Assembly: GCA_036874045.1 (NCBI GenBank) | Contig: JAZBRI010000008.1 | Location: 5,781,001 to 5,845,000, forward strand | DNA from: Cymodocea nodosa | Lineage: Eukaryota; Streptophyta; Magnoliopsida; Alismatales; Cymodoceaceae | Reading direction: 5' to 3' | DNA: 64,000 bases | Shown: positions 1-64,000 of the stretch, one piece after another | How positions within the stretch are numbered: the stretch's first letter is position 1 | Layout of the letters: the number at the start of each line of letters is the position of its first letter | The notes under the pieces: generated by a model | Databases searched by the model: none | Told to the model about the DNA's origin: nothing | What the model saw: the letters and a program-made list of their open reading frames with translations, nothing else | Made by a program: the position numbers and the translations under genes

Positions 1-1692
1 AAGTCCTTTAAGCTTCCGGATAGTTAACTCATTAACTATCCGATCATTCAATCCTTTCTTAACTATCCGATTTTTTGTAGTAGCACATTCTGAGATTTAC
101 TGCTTCAATTTGTCTGTCTTCTGATCTTTTTGCTATACTGACTAAACCTGATAAATACATTTCAAAACCTTACATTGATTTTTGCATTATCAAAATCTAG
201 AGGTCCTTTCAGATTCATGTCCTAAAAGTGTTTCCAAGGGTGGGAGCTATGGTTGCCTTGGTGGAGGAAGCTTGGATGGCAAGGTGGAGTGGTGCTTGAC
301 GTGTGGATTTGGGTGGTTCCAAGGAGTATTTTCAAAAGCAAAGGAGGGGCTTGAAACATCTGTTTTGATGTCCAAAGAAAGTGGAAGGAGGTTGAGTTCT
401 CTTGTTCTTGCAATCGTGGAAGGCCCATGCTCTAGGTGACATTCCAAGGGGTTAGATCTTGGGAAGACGTGGTTGAAGAGTGTGGTTTCATCCAACCATG
501 GATTCACTACTGAGGAAGAGGTGTTCTTCAATGTATGAGTGAGTTTTGAGAGAGATCCCTATGCATAATTTGTGTTCATGTTGTGTATGTATGCATAAGT
601 ATGTTGTTTCATGTTTTTATGTTATGTTTGTATACATTTGTGTTGATTGAGTGTTATTGCATTGCATTTCAGTATAGTTTTCATATGGATAGTTAATTCC
701 AGATGTTATCTTGATGTGGATTAAAGTTTAACATGGTTTTCATCTTGTTTATATGTGAATATCATGGGTGTAAATAGGGTATTTGATGAAATGTTTGCTT
801 ATGTAAAGGAGAACTATGTACAAAGTTTGGGTATTTTTGTTTATTTCGATTCTCTCAGTTGAGGTATCGGTTCTGAATGAATTTTGATGCAATCTCATAC
901 ATGTTCGAGTCTACTTACCAATGGTTTTGGTTTCATAATTTTTGGAGATCATTTGAATGGTATTTCGATTTAAGCGTTGACAGGTGCATCTGACCTAGAC
1001 GCAAGTTCTAGGAAAAGTTTTTAAGCATTTTTGATCATCAATTTCTTAGATTATAAATTGCATTTTTATAATCTATAAAATGGGTTTTTGAGATGACAAA
1101 GTTAACTAGCATTGAGATTTTGTTTCACATCATTTCATAAAGATTTCAGGGAGATATGAATTTTCTTGTAAAGTCACGCAATCTATGTTTTGATCTCCGA
1201 GTGTTGCACATTTGTGTTAGATTCGTCACCAATAACTCTCTAGTTTGCTTTAGATCTCGAAATTATGCTAGATTTTTAGATCTTTTAAAACCCTTTCCAA
1301 ATCATATTTTTACATGATTTTTCAGTGAGTAGTTTGGGAAGGAATGATTTCTACAAGTGGATGCAATTTTTGTAATTTCAAGAGTTTTAATAGAGTTATG
1401 AATGAGATTGTATGGAATTGATTTTTGAGTAGTTAGAATGACTTGTTAACTACATATGTATAATTTCTAATCTAATTGCTAATCATAATGTTAACTTTTG
1501 TTTTGATAGAGTACGATGTATAGAAAGTTTTCAAGTCGTATTATGACATGAGTCAAGTAATTAATCTAATAAAATTTATTTAGACAAACTCCTTGTGGAA
1601 ATGACCCATACTTGCACTGCTTAAAACAATAGGCACCGTGCACTTGCAGTTAAATTATAAATGTAAAACTTGTGCTTTTATCGACACACGTT
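1..1692 (+). repeat. T0: decayed Ty3 (Athila-like) LTR, window-truncated
   Basis: The first 70 bases carry the TAACTATCCGA motif that is common in the U3 of the other Ty3 LTRs here. Bases 1590-1660 (CTTGTGGAAATGACCC, then ACTTGCACTG and GTGCACTTGCAGTTAAA) match the U5 end of those LTRs, and the sequence ends in a plausible CA near 1692. Plus orientation. The short ORFs between 180 and 530 are not conserved elsewhere and are not called. The 5' part lies outside the window, so I cannot tell a solo LTR from the end of an element. Confidence 0.6.
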
Positions 1693-2282
1693 TCATCCAT
1701 ACAAACAACTAAACAACTAGGAGGATGAAGTTGTCATTAGACAACCTAGAAGATCTAGAAGGGTTTCTAGACCTCCTGAAAGATATGTACCATCATTTAA
1801 TTATCTATTATTGATGGATGATGGTGAACTTGAAACATATCAAGAAGTAGTCTGTGCAAGTGATGCACAATAATGGGAGTTAGCAATGAAAGAAGAACTT
1901 AGGTCCCTTGAAAAGAACAAGACTTGGAAGCTAACTCCATTGCTAGAAGGGAAGAAAATCTTAGGAAATAAGTGGGTGTTCAAGTTAAAAGACCAACTAG
2001 ATGGCAACAAGAAATATAAAGTCAGACTCGTTATTAAGGGTTTCTAATAAATTCAAGATATAGACTATACTAAAGTATTTTCACTAATTGTGAAAATGAA
2101 TACTATAAGAATTGTCTTAAGTATAGTTGCGGTAGAAGATTTATTTTTAGAGCAAATGGATGTAAAGACAGCATTCCTACATAGAGACTTGGAGGAAGAA
2201 CTTTACATAATACAGCTAGAAGGATTTACAAAAATTAGCAAAAAAGCAAAGATAGTATGTAGAGTGTTGAAGAGTTTGTATG
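1693..2282 (+). pseudogene. C1 copia pol fragment: integrase-RT linker and start of reverse transcriptase
   Basis: This is a relic of a Ty1/copia polyprotein. It reads through the acidic/arginine linker (RRSRRVSRPPERY near 1740-1790), then the RT start (EEL..LEKNKTWKL, NKWVFKLK) and the LDVKTAFL-like block (MDVKTAFLH, about 2157-2183). It stops in the KSLY.. motif where C2 is inserted. There are in-frame stops near 1872 and a double stop near 2047. The same RT resumes at 14593. The start of the element is missing, probably lost at the T0 junction. It is the oldest host element in the nest. Confidence 0.85.
2278..2282. repeat. Target-site duplication of C2 (left copy; right copy 14593-14597)
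   Basis: The left flank is GTATG and the right flank ATATG, four of five bases alike. The C1 reverse transcriptase frame runs from one side to the other (…SLY / YG…), so these are the true insertion borders of C2. Confidence 0.75.
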
Positions 2283-3072
2283 TGTAGGATCGTATGGCTA
2301 CACAAGAGGGGGGTGAATTGTGTATTTTTAATATTTTCTGAAATATAATTGAAACTTTAAAACTCAAAAACAAGTCGAGACATTGTTTTCATAAAATCAT
2401 TTTTATTCAAGGTTTCAATTACAATATACAATTCAATTCTCCTCAGAAATTGTAGATGCAATTATATTTCGATACCATGTATCATCTAAACAATTTCATA
2501 ACTACAAATAGAGAAAACTAATTTACAGAATTTAAAACTTTTCTCCCTATTTGAGATCTTTCTTCTTCTTCTTTTTCTTCTTCAGCAATTCTTTAGTGAC
2601 GAATATCTTGTCTTTTCATGCTTAACGAGTTCGTCTCTTCTTTTACTCACTAACTTAACGAGTTATCACGTGACCTATTTTAACCTTTAAGCCTCTAACT
2701 TAACGAGTTCTCACGTGACCTATTTTAACCTTTAAGCCTCTAACTTAACGAGTTCTCACGTGACCTCTATACAAACAAAACTCTAACTTAACGAGTTTTC
2801 TAAACGTGCACTATTCATGATACAGAAGATATAACATTAAAACATATCATGCTTTTCAATAAAAACACGTTAACTTAACGTTTAGCTAAATGAGAAATTA
2901 ATGCAATGAAACGACTAGTTATTAACTTCAGATCCAATACAGATAAGTATTTATATCAGTAAGCTTTTTCTGTATTAATTGATGATTTTAATTTCTTTTC
3001 ACAAGCAATAGTAATTGAGCAAATATGATTATTTTCATTCAGCACACATTATCAAAACAAAAATACTCAACA
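2283..3072 (-). repeat. C2 3' LTR (internally deleted)
   Basis: On the minus strand it runs from TGTTGAGTATTTTTG at 3072 to GATCCTACA at 2283, the same ends as the 5' LTR. It is 790 bp against 1608 bp. The part corresponding to about 13325-14187 is missing, including the TATA box. Bases 2666-2755 hold two copies of a 45-bp unit (TCACGTGACC….AGTTC) and the start of a third; the 5' LTR has one copy plus a partial. It is rich in AACTTAACGAGTT and CACGTG motifs. Confidence 0.9.
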
Positions 3073-3568
3073 ATCTTCCCCTTTTTGATGATGACAAAAC
3101 CATATTAAATCAATTATGAAATATGTTTAACTCAACAAAGCACCTTCGTTGGGTTAACTTTTAATTCAACAAACTTGTTTGTTGACTTAAGTTCACTTAA
3201 GCTTATTTCTATTGTTTGTGTAAATTTTACCTCTCAGAAATAAAACTCTCAGATGTCAATAATTATATAAGTATCAGTTTTCTAATTATCATCTATCAGA
3301 TTACAATAACCATTTAAATAGCATCTCCTTTTATAATATATATATGCAATTAAGATCATAATCATCTTTTTATAATATTTCTCCCCCTTTTTGTTATTAA
3401 TCAAAAAGATAATTACAGAGAATATATATATGTATATAAGAGAATTACAACAACGATTTCTGTAAACAATAATAATAATTGAACACATTTACAGAAAAAT
3501 GTATTGTTCAATGAATCAAACAAGTAATACAAACATTACATTTTGTATTCAGAAACAAACAAAAACAG
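3073..3568 (-). other. C2 3' noncoding region with polypurine tracts
   Basis: Read on the minus strand, AAAAAGGGGAAGAT lies directly before the LTR start (about 3086-3073) and is the likely plus-strand primer. A second tract, AAAGGGGGAG, lies at 3390-3381. The rest is AT-rich with no coding potential that I can support. Confidence 0.7.
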
Positions 3569-5838
3569 TTATCGACCCCTCCTAAGTATATCACTTATAG
3601 CATTACATATTTTATCTCTTAGATGCCTAATATCATTTCTAATGTCGTTAAGCACTGCATCTAAGTCAGGAGGTAGCTGGGTTTGCTGTTCTGCTTGAAC
3701 TGAATAACTTTGTTGTTGTTGTTGTTGTATATGGTCTGTATCAGGTTGTTGTTGTTGTTGTCGTTGAGGTTTATGCATGGCTTGGAATTTTTACAAATCT
3801 TTGACACTAAATGTTCTCATGCCTTTAGTTTCAGAGGGCCAGTCAGATAAAGTCAATTGGCTTGCAAGGATTCTACATACAGTATCACCATAAAATAACT
3901 TTGAACTCATATGCTGTAGTTGAGACATAAAAACATCAAACCAATTTATTTGAATTTTATTCAGCAGGCCATAAGTTGCATATAAACAACTTCTGCTGAC
4001 TTCCATATTGTGTCCAACTCTCTGAAATAAATTTGCATGCAATATATTTGCAATAAACCTTGCCTCTGCATTCAGATTTTCCATTAATCTCATTTCAGAA
4101 TATACATTTGGAATTTTTGATAAAGACTGAATGTTCCATTCCATTTGTCTTATTATGTCAAATCCGTTAGTAACAACAACACCTTCATTCTTTAATCCTA
4201 AAACTTCAAAAATTAACTCAGGAGACAACATAACTCCTGTTCATTTATTTGAGTTTTCAGAAAATTTTCATTCTTGACTAGATTGCTATAAAAAGCTGCA
4301 ATAAGCTTTGTGTATTGCTTCCATTTCGTTCCTACTGGCAAGAATTTAATGAGGCCTTGAAACTTAAACAGATCTCTTATTTCCATCAAATTTCTGAATT
4401 TTATTGGATGAGCATGTAGAATCTGACATGTAATCAGATTATTGTATTTCTGCAATGTTTCTTCAGATCTAAAATGAATTGCATTACCTTGAATTTTTAA
4501 TATTGTACACAAAGAAGGTGATACCTGAAGCCGTGATTCAGAGTTTAATTCATCTTCAGGAACCTCTTCTTCAAAATGAATGTCATGTTGTTCCTCTTCC
4601 AAAATATTATCTTGAAGCTGCTCAGGTAAGCTTGATTCTTCAACTTCAATAGTGTTAGGAACATTGTCAATATGCTCAACATTCATCTATTCAGTCTCTA
4701 TAGAATGTTCAGAGTACAATTTTTCCACAAATTCTACAACCGGTGTATTTGTCTGTAATTGTTCATTTTGTTCAACAGATATTTCCATTGATTCATGCTG
4801 TGAATTCTCAGACTCTGCTTCTATAGATTCTGTAGAAGGCTAGTTAACTTTTAGCTCTTCTAGAGTCTTAACATTTTCAATATCTGCTACTCTAGACAAT
4901 TCAGCCTTTGAACTAGTTACTGCCTCAACATTGTCAATTATATCTGCAATAACTTGTTCAATGTCAGGTGCTTGATGCTCTGATTTGTCAATTTTTGCAT
5001 CATCAGGACTTGTACTAATAGAAAAACTTGAGCTCATATTTGACTTGGATTTCTTCTCAAGTTTTCTAGCAAGGGAAAATAAAGTCTCATTATCTTCATC
5101 AGTTTCAGTGTGTTCGGAACTGATGAGTTTATCAGATGCACAATAAGGTACAATGTCTAAACATACATTGTCCTTTGGAAATAAATTTTCATCTGATTTT
5201 CCTTTTTCAATAGACTTTGTTTCCTTAGACATAATTTTTTTGACTTTCCTTCTTCTATAACATTTCTATTTCTCCTTTTCAAGTATTGCTGTTTTCTTTT
5301 CAAATTGCTCCATAAAAGTTTTCTGCTTTAATTCTTCTAAGGCACTTTCTATTGCAACGGCCTTTCGAAGACTATCAACTTTTGTTTTGTCTACAGCAAT
5401 ATCTGATTCTACTTGTTTTGAATATAAAGGAGTAGGGATAGCTGATTCATGCTCTTCCTCAAATGCATGTAGTCTTGTACCGTTTATAGGAGTTTGAGGA
5501 GTTCTATTTGATGAACCTACACCTTTTTCCAAATATTTTGCATACTGTTCCAAAAATGCAATCTCAGCACATTTCATTCTGTATTCTCTATCATATTTAC
5601 TTCGAATACCCATGTATGTAATACTTGCATTAGTATGTTGAAGTTCTTGTCTAACTTCATCTAATATATCCTGAGAAAAGAAGTAATCTCTATAAAGTTC
5701 TTCTAACCTTTTGTCTACTCGAAATATTTTCTTGAACCAAGTATGTGGAACTTCATCATTCTCTATTTCTTTTCCTTTTGCATCTCTTCTGCTTTTGCCT
5801 TTTCCTCTGCCACGACCTTTGTAGAACTTGGAGACCAT
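3569..5838 (-). pseudogene. C2 third ORF: putative plant transposon protein domain
   Basis: This is a broken ORF of about 755 codons downstream of pol. The preferred start is the ATG at 5838 (A at -3, G at +4); an in-frame ATG lies at 5862. The N-terminus is basic (KGRGRGKGKSRR), then helical. An acidic, Glu/Ser-rich middle is followed by the conserved domain (DLFKFQGL, FYSNLV, FEVLGLKNEG, ATYGLLNKIQINWF, LFYGD at about 4360-3880) and a tail with glutamine runs (3765-3690) and a short coil. The domain resembles the putative plant transposon protein family (probably PF20167) and is clearly homologous to the third ORF of the Ty3 elements at 25690-27934 and 49026-51217. Stops lie near 5265, 4839, 4687 and 3790, and there is one frameshift near 4220. 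Function is unknown; such ORFs sit where env-like genes occur in SIRE elements, but I see no signal peptide or membrane segment. Confidence 0.8.
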
Positions 5839-6345
5839 CGTCGCAGGTTGTAACAGCAACAAGCGGGAAATATTTTCTTGACAAAGTTTACAAATAACCT
5901 AAGTCCTAGTGTAATAAGTGTTTAAATAGGGTTTTTAGGTGTATAACTCAACGTGAAGAGAAGTTAGGTTTAGAAATAAAATAAATATTGAATAAAGCTT
6001 ATTCAATCAAAGTACCCGAAATATTCAAGTATAACTCGTTAAGTTAACTAACCTAACGAGTAAAACGCTGTCTAGAGGCAGTTTTACACGTTACCTTGTC
6101 TAACATAATGTCTAGTTAGTACACTTAAAACAATTTTCGGATGCTTCCAACTGAAACGTTCTGAAAACAACACACATGCTAAACTTAACATTATCTTGAG
6201 AACATTGTAAATTATTTGAACTTTGAATCTAAAATAGTTTATTTGTCTTTTTAAATTATTTCATCAAGATTTTAAGAGGACATTAATTCAGATTAACTAA
6301 GATTTGTATTCTAAATTATATTAATCTGTTTTCGACATTGTTAAT
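5839..6345 (-). promoter_or_regulatory. Upstream region of the C2 third ORF with TATA-like box
   Basis: It is noncoding. On the minus strand TATTTAAA lies at 5928-5921, about 83 bases before the ATG, and is followed by AAACCCTA-like sequence. The Ty3 third ORFs also have TTTAAAC-type and CCTAGGGTTTT sequences upstream (about 25590-25620). AACTCGTTAAGTTA motifs lie near 6030-6065. It may be an internal promoter for the third ORF. Confidence 0.4.
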
Positions 6346-7400
6346 CCTCCCCCTACAAATATACTTCAAATATAGTCAATCAAAATACAAAATATACTTG
6401 TAGTGATAATAGATGTTAAGTATAACTATACTTTTACATTTTCTTTTCAAAGACTTCCGTTATCCTGACATCATCAAAAATGATTTCCAGAATCAATTCC
6501 TACTGTAAATGAACCAAAACACAACTTTGAACTCAATTCGATTAATTCAAGGAGAATAAAAGAATGTATCTCAAATAAACGTTTTCGAAAGTACTAATGT
6601 TGATTCAATAAATCAGTAGTCATATTGGTATAAACTATATGCGATTCAAAGATATCTGTAATTAATGAAACAACTTTTTCTTTTCAAAACAGTAAATATT
6701 GATAATTTTCTTTAAAAGTTAGTTTGAAAAGCTTGAATCATACAAGAGCTTTCTAATGTACTCGTGTATTGAGCTTTCAGTCAACAATCCCAGATCTGAT
6801 TAGGACCTTAGGTTGCCAGATTTAAAGAATCCTTTTTCAAGACAACAATCCTTACATACCTATCTGCTCAAGTATAAAAGGTTCGTGATCAAACTAATCA
6901 ATAAACTCTCAAAGATTTTTACATTGTAAGCACTTTTCATTTTAAGCACAATATATATGTATTCCATTAATACAGATGCAATAAAACACAAATCTCATAC
7001 AATTTTTACTTCTATGATTGTATTGAGAATATGAATCAGTTTCAATAAGCTTATACTTTTGATTAACAATTTAAGATAAGTTACATATAACTTATTCTAC
7101 AAGTTTAATCAATTAAGTCAAATTTATGCATGATCATATGCATTTTCCTTGATTCAAAGAAAACATTTAATCAAAATTTCAAAATGTCAGAAGTATTTAA
7201 TGTTTTTCATTTACACTTCCACTTAAAATCGTAAAAACTATTAAAATTGATAAACTACTTAAAATCAATAAGATACTACTATGATTTTACAATAAATACA
7301 TAGTATCTTAAGCAGTAGTTTAGATATTACTTTAGATATTTATAATAAGTATATAATATCTATGAGGTGAACAACATCATCAATAATATTTATCTTTTTA
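6346..7400 (-). repeat. Ty3-like 3' noncoding module inside C2
   Basis: On the minus strand this block resembles, in order and sense, the 3' noncoding region of T2 (about 32200-33358) and of T4 (about 46450-45830). Shared stretches include the TAGATAGGTATGTAAGGATT-like block, the GATCTGGGATTGTTGACTGAAAGC block (6770-6800 here, 32750-32775 in T2), and a common end in a purine tract (TAGGGGGAGG, 6355-6346). It has no coding potential. A hairpin-capable inverted repeat (AAGATACTA … TAGTATCTT) lies near 7269-7312. It looks like a transferred module, since the surrounding gag-pol is copia. Confidence 0.7.
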
Positions 7401-7417
7401 TGTGGAGTTTAAGCATT

Positions 7418-8960
7418 TTACACATCACATAGCCTACAAATACCTAAATTTAATCTAATGTTGCAGAATGTATTTTCGTCTAGAGGTTTTGTAAATATAT
7501 CAGCTAATTGATTTTTACTAGACACAAATTCTAATTTAATTTTTCCTTTAATTACGTTATCTCTTAGAAAATGATGTCTAACCTCTATATGCTTTGCTCT
7601 TGAATGTAATACAGGATTTTTAGAAAGATTTATTGCAGAACTACTGTCATAATAAATCTCAGTTGTATCATAAGATAATCCAAAATCTTCTAAAGTTTGC
7701 CTTATCCACATAATCTGAGTGCAACACAGTGCAGCAGCAACATATTCAGCTTCTGTAGTAGAAAGTGCTACACAGTTTTGCTTTTTACTAAACCATGACA
7801 CCAAATTATTTCCCAATAATTGACATGTGCCACTGGTACTTTTTCTATCAGATTTAGATCCTGCATAATCAGCATCAGTATATCCTATAAGATCTATTGA
7901 ACTATCCTTAGAATAATACAGTCTGAAATTTTTAGTTCCTTGTATATATCTAAATATTCTTTTAACTGCAATTAAGTGTGATTCCTTAGGATTAGATTGA
8001 AATCTAGCACAAACACACACAGCAAACATAATATCAGGTCTACTAGCAGTCAAATAAAGTAAAGAACCAATCATACTTCTGTATTTTCTTTAATCTATAG
8101 ATTTTCCTATGTCATCAATATCTAACTTTAAAGTAGTACTCATAGGAGTTCCTCGAATCCTTGTATCATTAAAATTAAATTTCTTAAGCATTTCATCTAC
8201 ATATTTTTTCTAATTTAAAAATATACCTTTATCCATTTGCTTAATTTGAAGTCCTAGAAAATATGAAAGTTCTCCTATCATACTCATTTCAAACTGATTA
8301 GTCATCTCTTCAGAGAATATTTCTATCAACTTATCAAAGGTTGCTCCAAAGATTATATCATCCACGTATATTTGAACAACAATCTGATCTTTACCATCTC
8401 TCTTAATAAATAGAGTATGATCCACTTTTCCCATGATATAGCCTTTTTCTATTAAAAAAGTAGACAATCTTTCATACCATGATCTAAGTGCTTGCTTCAA
8501 ACCATATAAGGCTTTCTTCAATTTATACACAAAGTCAGGATTTTTAATATCTTCAAATCTAGGTGGTTGTTTTACATAGACTTCTTCATTAATTAAACCA
8601 TTTAGAAATGCACTCTTTACATCCATTTGATATAATTTAAAATTCATATAACAAGCATAGGCCAATAATATTCTAATACTTTCTAACCTAGCCACAGAAG
8701 CAAATGTTTCATCATAATCTAATCCTTCTTCCTGTGTATACCCTTGTGCAACTAATCTAGTTTTATTCCTTATAATTTGACCAGTTTCGTTAGTTTTGTT
8801 TCTAAAGATCCACTTTGTACCTATTATGGACTGATTTTCTAGTGGAGAAACTAATTCCCATACATCATTTCAGATGAATTGATTTAGTTCTTCTTGCATT
8901 GCCACTATCCAATTTTCATCAGATAATGCTTCTTGTATATTCCTTGGTTCCACCATAGAA
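7418..8960 (-). pseudogene. C2 reverse transcriptase and RNase H
   Basis: This is the 3' part of the copia polyprotein. RT motifs run from the QEELNQF start near 8880 through QMDVKSAFLNG (about 8625), KALYGLKQ and the catalytic YVDD (8368-8357). RNase H follows with DADYAGSKSDRKSTSG, the VALSTTEAEYVA block and HIEVRHHFLRD. The C-terminus reads LADIFTKPLDE, and the stop is at 7418. In-frame stops occur near 8869, 8696-8700, 8209 and 8090. All pieces are in one frame, so nonsense changes rather than indels broke it. Confidence 0.9.
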
Positions 8961-10390
8961 ACAAACATACACATACTATTTAAATTTACTGAAGCTCTAG
9001 TTTTAACTCCCTCATTAATATTACCAATGACTTGAGTAATGGGATGTGATGAAGAATAACGCCAATTTCTCTGATTTTCCTCAATATTCTCATCAACATT
9101 TGAAAGTCTATCACTTTCATCATTAGTTTGATCATTTAAGTTCATATTTTTGATTTTCTCAGATAAATCATCAATCTCTCTATTGATCTCTAACTCATTT
9201 GGAAAATTGATCATATCATCATTATCAGCTTTAGATTGAGATTCTCTAAGAGAATTTTCATTGAAGCTTACATGAAGGGTTTCTTCAATAGTCCTAGAAG
9301 TCTTGTTATATACTCTATAGGCTTTACTTCTAGTAGAGTAACCTACAAAAATTTCTTCATCCGATTTGGCTTGAAATTTATCCATTTTATCCTTAGTATT
9401 AAGAATAAAACACTTGCAGCCAAATGGTTTCATATAGGAAATTTTTGGAACCCTATTAAACATAATTTCAAAAGGAGTTTTATTAACATGAGGTCTTAAA
9501 TGACTTCTGTTAATAACATAACAAGCTGTATTTACTGTTTCAACCCAAAGATTTTAAGGTAACTTATGTTCATTCAACATAGTTCTAGCCATTTCTTGAA
9601 GTGATCTATTCTTTCTCTCAACAACACCATTTTGACACGGTGCTCTTGGAAAAGAAAATCTGTGATCAATGCCATGCTCATTACAATAGTTATCCATTTG
9701 ATCATTATCAAATTCAGTTCCATGATCACTCCTAAGTTTTTGAATAGAGACACTTTGCTCATTTTGAACAAAATTGCAAAACATTTTAAATTTTTCAAAA
9801 ACTTCTGTCTTAGATGCTAGAAAATATACCCAAGTGTATCTAGAGAAGTCATCTACTAAAACAAATACATATCGTTTACCACCAAGACTCATGATTCTTG
9901 ATGGTCCAAATAGATTCATATGTATAAGTTCTAAGACTCTCTTGCTTGAAATATCAGTTTTGGATTTAAAAGAGTTTTTGTGAAGTTTACCTAACTCACA
10001 TGCATCACACATAAAGTTCTTTGAGTATTTAATCTTTGGTAAACCTCTCACTAAATGTTTTCTAGATAATTTATGTAACAGTCTCATATTTATATGCCCA
10101 ATCCTTCTATGCTATAGATATGCATCACTAGTTTCAGCTAGCAAACATGAATTTAAATCAACTGCACCAGAAGGTAAAGATAAAATACATACAGAACCTT
10201 TTCTTTTAGCAATAAACTTAATTTCATCTGTATTTTTATCAATTATTTTGCATACATTATCTTCAAACACTACATAATATCCATTTTCAATTAGTTTTAT
10301 GACACTTAGCAAATTAAATCCTAGGTTTTCTACATATAGTACATTCGAAATAACACAAGTAGGAGTTATTTGAACATTGCCCATACCTAT
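8961..10390 (-). pseudogene. C2 integrase
   Basis: It contains the GAG-pre-integrase zinc-binding block (H..L.. then CDACELGK, about 10070-9990). The core has VFVLVDDFSRYTWVYFL, RSDHGTEF and GVVERKNRSLQEMARTML. The first catalytic aspartate, expected in the LIHMDLFGP motif, is asparagine here (LIHMNLFGP); the second Asp (RSDHGTE) and the Glu (VERKNR) are present. The C-terminal PFGCKCFILN…FVGYS block lies at 9430-9330, followed by a Ser/Asp-rich linker to RT. Stops lie near 10111, 9553 and 9466. Confidence 0.88.
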
Positions 10391-10600
10391 GATTTTATCT
10401 TTGCTTTTGTTTCAAAATGTTACACTTCCTTTCATGGTATTTGTAAAATTTTGTAATAGACTTTTTTGTCCGGTCATGTGACTTGACGCTCTACTGTCCA
10501 AGATCCATTTTGATGTTGTTTCCTCCTGGAACAAACTAAGAAAAACTTTTTCTTGGTACCCAATGTTGTTGAGGACCAAGTTCATTAAACGCATATTTCT
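10391..10600 (-). pseudogene. C2 aspartic protease
   Basis: The conserved copia protease motif is visible as WILDSRASSHMTG. In functional copies it is D-S-G-A, so glycine has become arginine next to the catalytic Asp. It lies between Gag and integrase, as expected. A stop at about 10411 separates it from integrase. Confidence 0.8.
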
Positions 10601-12784
10601 TCTTTTTGTTTAAAAATAGTTTAACATTATCATTTATATTCTTATTAGTTGTAAGTACTATTGATTTATCATTAGCTTCATACTCACATATAGCATTATT
10701 GCTTTTGCAATTATTCTTTTTGTTTTCAGATGTAGTATAATCAAGACCAAACATATTTTTATTAGATGTTAATTTATTTTGGTCATGCTTATACATTTTT
10801 GTAAGTTCATACCAAGATTTTGTACTTGTATTAACACTTTCCGTACATACAAAATCTTTTTCTGCACAAGAATTTTTTGTTTTATCTCATGCAGAATGAG
10901 TAATTGGTCTAATACCAGTGTATTGAATTACATACTCAGGTTTCTGAATTTTTAGTTTACTATAATTGTTTGAAATTTTAGAAACTGAATTTCCAGAACA
11001 AGAAACAAGATTTTTAGAAACATTTATAGTCATGTTAGAAGTACAATTTGACAAATCACATTGATTTATATTATTACTGCATGATTCATCCATTGAAGTA
11101 CCTACTTCTACATATTTATTACCTTGTTTCATAATAAAGGAATTTTAGTCTTAGATTTACTTGAACTGCAACTAATAAATCCTTTATTGGCTTGAGATTT
11201 AGGATATTCAGGATAATCAAATCCTAAGCCAAATTTATAAGACACCGTAGGGGTATTAGTTAGTTTGTCTAACTTAGTTTGACTTAAATTCCATTTCTCA
11301 AAGGTAGAATTTAAATCTTGCTCTCTCAGTTTTAATTTATCTATCTCTAATTCAAGTTCATTTATATTGTTTCTCAACATTTCATTTTCAGATTCTATCT
11401 TTAATTTTTCAACATTTATATTCTGTATTTGTTCATGCAAGATACATTCATTAAATCTAAATTTTTGCAAATCTTTAGCATGATTTTCATTATCACATTT
11501 AAACTTTTCTAAAGTAGTAGACAGGAAACAATTTTCTTCTTCCATAATGGATGAAGATTTTCTAATATTCTTATTTTCCAGTTTACATACTTTAAGTTTT
11601 TGTAATAATGCATGATAAGCACATAATAATTCATCAAAGTTGAAATCTGAATGACTTTTAGGATTAGATATTACCTTAGACTCATCTGCCATGAAGCACA
11701 CATGAGCAACGTCTTCTAACTCTTGTTCTCTTTCTGAATGTGAAGATTTTGATGCTGATTCCTCAGATTCAGACTCTTTAGACGTGTCATCCCAAGTGAC
11801 CTTCAAAGCATTTTTCTTGTAAAACTTTTTCTGAGTTTTCTGAGCCGTCTTCTTCTGATTTGTCCTACTTTGCTTTTCATTTTTCCTCATAGGACAATCT
11901 GGAGAAAGATGTCCAGGTTTCTTATAGTTGTAACATACATACTTTCTAGATGAAGAATTCTTGTCATTCAATGATTTTGACGTTGAGAGTTTATCATTTT
12001 TGTTCCTTTGCTGTTTCCTAGCTTTTCATGATTTCTTGAATTTCCTAGTCAGCAAAATCAAATCCTCGTTAGAATCAGTAGATATATCAGAATCTGAATT
12101 AATTTTGAAGGCTATTTCTTTCTTCATTTTTAGTTTGTTGTGACTCAGTGATTCATTTAATTGAACTTCATAAGCTGTTAAATTTCCTATAAGTTCATTC
12201 ATAGTATAAACATTTAAATCTCGTGATTCCTCAATTGATGTTACTTTCTGAGACCATTTAGAACTTAGGGATTTGAGAATTTTCCTCACCAAATCCTTCT
12301 GTTCAAAATTCTTTCCTAAACATTTTAAAGAGTTTATGATATCAAGAAATCTGGAAAACATCTTAGAAATATTTTCGTCTTCATGTATCTTAAAGAGTTC
12401 ATACTTATGAATCAACATGTTTATTTTTGTCTCTTTAACTTGAGAAGTACCTTCATGTGAAACTTCTAATGCATGCCACACCTCATAAGCAGATTTATAT
12501 GCCAACACTTTACTGAACTGTTCATAACTTAATGCACAAAATAAAATATTTAAGCCCTTAGCATTCAGAGTTTCATTTTCTTTTTCAGTAATTGTCCAAA
12601 TATTATAAGGAGTAGTTAACGGAGTATATGGTTTAGAAATCATGAACCACAATTTATGATCTATACTTTGAAGAAAAACAGTCATCCTATATTTCTAATA
12701 TTCAAAATGTATTCCATCAAATAAAGGAGGACGATTAAGATTTTGGCCTTCATATAAAGAAAAATTACCATTTCCAATAGCCAT
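10601..12784 (-). pseudogene. C2 Gag
   Basis: It starts at the ATG at 12784 (MAIGNGNFSLYEGQNLNRPPLF..), the usual copia Gag start about 190 bases after the PBS. The UBN2-type capsid region (LVRKILKSLSSKW, about 12300-12200) is followed by a CCHC-like knuckle CYNYKKPGHLSPDC near 11935, whose second Cys is Tyr, then an acidic stretch and a long coiled coil (about 11600-11270). Such a long coiled-coil Gag is typical of SIRE-type copia. Stops occur near 12698 and 12023. The part from about 11130 to 10560 is in a different frame, so two compensating frameshifts are present. Confidence 0.85.
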
Positions 12785-12970
12785 TTTACCTTAGATTTTT
12801 CAACCTATTTGATTTTAAACAGTCTAAAAACTTTAAAACAACTTGAGCCTTAAATCAATAGAGTTAAATGTATGCTCAGATATTAATTTTCGTTTAAAAA
12901 CAAGGAAGGTAGAATAAGCAATGATATTAAATAAGTTGGTATCGATTTTATATCAAAGATTATTCAATAA

Positions 12971-12982
12971 GCTTTGATACCA
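12971..12982 (-). other. C2 primer-binding site (initiator tRNA-Met)
   Basis: The minus strand reads TGGTATCAAAGC, two bases after the 5' LTR. It matches the tRNA-iMet 3' end complement TGGTATCAGAGC with one difference. Confidence 0.9.
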
Positions 12983-12984
12983 CT

Positions 12985-14592
12985 TGTAGGATCGTATGGC
13001 TACACAAGAGGGGGGTGAATTATGTATTTTTAATATTTTTTAAAATATAATTGAAACTTTAAAACTCAAAAAATGTCGAGACATTGTTTTCATAAAATCA
13101 TTTTTATTCAAGGTTTCAATTACAATATACAATTCAATTCTCCTTAGAAATTGTAGATGCAATTATATTTCGATACCATGTATCATCTAAACAATTTCAT
13201 AACTACAAATAGAGAAAACTAATTTGCAGAATTTAAAACTTTTCTCCCTATTTGAGATCTTTCTTCTTCTTTTTCTTCTTCAGCAATTCTTCAGTGACGA
13301 ATATCTTGTCTTTTTATGCTTCACCGAATTTGCTTTCTTCTGATACTTCAAATCTTCAGTGACGAAAATCTTACCTTTTTATGCTTCACTGAACTTTCTT
13401 CCACTTGAGAGATTTTTCCCGAAGAGGTGTTTTGATCTCTGAAAAAGATTTTTCTTTTGGTGTGTAGGGATGGTTTGATCTTTGAAAAGATTTTTCATTT
13501 TGTGTGCAAGGATAAATTGATCAACGAGAATTCTATGCCTTTTATATTGTATCTTCATTTCATGCATATCCTTCACGTTTAACCACTACCAGTTTTCCAC
13601 TTCTCCACGTCTTTCCTTTTTCCTTCATCGAAACACACACGTTCTAACCCACGTTTATATTTTGAATTTTCTTTAATCATCAGTCTTGGATCTCTAAAAA
13701 ATTTCCTGCAAAATAAACTTTCTCGTCCAAAAGTTTTTCATCAATGTAATAAGAAGTCGTTACTTTAATGTTAACTAAACGAGTAACACAAGTATATATA
13801 TAACTTAACGTTTCTAACTTAACGAGTTCCTCATGTGCCATTTCACGTGACAAGTACTGTAGCTTACTCAACGAACTAAGTCCGTGGTGTTATGCTATCT
13901 CAACAAACCATCTCCGTTGTGTTATGATAACTCAACGAACCATTTCCGTTGTGTTATGATAACTCAACGAACCAGTAATAAACAAATGTTTTTATAATAA
14001 GAATTTTACCACGTGCAAAAATAACAACTTAAGTTTATAACGCTAACCTAATGCGTTGCCTTAGTGTTCAATATAGCAACTCAACGCGTTTAGTTATGTT
14101 AACTTAACGAGTTAAACATGTGCACCTCACGTGATACAATACAACATTCGTAACTTATAATTTCACCACGTGTATAACACTAACTTAATGAGTTCGTCTC
14201 TTCTTTTACTCACTAACTTAACGAGTTATCACGTGACCTATTTTAACCTTTAAGCCTCTAACTTAACGAGTTCTCACGTGACCTCTATACAAACAAAATT
14301 CTAACTTAACGAGTTGTCTAAACGTGCACTGTTCATGATACAGAAGATATAACATTAAAACATATCATGCTTTTCAATAAAAACACACGTTAACTTAACG
14401 TTTAGCTAAATGAGAAATTAATGCAATGAAACGACTAGTTATTAACTTCAGATCCATTACAGACAAGTATTTATATCAGTAAGCTTTTTCTGTATTAATT
14501 GATGATTTTAATTTCTTTTCACAAGCAATAGTAATTTAGCAAATATGATTATTTTCATTCAGCACACATCATCAAAACAAAAATACTCAACA
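12985..14592 (-). repeat. C2 5' LTR
   Basis: It is 1608 bp, TG…CA on the minus strand. A canonical TATA box, TATAAAAGG, lies at 13546-13538, so U3 is the 14592-13550 side. Internal repeats include three tandem 32-bp units plus a partial (13867-13975, CTCAACGAACC….GTGTTATG) and an approximate 65-bp duplication (about 13292-13420, CAGTGACGAA….). G-boxes (CACGTG) and AACTCAACGA/AACTTAACGAG motifs fill U3. Confidence 0.92.
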
Positions 14593-15720
14593 ATATGGCT
14601 TGAAGTAAGTACCAAGACAATGGTACAAGAAATTTGATACCTTTATTTGTAAAATTGTTTCAAGAGATGTGATATAGACTATTGCTGCTACATAAAATTG
14701 TTTGATGATTGCTTTATTATTCTATTGATTTATGTAGATGACATGTTAATTGCTTGTTCAAATATGGAACAGATTAAGCAATTAAAGAGACAATTGTCAA
14801 AGGAATTTGACATGAAGGATTTAGGAGAAGCCAAGTAAATCTTAGGTATGAGAATCATTCGAGATAGATTCGTAGGTACACTAAGGCTGAATCAAAAAAA
14901 GTACTTAGAAAAAGTGTTTAGAAGATTCAATATCTCAAAGGAGAGGAAAACTAAATTGCCTCTCGGACCCCAATTCAAGTTGTCTAAAGATTAGTCTACT
15001 AAGACTAAAGAAGAGAGGACAAAAATGTCTAGAATACCATATGCTTCAGTAGTGAGAAGTCTTATGTATGCCATGATATGCACAAGACCAAATATATCTC
15101 ATGTAGTGGGAGTTGTTAGTAGATACATAGCAAATCTAGGAGTTAAGCATTGGTCTATTGTGCTATGGATACTCAAATATCTTAGATATTCTCTAGACAT
15201 AGATCTGAACTTCAAGAAAGGAATAATTGAATTGATTGGCTACTATGATGTTGATTTGAGAGAGGTGGATAAAAGCATAAGTACTTTAGGTTATGTATTT
15301 TGCATATGAAGTATTGTAATAAGCTCGAGATCTAAGCTGTAAAGTATTGTTGCACTCTCAACCACAAAAGCTAAATATGTTGTAGTTGTAAAGGCAGCTA
15401 AAGAAAGAATTTGATTAGAAAATGTACTAGCTGAATTAAGGCACAGATAGAAAAGAAACACTCTATTCTATGACAGTCAAAGTGTCATTTACTTAGTTGA
15501 AAATCTGAAATTCCATTCAAGGTCCAAACATATGAGAATGAGGTTTCATTTCAAAAGAGAAGAGATAGAGCAAAAGAGGCTAGATCTATAGAAAATTATT
15601 AGTGCTGAAAGTGCTGTAGACAAGTTAACCAAAGTTTTGAATCTACAGAAATTAAGGTTGTGTATGGCCTTAGTTGGTCTCCTAGATAATTGACAAAAGG
15701 AGGACAAGGTGTTGATGTTC
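14593..15720 (+). pseudogene. C1 copia reverse transcriptase and RNase H, distal part
   Basis: It continues the RT begun at 1693-2282 after the C2 insertion: YGLK then VPRQWYKKFD, catalytic YVDD at 14733-14744, and the KDLGEAK…ILGMRI block. The DAYYA-type RNase H part, IVALSTTKAKYV, and the FHSRSKHMRMRFHF block follow, ending near 15700. There are many stops (for example in GLK*, GEAK* and KD*). It is an old relic, far more decayed than C2 or the Ty3 copies. Confidence 0.88.
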
Positions 15721-15867
15721 TATTTGAGCTGATGTTGTGAGTTAATTATGAGCCAAGAGTATAGACTCTTTTAATCTTTGTGTTAGACTCCAAGTGGGAG
15801 ATTGTTAGGATAAGTAGCTCAAGTGTGGAGTATGCCATAAGTTTCCCAGGTCCAATCAGAAGCTTAT
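15721..15867 (+). repeat. C1 3' end: polypurine tract and start of 3' LTR
   Basis: CAAGTGGGAGA at 15791-15801 is a typical copia polypurine tract. The LTR starts at 15803 with TGTTAGGATAAG. Only 65 bases of LTR are seen before T1 interrupts it at 15868; the rest must lie beyond the right end of the window. Confidence 0.75.
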
Positions 15868-16268
15868 TGTTTAGAATGAAAAAGTGCATAATATTAATGG
15901 TTAAATGATAGTTAATTGCATAATATTTAGCTTATCATATGAGAATTAAGCCATTATGTTATAATTGCACTATTATATGCTTTAATGAAAGAATCTACAT
16001 AATTTCAAGGAATTAGCATTAATTAAGTACATTTCTAAACTGTTGGTAAGTTATAGACTTTTTAATTATTAAGTATCTAAATTTTCTGTTATTTCGAAGA
16101 GTTATATTGCATGTACCGGATAGTTATGTTTTAAACACTTAAAGAATATTTTATTCTTTCCTAGAGTACACGTGTTGAAACCTTAATGCATAACTTAAGT
16201 GAATGTTCGGTAAGTTATCTATTAACTATCTGAAATGTGTCTGAGCATTGGATAGTTAGGTTTATAAG
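15868..16268 (+). repeat. T1 Ty3 LTR, left half
   Basis: It starts TGTTTAGAATGAAAAAGTGC like every Athila-like LTR here and is closest to the T3 LTR (38859 on), sharing for example TTCTGTTATTTCG. It stops at the C3 insertion, and the LTR resumes at 36690 in the same register. Confidence 0.9.
16264..16268. repeat. Target-site duplication of C3 (ATAAG; right copy 36690-36694)
   Basis: ATAAG flanks C3 on both sides. Removing C3 and one copy gives an unbroken T1 LTR, as judged against the T3 LTR near 39250. Confidence 0.93.
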
Positions 16269-16635
16269 TGTTGTGTGGAAAGATCAAACAAACGTAGAGC
16301 AACTAGGGGTGGCGTGGAGAAGAGATCTACGTGGAAGAGAGGATTGCAAGTGGAGAATTCGAAGAACATCAAATTTACATATTTCCCCAACACAGGTACA
16401 TCCACGGGTGATCAATCTATCGTGATTCCTTGCTATATGGTTGCTAGTACTAAGAAGGGGGAGAACAAAATCAAAGGATGGTTTGGCATGACATCCCTTG
16501 GACATGGATGACCCCTTACATATATAGGGGCAACAGTTGGTGATACCCAAAAGACAAGTTTGCCCCTGTACAAATTATCAAAGGAATACAACCATATTCA
16601 ATGACACATACGCCAAGGACACCAACCATATTCAA
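16269..16635 (-). repeat. C3 3' LTR
   Basis: It matches the 5' LTR (36317-36689) from CACACAACA at 16269 up to about 16611. The next bases differ from the 5' LTR: here the minus strand begins TTGAATATGGTTGGTG, where the 5' LTR begins TGTGATGCGTGTG. Total lengths are similar. A short purine-rich stretch (GATAAAAGACAAGG on the minus strand) follows at about 16650-16636 and is the probable PPT. Confidence 0.75.
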
Positions 16636-16695
16636 CCTTGTCTTTTATCAATCTTCACCACGAACAGGTGATGGATCACCAAGACCCAACTTGGG

Positions 16696-18204
16696 TTAGC
16701 AGCAGCAATAGACGTTGAGTAAGTCCAAGCAATGCTTGAACTTGCTTTCAACAACGCCCTTTGCAAACATATCAGCCGGATTGTCCTTTGTGTTGACCTT
16801 CATAATCTTTATCCTGTCTTCATTCCTGAGGAAGTGATACTTAACATCAATATGTTTAGTTCTATCATGAAATACATTATCTTTGGAGAGACAAATAGCG
16901 TTAAGACTATCACAGAAGATATTAGCTTTATCAATTCGCCAACCAAAGTCTCCAAGTAAGCCTTTCAGCCAAATCGCTTCCTTTGTAGCTTCTATCATAG
17001 CCACATATTCAGCCTCAATTGTGGACAGAGATACTGTAGGCTGAAGAGTTGATTTTCAACTCACAATAGAACCTGCAAATGTAAAGACATAACCAGATAA
17101 TGATGTCCTTCTATCAACATCACCTGCATAGTTTGAGTTTGTATAACCAGCCATAGTACAACCCTGGTCTGCTGCATACATCAAGCCAACACCTGGAGTT
17201 CCTTTCAAATATCTGAATATCCTTTTAACTACTTTCCAATGTTCCCTACCTGGATTGGATATGAACCTACTAACAACACTCAAAGGATATGCCAGATCAG
17301 GCCTAATGCATACCATAGCATACATAAGACTTCCAACTGCCTGTGCATAAGGAACTCGCTACATATCAAGCTTTTTAGAATTAGTTTGTGGACACATCGC
17401 AGATGACAATTTGACATTTCTATCATAAGGCATGCTAATGGCTTTGCATGAAGCCATACCAAATCTGCTAAGGATCTTCTCAATATACTTCTGTTGATTC
17501 AAAAACACCTTACTAGAATTTCTTTCACGCCTAATCTCCAATCCAAGAATTCTACCAGCTGGACCAAGATCCTTCATATCAAATTCTGATTTTAATGTTT
17601 CCTTCAGCTCCTATATCACTTTGATATTCTTCGCAGCTATAAGAATATCATCAACATACAATAACAAATAAACATATGTACTCTTATCAAGAGTTTTAAC
17701 ATATACACATGAATCATAGTTGTTGCGTCTAAAACCAACTTTAACTATAAAGGCATCAAACCTTTTGTACCATTGGCATGGTGACTGTTTAAGTTCATAC
17801 AAGGACTTATTTAATTTGCACACCCAATCAGATTTGCCTTTCACCACAAACCCTGTTGGTTGTTCCATCCAAATATTTTCTTCCAACTTACCATGCAAGA
17901 AGGCCGTCTTTACATCTAGTTGTTCCAATTCTAAATTCTGTGCTGCAGTAATGGATAACAAAATTCTAATAGATGTATGATGCACAACAGGAGCAAATAC
18001 CTCATTGAAGTCAACTCCTTCTCGCTGTGAATAACCTTTAGCGACTAATCTTGCCTTGTGCTGCACACCTGCGTTGCCTTGAGTCCCAATCTTCTTCTTA
18101 TAGACCCATTTGCAACCAACAATATTTGTGTTCTTTGGACGTTTCACCAGTTCCCAAGTCTTGTTGTTAAGGAGAGATTGGAGTTCCTCCTCCATAGTAG
18201 ACAT
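16696..18204 (-). pseudogene. C3 reverse transcriptase and RNase H
   Basis: The RT starts with MEEELQSLLNNKTWELV and NIVGCKWVYKKK. LDVKTAFLHGKLEE and the catalytic YVDD (17658-17647) follow, then KDLGPAGRILGLEI, the YAGDVDRRTSLSGYVF RNase H block, and KHIDVKYHFLR near the C-terminus; the stop is at 16696. Stops lie near 17605, 17355 and 17050, and one stretch near 17300-17480 also reads in another frame. Confidence 0.9.
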
Positions 18205-19409
18205 CCAAAGACCAGCTTCTTAATCTTTCATTGCAGCTTCATATGTAGGTGGATCAACAGAATCCTCCACCTCAACTGCTACTTGTAAGGCAAAAGCAAC
18301 CAAATTGTCATAGCCATATCTAATCGGAGGTCTAACGTCTCTTCTAGGACGATCTTTGCCAATGGTTCTTGGTGGTGGTTGCTCCTCCTCTTCCTCCTCA
18401 ACTTCATTTTCCTGAGTTTCAGATGAGATTTCTCTAATTTCAACTTGATCAATGATAGGCGACTGCTGTGCGTCATCTATCTCCATCTGTTCAGGAAGGG
18501 TGTGCTCAATTTCTAGTGTTTCACTGGCTAGTTTCTCTGTTGCCTGCAAAAGAGAATTCTCATCAAAAGTAACATCATGGCTATATATTACTTTGTGAGA
18601 TTCAATATCATATATCCTGTATCCCTTTACACCAACACCATAGCCCACAAATATGTCTTTCTTGGCACGTGGTTCCAGCTTGCCATTGTTCACATGATAG
18701 TAAGCTGGACACCGAAAATTCTGAGCTTTGAATAACTAGCAGATCTTTTCAACCATACCTCAAGAGGTATCTTCCCATCTAAGGCACTAGAAGGGGACCT
18801 GTTCACTAGATAGAAAGCTGTGTTAATAGCCTCTGCTAAAAATTTCTTGCTCAAACCTGCATGAGACAGCATACAACGTGCCTTTTCTAAGAGTGTTCTG
18901 TTCAATCTTTCAGCCACTCCATTTTACTAAGGGGTATACCTGACAGTGTTATGCCGTGTAATGCCTTCATCTTTACAAAAGTTATCAAATTCTTGAGAAC
19001 AAAACTCAAGACCATTATCAGTTCTAAGATATTTTACCTTTCTGTCTATTTGGTTTTCTACCTGCTTCTTCCAATGCTTGAAGCAAGAAAAAGCTTCACT
19101 TTTGTGTGTCAAAAAGAAAACCCAGTTCATACTTGAATGACAGTTAATGATAGAAAGAAAATATCTAGAACCTGCAATAAAAAATTGACGTGAAGGCCCC
19201 TAACAATCAGCATGAATATAATCAAGAACTCCCTTGGAGCTATGCTGACTGTGTGCAAATGACACTCTTTTCTGTTTGCCAAAGACACAATACTTGCACA
19301 TGTCAATTCAAGCAACCTTGTGCCCATCAAACTTACCCAGACTACTCAGTTTCTGCATTCCTTTCTACCCTAAATGACCCATCCTTGAGTGCCACATGAC
19401 AAAAAAATC
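18205..19409 (-). pseudogene. C3 integrase and linker to RT
   Basis: Integrase core motifs are visible: WVFFLTHKSEAFSCFKHW, LRTDNGLEFCSQEF (catalytic Asp) and NGVAERLNRT (catalytic Glu). LEVWLKRSASYSKLRIFG and FVGYGVGVKGYRIYD follow, then an acidic linker (VEEEEEEQPPPR). The N-terminal HHCC part and the first Asp region (about 19330-19130) are disrupted by stops and a frame change. A stop pair lies near 18922. Confidence 0.85.
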
Positions 19410-20290
19410 CTATTGACCAGATATAGCTGATGTAGCTGCGCCAACAATTGGAGTATCCTGCAAAATGTATAAGGGACTAGATTTGGTTTCCTTCATAACA
19501 ACTAACGAGCCTTTCAGTATGCTGATCTTCCCCTCACCACCTGTATATCTATAACCCTTAGCATCAAGGGCCATCAATGAGATCAAACTTTTTCCAAGCT
19601 TTGGGACGTGCCAAACGTCCTCTATAAATTCTAATTGTGCCATCATGTAGTTTAAATTTTATAGTGCCCACACCAACTCTAGAACACACATCATCATTGG
19701 CCAAAGTCACTTGACCACCCTCCACCTGCTCGTAGGTGTCAAAATACTCCCTAGTAGGAGTCATATGATGTGAAGCTCCTGAGTCCATAATCCACTGATC
19801 ATTAGAATAGGCATTGTAACAAACTGTAAGAGAAAAGTCATTACCTGATGCAGAACTGGTTTCTACCACAATAGCCTTTCCTTTGTTCATAAGGTTAGGA
19901 CAATGTGATTTCCAGTGTCCTTTCTCCTTACAGTAATGGCAAGTATCCCTAGAGTACTTGCCCTTCGACTTGCTTCTGCTTCTATTCTTCCCTCCACTTT
20001 GTCTCTGGCTTCTTCCCCTGTTCTCTTGCTGTTGAGCTGAGAGGCCAACACCACTTGCCTCGTTTCTACCACGCACCATGTGCTTGAGCTCCCTAGAATG
20101 AAGGTTGGACCTCACTTCCTCCAATGTAATTGAATCTCTTCCAACTACACAAGACTGAACAAAGTTTTCATAACTCAATGGGAGTGAACAAAGCAAGATA
20201 AGAGTTGCATCTTCATCTTCTATGATTACTCCAATATTCTTGAGTTCCATCAGAATAGCATTTAGCTGATCTAAATGCTGCTTAAGAGGT
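19410..20290 (-). pseudogene. C3 Gag C-terminal half and protease
   Basis: It reads from the T2 insertion border into ILMELKNIG.. and LLCSLPLSYENFV (UBN2 capsid). A basic stretch and an intact CCHC knuckle CHYCKEKGHWKSHC (about 19925) follow, then protease WIMDSGASHHMTP with an intact D-S-G-A (about 19790). A frame change lies near 19600. The N-terminal half is at 35224-35564, and the frame is continuous across T2 through the shared GAGGT duplication. Confidence 0.9.
20286..20290. repeat. Target-site duplication of T2 (GAGGT; right copy 35219-35223)
   Basis: GAGGT flanks T2. The C3 Gag frame reads through when one copy is counted, which fixes the T2 borders at 20291 and 35218. Confidence 0.93.
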
Positions 20291-20942
20291 TGTTTAGAAT
20301 GAAAAAGTGCATATTATTAACGGTTAAATGATGGTTAATTGCATAATATTTAGCTTATCATATGAGAATTAAACCATTATGTTATAATTGCACTGTTATA
20401 TGCTTTAATTGAAGAATCTGCTTAATTTTTGGGGAATTAATGTTAATTTAGTACATTTATGAATTGTCGGTAAATTGCAGGTTGTGAAATTCTTAAGTAT
20501 CTGAAAATGCATCTAAGCATCGGATAGTTATACCTGTAACTCTCCGAAATGTTATTTTATGTTTAAACTGCTGCTAACACGTGTTGAGAGCTGGTAGATT
20601 TACTTACGTTATAACTCGTTAAGTTAGTATAACTGCACGCATTGAGTTACATGAAAATACACTAAGGCAACGCGTTAGGTTAGCATTATAAACTTAAGTT
20701 GTTATTTTTGCCCGTGTTTTATAGTTAAATCAACGAAGGAAGTCCATTGAGTTATCTGTAACTCCACGGACTATATATTTTCTAATATGCCACTGTAGCG
20801 GTTGTAGGAATAGACAGTTGGAAGGAAAAACCACGTTCGCACGTATCACGCAGGAATTCAATCGCGTAGGGAGAAAGAAATCATCGCTGTTGATTTGAAG
20901 GAAGGAAATCCAACCGATCATTCAAGCAGAAGTAGTTACCAA
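20291..20942 (+). repeat. T2 5' LTR, truncated
   Basis: It matches the first 652 bases of the T2 3' LTR (33359-34012). By hand I count about 27 differences, nearly all transitions. It breaks off after GTAGTTACC, and internal gag sequence follows at once. About 1.2 kb of LTR, the PBS and the zinc-knuckle region are lost. Confidence 0.9.
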
Positions 20943-22260
20943 CAAAATTGAAAAAGCCATAAAGAAAATTGATCAAAAATTGAATGCAATGAAATTAGAT
21001 GATCTGGAAACAAAATTAAAAGCATTAGACAAAAATGCAATGAAAATACAAGTTTTACAACAGGACAATGAAAATTATAATGTTATAAACCTGCACAACT
21101 TGCAAAATATACAACAAACAGAAAACACAAATGTAAGAGAATTTAAAGAATGCACTTTAAAACTAAAAACAATTGAAGATCATAATCACGAAAATGATAT
21201 ACAAAAACATCATGAAAGTAACGAAAATCTGGAAGATGTATGTGTAACATTAAGATCTGGAATTGATATACCACCAAGAACTCAAAATGAAAATGATATG
21301 AAGGCGAACAAGAGTAAAAATCAAAATGATAATGAAAATGTAATAGCTGAAAATCTGGAAATCACTAAAGAACAATTTGAATCTGCAATTGAAGCTAAAA
21401 ATAATCAAACAAATCAACTGAAAGAAAAAGAGTCTTTGAAATCAAAATCTTTAGCACCCTATCTTGAAAGATTACAACAAACAATTCCTGAAAAACAAGA
21501 AAAAATCAGAGAAATTTTTGAAAAAGTACAAGTTAACATTCCTTTGTTAGATCTATTGCAGAATATGCCACCTTGTGCTAAATTTTTGAAGGATTGTACT
21601 AAGAAAAGAAAGCGAAAAGTTCTTAGAAATGTCTTTTTAGTTGAGCCAAGTGATATATTTGCATCCTTAGGATTAGAAGGCTTAACTCCTACTAGTACGG
21701 TTATTCAATTAGCTGATAGAAGTATAAGATACCCTATAGGAAGAATAGAGGATGTCTTAATTAAAATCAAGAATTTTATATATCCTATTGATATTGTAAT
21801 TTTGGATTTCCAACAAATTAAGCATAAAAATAGTGATACATCTTTAATTTTGGGAAGGCCATTTTTAGTAACATCAAGGGCTGTTATAAATTGTAAAACT
21901 GGAGTAATGAAGTTAGCATATGGTAATGAGGATACTCAATTAAATATTTTCAAACTAGAAAGGTTTGAGGAGTTAGAAATGTCCTTACATACCATAGACT
22001 TTTTAGAGGATGAAGGAGATAGGTTATATGATGTGATTCAAGAAGAATTAAATAGGCAAATCAATTCTGAAACTTTAGAAGAAAGTGAAAGCATAAATAT
22101 AGAAGGAGATCAGGAAGAAATTAATTTAAAAAATGATGATGTTCAATTAGGAGCTCTAGCTTCTGATGGGTAGCATTTAGAATTAAAACCTTTACCTCCT
22201 GAATTAACCTATATATTTCTGGAAGATAAATGGACCTGTCCAATCATTATTGCTTCAGAT
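20943..22260 (+). pseudogene. T2 Gag C-terminal region and protease (active site deleted)
   Basis: It reads as a coiled coil (KLDDLETKLKALDK, 20980 on), the VTLRSG box (about 21247), SLAPYLERLQQTIPEKQEKIREIF and NIPLLDLLQNMPPCAKFLKD (typical of Athila before the protease). The protease C-terminal part follows: DIFASLGLEGLTP, VIQLADRSIRYP and ILGRPFLVTSRAVI. Relative to T4 (about 55350-55200) and T3, a segment of about 170 bases is missing near 21640, and with it the D-L-G-A catalytic motif. A TAG lies at 22171. An acidic linker to RT follows. Confidence 0.88.
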
Positions 22261-23948
22261 TTGAAAGAGGATCAAATAGCTAAATTAAAAGATGTAGTAA
22301 AAAGTTATAAAGAAGCAATAGGATGGACTATGACTGATATAAAAGGGTTAAGTTCAACTTTATGCTGTCACCACATATATTTAGAAGAGAATGCTAAACC
22401 TATTACAATTCCTGAGAGGAGATTAAATCCAAACCTTAAGGAAGTAGTTAGGAAGGAAATAGTTAAATGGTTAGATAATGATATAATATATCCAATTTCT
22501 GATAGCTCGTGGGTTAGTCCAATCCATATAGTTCCCAAGAAATCAGGATTAACAGTTATTAGGAATGAAAGTCAAGACTTGATACCTACTAGAATTCAAT
22601 CAGGCTGGAGAGTATGTATAGACTATAGAAAGTTGAATGTTGTGACTAGGAAGATCATTTTCCCTTACTTTTTATAGATCAAATGTTGGAAAGATTAGCA
22701 GGGCAAGAATATTTTTGTTTCCTAGACGGGTATTCAGGGTATAATCAAATTCTAGTAGCATTAGAGGATCAAGAGAAAACAACTTTCACCTGTCCTAATG
22801 GAACTTATGCTTTTAAAAGAATGCCATTCGGATTATGCAATGCACCAGCTACCTTTCAAAGGTGTGTGCAGGGCATATTTACTGGAATGACTGATGAATT
22901 TTTAGAAATATTTATGGATGATTTTACTGTATATGGCAACTCATATGAAATGTGTTTAAGCAATTTAGACCAAATATTAAAATGCTGTGTGGAAAAAAAT
23001 CTGATTTTAAATTGGGAAAAATGTCACTTCATGGTTAAACAAGGAATAGTCTTAGGGCATGTTGTTTCTAAAAAAGGGTTGGAAGTAGATAAAGCTAAAA
23101 TAGAAGTAATTTCTAATCTACCAGAACCTAAATCAGTAAAAGATATTAGATCATTTCTAGGACATACTGGTTTTTATAGAAGATTTATTAAAGACTTTAG
23201 CAAGATAGTTAGACCTTTAACTAATCTATTAAAAGATGTTCCATTTAACTTTGATAAAAATTGCAATGAAGCATTTTTCAGACTTAAGACTAGCTTAATT
23301 TCAACTCCTATAATTCAAGCACCTAATTGGAACCATCCATTTGAATTAATGTGCGATGCTTCTGATTTTGCTGTAGGAGTAGTGTTAGGACAGAAAATAG
23401 AAAAATCTCCTAGAGTGATTCATTGTGCAAGCAAAACCTTAAATGATGCTCAAGTTAATTACACAACTACTGAAAAAGAATTATTAGTTGTTGTGTTTGC
23501 TTTAGAAAAGTTTAGATCATATTTGATTGGAGCTAAAGTAATAGTATACACGGATCATTCATCTCTAAAACATCTAATAAAAAAAAAAGAAACTAAACCT
23601 AGATTGATCCGATGGATATTATTATTGCAAGAATTCGATCTAGAAATTAAAGATAAAAAAGGTTGTGAGAATGTAGTAGCAGATCATTTATCAAGATTAC
23701 AAATAGAAAAATCAAATATTGAAATTAAGGATAATTTTCCTGATGAACAATTAATGACCATCAACACAATGCCTTGGTATGCAGACATAGTTAATTACTT
23801 AGTTACTGGTTTAACACCTAAGGATTGGAATAGACAGGATAAGAAATTGTTTTTCTCAAGAGTAAAATATTACTATTGGGAAGACCCTTACTTATTTAAG
23901 AAATGTCCTAATCTGGTTTTAAGGAGGTGTGTTCCAGAAATTGAATAG
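22261..23948 (+). pseudogene. T2 reverse transcriptase and RNase H
   Basis: The RT starts at EEIVKWLDNDIIYPISDSSWVSPIHIVPKKSG-type sequence (about 22450) and GWRVCIDYRKLN. A one-base deletion near 22650 shifts the frame. From 22683 there are [29 protein letters not shown] and the catalytic FMDD (22911-22922), then the [17 protein letters not shown] connection. RNase H has [18 protein letters not shown] and [11 protein letters not shown]. The stop at 23946 lies just before integrase. It is otherwise open, so it is one of the least damaged parts. Confidence 0.93.
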
Positions 23949-25076
23949 TCAAGCATATTGTCTTTCTGTCATGACCAAGCTTGTGGAGGACATTTTGGTT
24001 CAGGGAAAACTGCTGCAAAAATTCTGCAATGTGGGTTTTATTGGCCAACACTATTCAAAGATGCTCATAAATATTGCTTAAGTTGTTTAAGATGTCAACA
24101 AATAGGAAGAATATCAAAGAGGAATATGATGCCTCTTAATCCTATTGTTGAGGTTGAAATCTTTGATGTGTGGGGAATAGATTTTATGGGTCTATTTCCT
24201 ATATCTAATCAATTTAATTACATATTGTTGGGGGTGGATTATGTATCTAAATGGATAGAAGCTATTCCTACAAAAACTAATGATAACAAAGTGGTAATAC
24301 AATTTATAAGAACAAATATATTTGCTAGATTTGGAATACCTAAAGCTATTATCAGTGATAGAGGAACTCATTTCTGTAATAGAAGTTTTGAAGCCTTAAT
24401 GAAGAAATATGGAATAAACCAAAAAATTGCAACATCATATCATCCGCAAACAAGTGGACAAGTAGAAAGTGCAAACAAACAAATTAAATTAATCTTGGAA
24501 AAAGTAGTAAATCCTACTAGAACAGATTGGGCTAATAGATTGATTGATGCACTTTGGGCTTATAGAACTGCTTATAAAACGAGCTTAGGTATGTCACCTT
24601 TTAGGCTAGTATATGGAAAAAGTTGTCATTTACCTGCTGAAATAGAACATAAAGCTTATTGGGCATTAAAAACTCTGAACACTAATTTAAATCAAGCTAC
24701 TGAAAATAGGAAAATGCAACTAATTGAATTAGAAGAATTTAGAAATGAAGCTTATTCAAAGACTGTAAGAGAAAAAGAGAAAATTAAATTCTGGCATGAT
24801 AGAAAAATTATTCCTAAAAACTTTGAAATAGGACAAGAAGTATATCTTTATATGGCTAGACTCCATAACCATCCAGGAAAATTAAGATCTAGATGGGCAG
24901 AACCTTACATAGTTCGAAATGTTTATCCTTATGGAGCTATTGAAATTGAAAATCCTAAAAATCAGAATATATTTAAAATAAATGGACAAAAACTTAAACC
25001 TATTCTGAAAACACCAAAAAGCTCCTTTGGAATTATAGAAGAAGTCAGAGTAGAGGACTACTTGAGTTTTACTTAG
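23949..25076 (+). pseudogene. T2 integrase
   Basis: It is in the same frame as RNase H after one stop. It has an N-terminal HHCC finger ([11 protein letters not shown] … CLSCLRCQQ), then the core with [20 protein letters not shown] and the [15 protein letters not shown] region supplying D, D and E. The C-terminal [22 protein letters not shown] and [10 protein letters not shown] blocks follow, and it ends at TAG 25074-25076. The core is complete and open over 372 codons. Its lack of a chromodomain fits Athila. Confidence 0.93.
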
Positions 25077-25689
25077 TAAGAAATCAGTTTTTATGTTTAT
25101 ATATATATATATAATAATAAAACATTAAAAATATATATAAAACATAAAAATAGTTGCGGTTCAACCGACTGGATCCATCGGTATGACCGGAAAATTAAAA
25201 ATATTTAGGTCTGACCGAAGCGTAGCATCGGTATGACCGGAACATTAAAAAAAATTTAGTTTTACCGAAACATAGTATCGGTTCAACCGAAAGAAAAATA
25301 AAAAAAATAAAAAATATTTAGGTCTGACCAAAGCATAGTATCGGTTAAACCTGTAAAAAAATAGAAAAACTATTCTCTGTAATATTTTTATTATTATAAT
25401 TGCTTGTACCGGGAGTCTGTTGAGTTACGATTAACTCAACAAGCATACTCCGTTAAGTCTTGAGTTAGTCAACGAGCTTATTCCGTTGAGTTACCTGTAA
25501 CACAACGGAGTACTGTAGCTAAGACCACGGATAAAATAGTAATAGTTGGTTCAGGAAATGACCCGATTACCAGCCTAAACTTAGTGCTTATTTAAACTAA
25601 AACCTAGGGTTTTAGGGGCATTATCTAACAAATCATTTAGAATCTAGAACAGTAGAAATCAGAGCGATTCCGTGCTGTTGTGTAACTCC
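25077..25689 (+). promoter_or_regulatory. T2 spacer between pol and third ORF: motif arrays and TATA-like box
   Basis: It is noncoding. At 25150-25360 variants of CGGTTCAACCG / GGTCTGACCGAAG are repeated about every 50-60 bases among poly-A runs. At 25415-25510 GTTGAGTTA / TAACTCAACGGA motifs occur as inverted pairs. CTTATTTAAAC (about 25588) and CCTAGGGTTTT follow about 100 bases before the ATG. T4 (51218-51768) and T3 (61943-62636) have the same order. It is a likely internal promoter or leader for the third ORF; that role is inferred. Confidence 0.5.
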
Positions 25690-27934
25690 ATGATGAGGAA
25701 GATGATGCTTGAATTCTGGGAAGATGTTGTTGATACATCAGAATTTCTGAAGGAATCAGAAGAGTGGCACACGCGGTAGAAGATCAGAAATACGACAAGA
25801 GAGAAAGAGCTATAAAAGGTAGAATCAGAACTTTTCAAGTTTAGAAGAGATTTAGTAGATATGGATATACAAATACCTCAAATAATGGAAAACAAGAACA
25901 AGTTTTATGGTGCCATTGCCGGGGAAATAGCTGTAAGCAAGGAAAGACAAATAAGGCCAAGTAATGAAGTTGCCCTAGAATTAATCCAGTGTAAGTCCCG
26001 ACTCTGGTTCAAAAGATGAATCTATAGACAAGCTAAACGGGTGATCTGGGAGCAAGAAAGGAAAGCAAATGAAGAGACAACTGAAGAACGAGAGGAACCA
26101 ACTACTGAAAGACCTGTTCCTGAGGAGCAGCAGTCTGGACCTTCAGTTCCACCATTTAAGCCATTGGCACGAGCAGAAATGATGGGGCCTTCGACTGAAG
26201 AAGAAATAAGAGAATTTGCAGAACAGGTTCAAGTTGGAAAAAACCAAGGAGAATCAGAAGATTTGGTAGTGGCTAAAGCACACTTGGTGTTTGATGCACT
26301 GTACGAAAAGAGGGCTGTAGAAAAGTTGAAAGCCCAATATAAAATTAAAGTGGAACAACATCAAGAAGCTACTGCCAAAACTACTGTTAGATATGCTGCA
26401 AAAGAAGCTGAAGCTGGTCCTTCGAGACTAGCAATTATTGGAAGAATTAAATAGGAAGAGCTAGTACCTGTGGTTCGAAAGCCTACAGAGCCTATTTTTC
26501 TAGATTTAATTTCAGAAGATGAAGAGGAAGAATAGGCATAACTAATTAGAAAAAAGAAAGAAAAAGAAAAAGTGCCTGATTATGAAGAAATTAAATCTAA
26601 AGTACCAATTTTTATAGGGCCTGTGGAGCAGATTTTTATTAACCTGCTATCCGAATCTGAGGAGGAGCAGGAGGAGCAAAGAAAAGAAAAAAATCAAGCT
26701 GAAATTAGTTTGCAGCCTGTACAAGAAGAATCAGAAATAAGGGCAGAAACTGAATTGCCCTTGACTCCATCCCAATCTGTTACAGAATCAGAAAGAACAG
26801 TAATAGAATAGATTGGTAGTCAGGAGGAAGAAGAAAGAGTAGACAATGAAGAGGCTGAAAGAAGCCATTTGGACAAAAATAATTTCACAGATTCCACTGA
26901 AGAGCAAGAAACTCTTCAGCAAATTATGGAAAGAATTCAACACAAAGTAGAGAGTTCTACCGGCTCACCACCACAGACAGAAGCAAAAGCAAAAATTCAG
27001 GAATCTGAAGAGAATGTCCAAATGCAGCGTATGTAGGAGGAAGAGCAAGAGCAAACCCCTCTGGAGCAACAAAGTCACCTTCCTGACCCGACTGAAACAA
27101 CAATTTTGAATGAAGTACATTTTTTTAGTCAGGAAGCTTATACTAAATACCAAGAAATAAGGGGTTACGATATTATTTACAGTAGACCAGTAAATTGGGA
27201 TGGAATGCAAGAAATCAAAGATCTATTTGAATTCCAAGGTCTACTGCAATTTATATCTCAAGAAAGAGGGCATGCAGTATATGAGAATTTAGTGCCCTGT
27301 TTCTATGCAAATTTAAGAGAAGGAGAAGGAGGATTAATTTCAAACGTGGAGGAAGCTGATGTAACAGATAACACCAGAGCTTCTCCACAACATATTTGGT
27401 TTAAAGAATGAAGGAACAAAAATTTTGGAAGATACAACTGTAGTTGAATGGACTGAGCAGCAAATTAAGGATTGTTTAGCTATCAATCCTGGTGTGCCAT
27501 TATTAAATAGATTGAAGCATTTAAATGGTAAAGCACACATGGTAGCTAACATTCTGATTAAGAATGTCTATCAACGATAGGGCCATGACATAGAATTAAG
27601 TCAATTTGTCAAATGGGCCACGTATGCAGTTGTAAATAAGATCCAAATAAATTGGTTTGTAGTTTTTATCTCTAAGATGAAAATAGTGAAGAAGAAATTA
27701 TTTTATGGAGATTTGATTCCATTGCTAATGGTGGATAGTATTGATTTCACTAAATGAACATAAAAAAGGATAAGATCTAAAACCATTTCAGTGAAAGAAT
27801 ACAGAAATTTTGTAGCTGCAGAATTAACTGTACCTTCTGGAGAAATTGCAGGAGAAGTAGAGAGGATAAATCAATTAGAGTAGCAATTAGAAAAACTCCA
27901 GAAGGAAGTAGATGAACTTAGGCATAGAGATTAA
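25690..27934 (+). pseudogene. T2 third ORF: putative plant transposon protein domain
   Basis: It would start at the ATG at 25690 (MMRKMMLEFWEDVV) and end at 27932-27934. The N-terminus is helical, the middle is strongly acidic and Glu/Gln-rich with many TEE and EEEQ stretches (26080-27060), and the conserved domain follows (YDIIYSRPVNWDG, IKDLFEFQGLLQF, FYANL at about 27165-27320). After a frame change come the NKIQINWF and LFYGDLIP blocks (about 27640-27720) and a C-terminal coil (LEKLQKEVDEL). It is homologous to the C2 third ORF. Many stops are present (near 25778, 25814, 26017, 26452, 26535, 26809, 27034), so it is more decayed than pol. Function is unknown; the acidic N-terminal half and folded domain might suggest a structural or nucleic-acid-associated role, but that is a guess. 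Confidence 0.8.
25908..25925 (+). other. Ectopic PBS-like patch inside the T2 third ORF
   Basis: TGGTGCCATTGCCGGGGA matches 16 of 18 bases of the expected tRNA-Asp primer-binding sequence. It is preceded by ACAAGTTTTA, exactly as at the LTR/PBS border of T4 (56560-56532). In T4 and T3 the homologous place in the ORF has unrelated sequence. See findings. Confidence 0.75.
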
Positions 27935-28604
27935 ATTGTATTGTTTGTCTACTTGTGTAAAATTGTATGAAATTGTATGATGTACTTGTAATGTAATTGA
28001 TTCATATTAATGAATATAATTTTTCAGATGCAATTTTCATACGTATTTGAATGTGAAATGAATGGAATTTATTGAATATTATGTAATTTGTGGAACTTTA
28101 TGAATATGTAATAGATTTACAATTTGCTGAATGACAAGATAACTGCTTAAAAATTTCTACATGTTATAAGGTAAAATGTAAATTCTACATAACATAAAAT
28201 GACCTGCAATTTAAATCTTTATATAATGTTCAGATTTAAATGTATTTTAATCAAAATGAGGCATTAATGACATAGATTTAACTTTATTACAATTAGCAGA
28301 ATGACAAAGAAAAAAAAAACAGAATAGAAAACTTACGAGAGTGAAATTGAGAAGTTGCCAAGTGTTAACTCAACAAAGTAATTCCGTTGAGTTAACCGTA
28401 ACTCCACGAGGTCAGTAATATAATATAAGGTCACTCTGTTGAGTTATCTGTAACTCAACGAAGTTAGTCTGTGGAGTTAGCAACAGTAACCGACTGTGTT
28501 CTATTGAGTAATCTGTAACTCAACGAGGTTAGTTCGTGGATTAAGCAGAACAGTTATTCTTTTAACCACAAACGAAACTTCGTCGGTTTAGCGGTTACCA
28601 AAAT
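27935..28604 (+). promoter_or_regulatory. T2 spacer upstream of the F-box unit
   Basis: It is noncoding and AT-rich, and alignable with T4 (48415-49025). Bases 28365-28545 hold about eight GTTGAGTTA / TAACTCAACGA motifs in inverted pairs, with a TATAATATAAGG-like stretch near 28410. It may be the promoter of the downstream F-box unit (inference). I see nothing coding. Confidence 0.4.
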
Positions 28605-28850
28605 TTGAAATTAGTAGTGGTACACGTACCCATTAAAACAGGAACCACGATGCACGTTGCAAGACACGTTCTTGCAACAAGATTTATTCACTTTATGGAT
28701 GCGCAGTATATATATGAAACAGAATGTTATTTACGAGTTACCAGCACTTTTAAGAGAAAGGAGAAAGCGTTGGAGGAACTGGAAGGAGAAGCAGCTGATT
28801 CAACCTTCATCCGACAACAAATATTTATAGAATGGAAAGCTTCAGACTAG
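28605..28850 (+). CDS. T2 short upstream ORF / leader exon of the F-box unit
   Basis: An 81-codon ORF (MKLVVVHVPIKTG… ending EWKASD). I do not recognise it. T4 has the same DNA (about 48415-48172) but with a stop and a one-base loss, so coding is not conserved and it may just be leader. It contains a perfect inverted repeat, GTTGCAAGA-CACGT-TCTTGCAAC (28656-28678), kept in T4 with one loop change. Its last base pair overlaps a GTATGT donor, so the DNA behaves like exon 1 of the F-box transcription unit. Confidence 0.35.
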   Translation: MKLVVVHVPIKTGTTMHVARHVLATRFIHFMDAQYIYETECYLRVTSTFKRKEKALEELEGEAADSTFIRQQIFIEWKASD

Positions 28851-30408
28851 TATGTAATTAATCTTCTGTTATTTATTTATGAGCACATGGACTCATTTTC
28901 TAAGCACTAAGTGATTAGTAAGAACACCTATCTAGGAATTTTCATTACAGAGGAGTATTGAAAAATTTTCTAAACTGAACTTTAACGAAATTATTTGGGG
29001 TGTAGCTAACCTTTCTTTAAAAGAGAACGTAGAGATGGCTGCTCTAGTAGAAAAACCATTAGGAGAGATTCTGTATCTTGAATTAATTGATGAACCTTCA
29101 TGTATTCGATTGCCAAACTTTGACGGAGATAGGTTTGAATTGAAATCTAATTATATTAGTCAATTGCCACATTTTCATGGATTAGAAAGAGAGGATGCCT
29201 ATTATTTCCTTAGAGAATTTAACGAAGTTTGTCAAATGATGAGAATGCCGAACATGAGTATAGATGCTATTAAACTTAGATATATCCCTTTTGCTTTAAA
29301 AGATACAGCTAAAAGATGGTTATATACTCTGTCGCCTAATTCAATTTCTACATGGATTGAATTTTACTCTATTTTTCTGGAAAAATACTATCCAACACAT
29401 CAAACAATTAAAAGGAAGAAAGAAATATTAATGTGTAGCCAAAAATAGGGTGAATCATTCTAGAAATATTTTGAAAGATTTAAAGATTTACTAACTCAAT
29501 GTCCACTCATGCAATGAGTAAAGCACAATTAATAAGCATAATTTATGAAGGCATAGATGTTTCAACGAAATCTTTATTAGAATCTACTTGTCAAAATGGA
29601 TTTTTAAAATTATGTAGTGAAGAAGCATAGGCATATTTAGAAAATTTTGCAAAAGGAACTGCACAGTGGGAAAATTCGGCTGAAGCTATTATAGATAAAA
29701 GATTATTGCCAAGAGGAATGCATGAAATAGATTCCAATACTATACTTGAGGTGAAATTAAATGAATTAACGAAGAAAATATGAAGAGTTATCATTAAATC
29801 AAAAGCTAGCAGAAAAGAATACAAACATAAATGACTTAGATATTATTTATGCTAGAAACTAGAGAGATAACTTGGGAAATTCTTATAATCCTAATTGGAG
29901 AAATCACCCGAATTTATCTTGGAGAAACAACAATTTCCAAGGAGGAGAAAATATAAATGAGAAGAACATAAGTTATGAAGTATTAATTGAACAAGGAGCT
30001 AGAATAGAGAAATTAGAAAAGATAATCCAACAAGTAAACAATCGTCTAGAATTTATATTTGGAAATGATATAAATCAAAATTAGAATAGAAATATACCAC
30101 TTAGATAGAAGGAACCAATGGAAGTTAGACCTACTGGAGGATTGCCAATATAAGCTATACCTAATCCTGTCAATAGAACGGTTAATGAAATTGATACCTC
30201 TTCTAGGAGGGTAGTTGAATGAAGCAACATATCTGAAGCAACAATCTGGATGTATATATGTTTTTATTTTTATTTTAAGTTAATAGTATCGTAGAGTTAA
30301 TTTTTAACTCAACGAACTTAGTTCGTTGAGTTATGCCTTAACTCCACGAGGGTGTGCAGTAGTTATGTTAATTTTTGTCTCTACTAAATTTTTGTTTTTA
30401 TTTTACAG
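28850..30408 (+). other. Intron-like segment present in T2 and exactly absent in T4
   Basis: It begins GTATGT (28850) and ends with CTACTAAAT, a T-rich stretch and TTTTACAG (30381-30408), the pattern of a plant intron with branch point. In T4 the bases on either side are joined directly (between 48172 and 48171), with one base different at the junction. A second acceptor-like TTTTCATTACAG lies at 28939-28950, just upstream of the gag ORF inside the segment. This suggests an alternatively spliced gag exon. Splicing itself is not shown. Confidence 0.65.
29035..30225 (+). pseudogene. T2 Gag capsid region, placed downstream of pol
   Basis: It is a retrotransposon Gag capsid domain (PF03732-like): FHGLEREDAYYFLREF, IKLRYIPFALKDTAKRWLYTL and WIEFYSIFLEKYYP. 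Open reading runs for 137 codons, then degenerate sequence with stops (29446, 29628, 29860) and frameshifts (near 29510 and 29780). A later part reads SYNPNWRNHPNLSWRNNN (29881 on), normally found after the zinc knuckle in Athila Gag, then a short coil. No CCHC knuckle is present here; that motif is at the start of the pol ORF in T1, T3 and T4. In canonical elements all of this is one gene right after the PBS. Confidence 0.85.
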
Positions 30409-30417
30409 AATCAACAA

Positions 30418-31556
30418 ATGGAATTAATGCAATTACCGTTGGATGCACAAAGGGAAATAGTAAGTAACTTGTCAGCTAAAGATCTGTGCAGGATGTATTG
30501 TGTATCAAAGGAAATTAAAGACTGTATTGAAGAAAAATATTTTCAGGGACTACAAGCTGCAAAAATGACTAAGATTAGAGATGGATTCATATGGAGGTCA
30601 TTTAATCATAGTTCAAATACCCATGAATATTTGGCTATGGAAGAAACTACTGGAATTCCACCCAATGCATTAGAAGGAATGAGTCATATTATGGGGATAG
30701 ATGAAGGATTAATCATATACAAGACGAGACCAAGGTATGCAAGTTTATCATTACCTGAGATTTTGATAAGAAATCCTATAACAGGAGAAGAATATAATAT
30801 AGGAAGACCCAATATATTTGAAGCACCAACTGAAAATTGTGGGTCAGCTTTAATATTTTCTGATAAAAATTCTGCAATTCCTGAAAAATTATATTATTGG
30901 AGACCTACAGGAAATTGGGTGAAGATTTACGCTTAAGTATGTATAATTTTCTGAACAGATCTTGGAATGAAAACATTATAATATATCTAGGACATAAATC
31001 ATTAATTAACCAAACACATGTCATACTTAATGGTTATATTTATTTAGTCACAGAGATATCTATAGCATATAGATCTGATTTATACATAGTGAGCATAGAC
31101 AATTATGATGATTATACAGAAATTTTACCTGTACCAAGTGAAATAGCTAAACCACCATTTGAAAAATTTAATAAAATTCAAATAGGAATGTGGTATAATG
31201 AAGAAGATAATCCTACTTTATGTCTGATAAGATGGTGGGATGAATTGATGAAATTTCAAATATGGATTATAGAAGACATGAATGAATGGAAGTGGGAAGA
31301 GGAGTATATTGAAATAGATGTTGAAATAGAAACTACTACATTACCCTGGAACCAGAAAGGATCCCTTTCTGCATTACATATCATTAATGGTAATACACTC
31401 GTATTTGGAATTTATAATATATTGCATGTTTACAAATTAAAATGGACCAAGAACTGCATTAAAACAGAATTAATAGCAAGAAGAACTATACCTAAAAAGT
31501 TTGCTTGGACTGATACATTTATTCCATTTGTTTCTACTTTTCAATCATGTTCTTAA
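30418..31556 (+). pseudogene. T2 F-box protein gene carried by the retrotransposon
   Basis: It spans about 378 codons. An F-box motif opens the protein (LPLDAQREIVSNLSAKDLCRM.. residues 5-45; VSKEIKDCI). An F-box-associated-like beta domain follows (LIRNPITGEEYNIG about residue 115; LCLIRWWDELMKFQIWII about 265; LVFGIYNILHVYKL about 320). Proteins of this kind are SKP1-binding substrate adaptors of SCF ubiquitin ligases; the substrate cannot be told. One lesion is seen: a G-run of three instead of four near 30915-30918 shifts the frame, and the second half is open to 31556. The ATG lies ten bases after a splice-acceptor-like CAG. The T4 homologue (47022-48161) lies in the same element context. 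It could be degraded passenger DNA, but both copies are nearly open. Confidence 0.85.
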
Positions 31557-33346
31557 GCTGTGATTTTGTGTGTTTAATGTTGTGTATTCTGCATTTATTT
31601 TTAGAAAAAAAAAAAAGAATTTTGAAGTTTTTCATGTTCATTTTATAAAAAAAAAACAAAAAACAAACGAAACAAAATATCAATCCAGTTTGTTGGTATC
31701 TGTTCTGGGAAACCAACTAGCTTGCTTGTGAGCCACCAAAGGCATAGGAGCCTGGGTTCCACACAAGACACTGATTTATTAATATTTGTTAAATGTTATT
31801 TTGTTTTATATTCTGTGTTTATCTGGGAATGAAAAGTTTTTCAAAATCAAAAATCAGAATATGCAGAAAGAGATACAAATGGAACAAGGTATGTAACCAA
31901 TTACTTATCCTGAATTTTAAATCAAACAAAACTTTATTCATGCCTGCTACAATTACTGTACTTATTGTCAAATCTTTTACATTGAGGACAATGCAAAATG
32001 TAGGTATGGGGGGGAGGTAATTAAAGTAACAGCCATGTAAGTTTGTTAATTAAAGGAATTAAAATGGTACTGCAAAGTTTTGAGGAAATTGAAAATTTTT
32101 ATGAACTTGCTGTAATTATCCGATAATTGAGATTGTAAAATTTTTATAAACTGCTTGAATGTTATATTTAGAAGGCTATAGAAGATGCTATAGAATTTAT
32201 TATTTATGTAAATCTAGATATATTATCTTATGATTTTTCTGAATTTCATGAGTTTAATAGTTTCACGATTTTAAAATGAAATCAAAATATTTAATGCTTA
32301 ATTAGAAAATTATCTGAAGTCCTGAAGGAGCTGAGATGTGAATTCTAGATTAAATGAAACACATATGATGAAAGATACATTTACTTTGACTGATTGAACT
32401 TGTAGAATGATTTATGTGTAGGTCTTATTAAACTATAGATAAAGTATGAGCTTATTGTTATGGATTCATATCTTTAGTAAATGATAGAAGCAGGATTATA
32501 TGAGATTGGTGTTTTACTGCATCTATATTAATGAAATACGTGCATATACATTATGTGATTAATGTTTTGTTTTGTGAGTGCATTTATTTTTAGAAAAAAA
32601 AAAGAAGAAGAAAAAAAGAAAAGAAAAAAAAACCTTGAGAGTTTATTGACTTGTTTTATCACGAGCCTTTTGTACTTGAGTAGATAGGTATGTAAGGATT
32701 GTTGACCTAAAAAAGGACTCTGAAAATCTGGCAACCTAAGATCTTGATTAGATCTGGGATTGTTGACTGAAAGCTCGTTACATGGGTACATTAGAAAGCT
32801 CTTGCATGATTCAAGCTTGTAAAATTAACTTTTAAAGTACAAAAAAAAAAGAGAAAAAGAAAAAGAGAAAAACATATACTGTTCTGAAAAGATACAAGTG
32901 TTTTATGAAATACAGATATCTTATGAATCGAGTATATTTTCTGTTATCTAGAATTGCTGAAATATGAATCTGGAATTGACTTTTGAAGTTGTTTAATGGA
33001 AATACAATTCTTTATTCTACTTGTCTTAATCAGATTGAATTGGATTGTACTTTAATTTGTATGTTGTTGAAATTTTTTCTAGAAAAACTTATTGGAAAAT
33101 TCAAGATTACAGATGATGAAAAAAAGAACAAACGATAATATAATTAACACCTATATGAAGATGATATACTTTGTATGTAATTTACATATATTCTAAATAT
33201 CTTTGTAGGTTGATTACTGAAACATACAAAATATATGTTTATGCTAAATAGAAAAAAAGAAAAACAAAAGGGGAAGAATTAATTCTAGCACTTTTGAAAG
33301 ACCAATTAATTAGATCTTAGTTTGCTAAGGGACTAGCAAAATTTAG
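31557..33346 (+). other. T2 3' noncoding region with internal polypurine tract
   Basis: There is no supported ORF. A-rich runs lie at 31601-31612 and 31649-31668, right after the F-box stop. ACATTGAGGACAATGC followed by GGTATGGGGGGGAGG (32003-32017) is the block that precedes the polypurine tract in many Athila-type elements, yet the LTR starts only 1.35 kb later. Further A/G-rich runs lie at 32590-32640 and 32838-32870. Bases 32200-33345 have a counterpart in copia C2 (7400-6346). Confidence 0.8.
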
Positions 33347-33358
33347 GTATGGGGGAAG
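33347..33358 (+). other. T2 polypurine tract
   Basis: GTATGGGGGAAG lies directly before the 3' LTR start TGTTTAG. Confidence 0.9.
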
Positions 33359-35218
33359 TGTTTAGAATGAAAAAGTGCATATTATTAACAGTTAAATGAT
33401 GGTTAATTGCATAATATTTAGCTTATCATATGAGAATTAAGCCATTATGTTATAATTGCACTGTTATATGCTTTAATTAAAGAATCTGCTTAATTTTTGG
33501 GGAATTAATGTTAATTTAGTACATTTATGAACTGTCGGTAAATTGCAGGTTGTGAAATTCTTAAGTATCCGAAAATGCATTTGAGCATCAGATAGTTATA
33601 CCTGTAACTCTCCGAAATGTTATTTTATGTTTAAACTGCTGCTGACACGTGTTGAGAGCTGGTAGATTTACTTACGTTATAACTCATTAAGTTAGTATAA
33701 CTGCACGCGTTGAGTTACATGAAAATACACTAAGGCAACGCGTTAGGTTAGTGTTATAAACTTAAGTTGTTATTTTTGCACGTGTTTTATAGTTAAATCA
33801 ACGAAGAAAGTCCATTGAGTTATCTGTAACTCCACGGACTATATATTTTCTAATATGCCACTGTAGCGATTGCAAGAACAGACAGTTGGAAGGAAAAACT
33901 ACGTTCGCACGTATCACGTAGGAATTCAATCGCATAGGGAGAAAGAAATCATCGCCGTTGATCTGAAGGAAGGAAATCCAATCGATCATCCAAGCAGAAG
34001 CAGTTACCACTGAAGAAATATAAAAGAAAAGAAGAAAAAAGAAAGAGTGTGATCGATGGACGGCCAATGTATACAGAGGAGGAGCACCGAGCTTTCTGCA
34101 GACAATATCGGCGATTCTCCGAAGTATCACACCAACCATCATATCATCACCATAATCACCAATCATCGAAGTTCTGTGAGGATACTTACTTGATGTCGGG
34201 TCGATTCCGAGCCAAACACAGTGCCTGACAACCACTGTGAGGAGTGATCGCGTCGCGGGAAGGAAGACATTTTCACCAAGCGCCAACTCATATTTCAGAA
34301 GATCATAAAGCTTTTAGCCTTAGCTTCGGGTTGATGCCTGTATGCTGAAGAGGAGATCATCTTGCAATTCTAGACTCGCGATTCTATAGGGAGAGGAGAC
34401 AGAATTGTAAGTGGTTCAATTTTCAGTGGTGTAATCGCGTTGCAAGTAGTGTCGGAAGTATTTACTCTCAAGTGAAATTACTTTAAATTTCACCTTTCGC
34501 CCATTTCCATGTTCACATCAAAACAAAAATACCAAAAACAATTTATCTTTGTTTGTATGTTGTATTTGAGTGTTGTATTATTTGTGTTGTATTGTGATTA
34601 ATGTTATCTGTATCAGTTTTATGATTGTTGTATGTTAGTTTTAATTTTACAATTTACTGAAATTGGTTCGTACAAAACAACTTAAAGATTTTAATGGTTA
34701 CTGTTTGAATCATCTGAATGTTAGTATTGCATAATGATAAATCCAATGTTAACTAGCATTAAAAAGCTTAATTGATGTTATTTACAATCTGTGGAATCGC
34801 CCAATGGTTGGCCGAATTCCTCTGTAAATAGCAGTATTATAAAGAAGAGACAGGTCATGGAGTTAACTTAAGTCCACGAGGATAGTCCGTTGAGTTAGCC
34901 ATAACTTAACGAACTTAGTCCGTTGAGTTAACTATAACTCAACGGAGTGCTTATTGAATATAAATTTGAATTGTTCACAATCAAACATTTCTTAAATTCG
35001 TCAGCAATTCCCTGTGGGATCGACCTGTACTTGCACACTGATACAATAGACACTATGCACTTGCAGTTAAAGTACAAATTGGAATTAATATCTAAATTGT
35101 ATTAAAGGTTGTTTGTTTACTTCTAAAAGAAAGAATAGGCATAAAGATAAATTAACTAAGTAAAAATAGAAGTAACAAATCCAAGTTTTTCTAGTGTAGT
35201 GCTGGGAAAACACGAATA
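33359..35218 (+). repeat. T2 3' LTR
   Basis: It is 1860 bp. It starts TGTTTAGAATG; the end is GGGAAAACACGAATA, where T4 has …AAACA, so the final CA has mutated to TA. Possible TATA boxes are TATAAAA at 34019-34025 and TGTATACAG near 34068. The U5 end has the CCCTGTGGGATCGACCTG and GCACTTGCAGTTAAAG blocks shared by all Ty3 LTRs here. GTTGAGTTA and TCCACGAGG motifs lie at 34860-34945. A 162-codon antisense ORF (33798-34286) is not conserved in the other LTRs. Confidence 0.93.
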
Positions 35219-35223
35219 GAGGT

Positions 35224-35564
35224 ACACCTTCTATCATCTTTAAAGAGAACAGTTTCTACTTTAACAACAATTTGTTTGTTAAAGACTTAGTCATATACAA
35301 TGACTCAAGTTTCTGCCAAAGACCTAATGAGGTAGATTCATCAGCAACTTCTATTATAACTTCATCAGACAAACACAACAAGATGGTGGAGTGAGCTTTC
35401 TCCTCTTGCAATTCAAACTCTAGCGAATTTCTGTTCAGAGTAGTTTCCTTATTTAAAGGAGCCCAAATACCTTGTTGCTTTAGAAGTGCTTTCATCTTAA
35501 TTTGCCATAAGCTGAAGCTATTCTTACCATTAAACTTTTCTATCTTCAACCTTGAAGTATTCAT
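35224..35564 (-). pseudogene. C3 Gag N-terminal part
   Basis: It starts at the ATG at 35564 (MNTSRLKIEKFNGKNSFSLWQIKM, a typical copia Gag start) and runs through IWAPLNKE and LCLSDEVIIEVADE. The LWQKLESLYMTKSLTNKLLLK block follows, then a TAG near 35255. It continues at 20290 on the other side of T2. Confidence 0.9.
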
Positions 35565-36302
35565 GTTTTCAAAATAACAAACAACCAGCAATACACACGA
35601 GATACAATGTGATTTCAACAAACACAATTCTACGGCAAGGTACACAATAGCAAGCAATATCTCAACAATAATATGCTACTGAAACTACTGATTTCAACGA
35701 AATGCAATCAGCCACAAGCCAAGCACACTACTTAGCACAAAACAGTAGCAAATACTCGCACAAACCAAGCACAAAACCACAATCACAAAATGCCCAAAAT
35801 CCGACAATCAAAGAGTCACTCATCTAGAAAACTACTGTGCCCTAGCCAGACGCCTCCTACTGTATCTCTTTGAATACGAAACTTCTGACCACGAAATTTT
35901 AAAGGAAGGAAGTTCAGGAAGCTTACTACACGTCCTCAAAATTTGAGATGCAATGGAGCACAGACGAGGAAGGAACACGACTTGACATCGGAGTGTGCAA
36001 ACTGGCACCGGCGATGACAACAATTGCGGCAATGGGGGATATCCTTGCGGAAATAGCTTGAACCTTGATCAATCTCTTTGAAATTTTAAAGGAAGGAATT
36101 TCAGGAAGCTTACTACACGTCCTCAAAATTTGAGATGCAATAGAGTACGTACGAGGAAGGCGCACGACTTGGCGTCGGAGTATGCAGACTGGCGCCAGTG
36201 ACGACGGCAGTTACAACAATGGAGAGATCCCTTCTGGAAATGGCTTGAACCTTGATCAATCTCTTCAAAACTTCAGATTTAAACCTGGAGATGTCCAACC
36301 TC
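35565..36302 (-). repeat. C3 leader with a 187-bp tandem duplication
   Basis: Bases 35893-36079 and 36080-36262 are two copies of one unit, each beginning GAAATTTTAAAGGAAGGAA and containing CACACGTCCTCAAAATTTGA-type sequence. The copies differ at perhaps one base in eight, so the duplication is not new. The stretch 35565-35890 is AC-rich leader with no ORF that I support. Confidence 0.8.
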
Positions 36303-36314
36303 GCTCTGATACTA
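36303..36314 (-). other. C3 primer-binding site (initiator tRNA-Met)
   Basis: The minus strand reads TAGTATCAGAGC, two bases after the LTR, with one change from TGGTATCAGAGC. Confidence 0.88.
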
Positions 36315-36316
36315 GT

Positions 36317-36689
36317 TGTTGTGTGGAAAGATCAAATAAACGTGGAGCATCTAGGAGTGGCATGGAGAAGGGATCTGCATGGAAGAGAGGATTGCGAGTG
36401 GAGAATTCGAAGAACAACAAATTTACGTGGTTCCCCAACACGGGTACGTCCACGGGTGATCAATCTATCGTGATTCCTTGTTGTATGGTTGCTAGTACAA
36501 AGAAGGGGAAGAACAAAATCAAGGGATGGTTTGGCATGACATCCCTTGGAGGTGAATGACCCCTTACATATATAGGGGCAACGGTTGGTGATACCCAAAA
36601 GACAAGTTTGCCCCTGTACAAATTATCAAAGGAATACAACCATATTCAATGACACATACATATACTTGATGGAAGACACACGCATCACA
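36317..36689 (-). repeat. C3 5' LTR
   Basis: It is 373 bp and on the minus strand runs TGTGATGCG … CCACACAACA. A CTATATATG TATA-like box lies at about 36576-36568. Short antisense and sense ORFs here are also seen in the other LTR and are not genes. Confidence 0.9.
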
Positions 36690-38318
36690 ATAAGTATCCA
36701 AAATATCTGAACTCGTTAAGTTAGAATTATGCACGTGTTGAATTAAATGTTTTATTATGTCACATGAGATGCACATGTTTAACTTGAAAAGTTAGCATAA
36801 CTATACGTGGAGTTACATGAATATGCACTAAGGTAATTCTTGTGTTAGTGTTATAAGCTTATAAATTATTTCTTTATTACACGTGTTTTATAGTTAAGTT
36901 AACGAAGTAAGTCTATTAAGTTAACCATAACTCCATGGACCATTTATTTTCTAATATGCCATTGTAGCAATTGCAGAAATTGGAAATTTGAAAGAAAACC
37001 ATGATTGCATGTATCACGCAGGAATTCACTCGTGGAATGAAGAGAAAATCACCATTGTTGATATGAATGAAGGAAATTCAACCGATCATTTAAGTAGAAG
37101 CAATTATTATTGAAGAAAATATAAAAGAAGAAGAGAAAGATGAAGAAAAAGTGTGGGGAGAGTGGTGGAGAATTGTGCGAACTATAAGAAGCGTCGAAAG
37201 TTCTCTGAAGCTCCACACCACCACCAAAATCACCAACTATCAGAGGTCTATGAGGATGCTTTTTAGATGTCAAGTTGATTCTGAGCCAAACACAGTGACT
37301 GACAACCACTATGAGGAGTGATTGCATCGCAGGAAGGGAAGCCATTTTCACCAAGCACTGACTCATATCTCAAGAGATCGTAAAGCTTCTAACCTTGGTT
37401 TCGGGTTGATGCTAGTATGCTGAAGAGGAGATCAACTTACAATTCTTGGTTCATGATTCTATAGGAAGAGGAGGCAAGATTGTAAGTGATTAAGTTTTCA
37501 ATGGTGTAATTGCGTTGCATGTAGTGACAAAAGTTTTTACTGTTAATAGAGATTTTTACATTTCACCTTTCACTCATCTTCAAGAACAAATCAAAACAAA
37601 AATACCAAAAACAACTAATTATTTATGTTTACATTTAGTATTAAAGTGTTGTATTATTTGTTTTGTATCATGATTAATGTTATCATTGTTAGTATTGTAA
37701 ATGTTTTATGTTTGTTTTATTCAAAAAATAGAAAATAGTTTTATTATTTATTGAAATTGATTCATTCCAAATACTTAAAGATTTTAATTGTTACTATTTG
37801 AAATATCTAAATGTTAGTGTTGCTTAATGACAAATCTAATATTAACTAACATTAAAGAGCTTAATTGATGTTATTTACATTCTATGGAACTACCCAATGA
37901 TTGGCCAAATTCCTTTGTGAATTGTAATATTTAACTAGAAAGGTAGGCTCGTAGAGTTAACTTAAGTTCATGAGGTTAGTTTGTTGAGTTAACCATAACT
38001 CCACGAACTAAGTCCGTTGAGTTACAGTTAACTCAATGGAGTACTTAACTAAACACATATAAACTCGTATATAAAAATTGGAATAATACATAATTCTTAC
38101 TCAATCTCTATGGGATCGACTTGTACTTGCACACAAATATAATATATACTGTGCATTTGCAATTAAAATACAAATTGAATTTAATATCTAATTTGTGTGA
38201 AATGTTGTATGTTTACTTCTAAAAGTATTTATTAATATAAGTATAAAAAACAAATCAGACAAGTTTTCTAGCACCGACTAGTAGACAAGTTTCTGATTTA
38301 ACTTTTCACAACAATACA
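36690..38318 (+). repeat. T1 Ty3 LTR, right half
   Basis: It continues 15868-16268 after C3. The combined LTR is about 2.03 kb. TATAAAA lies at 37120-37126. The U5 block ATGGGATCGACTTGTACTTGC lies near 38108. GTTGAGTTA motifs lie at 37980-38045. It ends near 38318, before AAGTTTTTC and the PBS remnant. Confidence 0.88.
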
Positions 38319-38858
38319 AGTTTTTCTAGGGTCATTGTTGGGGATTGAAAAGCTAAGCAATTGTGAGTGTTGTTTTGTTTTAACATCAAAAGGAGTGTTG
38401 TGTGTTTTATTTTATAATTGAGAATATGACATATGCTTATGCTTAAAGATTTCTGAAACCTGTAGTTAGCATTTGTGAATTCTGCAATTTGGAAGGTCAT
38501 GACATCTCTGATTGTTTGAAACTGAGACGATTGCAGATGGTTAGATCACATGAACAACAAATGAATTATATTCAATAATAGAATTGAGTATGAGAATTCT
38601 ATAGTTTACTCAACTAATGGACAGTTTAGAACATGTAATATGTTGAGAGACAAGGAAGTTTGAGATAGGTATGACAGACTAGAGCGTAGTTTAGAGCAAA
38701 ACATAGACAAACTGGAATAATACATGTGTCAGCAACAAGAAGTCAACTAATTAAATTATAGAGAAGAATGTTCAAAACCTAAAATTGATATCATATACGA
38801 AACTGAAAAAACCATAATGAAAATTGATTAAAAATTGAATGCAATGAGACTAGATGAT
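38319..38858 (+). pseudogene. T1 PBS remnant and zinc-knuckle start of the pol ORF
   Basis: TAGGGTCATTGTTGGGGA (38327-38344) is a decayed tRNA-Asp PBS. The ORF start at 38425 (MTYAYA) is followed by an intact CCHC knuckle, CEFCNLEGHDISDC, about 20 residues in. Several stops follow before T3 interrupts it at 38859. It shows that in this family the zinc knuckle lies at the start of the ORF with no capsid domain before it. Confidence 0.85.
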
Positions 38859-41102
38859 TGTTTAGAATGAAAAAGTGCATAATATTAAGGGTTAAATGAT
38901 GGTTAATTCCATAATATTTAGCTTATCATATGAGAATTAAGCCATTATGTTATAATTGCACTGTTATATGCTTTAATGAAGGAATCTGCATAATTTCAGG
39001 GAATTAATGTTAATTAAGTATATTTCTGAACTATCGGTAACTTGCAGGCTGTGAAATTCTTAAGTATCCGAATTTTCTGTTATTTCGGAGAGTTATGTTT
39101 AATGTACCAAACAGTTATGTTTTAAATGCTTAAAGAATATTTTATTATTTCCTGGAGTACATGTGTTGTAACCATAATGCATGACTTAAGTGAATGTTCG
39201 GTAAGTTATTTGTTAACTATTTGAAATGCATCTGAGCAACAGATAGTTAAGGTTGTAAGTATCCAAAATATCTGAACTCATTAAGTTAGAAATATGCACG
39301 TGTTGAATTTAAATGCTTTATTATGTCATGTGAGCTGCACATGTTTAACTCGTTAAGTTAGTATAACCATACACATTGTGTTAGTGTTATGTAGAAATAG
39401 GTAAAGTAAACTTTCGGATAGTTAACATTTCATTTTAGTCGTAGAGTTATGTTAAAAACTCGTATAGTTAAATTATCTACACGTATGTTTTTAATGTTTT
39501 AAGTTGTTACGTGTTTTCCATGTGCGTTCGGTAATGAAAATCGAAGAGTTAGATAACTGTTTGAGTTTTTTTACGCATGGATAGATAATTGTTCGAGTCT
39601 TTATTAGATAACTGTTCGAGTTTTATAAAATGAGTAATGAATAGATAAGTTTTCTATGTTCAATCACATGTTTTGCAGGTGCAAAAACTTGAAGAGTTAC
39701 AGATAAGTGTTCGAGTTTTTACAAGACTTAAAGGATAAGTGTTCGATTAAAATGAAGACTAATATGCCAATGTAGTAGTTGTAGAAACAAGACATTCGAT
39801 GGAAAACCACGATTTCATGTATCATGCAGGAATTCACTCGTGGAAGGAAAAAGAAATCACCATCGTTGATATGAATGAAGGAAATCCAACTGATCATCTA
39901 AGCAGAAGCAGTTACTACTGAAAGAAATATAAAAAAGGAGGAGGAAGATGAAGAAAGTGTGGGTAGTGTGTGTAGAGGTGGAGAACCACACTAACTATAG
40001 GCAGCGTCGGAAGTTCCCTAAAGCTCCACACCACCACCATAATCACCAACTATCGAAGGCCTATGAGGATACTTTCCTAAAGTCGGGTCGATTCTAAGCC
40101 AAACACGGTGCCTGACAACCACTGTGAGAAGTGATCGCATCGCGGGAAGGGAAACCATTTTCACTAAGCATCGACTCATATCTCAAGAGATCGTAAAGCT
40201 TCTATCCTTAGTTTCGGGTTGATGCTAGTATGCTGAAGAGGAGATCATCTTGTAATTTTGGACTCGCGATTCTATAAGGAGAGGAGGCAAGATTGTAAGT
40301 GATTAAGTTTTCAATGGTGTAATCACATCACATGTAGTGATGGAAGTATTTACTGTCGATAGAGATTTTTACATTTCACCTTTCGTTCATCTTCAAGAAC
40401 ATATCAAAACAAAAATACCAAAAACAACAAATTATTTGTGTTTACATTTAGTATTTAAGTGTTGTATTGTTTGTTTGGTATCGTGATTAATGTTACCTTT
40501 GCCGGTATTATGAGTGTTTTATGTTTGTTTGATTCAGAAAATAGAAAATAGTTTTACAGTTTACTGAAATTGATTCGTTCTAGATACTTAATGATTTTAA
40601 TGGTTACTGTTTCAAAATATCTTAATTTTAGTGTTTCTTAATGATAAATCTAATATTAACTAACATTGAAGAGCTTAATTGATGTTATTTACAATCTGTG
40701 GAACCACCCAATGGTTAGCTGAATTCCTTTGTAAATAGCAATATTTAACTAGAAAGATAGGCTCGTGGAGTTAACTTAAGTCCACGAGGTTAGTTCGTTG
40801 AGTTAGCTATAACTTCATGAACTAGGTTCGTTGTGTTAACTGTAACTCAACGGAGTGCTTACTAAACACATATACTCTAATATAAAATTTAGAACAGTAC
40901 ACAATTCTTACTCAATCTCTGTGGGATCGACTTGTACTTGCACACAAATACAATATACACTATGCACTTGTAGTTAAAATACAAATTGGAATTAATATCT
41001 AATTTGTGTGAAAGGTTGTTAGTTTACTTCTAAAAGTAATTATTTATGTAAGCATAAAGACAAATTAAATAAGTAAAAACAGAAGTTAACAAACCCCAAA
41101 TA
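38859..41102 (+). repeat. T3 5' LTR
   Basis: It is about 2.24 kb and starts TGTTTAGAATG. It carries TATAAAA at 39928-39934, the U5 block TGTGGGATCGACTTG near 40920, and GTTGAGTTA / TCCACGAGG motifs at 40770-40860. Repeated GATAACTGTTCGAGTT-like motifs at 39550-39740 are specific to this LTR. The 3' end is set by comparison with T4 and is approximate. Confidence 0.88.
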
Positions 41103-41109
41103 AGTTTTT

Positions 41110-41127
41110 TGGCACCATTGCCAGGGA
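41110..41127 (+). other. T3 primer-binding site (tRNA-Asp)
   Basis: TGGCACCATTGCCAGGGA. It differs from the expected TGGCGCCGTTGCCGGGGA at three places, each a CG changed to CA. Confidence 0.85.
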
Positions 41128-41208
41128 TTGAGAAGTTAAGCAACTGTGAGTGCTATTTTGTTTTAATAGCAAGAGGAGTGTTGTGTATTTTATTCTATAA
41201 TTGAGAAT

Positions 41209-42355
41209 ATGGCATATGCTTATGCTCAAAGATTTCTAAAACCTGTAGTTAGCATATGTGAATTCTACAATTTGGAAGGTCATGACATCTCTGATTGTTT
41301 GAAATTAAGATGGTTGCAGATGGTTAGATCCTATGAACAACAAATGAATTATCTTCAATATAATAGAGTTGAGTATGAGAATCCTATAGTTTACCCAACT
41401 GATGGTCAGTTTAGAATGTGTAATATGTTGAGAGACAAGGAAGTTTGAGATAGGTATGACAGACTGAAGCATAGCTTAGAGCAAAACATGGATAAATTGG
41501 AATAATACATGTGGCAGCAATAAGAAGTCAACCAATTAAACTATAGAGAAGAATATTCAGAACTTAAAATTGATATCATTTACGAAATTGAAAAAACCAT
41601 AATGAAAATTAATCAAAAATTGAATGCAATGAGATTAGATAATCTAGAAAGAAAACTAAAAGTATTGGACGAATATACAATGAAATTACAAGTTACGCAA
41701 TAGGACAACAAAAATGAAAACTTTAATGTTACAGATTTGCATAATTTGGAAGATATACAGACAAAAGAAAATACCAATGCAATAGAATTTAAAGAATGCA
41801 ATTTAAAACTAAAAACAATTGAAGATCATAATCATGAAAATGATATACAAGAATATCATGAAAGTAACGAAAATCTGGAAGATGTATGTATAACATTAAG
41901 ATCTAGAACTGATATACCACCAAGAATTGAAAAAGAAAGTAATATGAAGGTGGATAAGAGCAAAAATCGAAATTATAAAGAAAATGTAATATCTGAAAAT
42001 ATAGAAATCAATGAAGAAAAATCTAAATCTAAAAATGATCAAACAAATCAAATGAAAGAAAAAGAATATTTTAAATCACAATCATTAGCACCCTATCTTG
42101 AAAGTTTACAACAAACATTTCCTAAAAAAAAGAAAAAATTAGAGAAATTTTTGAAAAAGTACAAGTTAACATTCCTTTGTTAAGCTTATTGTAGAAAATG
42201 CCACCTTGTGCTAAATTTCTTAAGGATAGGTGTACTAAGAAAAGAGAGCGAAAAGATTTAAGGAAAGTCTTTTTAGTTGACCAAAGTAGTTCCCTATTTC
42301 TGCCACAAATTCCTAAAAAGTTATCTGATCCTGGAATTCCTATTATATCATGCAC
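41209..42355 (+). pseudogene. T3 zinc-knuckle and Gag C-terminal region
   Basis: The ORF start MAYAYAQRFLKPVVSICEFYNLEGHDISDC has the CCHC knuckle with its second Cys changed to Tyr. A stop at 41446 follows, then coiled coil (LDNLERKLKVLDEY), LRSRTDIPPR (the LRSG box) and SLAPYLESLQQTF. A frameshift lies near 42130, then MPPCAKFLKD. It reaches the protease region, where T4 is inserted after TGCAC (42351-42355). It continues at 58721. Confidence 0.85.
42351..42355. repeat. Target-site duplication of T4 (TGCAC; right copy 58721-58725)
   Basis: TGCAC flanks T4. The T3 protease sequence runs from ..ATATCA-TGCAC to TGCAC-TATAGGACATACC, as in the uninterrupted T4 copy near 55260. Confidence 0.93.
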
Positions 42356-44590
42356 TATTTGGGTTTTCCCAGCACTACACTAGAAAAACTTGGATTTGTT
42401 ACTTCTGTTTTTACTTAGTTAATTTAGCTTTATGCCTATTCTTTCTTTTAGAAGTAAACAAACAACCTTTAATACAATTTAGATATTAATTCCAATTTGT
42501 ACTTTAACTACAAGTGCATAGTGTCTATTGTATCAGTGTGCAAGTACAGGTCAATCCCACAGGGAATTACTCAAGAATTTGAGAACTGTTCGTTTGTTAA
42601 CAATCAAATTTATATATTCAATAAGCTCTCCGTTGAACTACAGTTAACTCAACGGATAAAGTTCGTTGAATTATGGCTAACTTAACGGACTAACCTCGTG
42701 GACTTAAGTTAACTCCACGAACTTGTCTTTTCTTTTTAATACTGCTATTTACAGACGAATTCGGCCAACCATTGGGTGATTCCACATATTGTAAATAACA
42801 TCAATTAAGCTCTTTAATGTTAGTAAACATTGGATTTATCATTAAGCAATACTAACATTCAGATAATTCAAACCGTAACCATTAAAATCTTTAAGTCTTT
42901 TGAACGAACCAATTTCAGTAAACTGTAAAACTAAAATAAATATAAAACAATCACAGCACTGACAAAGATAACATTAATCACGATGCAACACAAACAATAC
43001 AACACTCAAATACAACATACAATATAGATAAATTGTTTTTGGTATTTTTGTTTTAATATGAACATGGAAATGGGCGAAAGGTGAAATGTAAAGTAATCTC
43101 ACTCGACAGTAAATACTTCTGACACTACTTGCAATGCGATTACACCACTTACAATTCTGTCTCCTCTCCCTATAGAATCGCGAGTCTAGAATTGCAAGAT
43201 AATCTTCTCTTCAGCATACAGGCATCAACCCGAAGCCAAGGCTAAAAGCTTTATGATCTCCTGAAATATGAGTTGGTGCTTGGTGAAAATGGCTTCCTTT
43301 CCCGCGACGCGATCACTCCTCACAGTGGTTGTCAGGCACTGTGTTTGGCTTAAAATCGACTCGACATCAAGAAAGTATTCTCACAGACCTCCGATGGTTG
43401 GTGATTATGGTGGATATGGTGGTGGTAACGATAGTTAGTGTGATACTTCAGAGAATCGCCGATACTATCTGTAGAAAGCTCGGTGCTCCTCCTCTATATA
43501 CACTGGCCGTCCATCGATCACACCCCCACTTCTTTTTCTTCTTTTCTTTTATATTTCTCCAGTAGTAACTGCTTCTGCTTGAATGATTAGTTAGATTTCC
43601 TTCATTCATATCAACGACGATGATTTCTTCTCCCTGCGTAATACATGCAATCGTGGTTTTTCTTCCAACTGTCCTGTTTCTGCAACTGCTATAGTGGCAT
43701 ATTAGAAAATTAATAGTCTGTGGAGTTACAGATAACTCAACGAACTTTCTTTATTGATTTAACTATAAAACATGTGCATAAATTTAAATATCCGATGCTT
43801 AGGTGCATTTTGGATACTTATAAACTTAACTATCCGATGCTTAGGTGCATTTCGGATACTTATAAACTTAACTATCTGATGCTCAGATGCATTTCGGATA
43901 GTTACAGCTAACTCATCGATATATAACTTAAGTAAATCTACCAAATCTTGACATGTGTCAATAGCAGTTTAATAATAAAATACCCATTTCGGAGAGTTAC
44001 AGGTCTAACTATCCGATGCTTAGATGCATTTCGGATAGTTACAGCTAACTCACAGAAAATCCACTTATGTCACTTTACCAGAACATGACACGTGTCCACA
44101 GCTATTTTATAAATAAAAAGAGATTTCGGAGGGTTACACATATAACTGTCCGATGCCCAGCTGCAATTTCAGATAGTTATAGATAACTCACCGAAAGTTC
44201 ACTTAAGTCATGCATTATGGTTTCGACACGTGAACTTCTGGAAATAATAAAATATTCCTTCAAAACATAACTGTTTAGCAATATAAACATAACTATCCGA
44301 CATGTTTGGTCTATTAAACATAACTGTACGAAATATATTTGGTATGTTAAACATAACTATCTGAAATATCAGAAAATTCAGATACTTAAGAATTTCACAG
44401 CCTGCAACTTACCAACAGTTCAGAAATGTACTAAATTGACATTAATTCCCCAAAATTAAGTAGATTCTTCAATTAAAGCATATAATAGTACAATTATAAC
44501 ATAATGGCTTAATTCTCATATGATAAGCTAAATATTATGCAATTAACCATCATTTAACAATTAATAATATGCACTTTTTCATTCTAAACA
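42356..44590 (-). repeat. T4 terminal full-length 3' LTR
   Basis: It is 2235 bp. The minus strand starts TGTTTAGAATG at 44590 and ends …GCTGGGAAAACCCAAATA at 42356. It has TATAAAA at 43553-43547. Three 42-bp units (CCGATGCTTAGGTGCATTT.., 43792-43917) lie in U3, against two in the 5' LTR. Confidence 0.9.
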
Positions 44591-44603
44591 GTCACATAAA
44601 ACT
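44591..44603 (-). other. 13-bp junction between two head-to-tail T4 LTRs
   Basis: The minus strand reads AGTTTTATGTGAC. The first nine bases equal the spacer plus the first two PBS bases that follow the 5' LTR at 56556-56548 (AGTTTTATG). The polypurine tract expected before an LTR start is absent. Confidence 0.85.
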
Positions 44604-45800
44604 TGTTTGTATTTTCCTAGCACTACACTAGAAAAACTTGGATTTGTTACTTCTGTTTTTACTTAGTTAATTTATCTTTATGCCTATTCTTTCTTTTAAA
44701 AGTAAACAAACAACCTTTAATACAATTTAGATATTAATTCCAATTTGTACTTTAACTACAAGTGCATAGTGTCTATTGTATCAGTGTGCAAGTACAGGTC
44801 GATCCCATAGGGAATTGCTCAAGAATTTGAGAACTATTCGTTTGTTAACAATCAAATTTATATATTCAATAAGCTATCCGTTGAACTACAGTTAACTCAA
44901 CGGATAAAGTTCGTTGAATTATGGCTAACTCAACGGACTAACCTCGTGGACTTAAGTTAACTCCATGAGCCGGTGTTTTCTTTTTAATATTGCTATTTAC
45001 AAACGAATTCAGCCAACCATTGGGCGATTCCACAGATTGTAAATAACATCAATTAAGCTCTTTAATGTTAGTAAACACTGGATTTATCATTAAGCAATAC
45101 TAACATTCAGATAATTCAAATAGTAACCATTAAAATTTTTAAGTCTTTTGAACAAACCAATTTCAGTAAACTGTAAAACTAAAACAAATATAAAACAATC
45201 ATAGCACTAACAAAGATAACATTAATCACGATGCAACACAAACAATACAACATACAATATAGATAAATTGTTTTTGGTATTTTTGTTTTAATATGAACAT
45301 GGAAATGGGCGAAATGTGAAATGTAAAGTAATCTCACTCGACAGTAAATACTTCCAACACTACTTGCAATGCGATTACACCACTGAAAATTAAACCACTT
45401 ACAATTCTGTCTCCTCTCCCTATAGAATCGTGAGTCTAGAATTGCAAGATAATCTTCTCTTCAGAATATAGGCATCAACCTGAAGTCAAGGCTAAAAGCT
45501 TTCTAATCTCTTGAAATATGAGTCAACACTTGGTGAAAATGGCTTCCCTTCCTGCGACGCAATCACTCCTCATAGTGGTTGTCAGGCACTGTGTTTGGCT
45601 CAGAATCGACCCGACATCAAGAAAGTATTCTCACAGACCTCCGATGGTTGGTGATTATGGTGGATATTGTGGTAGTAATGATAGTTGGTGTGATACTTCG
45701 GAGAATCGTCGATATTGTCTGTAGAAAGCTCGATGCTCCTCCTTTGTATACACTAGCCGTCCATCGATCACACACCCACTTCTTTTTCTTCTTCTTTTTT
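44604..45800 (-). repeat. T4 inner LTR, 5'-truncated
   Basis: It matches the 3' two thirds of the T4 LTR. Its proximal border lies in a T-rich stretch (45781-45820), where LTR sequence passes directly into internal 3' noncoding sequence. It has therefore lost about 670 bases of U3, the polypurine tract and some 500 bases of internal DNA, probably by a slip between A/G-rich runs. Confidence 0.85.
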
Positions 45801-47021
45801 CTTTTTTTCTTTTTTTGTACTTTAAAAGTTAATTTGACAAGCTTGAATCATACAGGAGCTTTCTAATGTACCCATGTAACGAGCTTTCAATCAACAATCC
45901 CAGATCTGATTAGGATCTTAGGTTGCTAGATTTCAAGAGTCCTTTTTCAGGTCAACAATCCTTACATACCTATCTGCTCAAGTACAAAAGGCTCATGATC
46001 AAACAAGTCAATAAACTCTCAAATTTTTCTTTTTTTCTTTCAATCAAAATACACACAAAACAAAGCATTAATCACATACTGTATATGTATGTATTTCATT
46101 AATACAGATGAAGTAAAACACCAATCTCATATAGTCTTGTTTCTATCATTTACTGAAAATATGAATCCATAATAATAAGCTCATACTTTTTCTGTAGTTT
46201 AATAAAATCTACACATAAATCATTCTACAAGTTCAATCAATCAAATTAAATGTATCTTTAATCATATGTGTTTTATTTAATCTAGAATTCACATCTCAGC
46301 TCCTTCAGGACTTCAGATAATTTACTAATTTTTCATTAAGCATTTTGATTTCATTTTAAAATCGTGAAACTATTAAACTCATGAAATTCAGAAAAATCAT
46401 AAGATACTATATCTAGATTTGCATAAATAATAAATTCTATAGCATCATATATAGTCTTCTAAATATAACATTCAAGTAGTTACAGATTATAAATTTTACA
46501 GTCTCAGTTATCAGATAGTTACAGCAAGTTCATAAAAATTTTCAATTTCCACAACTTTGCAGTACCATTTTAATTTCTTTAATTAATAAACTTACATGGC
46601 TGTTACTTTAATTACCTCCCCCCCATACCTACATTTTGCATTGTCCTCAATGTAAAAGATTTGACAATAAGTATAGTGATTGTAGCAGGCATGAATACAG
46701 TTTTGTTTGATTTAAAATTTAGGGTAAGTAATTGGTTACATACCTTGTTCTGTTTGTATCTCCTTCTACATATTCCAATTTTTGATTCTAAAAACTTTTC
46801 ATTCACAGATAAAAGCAAAATATAAAACAAAATAACACTTAACAGATATTGATAATTCAATGTCTTGTGTGGAACCTAGGCTCCTATGCCTCTAGTGGCT
46901 CACAAGCAAGCCAGTTGGTTTCCTAGAATAGATACCAACAAACTAGATTGATATTTTGTTTTTTTGTTTTTTTATACATAAAAGTAGAATACACACAACA
47001 TTAAACACACAAAATTACAGC
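45801..47021 (-). other. T4 3' noncoding region
   Basis: It is the counterpart of T2 31557-32850. The internal polypurine block GGTATGGGGGGGAGG lies at 46628-46614, preceded by CATTGAGGACAATGC. One of the two A-rich runs after the F-box stop is kept (about 46955-46975). Nothing coding is supported. Confidence 0.8.
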
Positions 47022-48161
47022 TTAAGAACATGATTGAAAAGTAGGAACAAATGGAATAAATGTTTCAGTCCAAGCAAACTTTTTAGGCATAGCTCTTCTT
47101 GCTATTAATTCTATTTTCATGCAGTTCTTGTTCCTTCTTAATTTGTAAACGTGTAATATATTATAAATTCCAAATACAAGTGTATTACCATTAATGATAT
47201 GAAATGCAGAAAGGGATCCTTTTTGGTTCCAGGGTAATGTAGCAGTTTCTATTTCTACATCTATTTCAATCTACTTCTCTTCCCACTTCCATTCATTTAT
47301 GTCTTCCATAATCCATATTTGAAATTTCATCAGTTCATCCCACCATCGTATTAGACATAAAGTAGGATCATCTTCTTCATTATACCACATTCCTATTTGA
47401 ATTTTATTAAATTCTACAAATGGTGGTTTAGCTATATCACTCGGTACAGGTAATATTTCTATATATTCATCGTAACTGTCTATGCTCACTATGTATAAAT
47501 CAAATCCAAATGCAATTGAAATATCTGTGACAAGATATATATATCTATCAAGTATGACATGTGTTTGGTTAATTAATGATTTCTGTCCTAGATATATCAT
47601 AATATTTTCATTCCAAGATCTATTTAGAAAATTATACACACTTAAGAGTAAATCTTCACCCCAATTTCCTATAGGTCTCCAATAATATAATTTTTCAGGA
47701 ATTGCAGAATTTTTATCAGAAAATATTAAAGCTAACCCACAATTTACAGTTGGTACTTCAAATCTATTAGTTCTTCCTATATTCCATTCTTCTCCTATTA
47801 TAGGATTTCTTATCAAAATATTAGGTAATAATAAACTTGCATACCTTGGTCTCGTCTTGTATATGATTAATCCTTCATCTATCCCCATAATATGATTTAT
47901 TCCTTCTAATGCATTGGGTGGAATTCCAGTAGTTTCTTCCATAGCCAGATATTCATGGGTATTTGAACTACGATTAAATGACCTCCATATGAATCCATCT
48001 CTAATCTTAGTCATTTTTACAGCTTGTAGTCCCTGAAAATATTTTTCTTCAATACAGTTTTTAATTTCCTTTGATACACAACACAGCCTGCACAGATCTT
48101 TGGCTGACAAGTTACTCAGTACTTCCCTTAGTGCATCCAATGGTAATTGCATCAATTTCAT
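47022..48161 (-). pseudogene. T4 F-box protein gene carried by the retrotransposon
   Basis: It is the homologue of the T2 gene. It starts at the ATG at 48161 (MKLMQLPLDALREVLSNLSAKDLCRL.., F-box in residues 5-45) and is open for 296 codons through the region shifted in T2, up to a TAG at 47271-47273. Beyond it the same frame stays open to TAA at 47022-47024 (GIYNILHVYKL, FIPFVPTFQSC). So T4 has a nonsense change and T2 a one-base deletion, at different places; the family had an open gene of about 378 codons. By eye, aligned parts differ at roughly 12-13% of residues, against 7-8% for RT. The ATG follows leader sequence directly, without the T2 intron-like segment. Confidence 0.87.
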
Positions 48162-49025
48162 TTGTTGATTCAGTCTAAAGCTTTCCGTTTAGTAAATATT
48201 TGTTGTCGGATGAAGTTGAATCAACTGCTTCTCCTTCCAGTTCCTCCAAAGCATTCTCCTTTCTTTTAAAAGTGCTGGTAACTCATAAATAACATTCTGA
48301 TTTATATATATAATGTACATCCATAAAGTGAATAAATCTCGTTGCAAGAATGTGTCTTGCAACGTGCATCGTGGTTCCTGTTTTTATGGGTACGTGTATC
48401 ACTATTAATTTTAAATTTTGGTAACCGCTAAACCGACAAAGTTTCGTTGAGTCACAGATAACTCAATGGAACATAGTCGGTTACTATTGCTAACTCCATG
48501 GACTAACTTCGTTGAGTCACAGATAACTCAATGGAGTGACCTTATATTATATTACTGACCTCGTGGAGTTACGGTTAACTCAACGAACTTACTTCGTTGA
48601 GTTAACACTTAGCAACCTCTAAGTTTTACTCTCGTAAATTCCTCTCTGTTCTTTTCTATTTCATTCTACTAACTGAAATAAAGTTAAATCTATTTCATTA
48701 ATGCATCCTTCTAATTAAAATACGTTTAAATCTGAACATTATATAAAGATTTAACTTGCAGGTCATTTTATGTTATACAGAATTTACATTTTACCTTGCA
48801 ACATGCAGAAATTTTTAAGTATTTATCCTATCATTCAGAAAATTGTAAATTTGTTACATATTCATTCATAAAGTTCCATAAATTACATAATATTCAATAA
48901 ATTCCATTTATTTCATATTCAAAACACGTATGAAAATTACATCTGAAAAATTATATTCATTAATATGAATCAATTACATTACAAATACATTATACAATTT
49001 TACACAAGTAGACGAACAATACACT
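48162..49025 (-). promoter_or_regulatory. T4 leader and spacer upstream of the F-box gene
   Basis: It is the counterpart of T2 27935-28849. TAACTCAACGA / GTTGAGTTA motifs lie at 48440-48605. The GTTGCAAGA … TCTTGCAAC inverted repeat is kept near 48348-48370. The short upstream ORF of T2 is broken here. T2's intron-like segment would lie between 48172 and 48171. Confidence 0.6.
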
Positions 49026-51217
49026 TTAATCTCTATTCCTAAGTTCATCTACTTCCTTCTGGAGTTTTTCTAATTGAAGTTCTAATTTATTAATTCTCTC
49101 TACAGCTCCTGTAATGCCTCTAGAAGGTATAGCTATCTCTGCAGCTACAAAATTTCTGTATTCTTTCACTAAAATGGTTCTTGATCTGATCCTTTTTGAT
49201 GTCCATTTAGTGAAATCGATACAGTCCACCATCAGTAATGGAATCAAATCTCCATAAAACATTTTTTTCTTTACTGCTTTCAGCTTGGAGATAAAAACTG
49301 CAGACCAATTTATTTGAATCTTGTTTACAACTGCATATGTGGCCCATTTGACAAATTAACTTAATTCTATGTCATGGCCCTGTCATTAATAGACATTTTT
49401 AATCAGAATGTTAGCTACCATGTGTGCCTTACCACTTAAATGCTTCAATTTGTTTAATAAAGGTACACTAGGATTGATAGCTAAACATTCTTTAATTTCC
49501 TGTTTAGTCCACTCAATGATAGTTGTATCTTCCAAAATTTTTATTCCTTCATTCTTCAATCCAAAAATGTTGTGGAGAAGCTCTGGTGTTATTTGTACAT
49601 CAGCTTCCTCCACGTTGGAAATTAATCATTCCTTCTCTTTCACTAAATTCTCATATACTACATGCCCTCTCTCTTGAGAAATGAATTACAATAGACCTTG
49701 GAATTCAAATAGATCTTTGATTTTTTGCATTCCATCCTAATTTATTGGTCTACTGTAAATAATATCGTAACCCCTTATTTCTTGGTATTTGGTATAAGCT
49801 TCCTGACTATAAAAATGTACTTCATTCAAAATTGTTATTTCAATCGGGTCAGGAAGTTGACTTTGTTGTACTAAAGGGGTTTGCACTTGCTCTTCCTCTA
49901 ACATAGGCTACATTTGAACATTTTCTACAGATTCCTAAATTTCTGTTTCTATTTCTGTTTGTGGTGGTGAGCCGGCAGAACTCTCCACTCTGTCTTGAAT
50001 TCTTTCCATATATTGCTGAAGCGTTTCTTGCTCTTCAGTGGAATTTGTGAAATTATTTTTGTCCAAATGACTTCTTTCATTCTCTTCATTTTCTACTCTT
50101 TCTTCTTCCTCCTGACTACCAATCTGTTCTATTACTATTCTTTCTGATTCTGTAACAGATTGGGATGGAGTCACGGGTAATTCAGTTTCTGCCCTAATTT
50201 CTGTTTCTTCTTGTACAGACTGTAGACTAATTTCAGCCTGAGTTTCTTCTTTTCTTTGCTCCTACTGCTGCAGCTCCTCCTGCTCCTCCTCAGAATCGGA
50301 TAGCAAGTTAATAAAAATTTTCTCTACAGGCTCTGTAAAAATTGGTACTTCAAATTTAATTTCCTCATTTTCAGGCACTTTTTCTTTTCCTTTCTTTTTT
50401 CTAATTAGTTGTGCTTGTTCTTCCTCTTCATCTTCTGAAATTAAATCTACAAAAGTAGGCTCTGCAAGCCCTCGAGCCATAGATATTGGCTCTTCCTGTT
50501 TAACTTTTTCTATAATTACTGGTCTCGAAGGACCAGCTTTATTTCCTTTTGCAGTAGGTTTGGCAGTAGCTGCTGCTTGATACTGTTCAACTTTTATTTT
50601 GTATTGGGCCCTTATCCTTTCTTTGACCCTTTTTCTCTTAATGGCATCATATAAAATATGTGCCTTAGCAGTAGCTATTTCTTGAGTATCACCTTGGTCT
50701 CTTGCTGTTTTGACCAAGCTAGTAAATTCTTTCTCTTCTTCTTCAGTTCTCGGCCAAACAATGGTAATCGTGGCAAAGGTTTTGTTGGCTGAACTGGAGG
50801 TCCTAATTGCTGTTCCTCAGGAACAGGTATTTCAGCACTCGATTCTTCTTGTTCTCTTGCTCGTTGCTGCTCCCATATTGCTCAGCTTCCTCGACTAACA
50901 ATGCATTTCTTAAACCACAATCTGGCTTTACATTGAATTAGCTCTAGGGCTACTTCATTGTTTGGCTGGATTTTTCTTTCTTTGCTAACTGCAATTTCAA
51001 TTGCCACTCTAATCCGTGTCTCCATTATCTATGGTATTTGTATTTCTAACTCAACTAAAACTTTCCTCAAGTTAAAGAGTTCTGATTCTACCTTTTGTAG
51101 CTCTTTCTCTCTTATTGTATTTCGGATCTTTTGCCACGTGTGCCATTCTTCAGATTCCTTCAAAAACTGTGTGGTGTCCACTACATCTTCCCAGAATTCA
51201 AGCATCATTTTCCTCAT
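49026..51217 (-). pseudogene. T4 third ORF: putative plant transposon protein domain
   Basis: It starts at the ATG at 51217 (MRKMMLEFWEDVVDT) or in frame at 51238. A helical N-terminus and acidic middle (TEIETEI, ESEEEQEEL, EEEERVENEEN) are followed by the domain near 49740-49240 (LFEFQGLL, ITPELLHNIFGLKNEGI, ATYAVVNKIQINW, MFYGDLIPLL) and a C-terminal coil ELQLEKLQKEVDELRNRD, with the stop at 49026. Several stops are present (near 51028, 50260, 49934, 49615). It is homologous to T2, T3 and C2 third ORFs; function unknown. Confidence 0.82.
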
Positions 51218-51768
51218 CGTGGAGTTATCCAATAGCACGGAATCGCTTTGATTTCTACTATTCTAGATTCTAAATAATTTGTCAGATAATGCCTCCAAAA
51301 CCCTAGGTTTAAGATAAATAAGCCCTAAGTTTAGGCGGGTAATCAGGTCATTTCCCGAACCAACTATTACTATTTCTTCCGCGATCTTAGCTACAGTACT
51401 CCATTGAGTTATAGTTAACTCAACAGAATAAGCTCGTTGACTAACTCAAGATTCAACGGAATAAGCTCGTTGAGTTAAGCGTAATTCAACGGACTCCTCA
51501 TACAAACAAATATAATAATAAAAATACTACAGATAATAGTTTTTCTATTTAACTTTTTTTTTTCTCGGTTTAACCGATACTATGTTTTGGTCAGACCTAA
51601 TTTTTTTCTGAAAATTAATATACATATTTTTTATGTTCCGGTCATACCAATGGATCCGATCGGTTGAACTGTAATGATTTTTATATTTTATATATATATA
51701 TTTTTTTTTAATGTGTTTTTTTTTTATTTATATATATTTTTTATATAAACATAAAAATTGATTTCTTA
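51218..51768 (-). promoter_or_regulatory. T4 spacer between integrase and third ORF
   Basis: It has the same order as T2: CGGTT-type motifs (51580-51670, e.g. TCGGTTTAACCGATA), a GTTGAGTTA cluster (51400-51500), then CTTATTTATC and CCTAGGGTTTT (51300-51325) about 90 bases before the ATG. It is shorter in the CGGTT part than T2. Noncoding. Confidence 0.5.
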
Positions 51769-52940
51769 CTAAGTAAAGCTCGAGAAATCCTCTACTCTTA
51801 CTTCTTCTATAATTCCAAAGGAGCTTTTTGGTGTTTTCAGAATAGGTCTAAGTCTTTGTCCATTTACTTTAAATATATTCTGATTTTTAGGATTTTCAAT
51901 TTCAATAGCTCTATAAGGATAAATATTTCAAACTATGTAAGGTCCTCCCCATCTAGATCTTAATTTTCCTAGATGGTTATGGAGTCTAGCCATATAAAGA
52001 TATACTTCTTGTCATATTTCAAAGCTTTTTGGAATAATTTTTCTATTATGCCAGAATTTAATTTTCTCTTTTTCTCTTACAATCTTCGAATAAGCTTCAT
52101 TTCTAAATTCTTCTAATTCAATTAGTTGCATTTTTCTATTTTCAGCAGCTTGATTTAAATTAGTGTTCAGAGTTTTTAATGCCCAATAAGCTTTATGTTC
52201 AATTTCAACAGGTAAATGACAACTTTTTCCATATACGAGCCTAAAAGGTGACATACCTAAGCTCGTTTTATAAGCAGTTCTATAAGCCCAAAGTGCATCT
52301 ATCAATCTATTAGTCCAATCTGTTCTAGTAGGATTTACTACTTTTTCTAAGATTAACTTAATTTGTTTGTTTGCACTTTCTACTTGTCCACTTGTTTGCG
52401 GATGATATGATGTTGCAATTTTGTGATTTACTCCATATTTCTTCATTAAGGCTTCAAAACTTCTATTACAGAAATGAGTTCCTCTATCACTGATAATAGC
52501 TTTAGGTATTCCAAATCTGGCAAATATATTTGTTCTTATAAATTGTATTACCACTTTGCTATCATTAGTTTTTGTAGGAATAGCTTCTATTCATTTAGAT
52601 ACATAATCCACCCCCAACAATATGTAATTAAATTGATTAGACATAGGAAATGGACCCATAAAATCTATTCCCCACACATCAAAGATTTCAACCTCAACAA
52701 TAGGATTAAGAGGCATCATATTCCTCTTTGATATTCTTCCTATTTGCTGACATCTTAAACAACTTAAGCAATATTTATGAGCATCTTTGAATAGTGTTGG
52801 CCAATAAAACCCACATTGCAGAATTTTTGCAGCAATTTTCCCTGAACCAAAATGCCCTCCACAAGCTTGGTCATGACAGAAAGACAATATGCTCAGATAT
52901 TCAGTTTCTAGAACACACCTCCTTAAAACCAGATCGGGAC
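51769..52940 (-). pseudogene. T4 integrase
   Basis: The HHCC finger ([11 protein letters not shown] … CLSCLRCQQ, 52880-52730), [33 protein letters not shown] and the C-terminal [22 protein letters not shown] block are present, ending at TAG 51769-51771. A stop near 52588 splits the core, and further stops lie near 52010 and 51930. The catalytic D, D and E are visible. Confidence 0.92.
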
Positions 52941-54640
52941 ATTTCTTAAATAAGTTTGGGTCTTCCCAATAGTAATATTTTACTCTTTAGAAAAATAATT
53001 TCTTATCCTGTCTATTTCAATCCTTAGGTGTTAAACCAGTTACTAAGTAATTAACTATGTCTGCATACCAAGGCATTGTGTTGATGGTCATTAATTGTTC
53101 ATTAGGAAAATTATCCTTAATTTCAATATTTGATTTTTCTATTTGTAATCTTGATAAATGATCTGCTACTACATTCTCACAACCTTTTTTATCTTTAATT
53201 TTTAGATCAAATTCTTGTAATAATAATATCCATCGGATCAATCTAGGTTTAGTCTCTTTTTTCTTTATCAGATGTTTTAAAGCTGAATGATCTGTGTATA
53301 CTATCACTTTAGCTTCAATCAGATATGATCTAAACTTTTCTAAGGCAAACACAATAGCTAATAATTCTTTTTCAGTAGTTGTGTAATTAACTTGAGCATC
53401 ATTTAAGGTTTTGCTTGCATAATGAATCACTCTAGGAGATTTTTCTATTTTCTGTCCTAACACTGCTCCTACAGCAAAATCAGAAGCATTGCACATTAAT
53501 TCAAATGGATGGTTCCAATCAGGTGCTTGAATTATAGGAGTTGAAATTAAGCTAGTCTTAAGTCTAAAAAATGCTTCCTTGCAATTTTTATCAAAGTTAA
53601 ATGGGACATCTTTTAATAGATTAGTTAAAGGTCTAGCTATTTTGCTAAAGTCTTTAATAAATCTTCTATAAAAACCAGCATGTCCTAGAAATGATCTAAT
53701 ATCTTTTACTGATTTAGGTTCTGGTAGATTAGAAATTACTTCTATTTTAGCTTTATCTACTTTCAACCCTTTCTTAGAAACAACATGCCCTAAGACTATT
53801 CCTTGTTTAACCATGAAGTGACATTTTTCCCAATTTAAAACCAAATTTTTTTCCACACAGCGTTTTAATATTTGGTCTAAATTGCTTAAACAAACTTCAT
53901 ATGAGTTGCCATATATAGTAAAATCGTCCATAAATATTTCTAAGAAATCCTCAGTCATTCTAGTAAATATGCCCTGCATACACCTTTGAAAGGTAGCTAG
54001 CGCATTGCATAATCCGAATGGCATTCTTGTAAAAGCATAAGTTCCATTAGGACAGGTGAACATTGTTTTCTCTTGATCCTCTAATACTACTAGAATTTGA
54101 TTATAACCTGAATACCTCTCTAGGAAACAAAAATATTCTTGCCCTACTAATCTTTCCAGCATTTGATCTATAAAAGGTAAGGGAAAATGATCTTTCCTAG
54201 TCACAGCATTCAACTTTCTATAGTTTATACATACTCTCCAGCCTGATTGAATTCTAATAGGTATCAAGTCTTGACTTTCATTCCTAATAACTGTTAATCC
54301 TGATTTCTTGGGAACTACATGGATTGGGCTAACCCACGAGCTATCAAAAATCGGATAAATTATGTCATTATCCAACCATTTCACTATTTCCTTCTTGACT
54401 ACTTCTTTAAGGTTTGGATTTAATCTCCTCTCAGAAATTCCTACAAGTTTAGCATTCTCTTCTAAATATATGTGGTGACAGCATAAAGTTGAACTTAACC
54501 CTTTTATATCAGTCATAGTCCATCCTATTGCTTCTTTATAACTTTTTACTACATCTTTTAATTTAGCTATTTGATCTTCTTTTAAATCTAAAGCAATAAT
54601 GATTGGACAGGTTCGCTTATTTTCCAGAAATATATAGGTT
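52941..54640 (-). pseudogene. T4 reverse transcriptase and RNase H
   Basis: It has [66 protein letters not shown] and the catalytic FMDD (IFMDDFTIYG). SFLGHAGFYRRF, then RNase H ([32 protein letters not shown]) and VADHLSRLQ follow. It is open in one frame from 55203 to 53017, 728 codons including the upstream protease. Two catalytic-region changes are notable: CIDYRKLN is CINYRKLN, and the RNase H CDASDF is CNASDF (D to N). A stop near 53014 precedes integrase. Confidence 0.93.
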
Positions 54641-56415
54641 AATTCAGGAGGTAAAGGTTTTAATTCTAAATGTTTCCCATTAGAAGCTAGAGCTCCTAAT
54701 TGAACATCATCATTTTCTAAATTAATTTCTTCCAGATCTCTGTCTATATTTATGCTTTCACTTTCCTCTAAAGTTTCAGAATTGATTTGCCTATTTAATT
54801 CTTCTTGAATCACATCATCTAACATATCTCCTTCATCCTCTAAAAAGTCTATGGTATGTAAGGATATTTCTAATTCCTCAAACCTTTCTGGTTTGAAAAT
54901 ATTTAATTGAGTATCCTCATTACCATATGCTAGCTTCATTACTCCAGTTTTACAATTTATAACAGCCCCTGATGTTGCTAAAAATGGCCTTCCCAAAATT
55001 AAAGATGTATCACTATTTTTATGCTTAATTTGTTGGGAATCCAAAATTACAATATCAATAGGATATATAAAGTTTTTGATTTTAATTAAGACATCCTCTA
55101 TTTTTCCTCTAAGGTATCTTATACTTCTATCAGCTAATTGAATAACCGTACTAGTAGGAGTTAAGCCTTCTAATCCTAAGGATGCAAATATATCACTTGG
55201 CATAACATTTATTCCTGCACCTAAGTCTATTAAGGTTCTTTCTAAAATGGTATTTCCTATGGTGCATGATATAACAGGGATTCCAGGATCAGATAACTTT
55301 TTAGGAATCTGTGGCAGAAATAGGGAACTACTTTGCTCAGCTAAAAAGACATTTCTAAGAACTTTTCAGTCTCTCTTCTTAGTACACCAATCCTTCAAAA
55401 ATTTAGTACAAGGTGGCATTTTCTACAATAGATCTAACAAAGGAATGTTAACTTGTACTTTTTCGAAAATTTCTCTGATTTTTTCTTGTTTTTTAGGTAT
55501 TGTTTGTTGTAATCTTTCAGGATAGAGTGCTAAAGATTTTGATTTCAAAGATTCTTTTTCTTTCATTTGATTTGTTTGATCATTTTTAACTTCATTAGCA
55601 GATTCAGATTGTTCTTCAGTGATTTCTAGATTTTCAGCTATTACATTTTCATTATCATTTTGATTTTTACTCTTATCCACCTTCATATCATTTTCATTTT
55701 GAGTTCTTGGTGGTATATCAGTTTCAGATCTTAATGTTACACATACATCTTCCAGATTTTCATTACTCTTATAATGTTTTTGTATATCATTTTCATGTTT
55801 ATGATCTTCAATTGTTTTTAGTTTTAAAGTGAATTCTTTAAATTCTCTTGCATTAATATTTTCTTTTGGCTATGTATCTTGCAAATTATGCAGGTTTATA
55901 ACATTATAATTTTCATTATCCTGTTGCATAACTTGTATTTTCATTGTATATTCGTCCAATACTTTTAGTTTTCTTTCCAGATCATCTAATTTCATTGCAC
56001 TCAATTTTTGATCAATTTTCATTATGGTTTTTTCAGTTTCGTAAATTATATCCATTTTAGGTTCTGAATATGCTTCCTTATAATTTAATTGGTTGACTTC
56101 TTGTTGCTGACACATAAAGTATTCCAGTTTGTCAAGGTTTTGCTCTATACTATACTCGAGTCTGTCATACCTATCCTATACTTCCGTGTCTCTCAACATA
56201 TTACACATTCTATACTAACCATCAATTGGGTAAACTATAGGATTCTCATACTCGGCTCTATTATATTGAGGATAATTCATTTGTTGTTCATGGGATCTAA
56301 CCATCTGTAAACGTCTCAACTTCAAACATTCAGATATGTCTTATCCTTTAGAATTGCAGAATTCACATATGCTAATTACAGGTTTCAGAAATCTTTGAGC
56401 ATAAGCATATGCCAT
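54641..56415 (-). pseudogene. T4 zinc knuckle, Gag C-terminal region and protease
   Basis: It starts at the ATG at 56415 (MAYAYAQRFLKPVISICEFC..), 117 bases after the PBS. The knuckle is CEFCNSKG.DISEC with a stop in place of its His codon. A coiled coil (LDDLERKLKVLDEY), VTLRSE, SLALYPERLQQTIPKKQEKIREIF, MPPCTKFLKD, then protease DLGAGINVMPSDIFASLG (intact D-L-G-A, about 55225) and ILGRPFLATSGAVI follow. Stops lie near 55867, 55423 and 55367. No capsid domain lies between the PBS and the knuckle. Confidence 0.88.
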
Positions 56416-56531
56416 ATTCTCAATTACAGAAGAAAACACACAACACTTTGGTTATTAAAACAAAACAACTCTAACAGTTTCTTATATTAATTCAATTCAG
56501 TTCTAGTCAATTTAATTTAATTCAATTCAAT

Positions 56532-56549
56532 TCCCCGACAATGGCGCCA
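56532..56549 (-). other. T4 primer-binding site (tRNA-Asp)
   Basis: The minus strand reads TGGCGCCATTGTCGGGGA, 16 of 18 bases as expected for tRNA-Asp, seven bases after the LTR end. Confidence 0.9.
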
Positions 56550-56556
56550 TAAAACT

Positions 56557-58720
56557 TGTTTGTATTTTCCCAGCACTACACTAGAAAAACTTGGATTTGT
56601 TACTTCTATTTTTACTTAGTTAATTTATCTTTACGCCTATTCTTTCTTTTAGAAGTAAACAAACAACCTTTAATACAATTTAGATATTAATTCCAATTTG
56701 TACATTAACTGCAAGTGCACAGTGTCTATTGTATCAGTGTGCAAGTACAGGTCGATCCCATAGGAAATTGCTCAAGAATTTGAGAACTGTTCGTTTGTTA
56801 ACAATCAAATTTATATATTCAATAAGCTCTCCGTTGAACTAGAGTTAACTCAACGGACTGACCTCGTGGACTTAAGTTAACTCCACGAGCCTGTCTTTTC
56901 TTTTTAATACTGCTATTTACAAACGAATTCGGCCAACCATTGGGCGATTCCACAGATTGTAAATAACATCAATTAAGCTCTTTAATGTTAGTAAACACTG
57001 GATTTATCATTAAGTAATACTAACATTCAGATAATTCAAATAGTAACCATTAAAATCTTTAAGTCTTTTGAATGAACCAATTTCAGTAAACTATAAAACT
57101 AAAACAAACATAAAACAATCACAGCACTAACAAAGATAGCATTAATCACGATTCAACACAAACAATACAACACTCAAATACAACATACAATATAGATAAA
57201 TTGTTTTTGGTATTTTTGTTTTAATATGAATATGGAAATGGGCGAAAGGTGAAATGTAAAGTAATCTCACTCAACAATAAATACTTCCGACACTACTTGC
57301 AATGCGATTACACTACTGAAAATTAAACCACTTACAATTCTATCTCCTCTCCCTATAGAATCGCGAGTCCAGAATTGCAAGATAATCTTCTCTTCAGCAT
57401 ACAGGCATCAACCCAAAGCCAAGGCTAAAAGCTTTGTGATCTCCTGAAATATGAGTCGGCGCTTGGTGAAAATGGCTTCCCTTCCCGCGACGCGATCACT
57501 CTTCACAGTGGTTGTCAAGCACTGTGTTTGGCTCGGAATCGACCCGACATCAAGAAAGTATTCTCACAGACCTCTGATGGTTGGTGATTATGGTGGATAT
57601 GGTGGTGGTAATGATAGTTGGTGTGATACTTCGGAGAATCGCCGATACTGTCTGCAGAAAGCTCGGTGCTCCTCCTCTATATACACTGGTCGTCCATCGA
57701 TCACACCCCCACTTCTTTTTGAATGATCGGTTGGATTTCCTTCATTCATATCAACGGCGATGATTTCTTCTCCCTATGCAATACATGCAATCGTGGTTTT
57801 TCTTCCAACTGTCCTGTTTCTACAACTGGTACAATGGTATATTAGAAAATAAATAGTCCGTGGAGTTACAAATAACTCAACGGACTTTCTTCGTTGATTT
57901 AACTATAAAACACGTGCATAAATTTAACTATCCGATGCTCAGGTGCATTTCGAATACTTATAAACTTAACTATCCAATGCTCAAATTCATTTCGGATAGT
58001 TACAGCTAACTCACCGATATATAACTTAAGTAAATCTACCAAATCTCGACACGTGTCAGCAGTAGTTTAATAATAAAATACCCATTTCAGAGTGTTACAG
58101 GTCTAACTATCCGATGTTCAGATGCATTTCGGATAGTTACAGCTAACTCACTGAAAATCCACTTAAGTCACTTTACTAGAACATGACACGTGTCCACAAC
58201 TATTTTATAAATAAAAAGAGATTTCAGAGGGTTACACATATAACTGTCCAATGCCCAACTGCAATTTCAGATAGTTATAAATAACTCACCGAAAGTTCAC
58301 TTAAGTCATGCATTACGGTTTCGACACGTGTACTTCTGGAAATAATAAAATATTCTTTCAAAACATAAGTATTTAACAATATAAACATAACTATTCGAGA
58401 TGTTCGGTCTGTTAAACATAACTGTCCGAAATATGTTCGGTATGTTAAACATAACTGTCCGAAATATGTTCGGTATGTTAAACATAACTGTCTGAAATAT
58501 CAGAAAATTCGGATACTTAAGAATTTCACAGCCTGCAACTTACCGACAGTTCAGAAATGTACTAAATTGACATTAATTCCCCAAAATTAAGCAGATTCTT
58601 CAATTAAAGCATATAACAGTGCAATTATAACATAATGGCTTAATTCTCATATGTAAGCTAAATATTATGCAATTAACCATCATTTAACCATTAATAATAT
58701 GCACTTTTTCATTCTAAACA
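56557..58720 (-). repeat. T4 5' LTR
   Basis: It is 2164 bp. TG…CA on the minus strand: TGTTTAGAATG at 58720, …GGGAAAATACAAACA at 56557. About 45 bases containing the TATAAAA of the other LTRs are missing at 57720/57721; a TGTATATAGAGG sequence (about 57690) remains as another candidate TATA. Two 42-bp units lie at about 57928-58010. AAACATAACTGTCCGAAATATG-type units repeat at 58400-58500. Confidence 0.9.
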
Positions 58721-59857
58721 TGCACTATAGGACATACCATTTTAGAAAGAACCTTAGTAGACCTAGGTGCAGGTATAAATGTTATGCCAAGTGATATATT
58801 TGCATTCTTAGGATTAGAAGGCTTAATTCCTACTAGGACTGCTATTCAATTAGCTAACAGAAGTATAAGATACCCTAGAGGAAAAATAGAGGATGTTCTA
58901 ATTAAAATCAAAAACTTCATATATCCTATAGATATTGTAATTTTGGATTCCCAACAAATTAAGCATAAAAATTGTGATACATCTTTAATCTTGGGAAGAC
59001 CATTCTTAGTAACATCAGGGGGTGTTATAAATTGTAAAACTGGAGTAATGAAATTAGCATATGGTAATGAGAATACTCAATTAAACATTTTTAAATTAGA
59101 AAAGTTTGAGGAGTTAGAAATGTCCTTACATACTATAGACTTTTTAAAGGATGAAGGAGATATGCTAAATGATGTGATTCAAGAAGAACTAAATAGGCAA
59201 CTAAATTCTGAAAATTTAGGAGAAAGTGAAAGCATAAATGTAGAAGGGGATCAAGAAGAAATTAATATAGAAAATGAAAATGTTCAATTAGGAGCTCTAG
59301 CTTCTGATGGGCAACATTTAGATTTAAAACCTTTACCTCCTGAATTAACCTATATATTTCTGGAAGAAAAACGAACTTGTCCAATCATTATTGCTTCAGA
59401 TTTAAAAGAGGATCAAATTGCTAAATTAAAAGATGTAGTAAAAACTTATAAAGAAGTAATAGGATGAACTATGACTGATATAAAATGGTTACGTGCAACT
59501 TTATGCTGTCACCACATATATTTAGAAGAGAATGCTAAACTAGTTAGAATTCCTAAGAGGAGATTAAATCCAAACCTTAAAGAAGTAGTTAGGAAGGAAA
59601 TAGTGAAATGGTTAGATAATGACATAATTTATCCGATTTCTGATAGCTCATGAGTTAGTCCAATCCATGTAGTTCCCAAGTAATTAGGATTAACAGTTAT
59701 TAGGAATGAAAGTCAGGACTTGGTACCTACTAGAATTCAATTAGGCTGAAGAGTGTGTATAGACTATAGAAAGCTGAATGCTGTGACTAGGAAATATCAT
59801 TTTCCCTTATCTTTTATAGATCAAATGTTAGAGAAATTAGCAGGGCAAAAATATTTT
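58721..59857 (+). pseudogene. T3 protease and reverse transcriptase start
   Basis: It continues T3 after T4: DLGAGINVMPSDIFAFLG (D-L-G-A intact, about 58765), ILGRPFLVTSGGVINC, an acidic linker, and KWLDNDIIYPISDSS. It ends at ..LAGQKYF where S1 begins. Stops lie at 59465 and 59651 (TGA where T2 has Trp), 59682 and 59748. Most lesions look like G-to-A changes. Confidence 0.88.
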
Positions 59858-61180
59858 TGTTGAGTATTTTGTTTTGATGATGTATGCTGAATGAAAATAA
59901 TCATATTTGCTCAATTACTATTGCTTGTGAAAGGAAATTAAAATCATTAATTAATATAGAAAATGCTTACTGATATAAATACTTGTCTATATTAGATCTG
60001 AAATTATACTAAGTTAATAACTAGTCGTTTCATTGCATTAATTTCTCATTTAACTAAACGTTAAGTTAACATGTGTTTTTATTGAAAAGCATGATATGTT
60101 TTAAAGTTATATTTTCTGTATCATGTACAGTGCACGCTTGGAAAACTCGTTAAGTTAGAGTTTTAGTCGTATAGAGATCACGTGAGAACTTGTTAAGTTA
60201 GAGGCTTAAAGGTTGAAATATGTCACGTGAGAACTCGTTAAGTTAGTGAGTAAAAGTTTAGACAACTCGTTAAGTTAGTGTTATACACGTGGTGATATTA
60301 TAAGTTACGAATGTTATATTGTATCACGTGAGGTGCACATGTTTAACTCGTTAAGTTAACATAACTAAATGCGTTGAGTTGCTATATTGAATACTAAGGC
60401 AACACGTTAGGTTAGCATTACAAACTTAAGTTGTTATTTTTTACACGTGGTAAAATTCTTATTATAAAAACATTTGTATTTTACTAGTTCGTTAAGTTAT
60501 CGTAACACAACGGAGATAGTTCATTGAGTTATCCATAACACAACGGAGTTAGTTCGTTGAGTTAGCTACAGTACTTGTCACGTGAATTGACACATGAGAA
60601 ACTAGTTAAGTTGAAAATGTTAAGTTATATATATACTTGTGTTACTCATTTAGTTAACATTAAAGTAACGACTACTTATTACACTGATGAAAAATTTTGG
60701 ACAAAAAAGTTTATTTTGCAGGAAATTTTTCAGAGATCCAAGATTGATGATTAAAGAAAAATTCGAAATGTAAATGTGGGTTAGAACATGTTTATTTTGA
60801 TGAAGGAAAAAGAAAAGACGTGAAGAAGTGGAAAACTGGTAATGATTAAATGTGAAGGATATGCATGAAATGAAGATACAGTATAAAAGGCATAGAATTC
60901 TTATTGATCAAACTATCCATGCACATCAAACGAAAAATCTTTTCAAGGATCAAAAACACCTCTTCGAGGAAAATCTCTCAGGTGGAAGCAAATTCAGTGA
61001 AGCAGAAAAGGTCAGATTTACGTTACTGAAGATTTAAAGTATCAGAAGAAAGTAAATTCGGTAAAGTATAAAAAGATAAGATATTCGTTACTAAAGAATT
61101 GCTAAAGAAGAAAGAGAAGAAGAAGAAGAAAGATCTCAAATAGGGAGAAATGTTTTAAATTCCGTAAATTAGTTTTCTCT
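59858..61180 (+). repeat. S1: C2-type LTR fragment inside T3
   Basis: It starts TGTTGAGTATTTTG and follows the C2 5' LTR in the opposite orientation. TATAAAAGG lies at 60882-60890. It stops at TTAGTTTTCTCT, about 230 bases short of the LTR end. T3 pol resumes not in RT but in the integrase core, so the LTR end and about 1.5 kb of T3 pol are gone together. It is a solo LTR or a truncated copy that later lost its 3' flank. Confidence 0.88.
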
Positions 61181-61942
61181 GATATAATTGCTAGATTTGG
61201 AATACCTAAAGCTATTATCAATGATAGAGGAACTCATTTCTGTAATAGAAGTTTTGAATCCTTAATGAAGAAATATGGAGTAAATCACAAAATTGCAACA
61301 TCATATCATCCGCAAACAAGTGGACAAGTAGAAAGTGCAAACAAACAAATTAAGTTAATCTTAGAAAAAGTAGTAAATCCTACTAGAAAAGATTGGACTA
61401 ATAGATTAATAGATGCACTTTAGGCTTATAGAACTGCTTATAAGACAAGCTTAGGTATGTCACCTTTTAGGGTAGTATATGGAAAAGTTTGTCATTTACC
61501 AATTGAAATTGAACATAAATCTTATTGGGCATTAAAAACTCTCAACACTAATTTAAATCAACTTGCTGAAAATAGGAAAATGCAATTGATTGAATTGGAA
61601 GAATTTAGGAATGAAGCTTATTCGAAAAATGTAAGAGAAAAAGAGAAAATGAAGTTCTGGCATGATAAGAAAATTATTCCAAAAACCTTTGAAATAGGAC
61701 AAGAAGTATATCTTTGCATGACTAGACTCCATAATCATCTAGGAAAATTAAGATTTAGATGGGCAGGACCTTACATAATTCGAAATATTTATTCCTATGG
61801 AGTTATTGAAATTGAAAATCCTAAAAATCAGAATATATTTAAAGTAAATGGACAAAGACTTAGACCTATTCTGAAAATACCAAAAAGTTCCTTTGGAATT
61901 ATAGAAGAAGTAAGAGTAGTGGACTACTCGAGCTTTACTTAG
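61181..61942 (+). pseudogene. T3 integrase, C-terminal part
   Basis: It starts in the core at [19 protein letters not shown] (catalytic Asp; S-D became N-D), then [11 protein letters not shown] (Glu region), a TAG near 61421, and MSPFRVVYGKVCHLPIEIEHKSYWALK. The WAGPYIIRNIY and NGQRLRPIL blocks follow, and the stop is at 61940-61942. The N-terminal finger and first Asp are lost with the S1 deletion. Confidence 0.9.
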
Positions 61943-62636
61943 TAAAAATTATCTAAGTGTTTGTTTTGTTAAAAAAAAAAAGAAGATATTTAAACATAAT
62001 CACGATTCAACCGAAAGGAATTATCAATTTTATCGAAACATATAAAAAAAAAATCATTGCGGTTCAACCGACAGGATCCATTAGTCTGACCGAAACACAA
62101 AAACATAAAAAATCTATATATTATATTTAGTATAATGTCGGTGTTACCGAAGTATAGTATCGGTTCAACCGATAGAGAAAAAAAAAGAAAATATTTAATT
62201 TTGGTGCAACTGAGGAATATAATGGTTTGACCGAAATTTTAAAATGTTGAAAAATTAAGAGTGAGTTAGACTGAAAATTCTTCAATCTTGATAGAAGTAA
62301 AAATTATTATTATAGTATTTTTATTAGATATAACTTTACGAAAAGTCCGTTGAGTTACGCTTAACTCAATAACTTACTCCATTGAGTCTAAGATAAGTTA
62401 ACGAATTTACCCAATTGAATTAACTATAACTAAATGGAGTACTGTAGTTAAGTCCACGGACTTAGTCCGTGGAGTTAACCATAATTCCATGGAGTGGTAG
62501 ATGAGAGAGCAAGAGTTTGCATTGGAAAATGACCCAATTACCCACTTAAACTTAAGGTTTGGGGGCATTATCCGTAGAATCATTTAGAACTTAGAATAGT
62601 AGAGATCAAAGTGATTCCGTTCCATTTTGTAACTCC
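61943..62636 (+). promoter_or_regulatory. T3 spacer between integrase and third ORF
   Basis: CGGTTCAACCGA-type motifs lie at 62000-62240 between A-rich runs. GTTGAGTTA / TAACTCAA motifs lie at 62345-62480. CTTAAGGTTTGGGGGCATTATC (about 62550) corresponds to the CCTAGGGTTTT block of T2 and T4. Noncoding. Confidence 0.5.
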
Positions 62637-64000
62637 ATGATGAAAAAGATGACATTAGAATTCTAGGAGGAAGCAGTTGACACAACAAGATTTCTTAAAG
62701 AATCGGAAGAGTGGCATACGAGGCAGAAGATCAGAAATACAACATAGGAAAAATAATTACAAAAGGTAGAATCTGACCTTTTCTACTAGAGGAAAGTTTT
62801 AGTAGATTTAGGCATAAAAATACCTTAGATTATGGAAACGAAAATTAGAGTAGCTACAGAAGTTGCATTAAATAGAGAGAGAAAAATCAGACCAAATAAT
62901 GAAGTTGCCCTAGAATTGATCCAACGTAAATCCCGACTATGGTTCAAAAGATACATAGGTGGACATGCATGGTGGGCAATCTGGGAGTAACAGAGGAAAG
63001 GAACTAAAGAACAAGAGGAACCAACTTCTGAAAGACCTATCCTTGAGGAACAGTAGCCCGAACCGTCAATTCCACCACTAAGGTCGTTAGAAAGAGTAGC
63101 ATTTATGGGGCCTTCTACTGAGGAAGAATTAAGAGAATTTGAAGAACTAGTTCAAGTTGGAAAAAACCAAGGAGAACTAGAAGATTTGGTAGTAGCTAAA
63201 GCATATCTGGTGTTTGATGCACTTTACAAAAGGAGGGTTGCAGAAAAGTTGAAGGCCCAATACAAAATTAAAGCTGAACAACATCAAGAAGCCACTGCCA
63301 TACCTACTATAGAAGAAATTGAAGCTAATCCTTTGAGACCAGTAATTATAGAAAAAGTTAAACAGGAAGAGCTAGTACCTGTGGCTCGAGGGCCTGCAGA
63401 GCCTATTTTTGTAGATTTAATCTCAAAAGAAGAAGAGGAAGACTAGACATAATTAATTAGAAAAATGAAAGGAAAGAAGATAGTGCTTGAACATCAAGAA
63501 GAGATTAAATCTGAGATGCAAATATCAGTAGGGCCTATAGAGCTGCTTTTTGTAAACCTGCTATCCAAATCTAAGGAGGAGTAAGAGCAGCAGCAACAAG
63601 AGCAAAGAGAAGAAGAAAAATAGGTTGAAACTAATCTACGGCCTGTACAAACAGAAGAAAAAGAAATTAAGGCAGAAGTTGATTTGCCCGTGACTCCATC
63701 CCAATCTACCACAGAATCAGAAAGAACAGTAACAATGTAAATTGGTAGTCAAGAAAAAGAAGAAACTAAACAAGAAGCTGAATAAGAGCATATTGAACAA
63801 GAAAGAAATGACTCAATAGATTCCACTGAAGAGCAAGAAACTCTTCAGCAAATTTTGGAAAGAATTCAAGACATAGTGGAGAGTTCTACAGCTCACCACC
63901 ACAAACAGAAGTAGAAGCAAAAATGCAGGAATCTCTAGACTATTTTCAGCCAATTCAAGTTTAGCACATGGAAGAGGAAGTTCAAGAACAAACCCCTTTG
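62637..64000 (+). pseudogene. T3 third ORF, N-terminal part (runs off the window)
   Basis: It starts at ATG 62637 (MMKKMTLEF). The early part matches T2 and T4 (NEVALELIQ, LWFKR), the acidic middle is open from 63105 to 63446 (MGPSTEEELREFEELVQVGKNQG…), and Glu/Gln-rich sequence follows to the end. Many stops are present (near 62670, 62746, 62988, 63055, 63444, 63583). The folded domain would lie past the window. Confidence 0.8.

What the first reader, a model, noticed from the sequence alone, without database searches (positions are those of the whole stretch)
30418..48161. A plant F-box gene carried as cargo by an Athila-like Ty3 retrotransposon family
Two elements (T2, plus strand; T4, minus strand) with different TSDs carry homologous F-box ORFs of about 378 codons (30418-31556 and 47022-48161). 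Both lie at the same place, between the third ORF and the polypurine tract. Each copy has one lesion, at different sites (a one-base deletion near 30916; a TAG at 47271), so the family mobilised an open gene. Seen directly: position, ORFs and lesions. Known: F-box proteins are SCF ubiquitin-ligase adaptors, and some viruses encode F-box proteins that redirect host turnover. Inference: the retrotransposon may use the adaptor, for example against a silencing factor. A stable, transmitted cargo gene in Athila would be unusual. Caution: by eye the F-box copies differ more (about 12-13% of residues) than RT (about 7-8%), so strong constraint is not shown.
Basis: partly seen in the sequence, partly recalled or inferred. 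Interest (0 to 1): 0.92.

Follow-up and report, generated by a model that had tools for sequence, protein, structure and literature searches.

The report
Retrotransposon carrying an F-box gene
A plant jumping-gene family carries its own version of a plant protein-destruction adaptor gene (F-box), keeps it under natural selection, and appears to make it by splicing out the element's capsid gene, which sits in an unusual place inside an intron.

Summary
Two Ty3 (Athila-like) elements, T2 and T4, with different 5-bp target-site duplications carry homologous F-box genes at the same internal place. A whole-genome search scored 132 copies (capped). In the 90 I read, the ORF is open (378-379 aa) in 22. 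Variants found in one copy look neutral (omega-like 0.99); variants shared by five or more copies show constraint (0.45, P=0.0005), much like gag in the same loci (1.10 and 0.57). That argues strongly against neutral hitchhiking.

New here: T2 holds 1,559 bp that T4 lacks. This is a GT-AG intron, and it contains the gag capsid ORF. Of 90 copies, 14 have the exons joined at the same base and show no clustering on the F-box tree, so spliced genomic RNA was probably reverse-transcribed repeatedly. The capsid gene, which precedes RT in 8 of 8 relatives showing it, here lies about 8 kb downstream of a 5' zinc-knuckle/pol ORF, behind a TATA box kept in 57 of 58 loci.

Best reading: a selected accessory gene expressed by splicing. 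Promoter use, SCF action, target and donor gene are inferred or unknown.

The parts
20291..20941 (+). T2 5' LTR, first 651 nt; the rest of the LTR and the leader are deleted
   Evidence: 95.9% to 33359-34009; TSD GAGGT at 20286-20290
20942..25076 (+). T2 gag C-part/PR-RT-RNaseH-integrase region, with lesions
   Evidence: RVT_1, RT_RNaseH, rve in Pfam
26041..27935 (+). T2 third ORF region (ORF3), broken by stops
   Evidence: 16% diverged from T4 ORF3
28366..28525 (.). array of palindromic motif CGTTGAGTTA/TAACTCAACG before the downstream unit
28707..28715 (+). TATA box of a putative internal promoter
   Evidence: TATATATA kept in 57 of the 58 loci (of 90) that align here; seen in the 14 intronless copies
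28740..28849 (+). putative 5' UTR exon 1 (start inferred from the TATA box); ends at the splice donor
   Evidence: donor GT at 28850 kept in 43 of 44 aligned unspliced loci
28850..30408 (+). intron (1,559 nt, GTATGT...TTTTACAG) that holds the gag capsid ORF
   Evidence: absent with the exons joined in T4 and in 14 of 90 loci in all, T4 included
29035..30225 (+). gag capsid ORF (Retrotrans_gag), broken in T2
   Evidence: PF03732 E=7.7e-7 for the T2 piece, 2.2e-21 for a longer genomic copy; 150 scored copies
30409..31556 (+). T2 exon 2 with F-box ORF 30418-31556; one-base deletion near 30916
32008..32017 (+). polypurine tract-like stretch downstream of the F-box
   Evidence: sequence
33350..33358 (+). 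polypurine tract adjoining the T2 3' LTR
   Evidence: sequence
33359..35218 (+). T2 3' LTR, followed by TSD GAGGT
56557..58720 (-). T4 5' LTR; PBS at 56532-56549
51690..56415 (-). T4 zinc-knuckle (NC) ORF and PR-RT-RNaseH-integrase; no capsid match here
49026..50900 (-). T4 ORF3 region
48170..48171 (-). T4 exon 1-exon 2 junction where the gag intron has been removed exactly
47022..48161 (-). T4 F-box ORF, TAG at 47271-47273
42356..44590 (-). T4 3' LTR, next to TSD TGCAC; preceded by a partial extra LTR 44606-45811

Best explanation
An Athila-like Ty3 family in this plant carries an F-box/FBA-like gene as a true accessory gene. Shown: the gene is present in 132 scored copies; in the 90 read it lies just behind a gag intron (or the exon that remains when the intron is gone), and its widely shared variation is constrained. 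Shown: it is exon 2 of a downstream unit whose exon 1 ends at GTATGT and whose 1.56-kb intron contains the gag capsid ORF; copies with this intron cleanly removed exist. Strongly indicated: these come from reverse transcription of spliced full-length RNA, more than once; and the capsid gene has been split from the zinc-knuckle/pol ORF at the 5' end and moved behind ORF3. Inferred: an internal TATA promoter starts a short RNA; unspliced it makes capsid, spliced it makes F-box protein, so one intron sets the balance. Inferred: the F-box end binds SKP1, and the more constrained C-terminal part picks a host (or element) protein for SCF ubiquitination, most likely one that restricts the element.
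For: 132 scored F-box matches; ORF open at 378-379 aa in 22 of 90. Allele-frequency test, 91 copies: singletons omega-like 0.99, alleles in 5+ copies 0.45, P=0.0005; with 20 different intact copies as codon background 0.95-1.00 and 0.40-0.50, P at most 0.001 for 5+. Gag (64 copies): 1.10 and 0.57. Transversions alone: singletons N/S 74/26, alleles in 2+ copies 12/13, P=0.016. Stops mostly arose separately: the commonest, codon 311, in 17 copies with at least 16 changes; codon 43, 9 and 9. Donor GT 43/44, acceptor AG 67/76. Exons joined at the same base in 14 of 90, 8 of them letter for letter; 12 changes on the tree, shuffled labels 10-14. Sequence upstream of the TATA box kept in 14 of 14 intronless copies. 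NC ORF to F-box: 8.96-11.8 kb in 11 intron-bearing pairs, 7.9-8.4 kb in 4 intronless pairs; NC to capsid 8.0 and 8.25 kb in the 2 pairs found. Capsid N-terminal of RT in 8 of 8 relatives with a capsid hit. F-box PF00646 about 2e-10.
Against: No transcript or protein data. The N-terminal part, with the F-box motif, shows no clear constraint (5+ class 0.63, P=0.08; 2+ class 0.97), and variants in 2-4 copies look neutral for the whole gene (1.01). For transversions, singletons against the 5+ class alone is not significant (P=0.29). In gag, nonsense changes are not depleted among shared variants (7 against 6.5 expected in 5+, 19 against 15.4 in 2+), and only 2 of 64 gag copies are open. 66 of 91 F-box copies hold an in-frame stop. 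FBA models stay below their cut-offs. Copies were ranked by similarity to the T4 F-box, which inflates apparent integrity. The test treats sites as independent and uses biallelic sites only, which leaves out some stop sites such as codon 311. The two-copy test alone is not significant. No host donor, SKP1-binding test or target.
Confidence: 0.77

Rival explanations
1. Neutral hitchhiking: a host gene fragment was transduced once and has been copied along without a role.
For: The two window copies alone do not reject neutrality (P=0.087); 66 of 91 copies carry a stop; the F-box end and the 2-4-copy variants show no clear constraint.
Against: Widely shared variants are constrained (0.45, P=0.0005; 0.40-0.50 over 20 backgrounds) about as strongly as gag in the same loci, while singletons are neutral; 22 of 90 ORFs open; stops are mostly separate events.
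Confidence: 0.07
2. The F-box serves the element's own bookkeeping: it directs turnover of the element's own Gag or Pol, or limits copy number, and does not attack a host defence.
For: It shares one exon-intron unit with the capsid gene, so the two products would be co-regulated; no host target is known.
Against: Nothing direct. The weak FBA-type C-terminal match gives no hint of target.
Confidence: 0.3
3. The downstream capsid unit is a fusion with another element, and an autonomous partner family with capsid in the normal place supplies Gag; the F-box copies are passengers of a non-autonomous family.
For: Intronless copies, T4 with its own TSD among them, lack a gag capsid of their own, so Gag can be supplied in trans; the capsid search listed only the best 150 matches, all at least 91% identical, so diverged capsids would not show.
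Against: 75 of 77 unspliced sequences have capsid next to the F-box; gag shows the same kind of constraint; no match to the first 137 residues of the capsid in the 5' regions of T3, T3a or T4; the 2 position pairs put capsid 8 kb downstream of NC.
Confidence: 0.2
4. The intronless copies come from ordinary DNA deletions and not from splicing.
For: Deletions occur in this family: T2 has lost most of its 5' LTR and leader.
Against: The same GT-AG join in 14 of 90 copies (8 letter for letter, 6 with one or two substitutions), not clustered on the tree; the acceptor ranks 1 of 944 AG sites.
Confidence: 0.02

Closest known systems
Sense additional ORFs (env-like aORFs) of Athila/Calypso/Bagy2-type plant elements (PMC7264820, parts 1-2 of 3 read)
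   Same: Extra ORF in sense between pol and 3' LTR; splicing reported for Bagy2.
   Different: Those described there are env-like or of unknown role. Here the ORF has a recognised F-box domain, and a separate ORF3 is present as well.
Transduced host genes in plant LTR elements (Bs1 and others, cited in PMC7264820); the retrogene in Tpb1-1 (PMC1142308, passages)
   Same: Host-type gene inside an LTR element.
   Different: [quoted passage not shown] here 132 were scored, with constraint.
Ty1/copia shGAG splicing (PMC8892269, passages)
   Same: Splicing sets the ratio of Gag to other products.
   Different: There the spliced RNA makes Gag; here splicing would remove the capsid gene and make F-box.
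Ogre intron (PMC6317226, passages) and the Diaspora proposal of env loss by anomalous splicing (PMC1142308, passages)
   Same: Intron in a plant Ty3 element; spliced genomic RNA giving rise to new element forms.
   Different: [quoted passage not shown] here the intron holds the capsid gene behind ORF3, and its loss is seen in 14 of 90 copies.
Polerovirus P0 (search listing only; that P0 is an F-box protein acting on AGO1 is recalled)
   Same: Mobile parasite with an F-box adaptor, a functional parallel.
   Different: No homology shown; no target known here.

Membership tests
LTR retrotransposon, Ty3 type | LTR pair, TSD, PBS, PPT, RT-RH-IN order | tested here: met
Athila clade | No additional RNase H domain (its presence marks Tat, PMC6317226, passages) | tested here: inconclusive
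   Pfam shows no second RNase H in the pieces scanned; the one RVT_3 hit is weak and lies inside RH; pol is broken, so not all of it was scanned
Athila clade | RT phylogeny groups with Athila | not tested
   no labelled Athila/Tat set was aligned
Athila clade | capsid 5' of RT in gag-pol | tested here: not met
   capsid sits behind ORF3 in T2 and next to the F-box in 75 of 77 unspliced sequences; 8 of 8 relatives with a capsid hit (of 120 held) have it before RT
F-box protein | F-box domain above curated cut-off | tested here: met
   PF00646 31.1-41.4 bits against 20.5 in five sequences
F-box-associated (FBA) subfamily | FBA_1 / F_box_assoc_1 above curated cut-off | tested here: inconclusive
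   best of 3 open copies scanned: 18.5 of 21.1 bits and 30.2 of 37.9 bits
SCF ligase adaptor | binds SKP1 and recruits a substrate | not testable with these tools
   fold prediction failed (mean pLDDT 33.6)

The most novel reading that the evidence does not exclude
A plant retrotransposon family has evolved a retrovirus-style accessory gene: a captured E3-ligase adaptor kept under selection to degrade a host factor. It is expressed from a second promoter by splicing away a capsid gene that was split from gag-pol and moved downstream, so one intron trades structural protein against host manipulation.
Probability: 0.4. Interest if true: 0.95.

Novelty: new variant of a known kind. Interest (0 to 1): 0.87.

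Why it matters
Many plant LTR elements have extra ORFs of unknown role. Here one has a recognised domain, a selection signal and a splicing route, so accessory-gene function in a plant retrotransposon becomes directly testable. If it acts through SCF, it would be a retrotransposon parallel to viral F-box proteins and to retroviral accessory proteins that hijack ubiquitin ligases (recalled). The relocated, intron-borne capsid gene would also be a new way to set the ratio of Gag to other products.

Tried and rejected
Protein relatives of the F-box: none at E<=0.01, none at E<=10 with a three-sequence alignment. That database does hold plant proteins, but it needs shared 5-letter words, so distant F-box relatives would be missed. 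Viral contigs: none with F-box, pol or capsid queries. PDB sequences: no F-box protein among the weak matches. Structure prediction of the T4 piece: mean pLDDT 33.6, not used. Host donor by FBA_1 search of the genome: no match, and the control genomes were silent too, so uninformative. By F_box_assoc_1: 145 matches (150 of 1,635 candidates scored; control genomes silent), of which 9 have a capsid (4) or NC (5) match of the family upstream on the same strand (wrong-side control 0 and 0); the rest are undecided because the capsid and NC lists are capped. No free host gene was shown. Genome-wide count of junction versus acceptor: the pattern searches did not complete.

My own errors and limits: the NC queries were in a wrong frame, so their NC results are void; one search used the right frame. 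The script counted 9 intronless copies because its pattern was too strict; reading its rows gives 14. One search's nonsense list holds an artefact (codon 297, T4 background). One search's single-background nonsense figure (0.28) becomes 0.28-0.48 over 20 backgrounds and uses biallelic sites only. One search compared only 39 of the 150 capsid positions; one search used all lists. Splice-site matrices are recalled. Of the 132 F-box matches, 42 were not read.

Literature searches that gave no F-box gene as cargo of an LTR element: (listings; open-access library only).
Full report
What is there. The window is a stretch of nested LTR elements: G000 contig 8, 5,781,001-5,845,000, in a 374.6-Mb assembly of 28 contigs. 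T2 (+) and T4 (-) are Ty3 elements with different 5-bp TSDs, GAGGT and TGCAC. T4 sits inside another copy of the family, T3/T5. LTR pairs differ by K2P 0.043 (T2, 651 columns) and 0.058 (T4, 2,114 columns).

The gene is cargo on a large scale. A search of the genome with the T4 F-box piece scored 132 matches, the best of 6,373 first-look candidates; one is T4 itself, and the other 131 are 89-94% identical over nearly the whole query. T2's own broken copy is not among them. I read the first 90 (L001-L090; L001 is T4). In 22 of 90 the ORF runs open for 378 or 379 codons from its ATG. Because copies were ranked by F-box similarity, this fraction is biased upward.

Selection. For two copies the signal is weak: NG86 omega 0.51 (bootstrap 0.32-0.86), but P=0.087 when the mutation spectrum is kept. 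Across 91 copies (90 loci plus T2), biallelic sites were split by how many copies carry the rarer letter. Singletons, which mostly arose after insertion, match neutral expectation (164 nonsynonymous, 55 synonymous, omega-like 0.99, 234 sites). The 2-4 class is also neutral (1.01, 104 sites). Letters shared by five or more copies show 55 and 38 (0.45, P=0.0005, 95 sites). With each of 20 intact observed copies as codon background the values are 0.95-1.00, 0.90-1.02 and 0.40-0.50, with P at most 0.001 for the last. With transversions alone, singletons are 74/26 and shared (2+) 12/13, P=0.016, though 1 versus 5+ alone is not significant (P=0.29). Gag in the same loci (64 of 77 sequences with 90% coverage) gives 1.10, then 0.52 (2-4 copies) and 0.57 (5+); its nonsense changes are not depleted. 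In the F-box gene the constraint lies in the C-terminal part (0.35); the N-terminal part with the F-box motif gives 0.63 (P=0.08). An own in-frame stop is present in 66 of 91 copies, but the stops look like separate events: codon 311 in 17 copies with at least 16 changes, codon 43 in 9 with 9, codon 193 in 9 with 8; over 12 nonsense sites the mean is 0.92 changes per copy, against 0.67 at synonymous sites.

The intron. T2 and T4 align through ORF3 and its 3' spacer and again through the F-box, but T2 has 1,559 extra bases, 28850-30408, that read GTATGT...TTTTACAG. The acceptor is the best-scoring of 944 AG sites in the T2 internal region; the donor ranks 26 of 526 (matrices recalled), and T2's last exon base differs from the G found in most copies. 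Unspliced copies keep the donor GT in 43 of 44 alignments and the acceptor AG in 67 of 76. Fourteen of 90 copies have exon 1 joined to exon 2 at this place: 8 read GACTG/AATC letter for letter and 6 with one or two substitutions. No clustering was detected: 12 changes on a FastTree tree of 89 copies (L038, with a deleted junction, left out), against 13.3 on average (10-14) for shuffled labels. The tree is built from one short gene and is weak in detail. Sequence upstream of the TATA box is kept in all 14, and the end of ORF3 in 12 (plus a 51-nt piece in one more; none in L003). So the RNA that was reverse-transcribed began upstream of the internal promoter: spliced genomic RNA. Only T4 among the 14 was checked for a TSD.

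The capsid gene is in the intron. The T2 intron holds a Retrotrans_gag ORF (PF03732). The capsid search scored 150 copies (cap; 5,522 candidates). Of 77 unspliced sequences (76 loci and T2), 75 have the capsid match upstream of the F-box. In the window no match to its first 137 residues is found in the 5' regions of T3, T3a or T4 (tblastn E<=1); these start with a short ORF holding a CX2CX4HX4C zinc knuckle, intact in T3a. Among 120 relatives held from the protein search, 8 have a capsid hit, and in 8 of 8 it precedes RT in the same ORF. Genome positions agree: of 150 NC-ORF matches and 132 F-box matches, 19 same-strand pairs lie within 13 kb. One is in the wrong order (-5.4 kb), 4 intronless copies are at 7.9-8.4 kb, 11 intron-bearing copies at 8.96-11.8 kb, and 3 not fetched at 9.63-9.95 kb; one opposite-strand pair is the control. 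The 2 NC-capsid pairs are at 8.0 and 8.25 kb, with one opposite-strand pair as control; the 7 capsid-F-box pairs are at 1,350-1,380 bases, with none on the opposite strand.

Promoter. About 140 nt before the donor is a TATA box, kept in 57 of the 58 loci (of 90) that align there. Upstream lies an array of the motif CGTTGAGTTA/TAACTCAACG, which also fills the LTRs and the pol-ORF3 spacer and is absent from T2 pol, ORF3 and F-box: 111 sites in 64 kb against 4.65 in mononucleotide shuffles. A start site here is inference; no RNA was seen.

What the protein is. F-box domain well above cut-off. The C-terminal part matches the F-box-associated models below cut-off (TIGR01640 E 2.6e-7, 2.3e-5 and 4.1e-3 in three copies; FBA_1 0.002 and 0.044 in two of three). 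No near protein relative was found. A scan of the genome with the F_box_assoc_1 model gave 145 matches, 9 of them demonstrably beside this family's capsid or NC ORF; whether any is a host gene is open.

How it most likely works. Shown: presence in many copies, constraint on shared variation, a used intron, capsid inside it. Inferred: a downstream RNA makes capsid when unspliced and F-box when spliced; the F-box protein docks on SKP1 and its C-terminal part selects a substrate. A host restriction or silencing factor is the most natural substrate, by analogy with polerovirus P0 (recalled; listing). Host FBW2, an F-box protein that targets AGO1 (PMC9035678, abstract), shows that such a route exists in plants. 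Self-regulation of Gag is the main rival.

Literature. In PMC7264820 (parts 1-2 of 3) transduced genes are said to be in one or a few copies and sense extra ORFs are described as env-like. PMC6317226 (passages) surveys plant LTR elements and has no 'F-box'. PMC1142308 (passages) proposes env loss by anomalous splicing and mentions a retrogene in Tpb1-1. PMC8892269 (passages) describes spliced shGAG. PMC11963269, PMC2410132 and PMC7730604 (term searches) have no 'F-box'. Searches listed no paper that presents an F-box gene as cargo of an LTR element; this covers open-access papers only, judged from titles and abstract starts.

Change after checking: the count of intronless copies that keep ORF3 was lowered from 13 to 12 (plus a fragment), the junction is letter-exact in 8 of 14, and confidence was set at 0.77 in place of 0.78.

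Noticed in passing
2651-3147, 13772-14391, 20617-20768, 25418-25507, 28366-28525, 30290-30348, 33708-34944 and others: Motif CGTTGAGTTA/TAACTCAACG, often as a palindrome with a 4-nt centre, 111 times in 64 kb against 4.65 expected. It is shared by a Ty1/copia element and the Ty3 family and clusters in LTRs and spacers.
   Followed up: partly
6352-7146 and 32362-33209: A Ty1/copia element T1 (SIRE-like by its layout, recalled) and the Ty3 element T2 share a non-coding stretch (68-78% identical), and their downstream ORFs look related by eye (NKIQINWF...KLFYGD): possible module exchange between superfamilies.
   Followed up: partly
25908-25925: A second PBS-like site (2 mismatches to the T4 PBS) lies inside T2 just before ORF3.
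   Followed up: no
26041-27935 vs 49029-50900: The ORF3 module and its 5' spacer differ by 16-18% between T2 and T4, while pol differs by 4-5% and F-box by 7%: the elements look like mosaics.
   Followed up: no
44606-45811: T4 has a partial extra LTR directly before its 3' LTR although its TSD is intact, so either the element transposed in that form or it was rearranged afterwards.
   Followed up: no
F-box codon 311 in L001-L090: A stop at this codon (mostly TGG to TAG) occurs in 17 of 90 copies with at least 16 separate origins on the tree: a hot spot that looks like cytosine deamination.
   Followed up: partly
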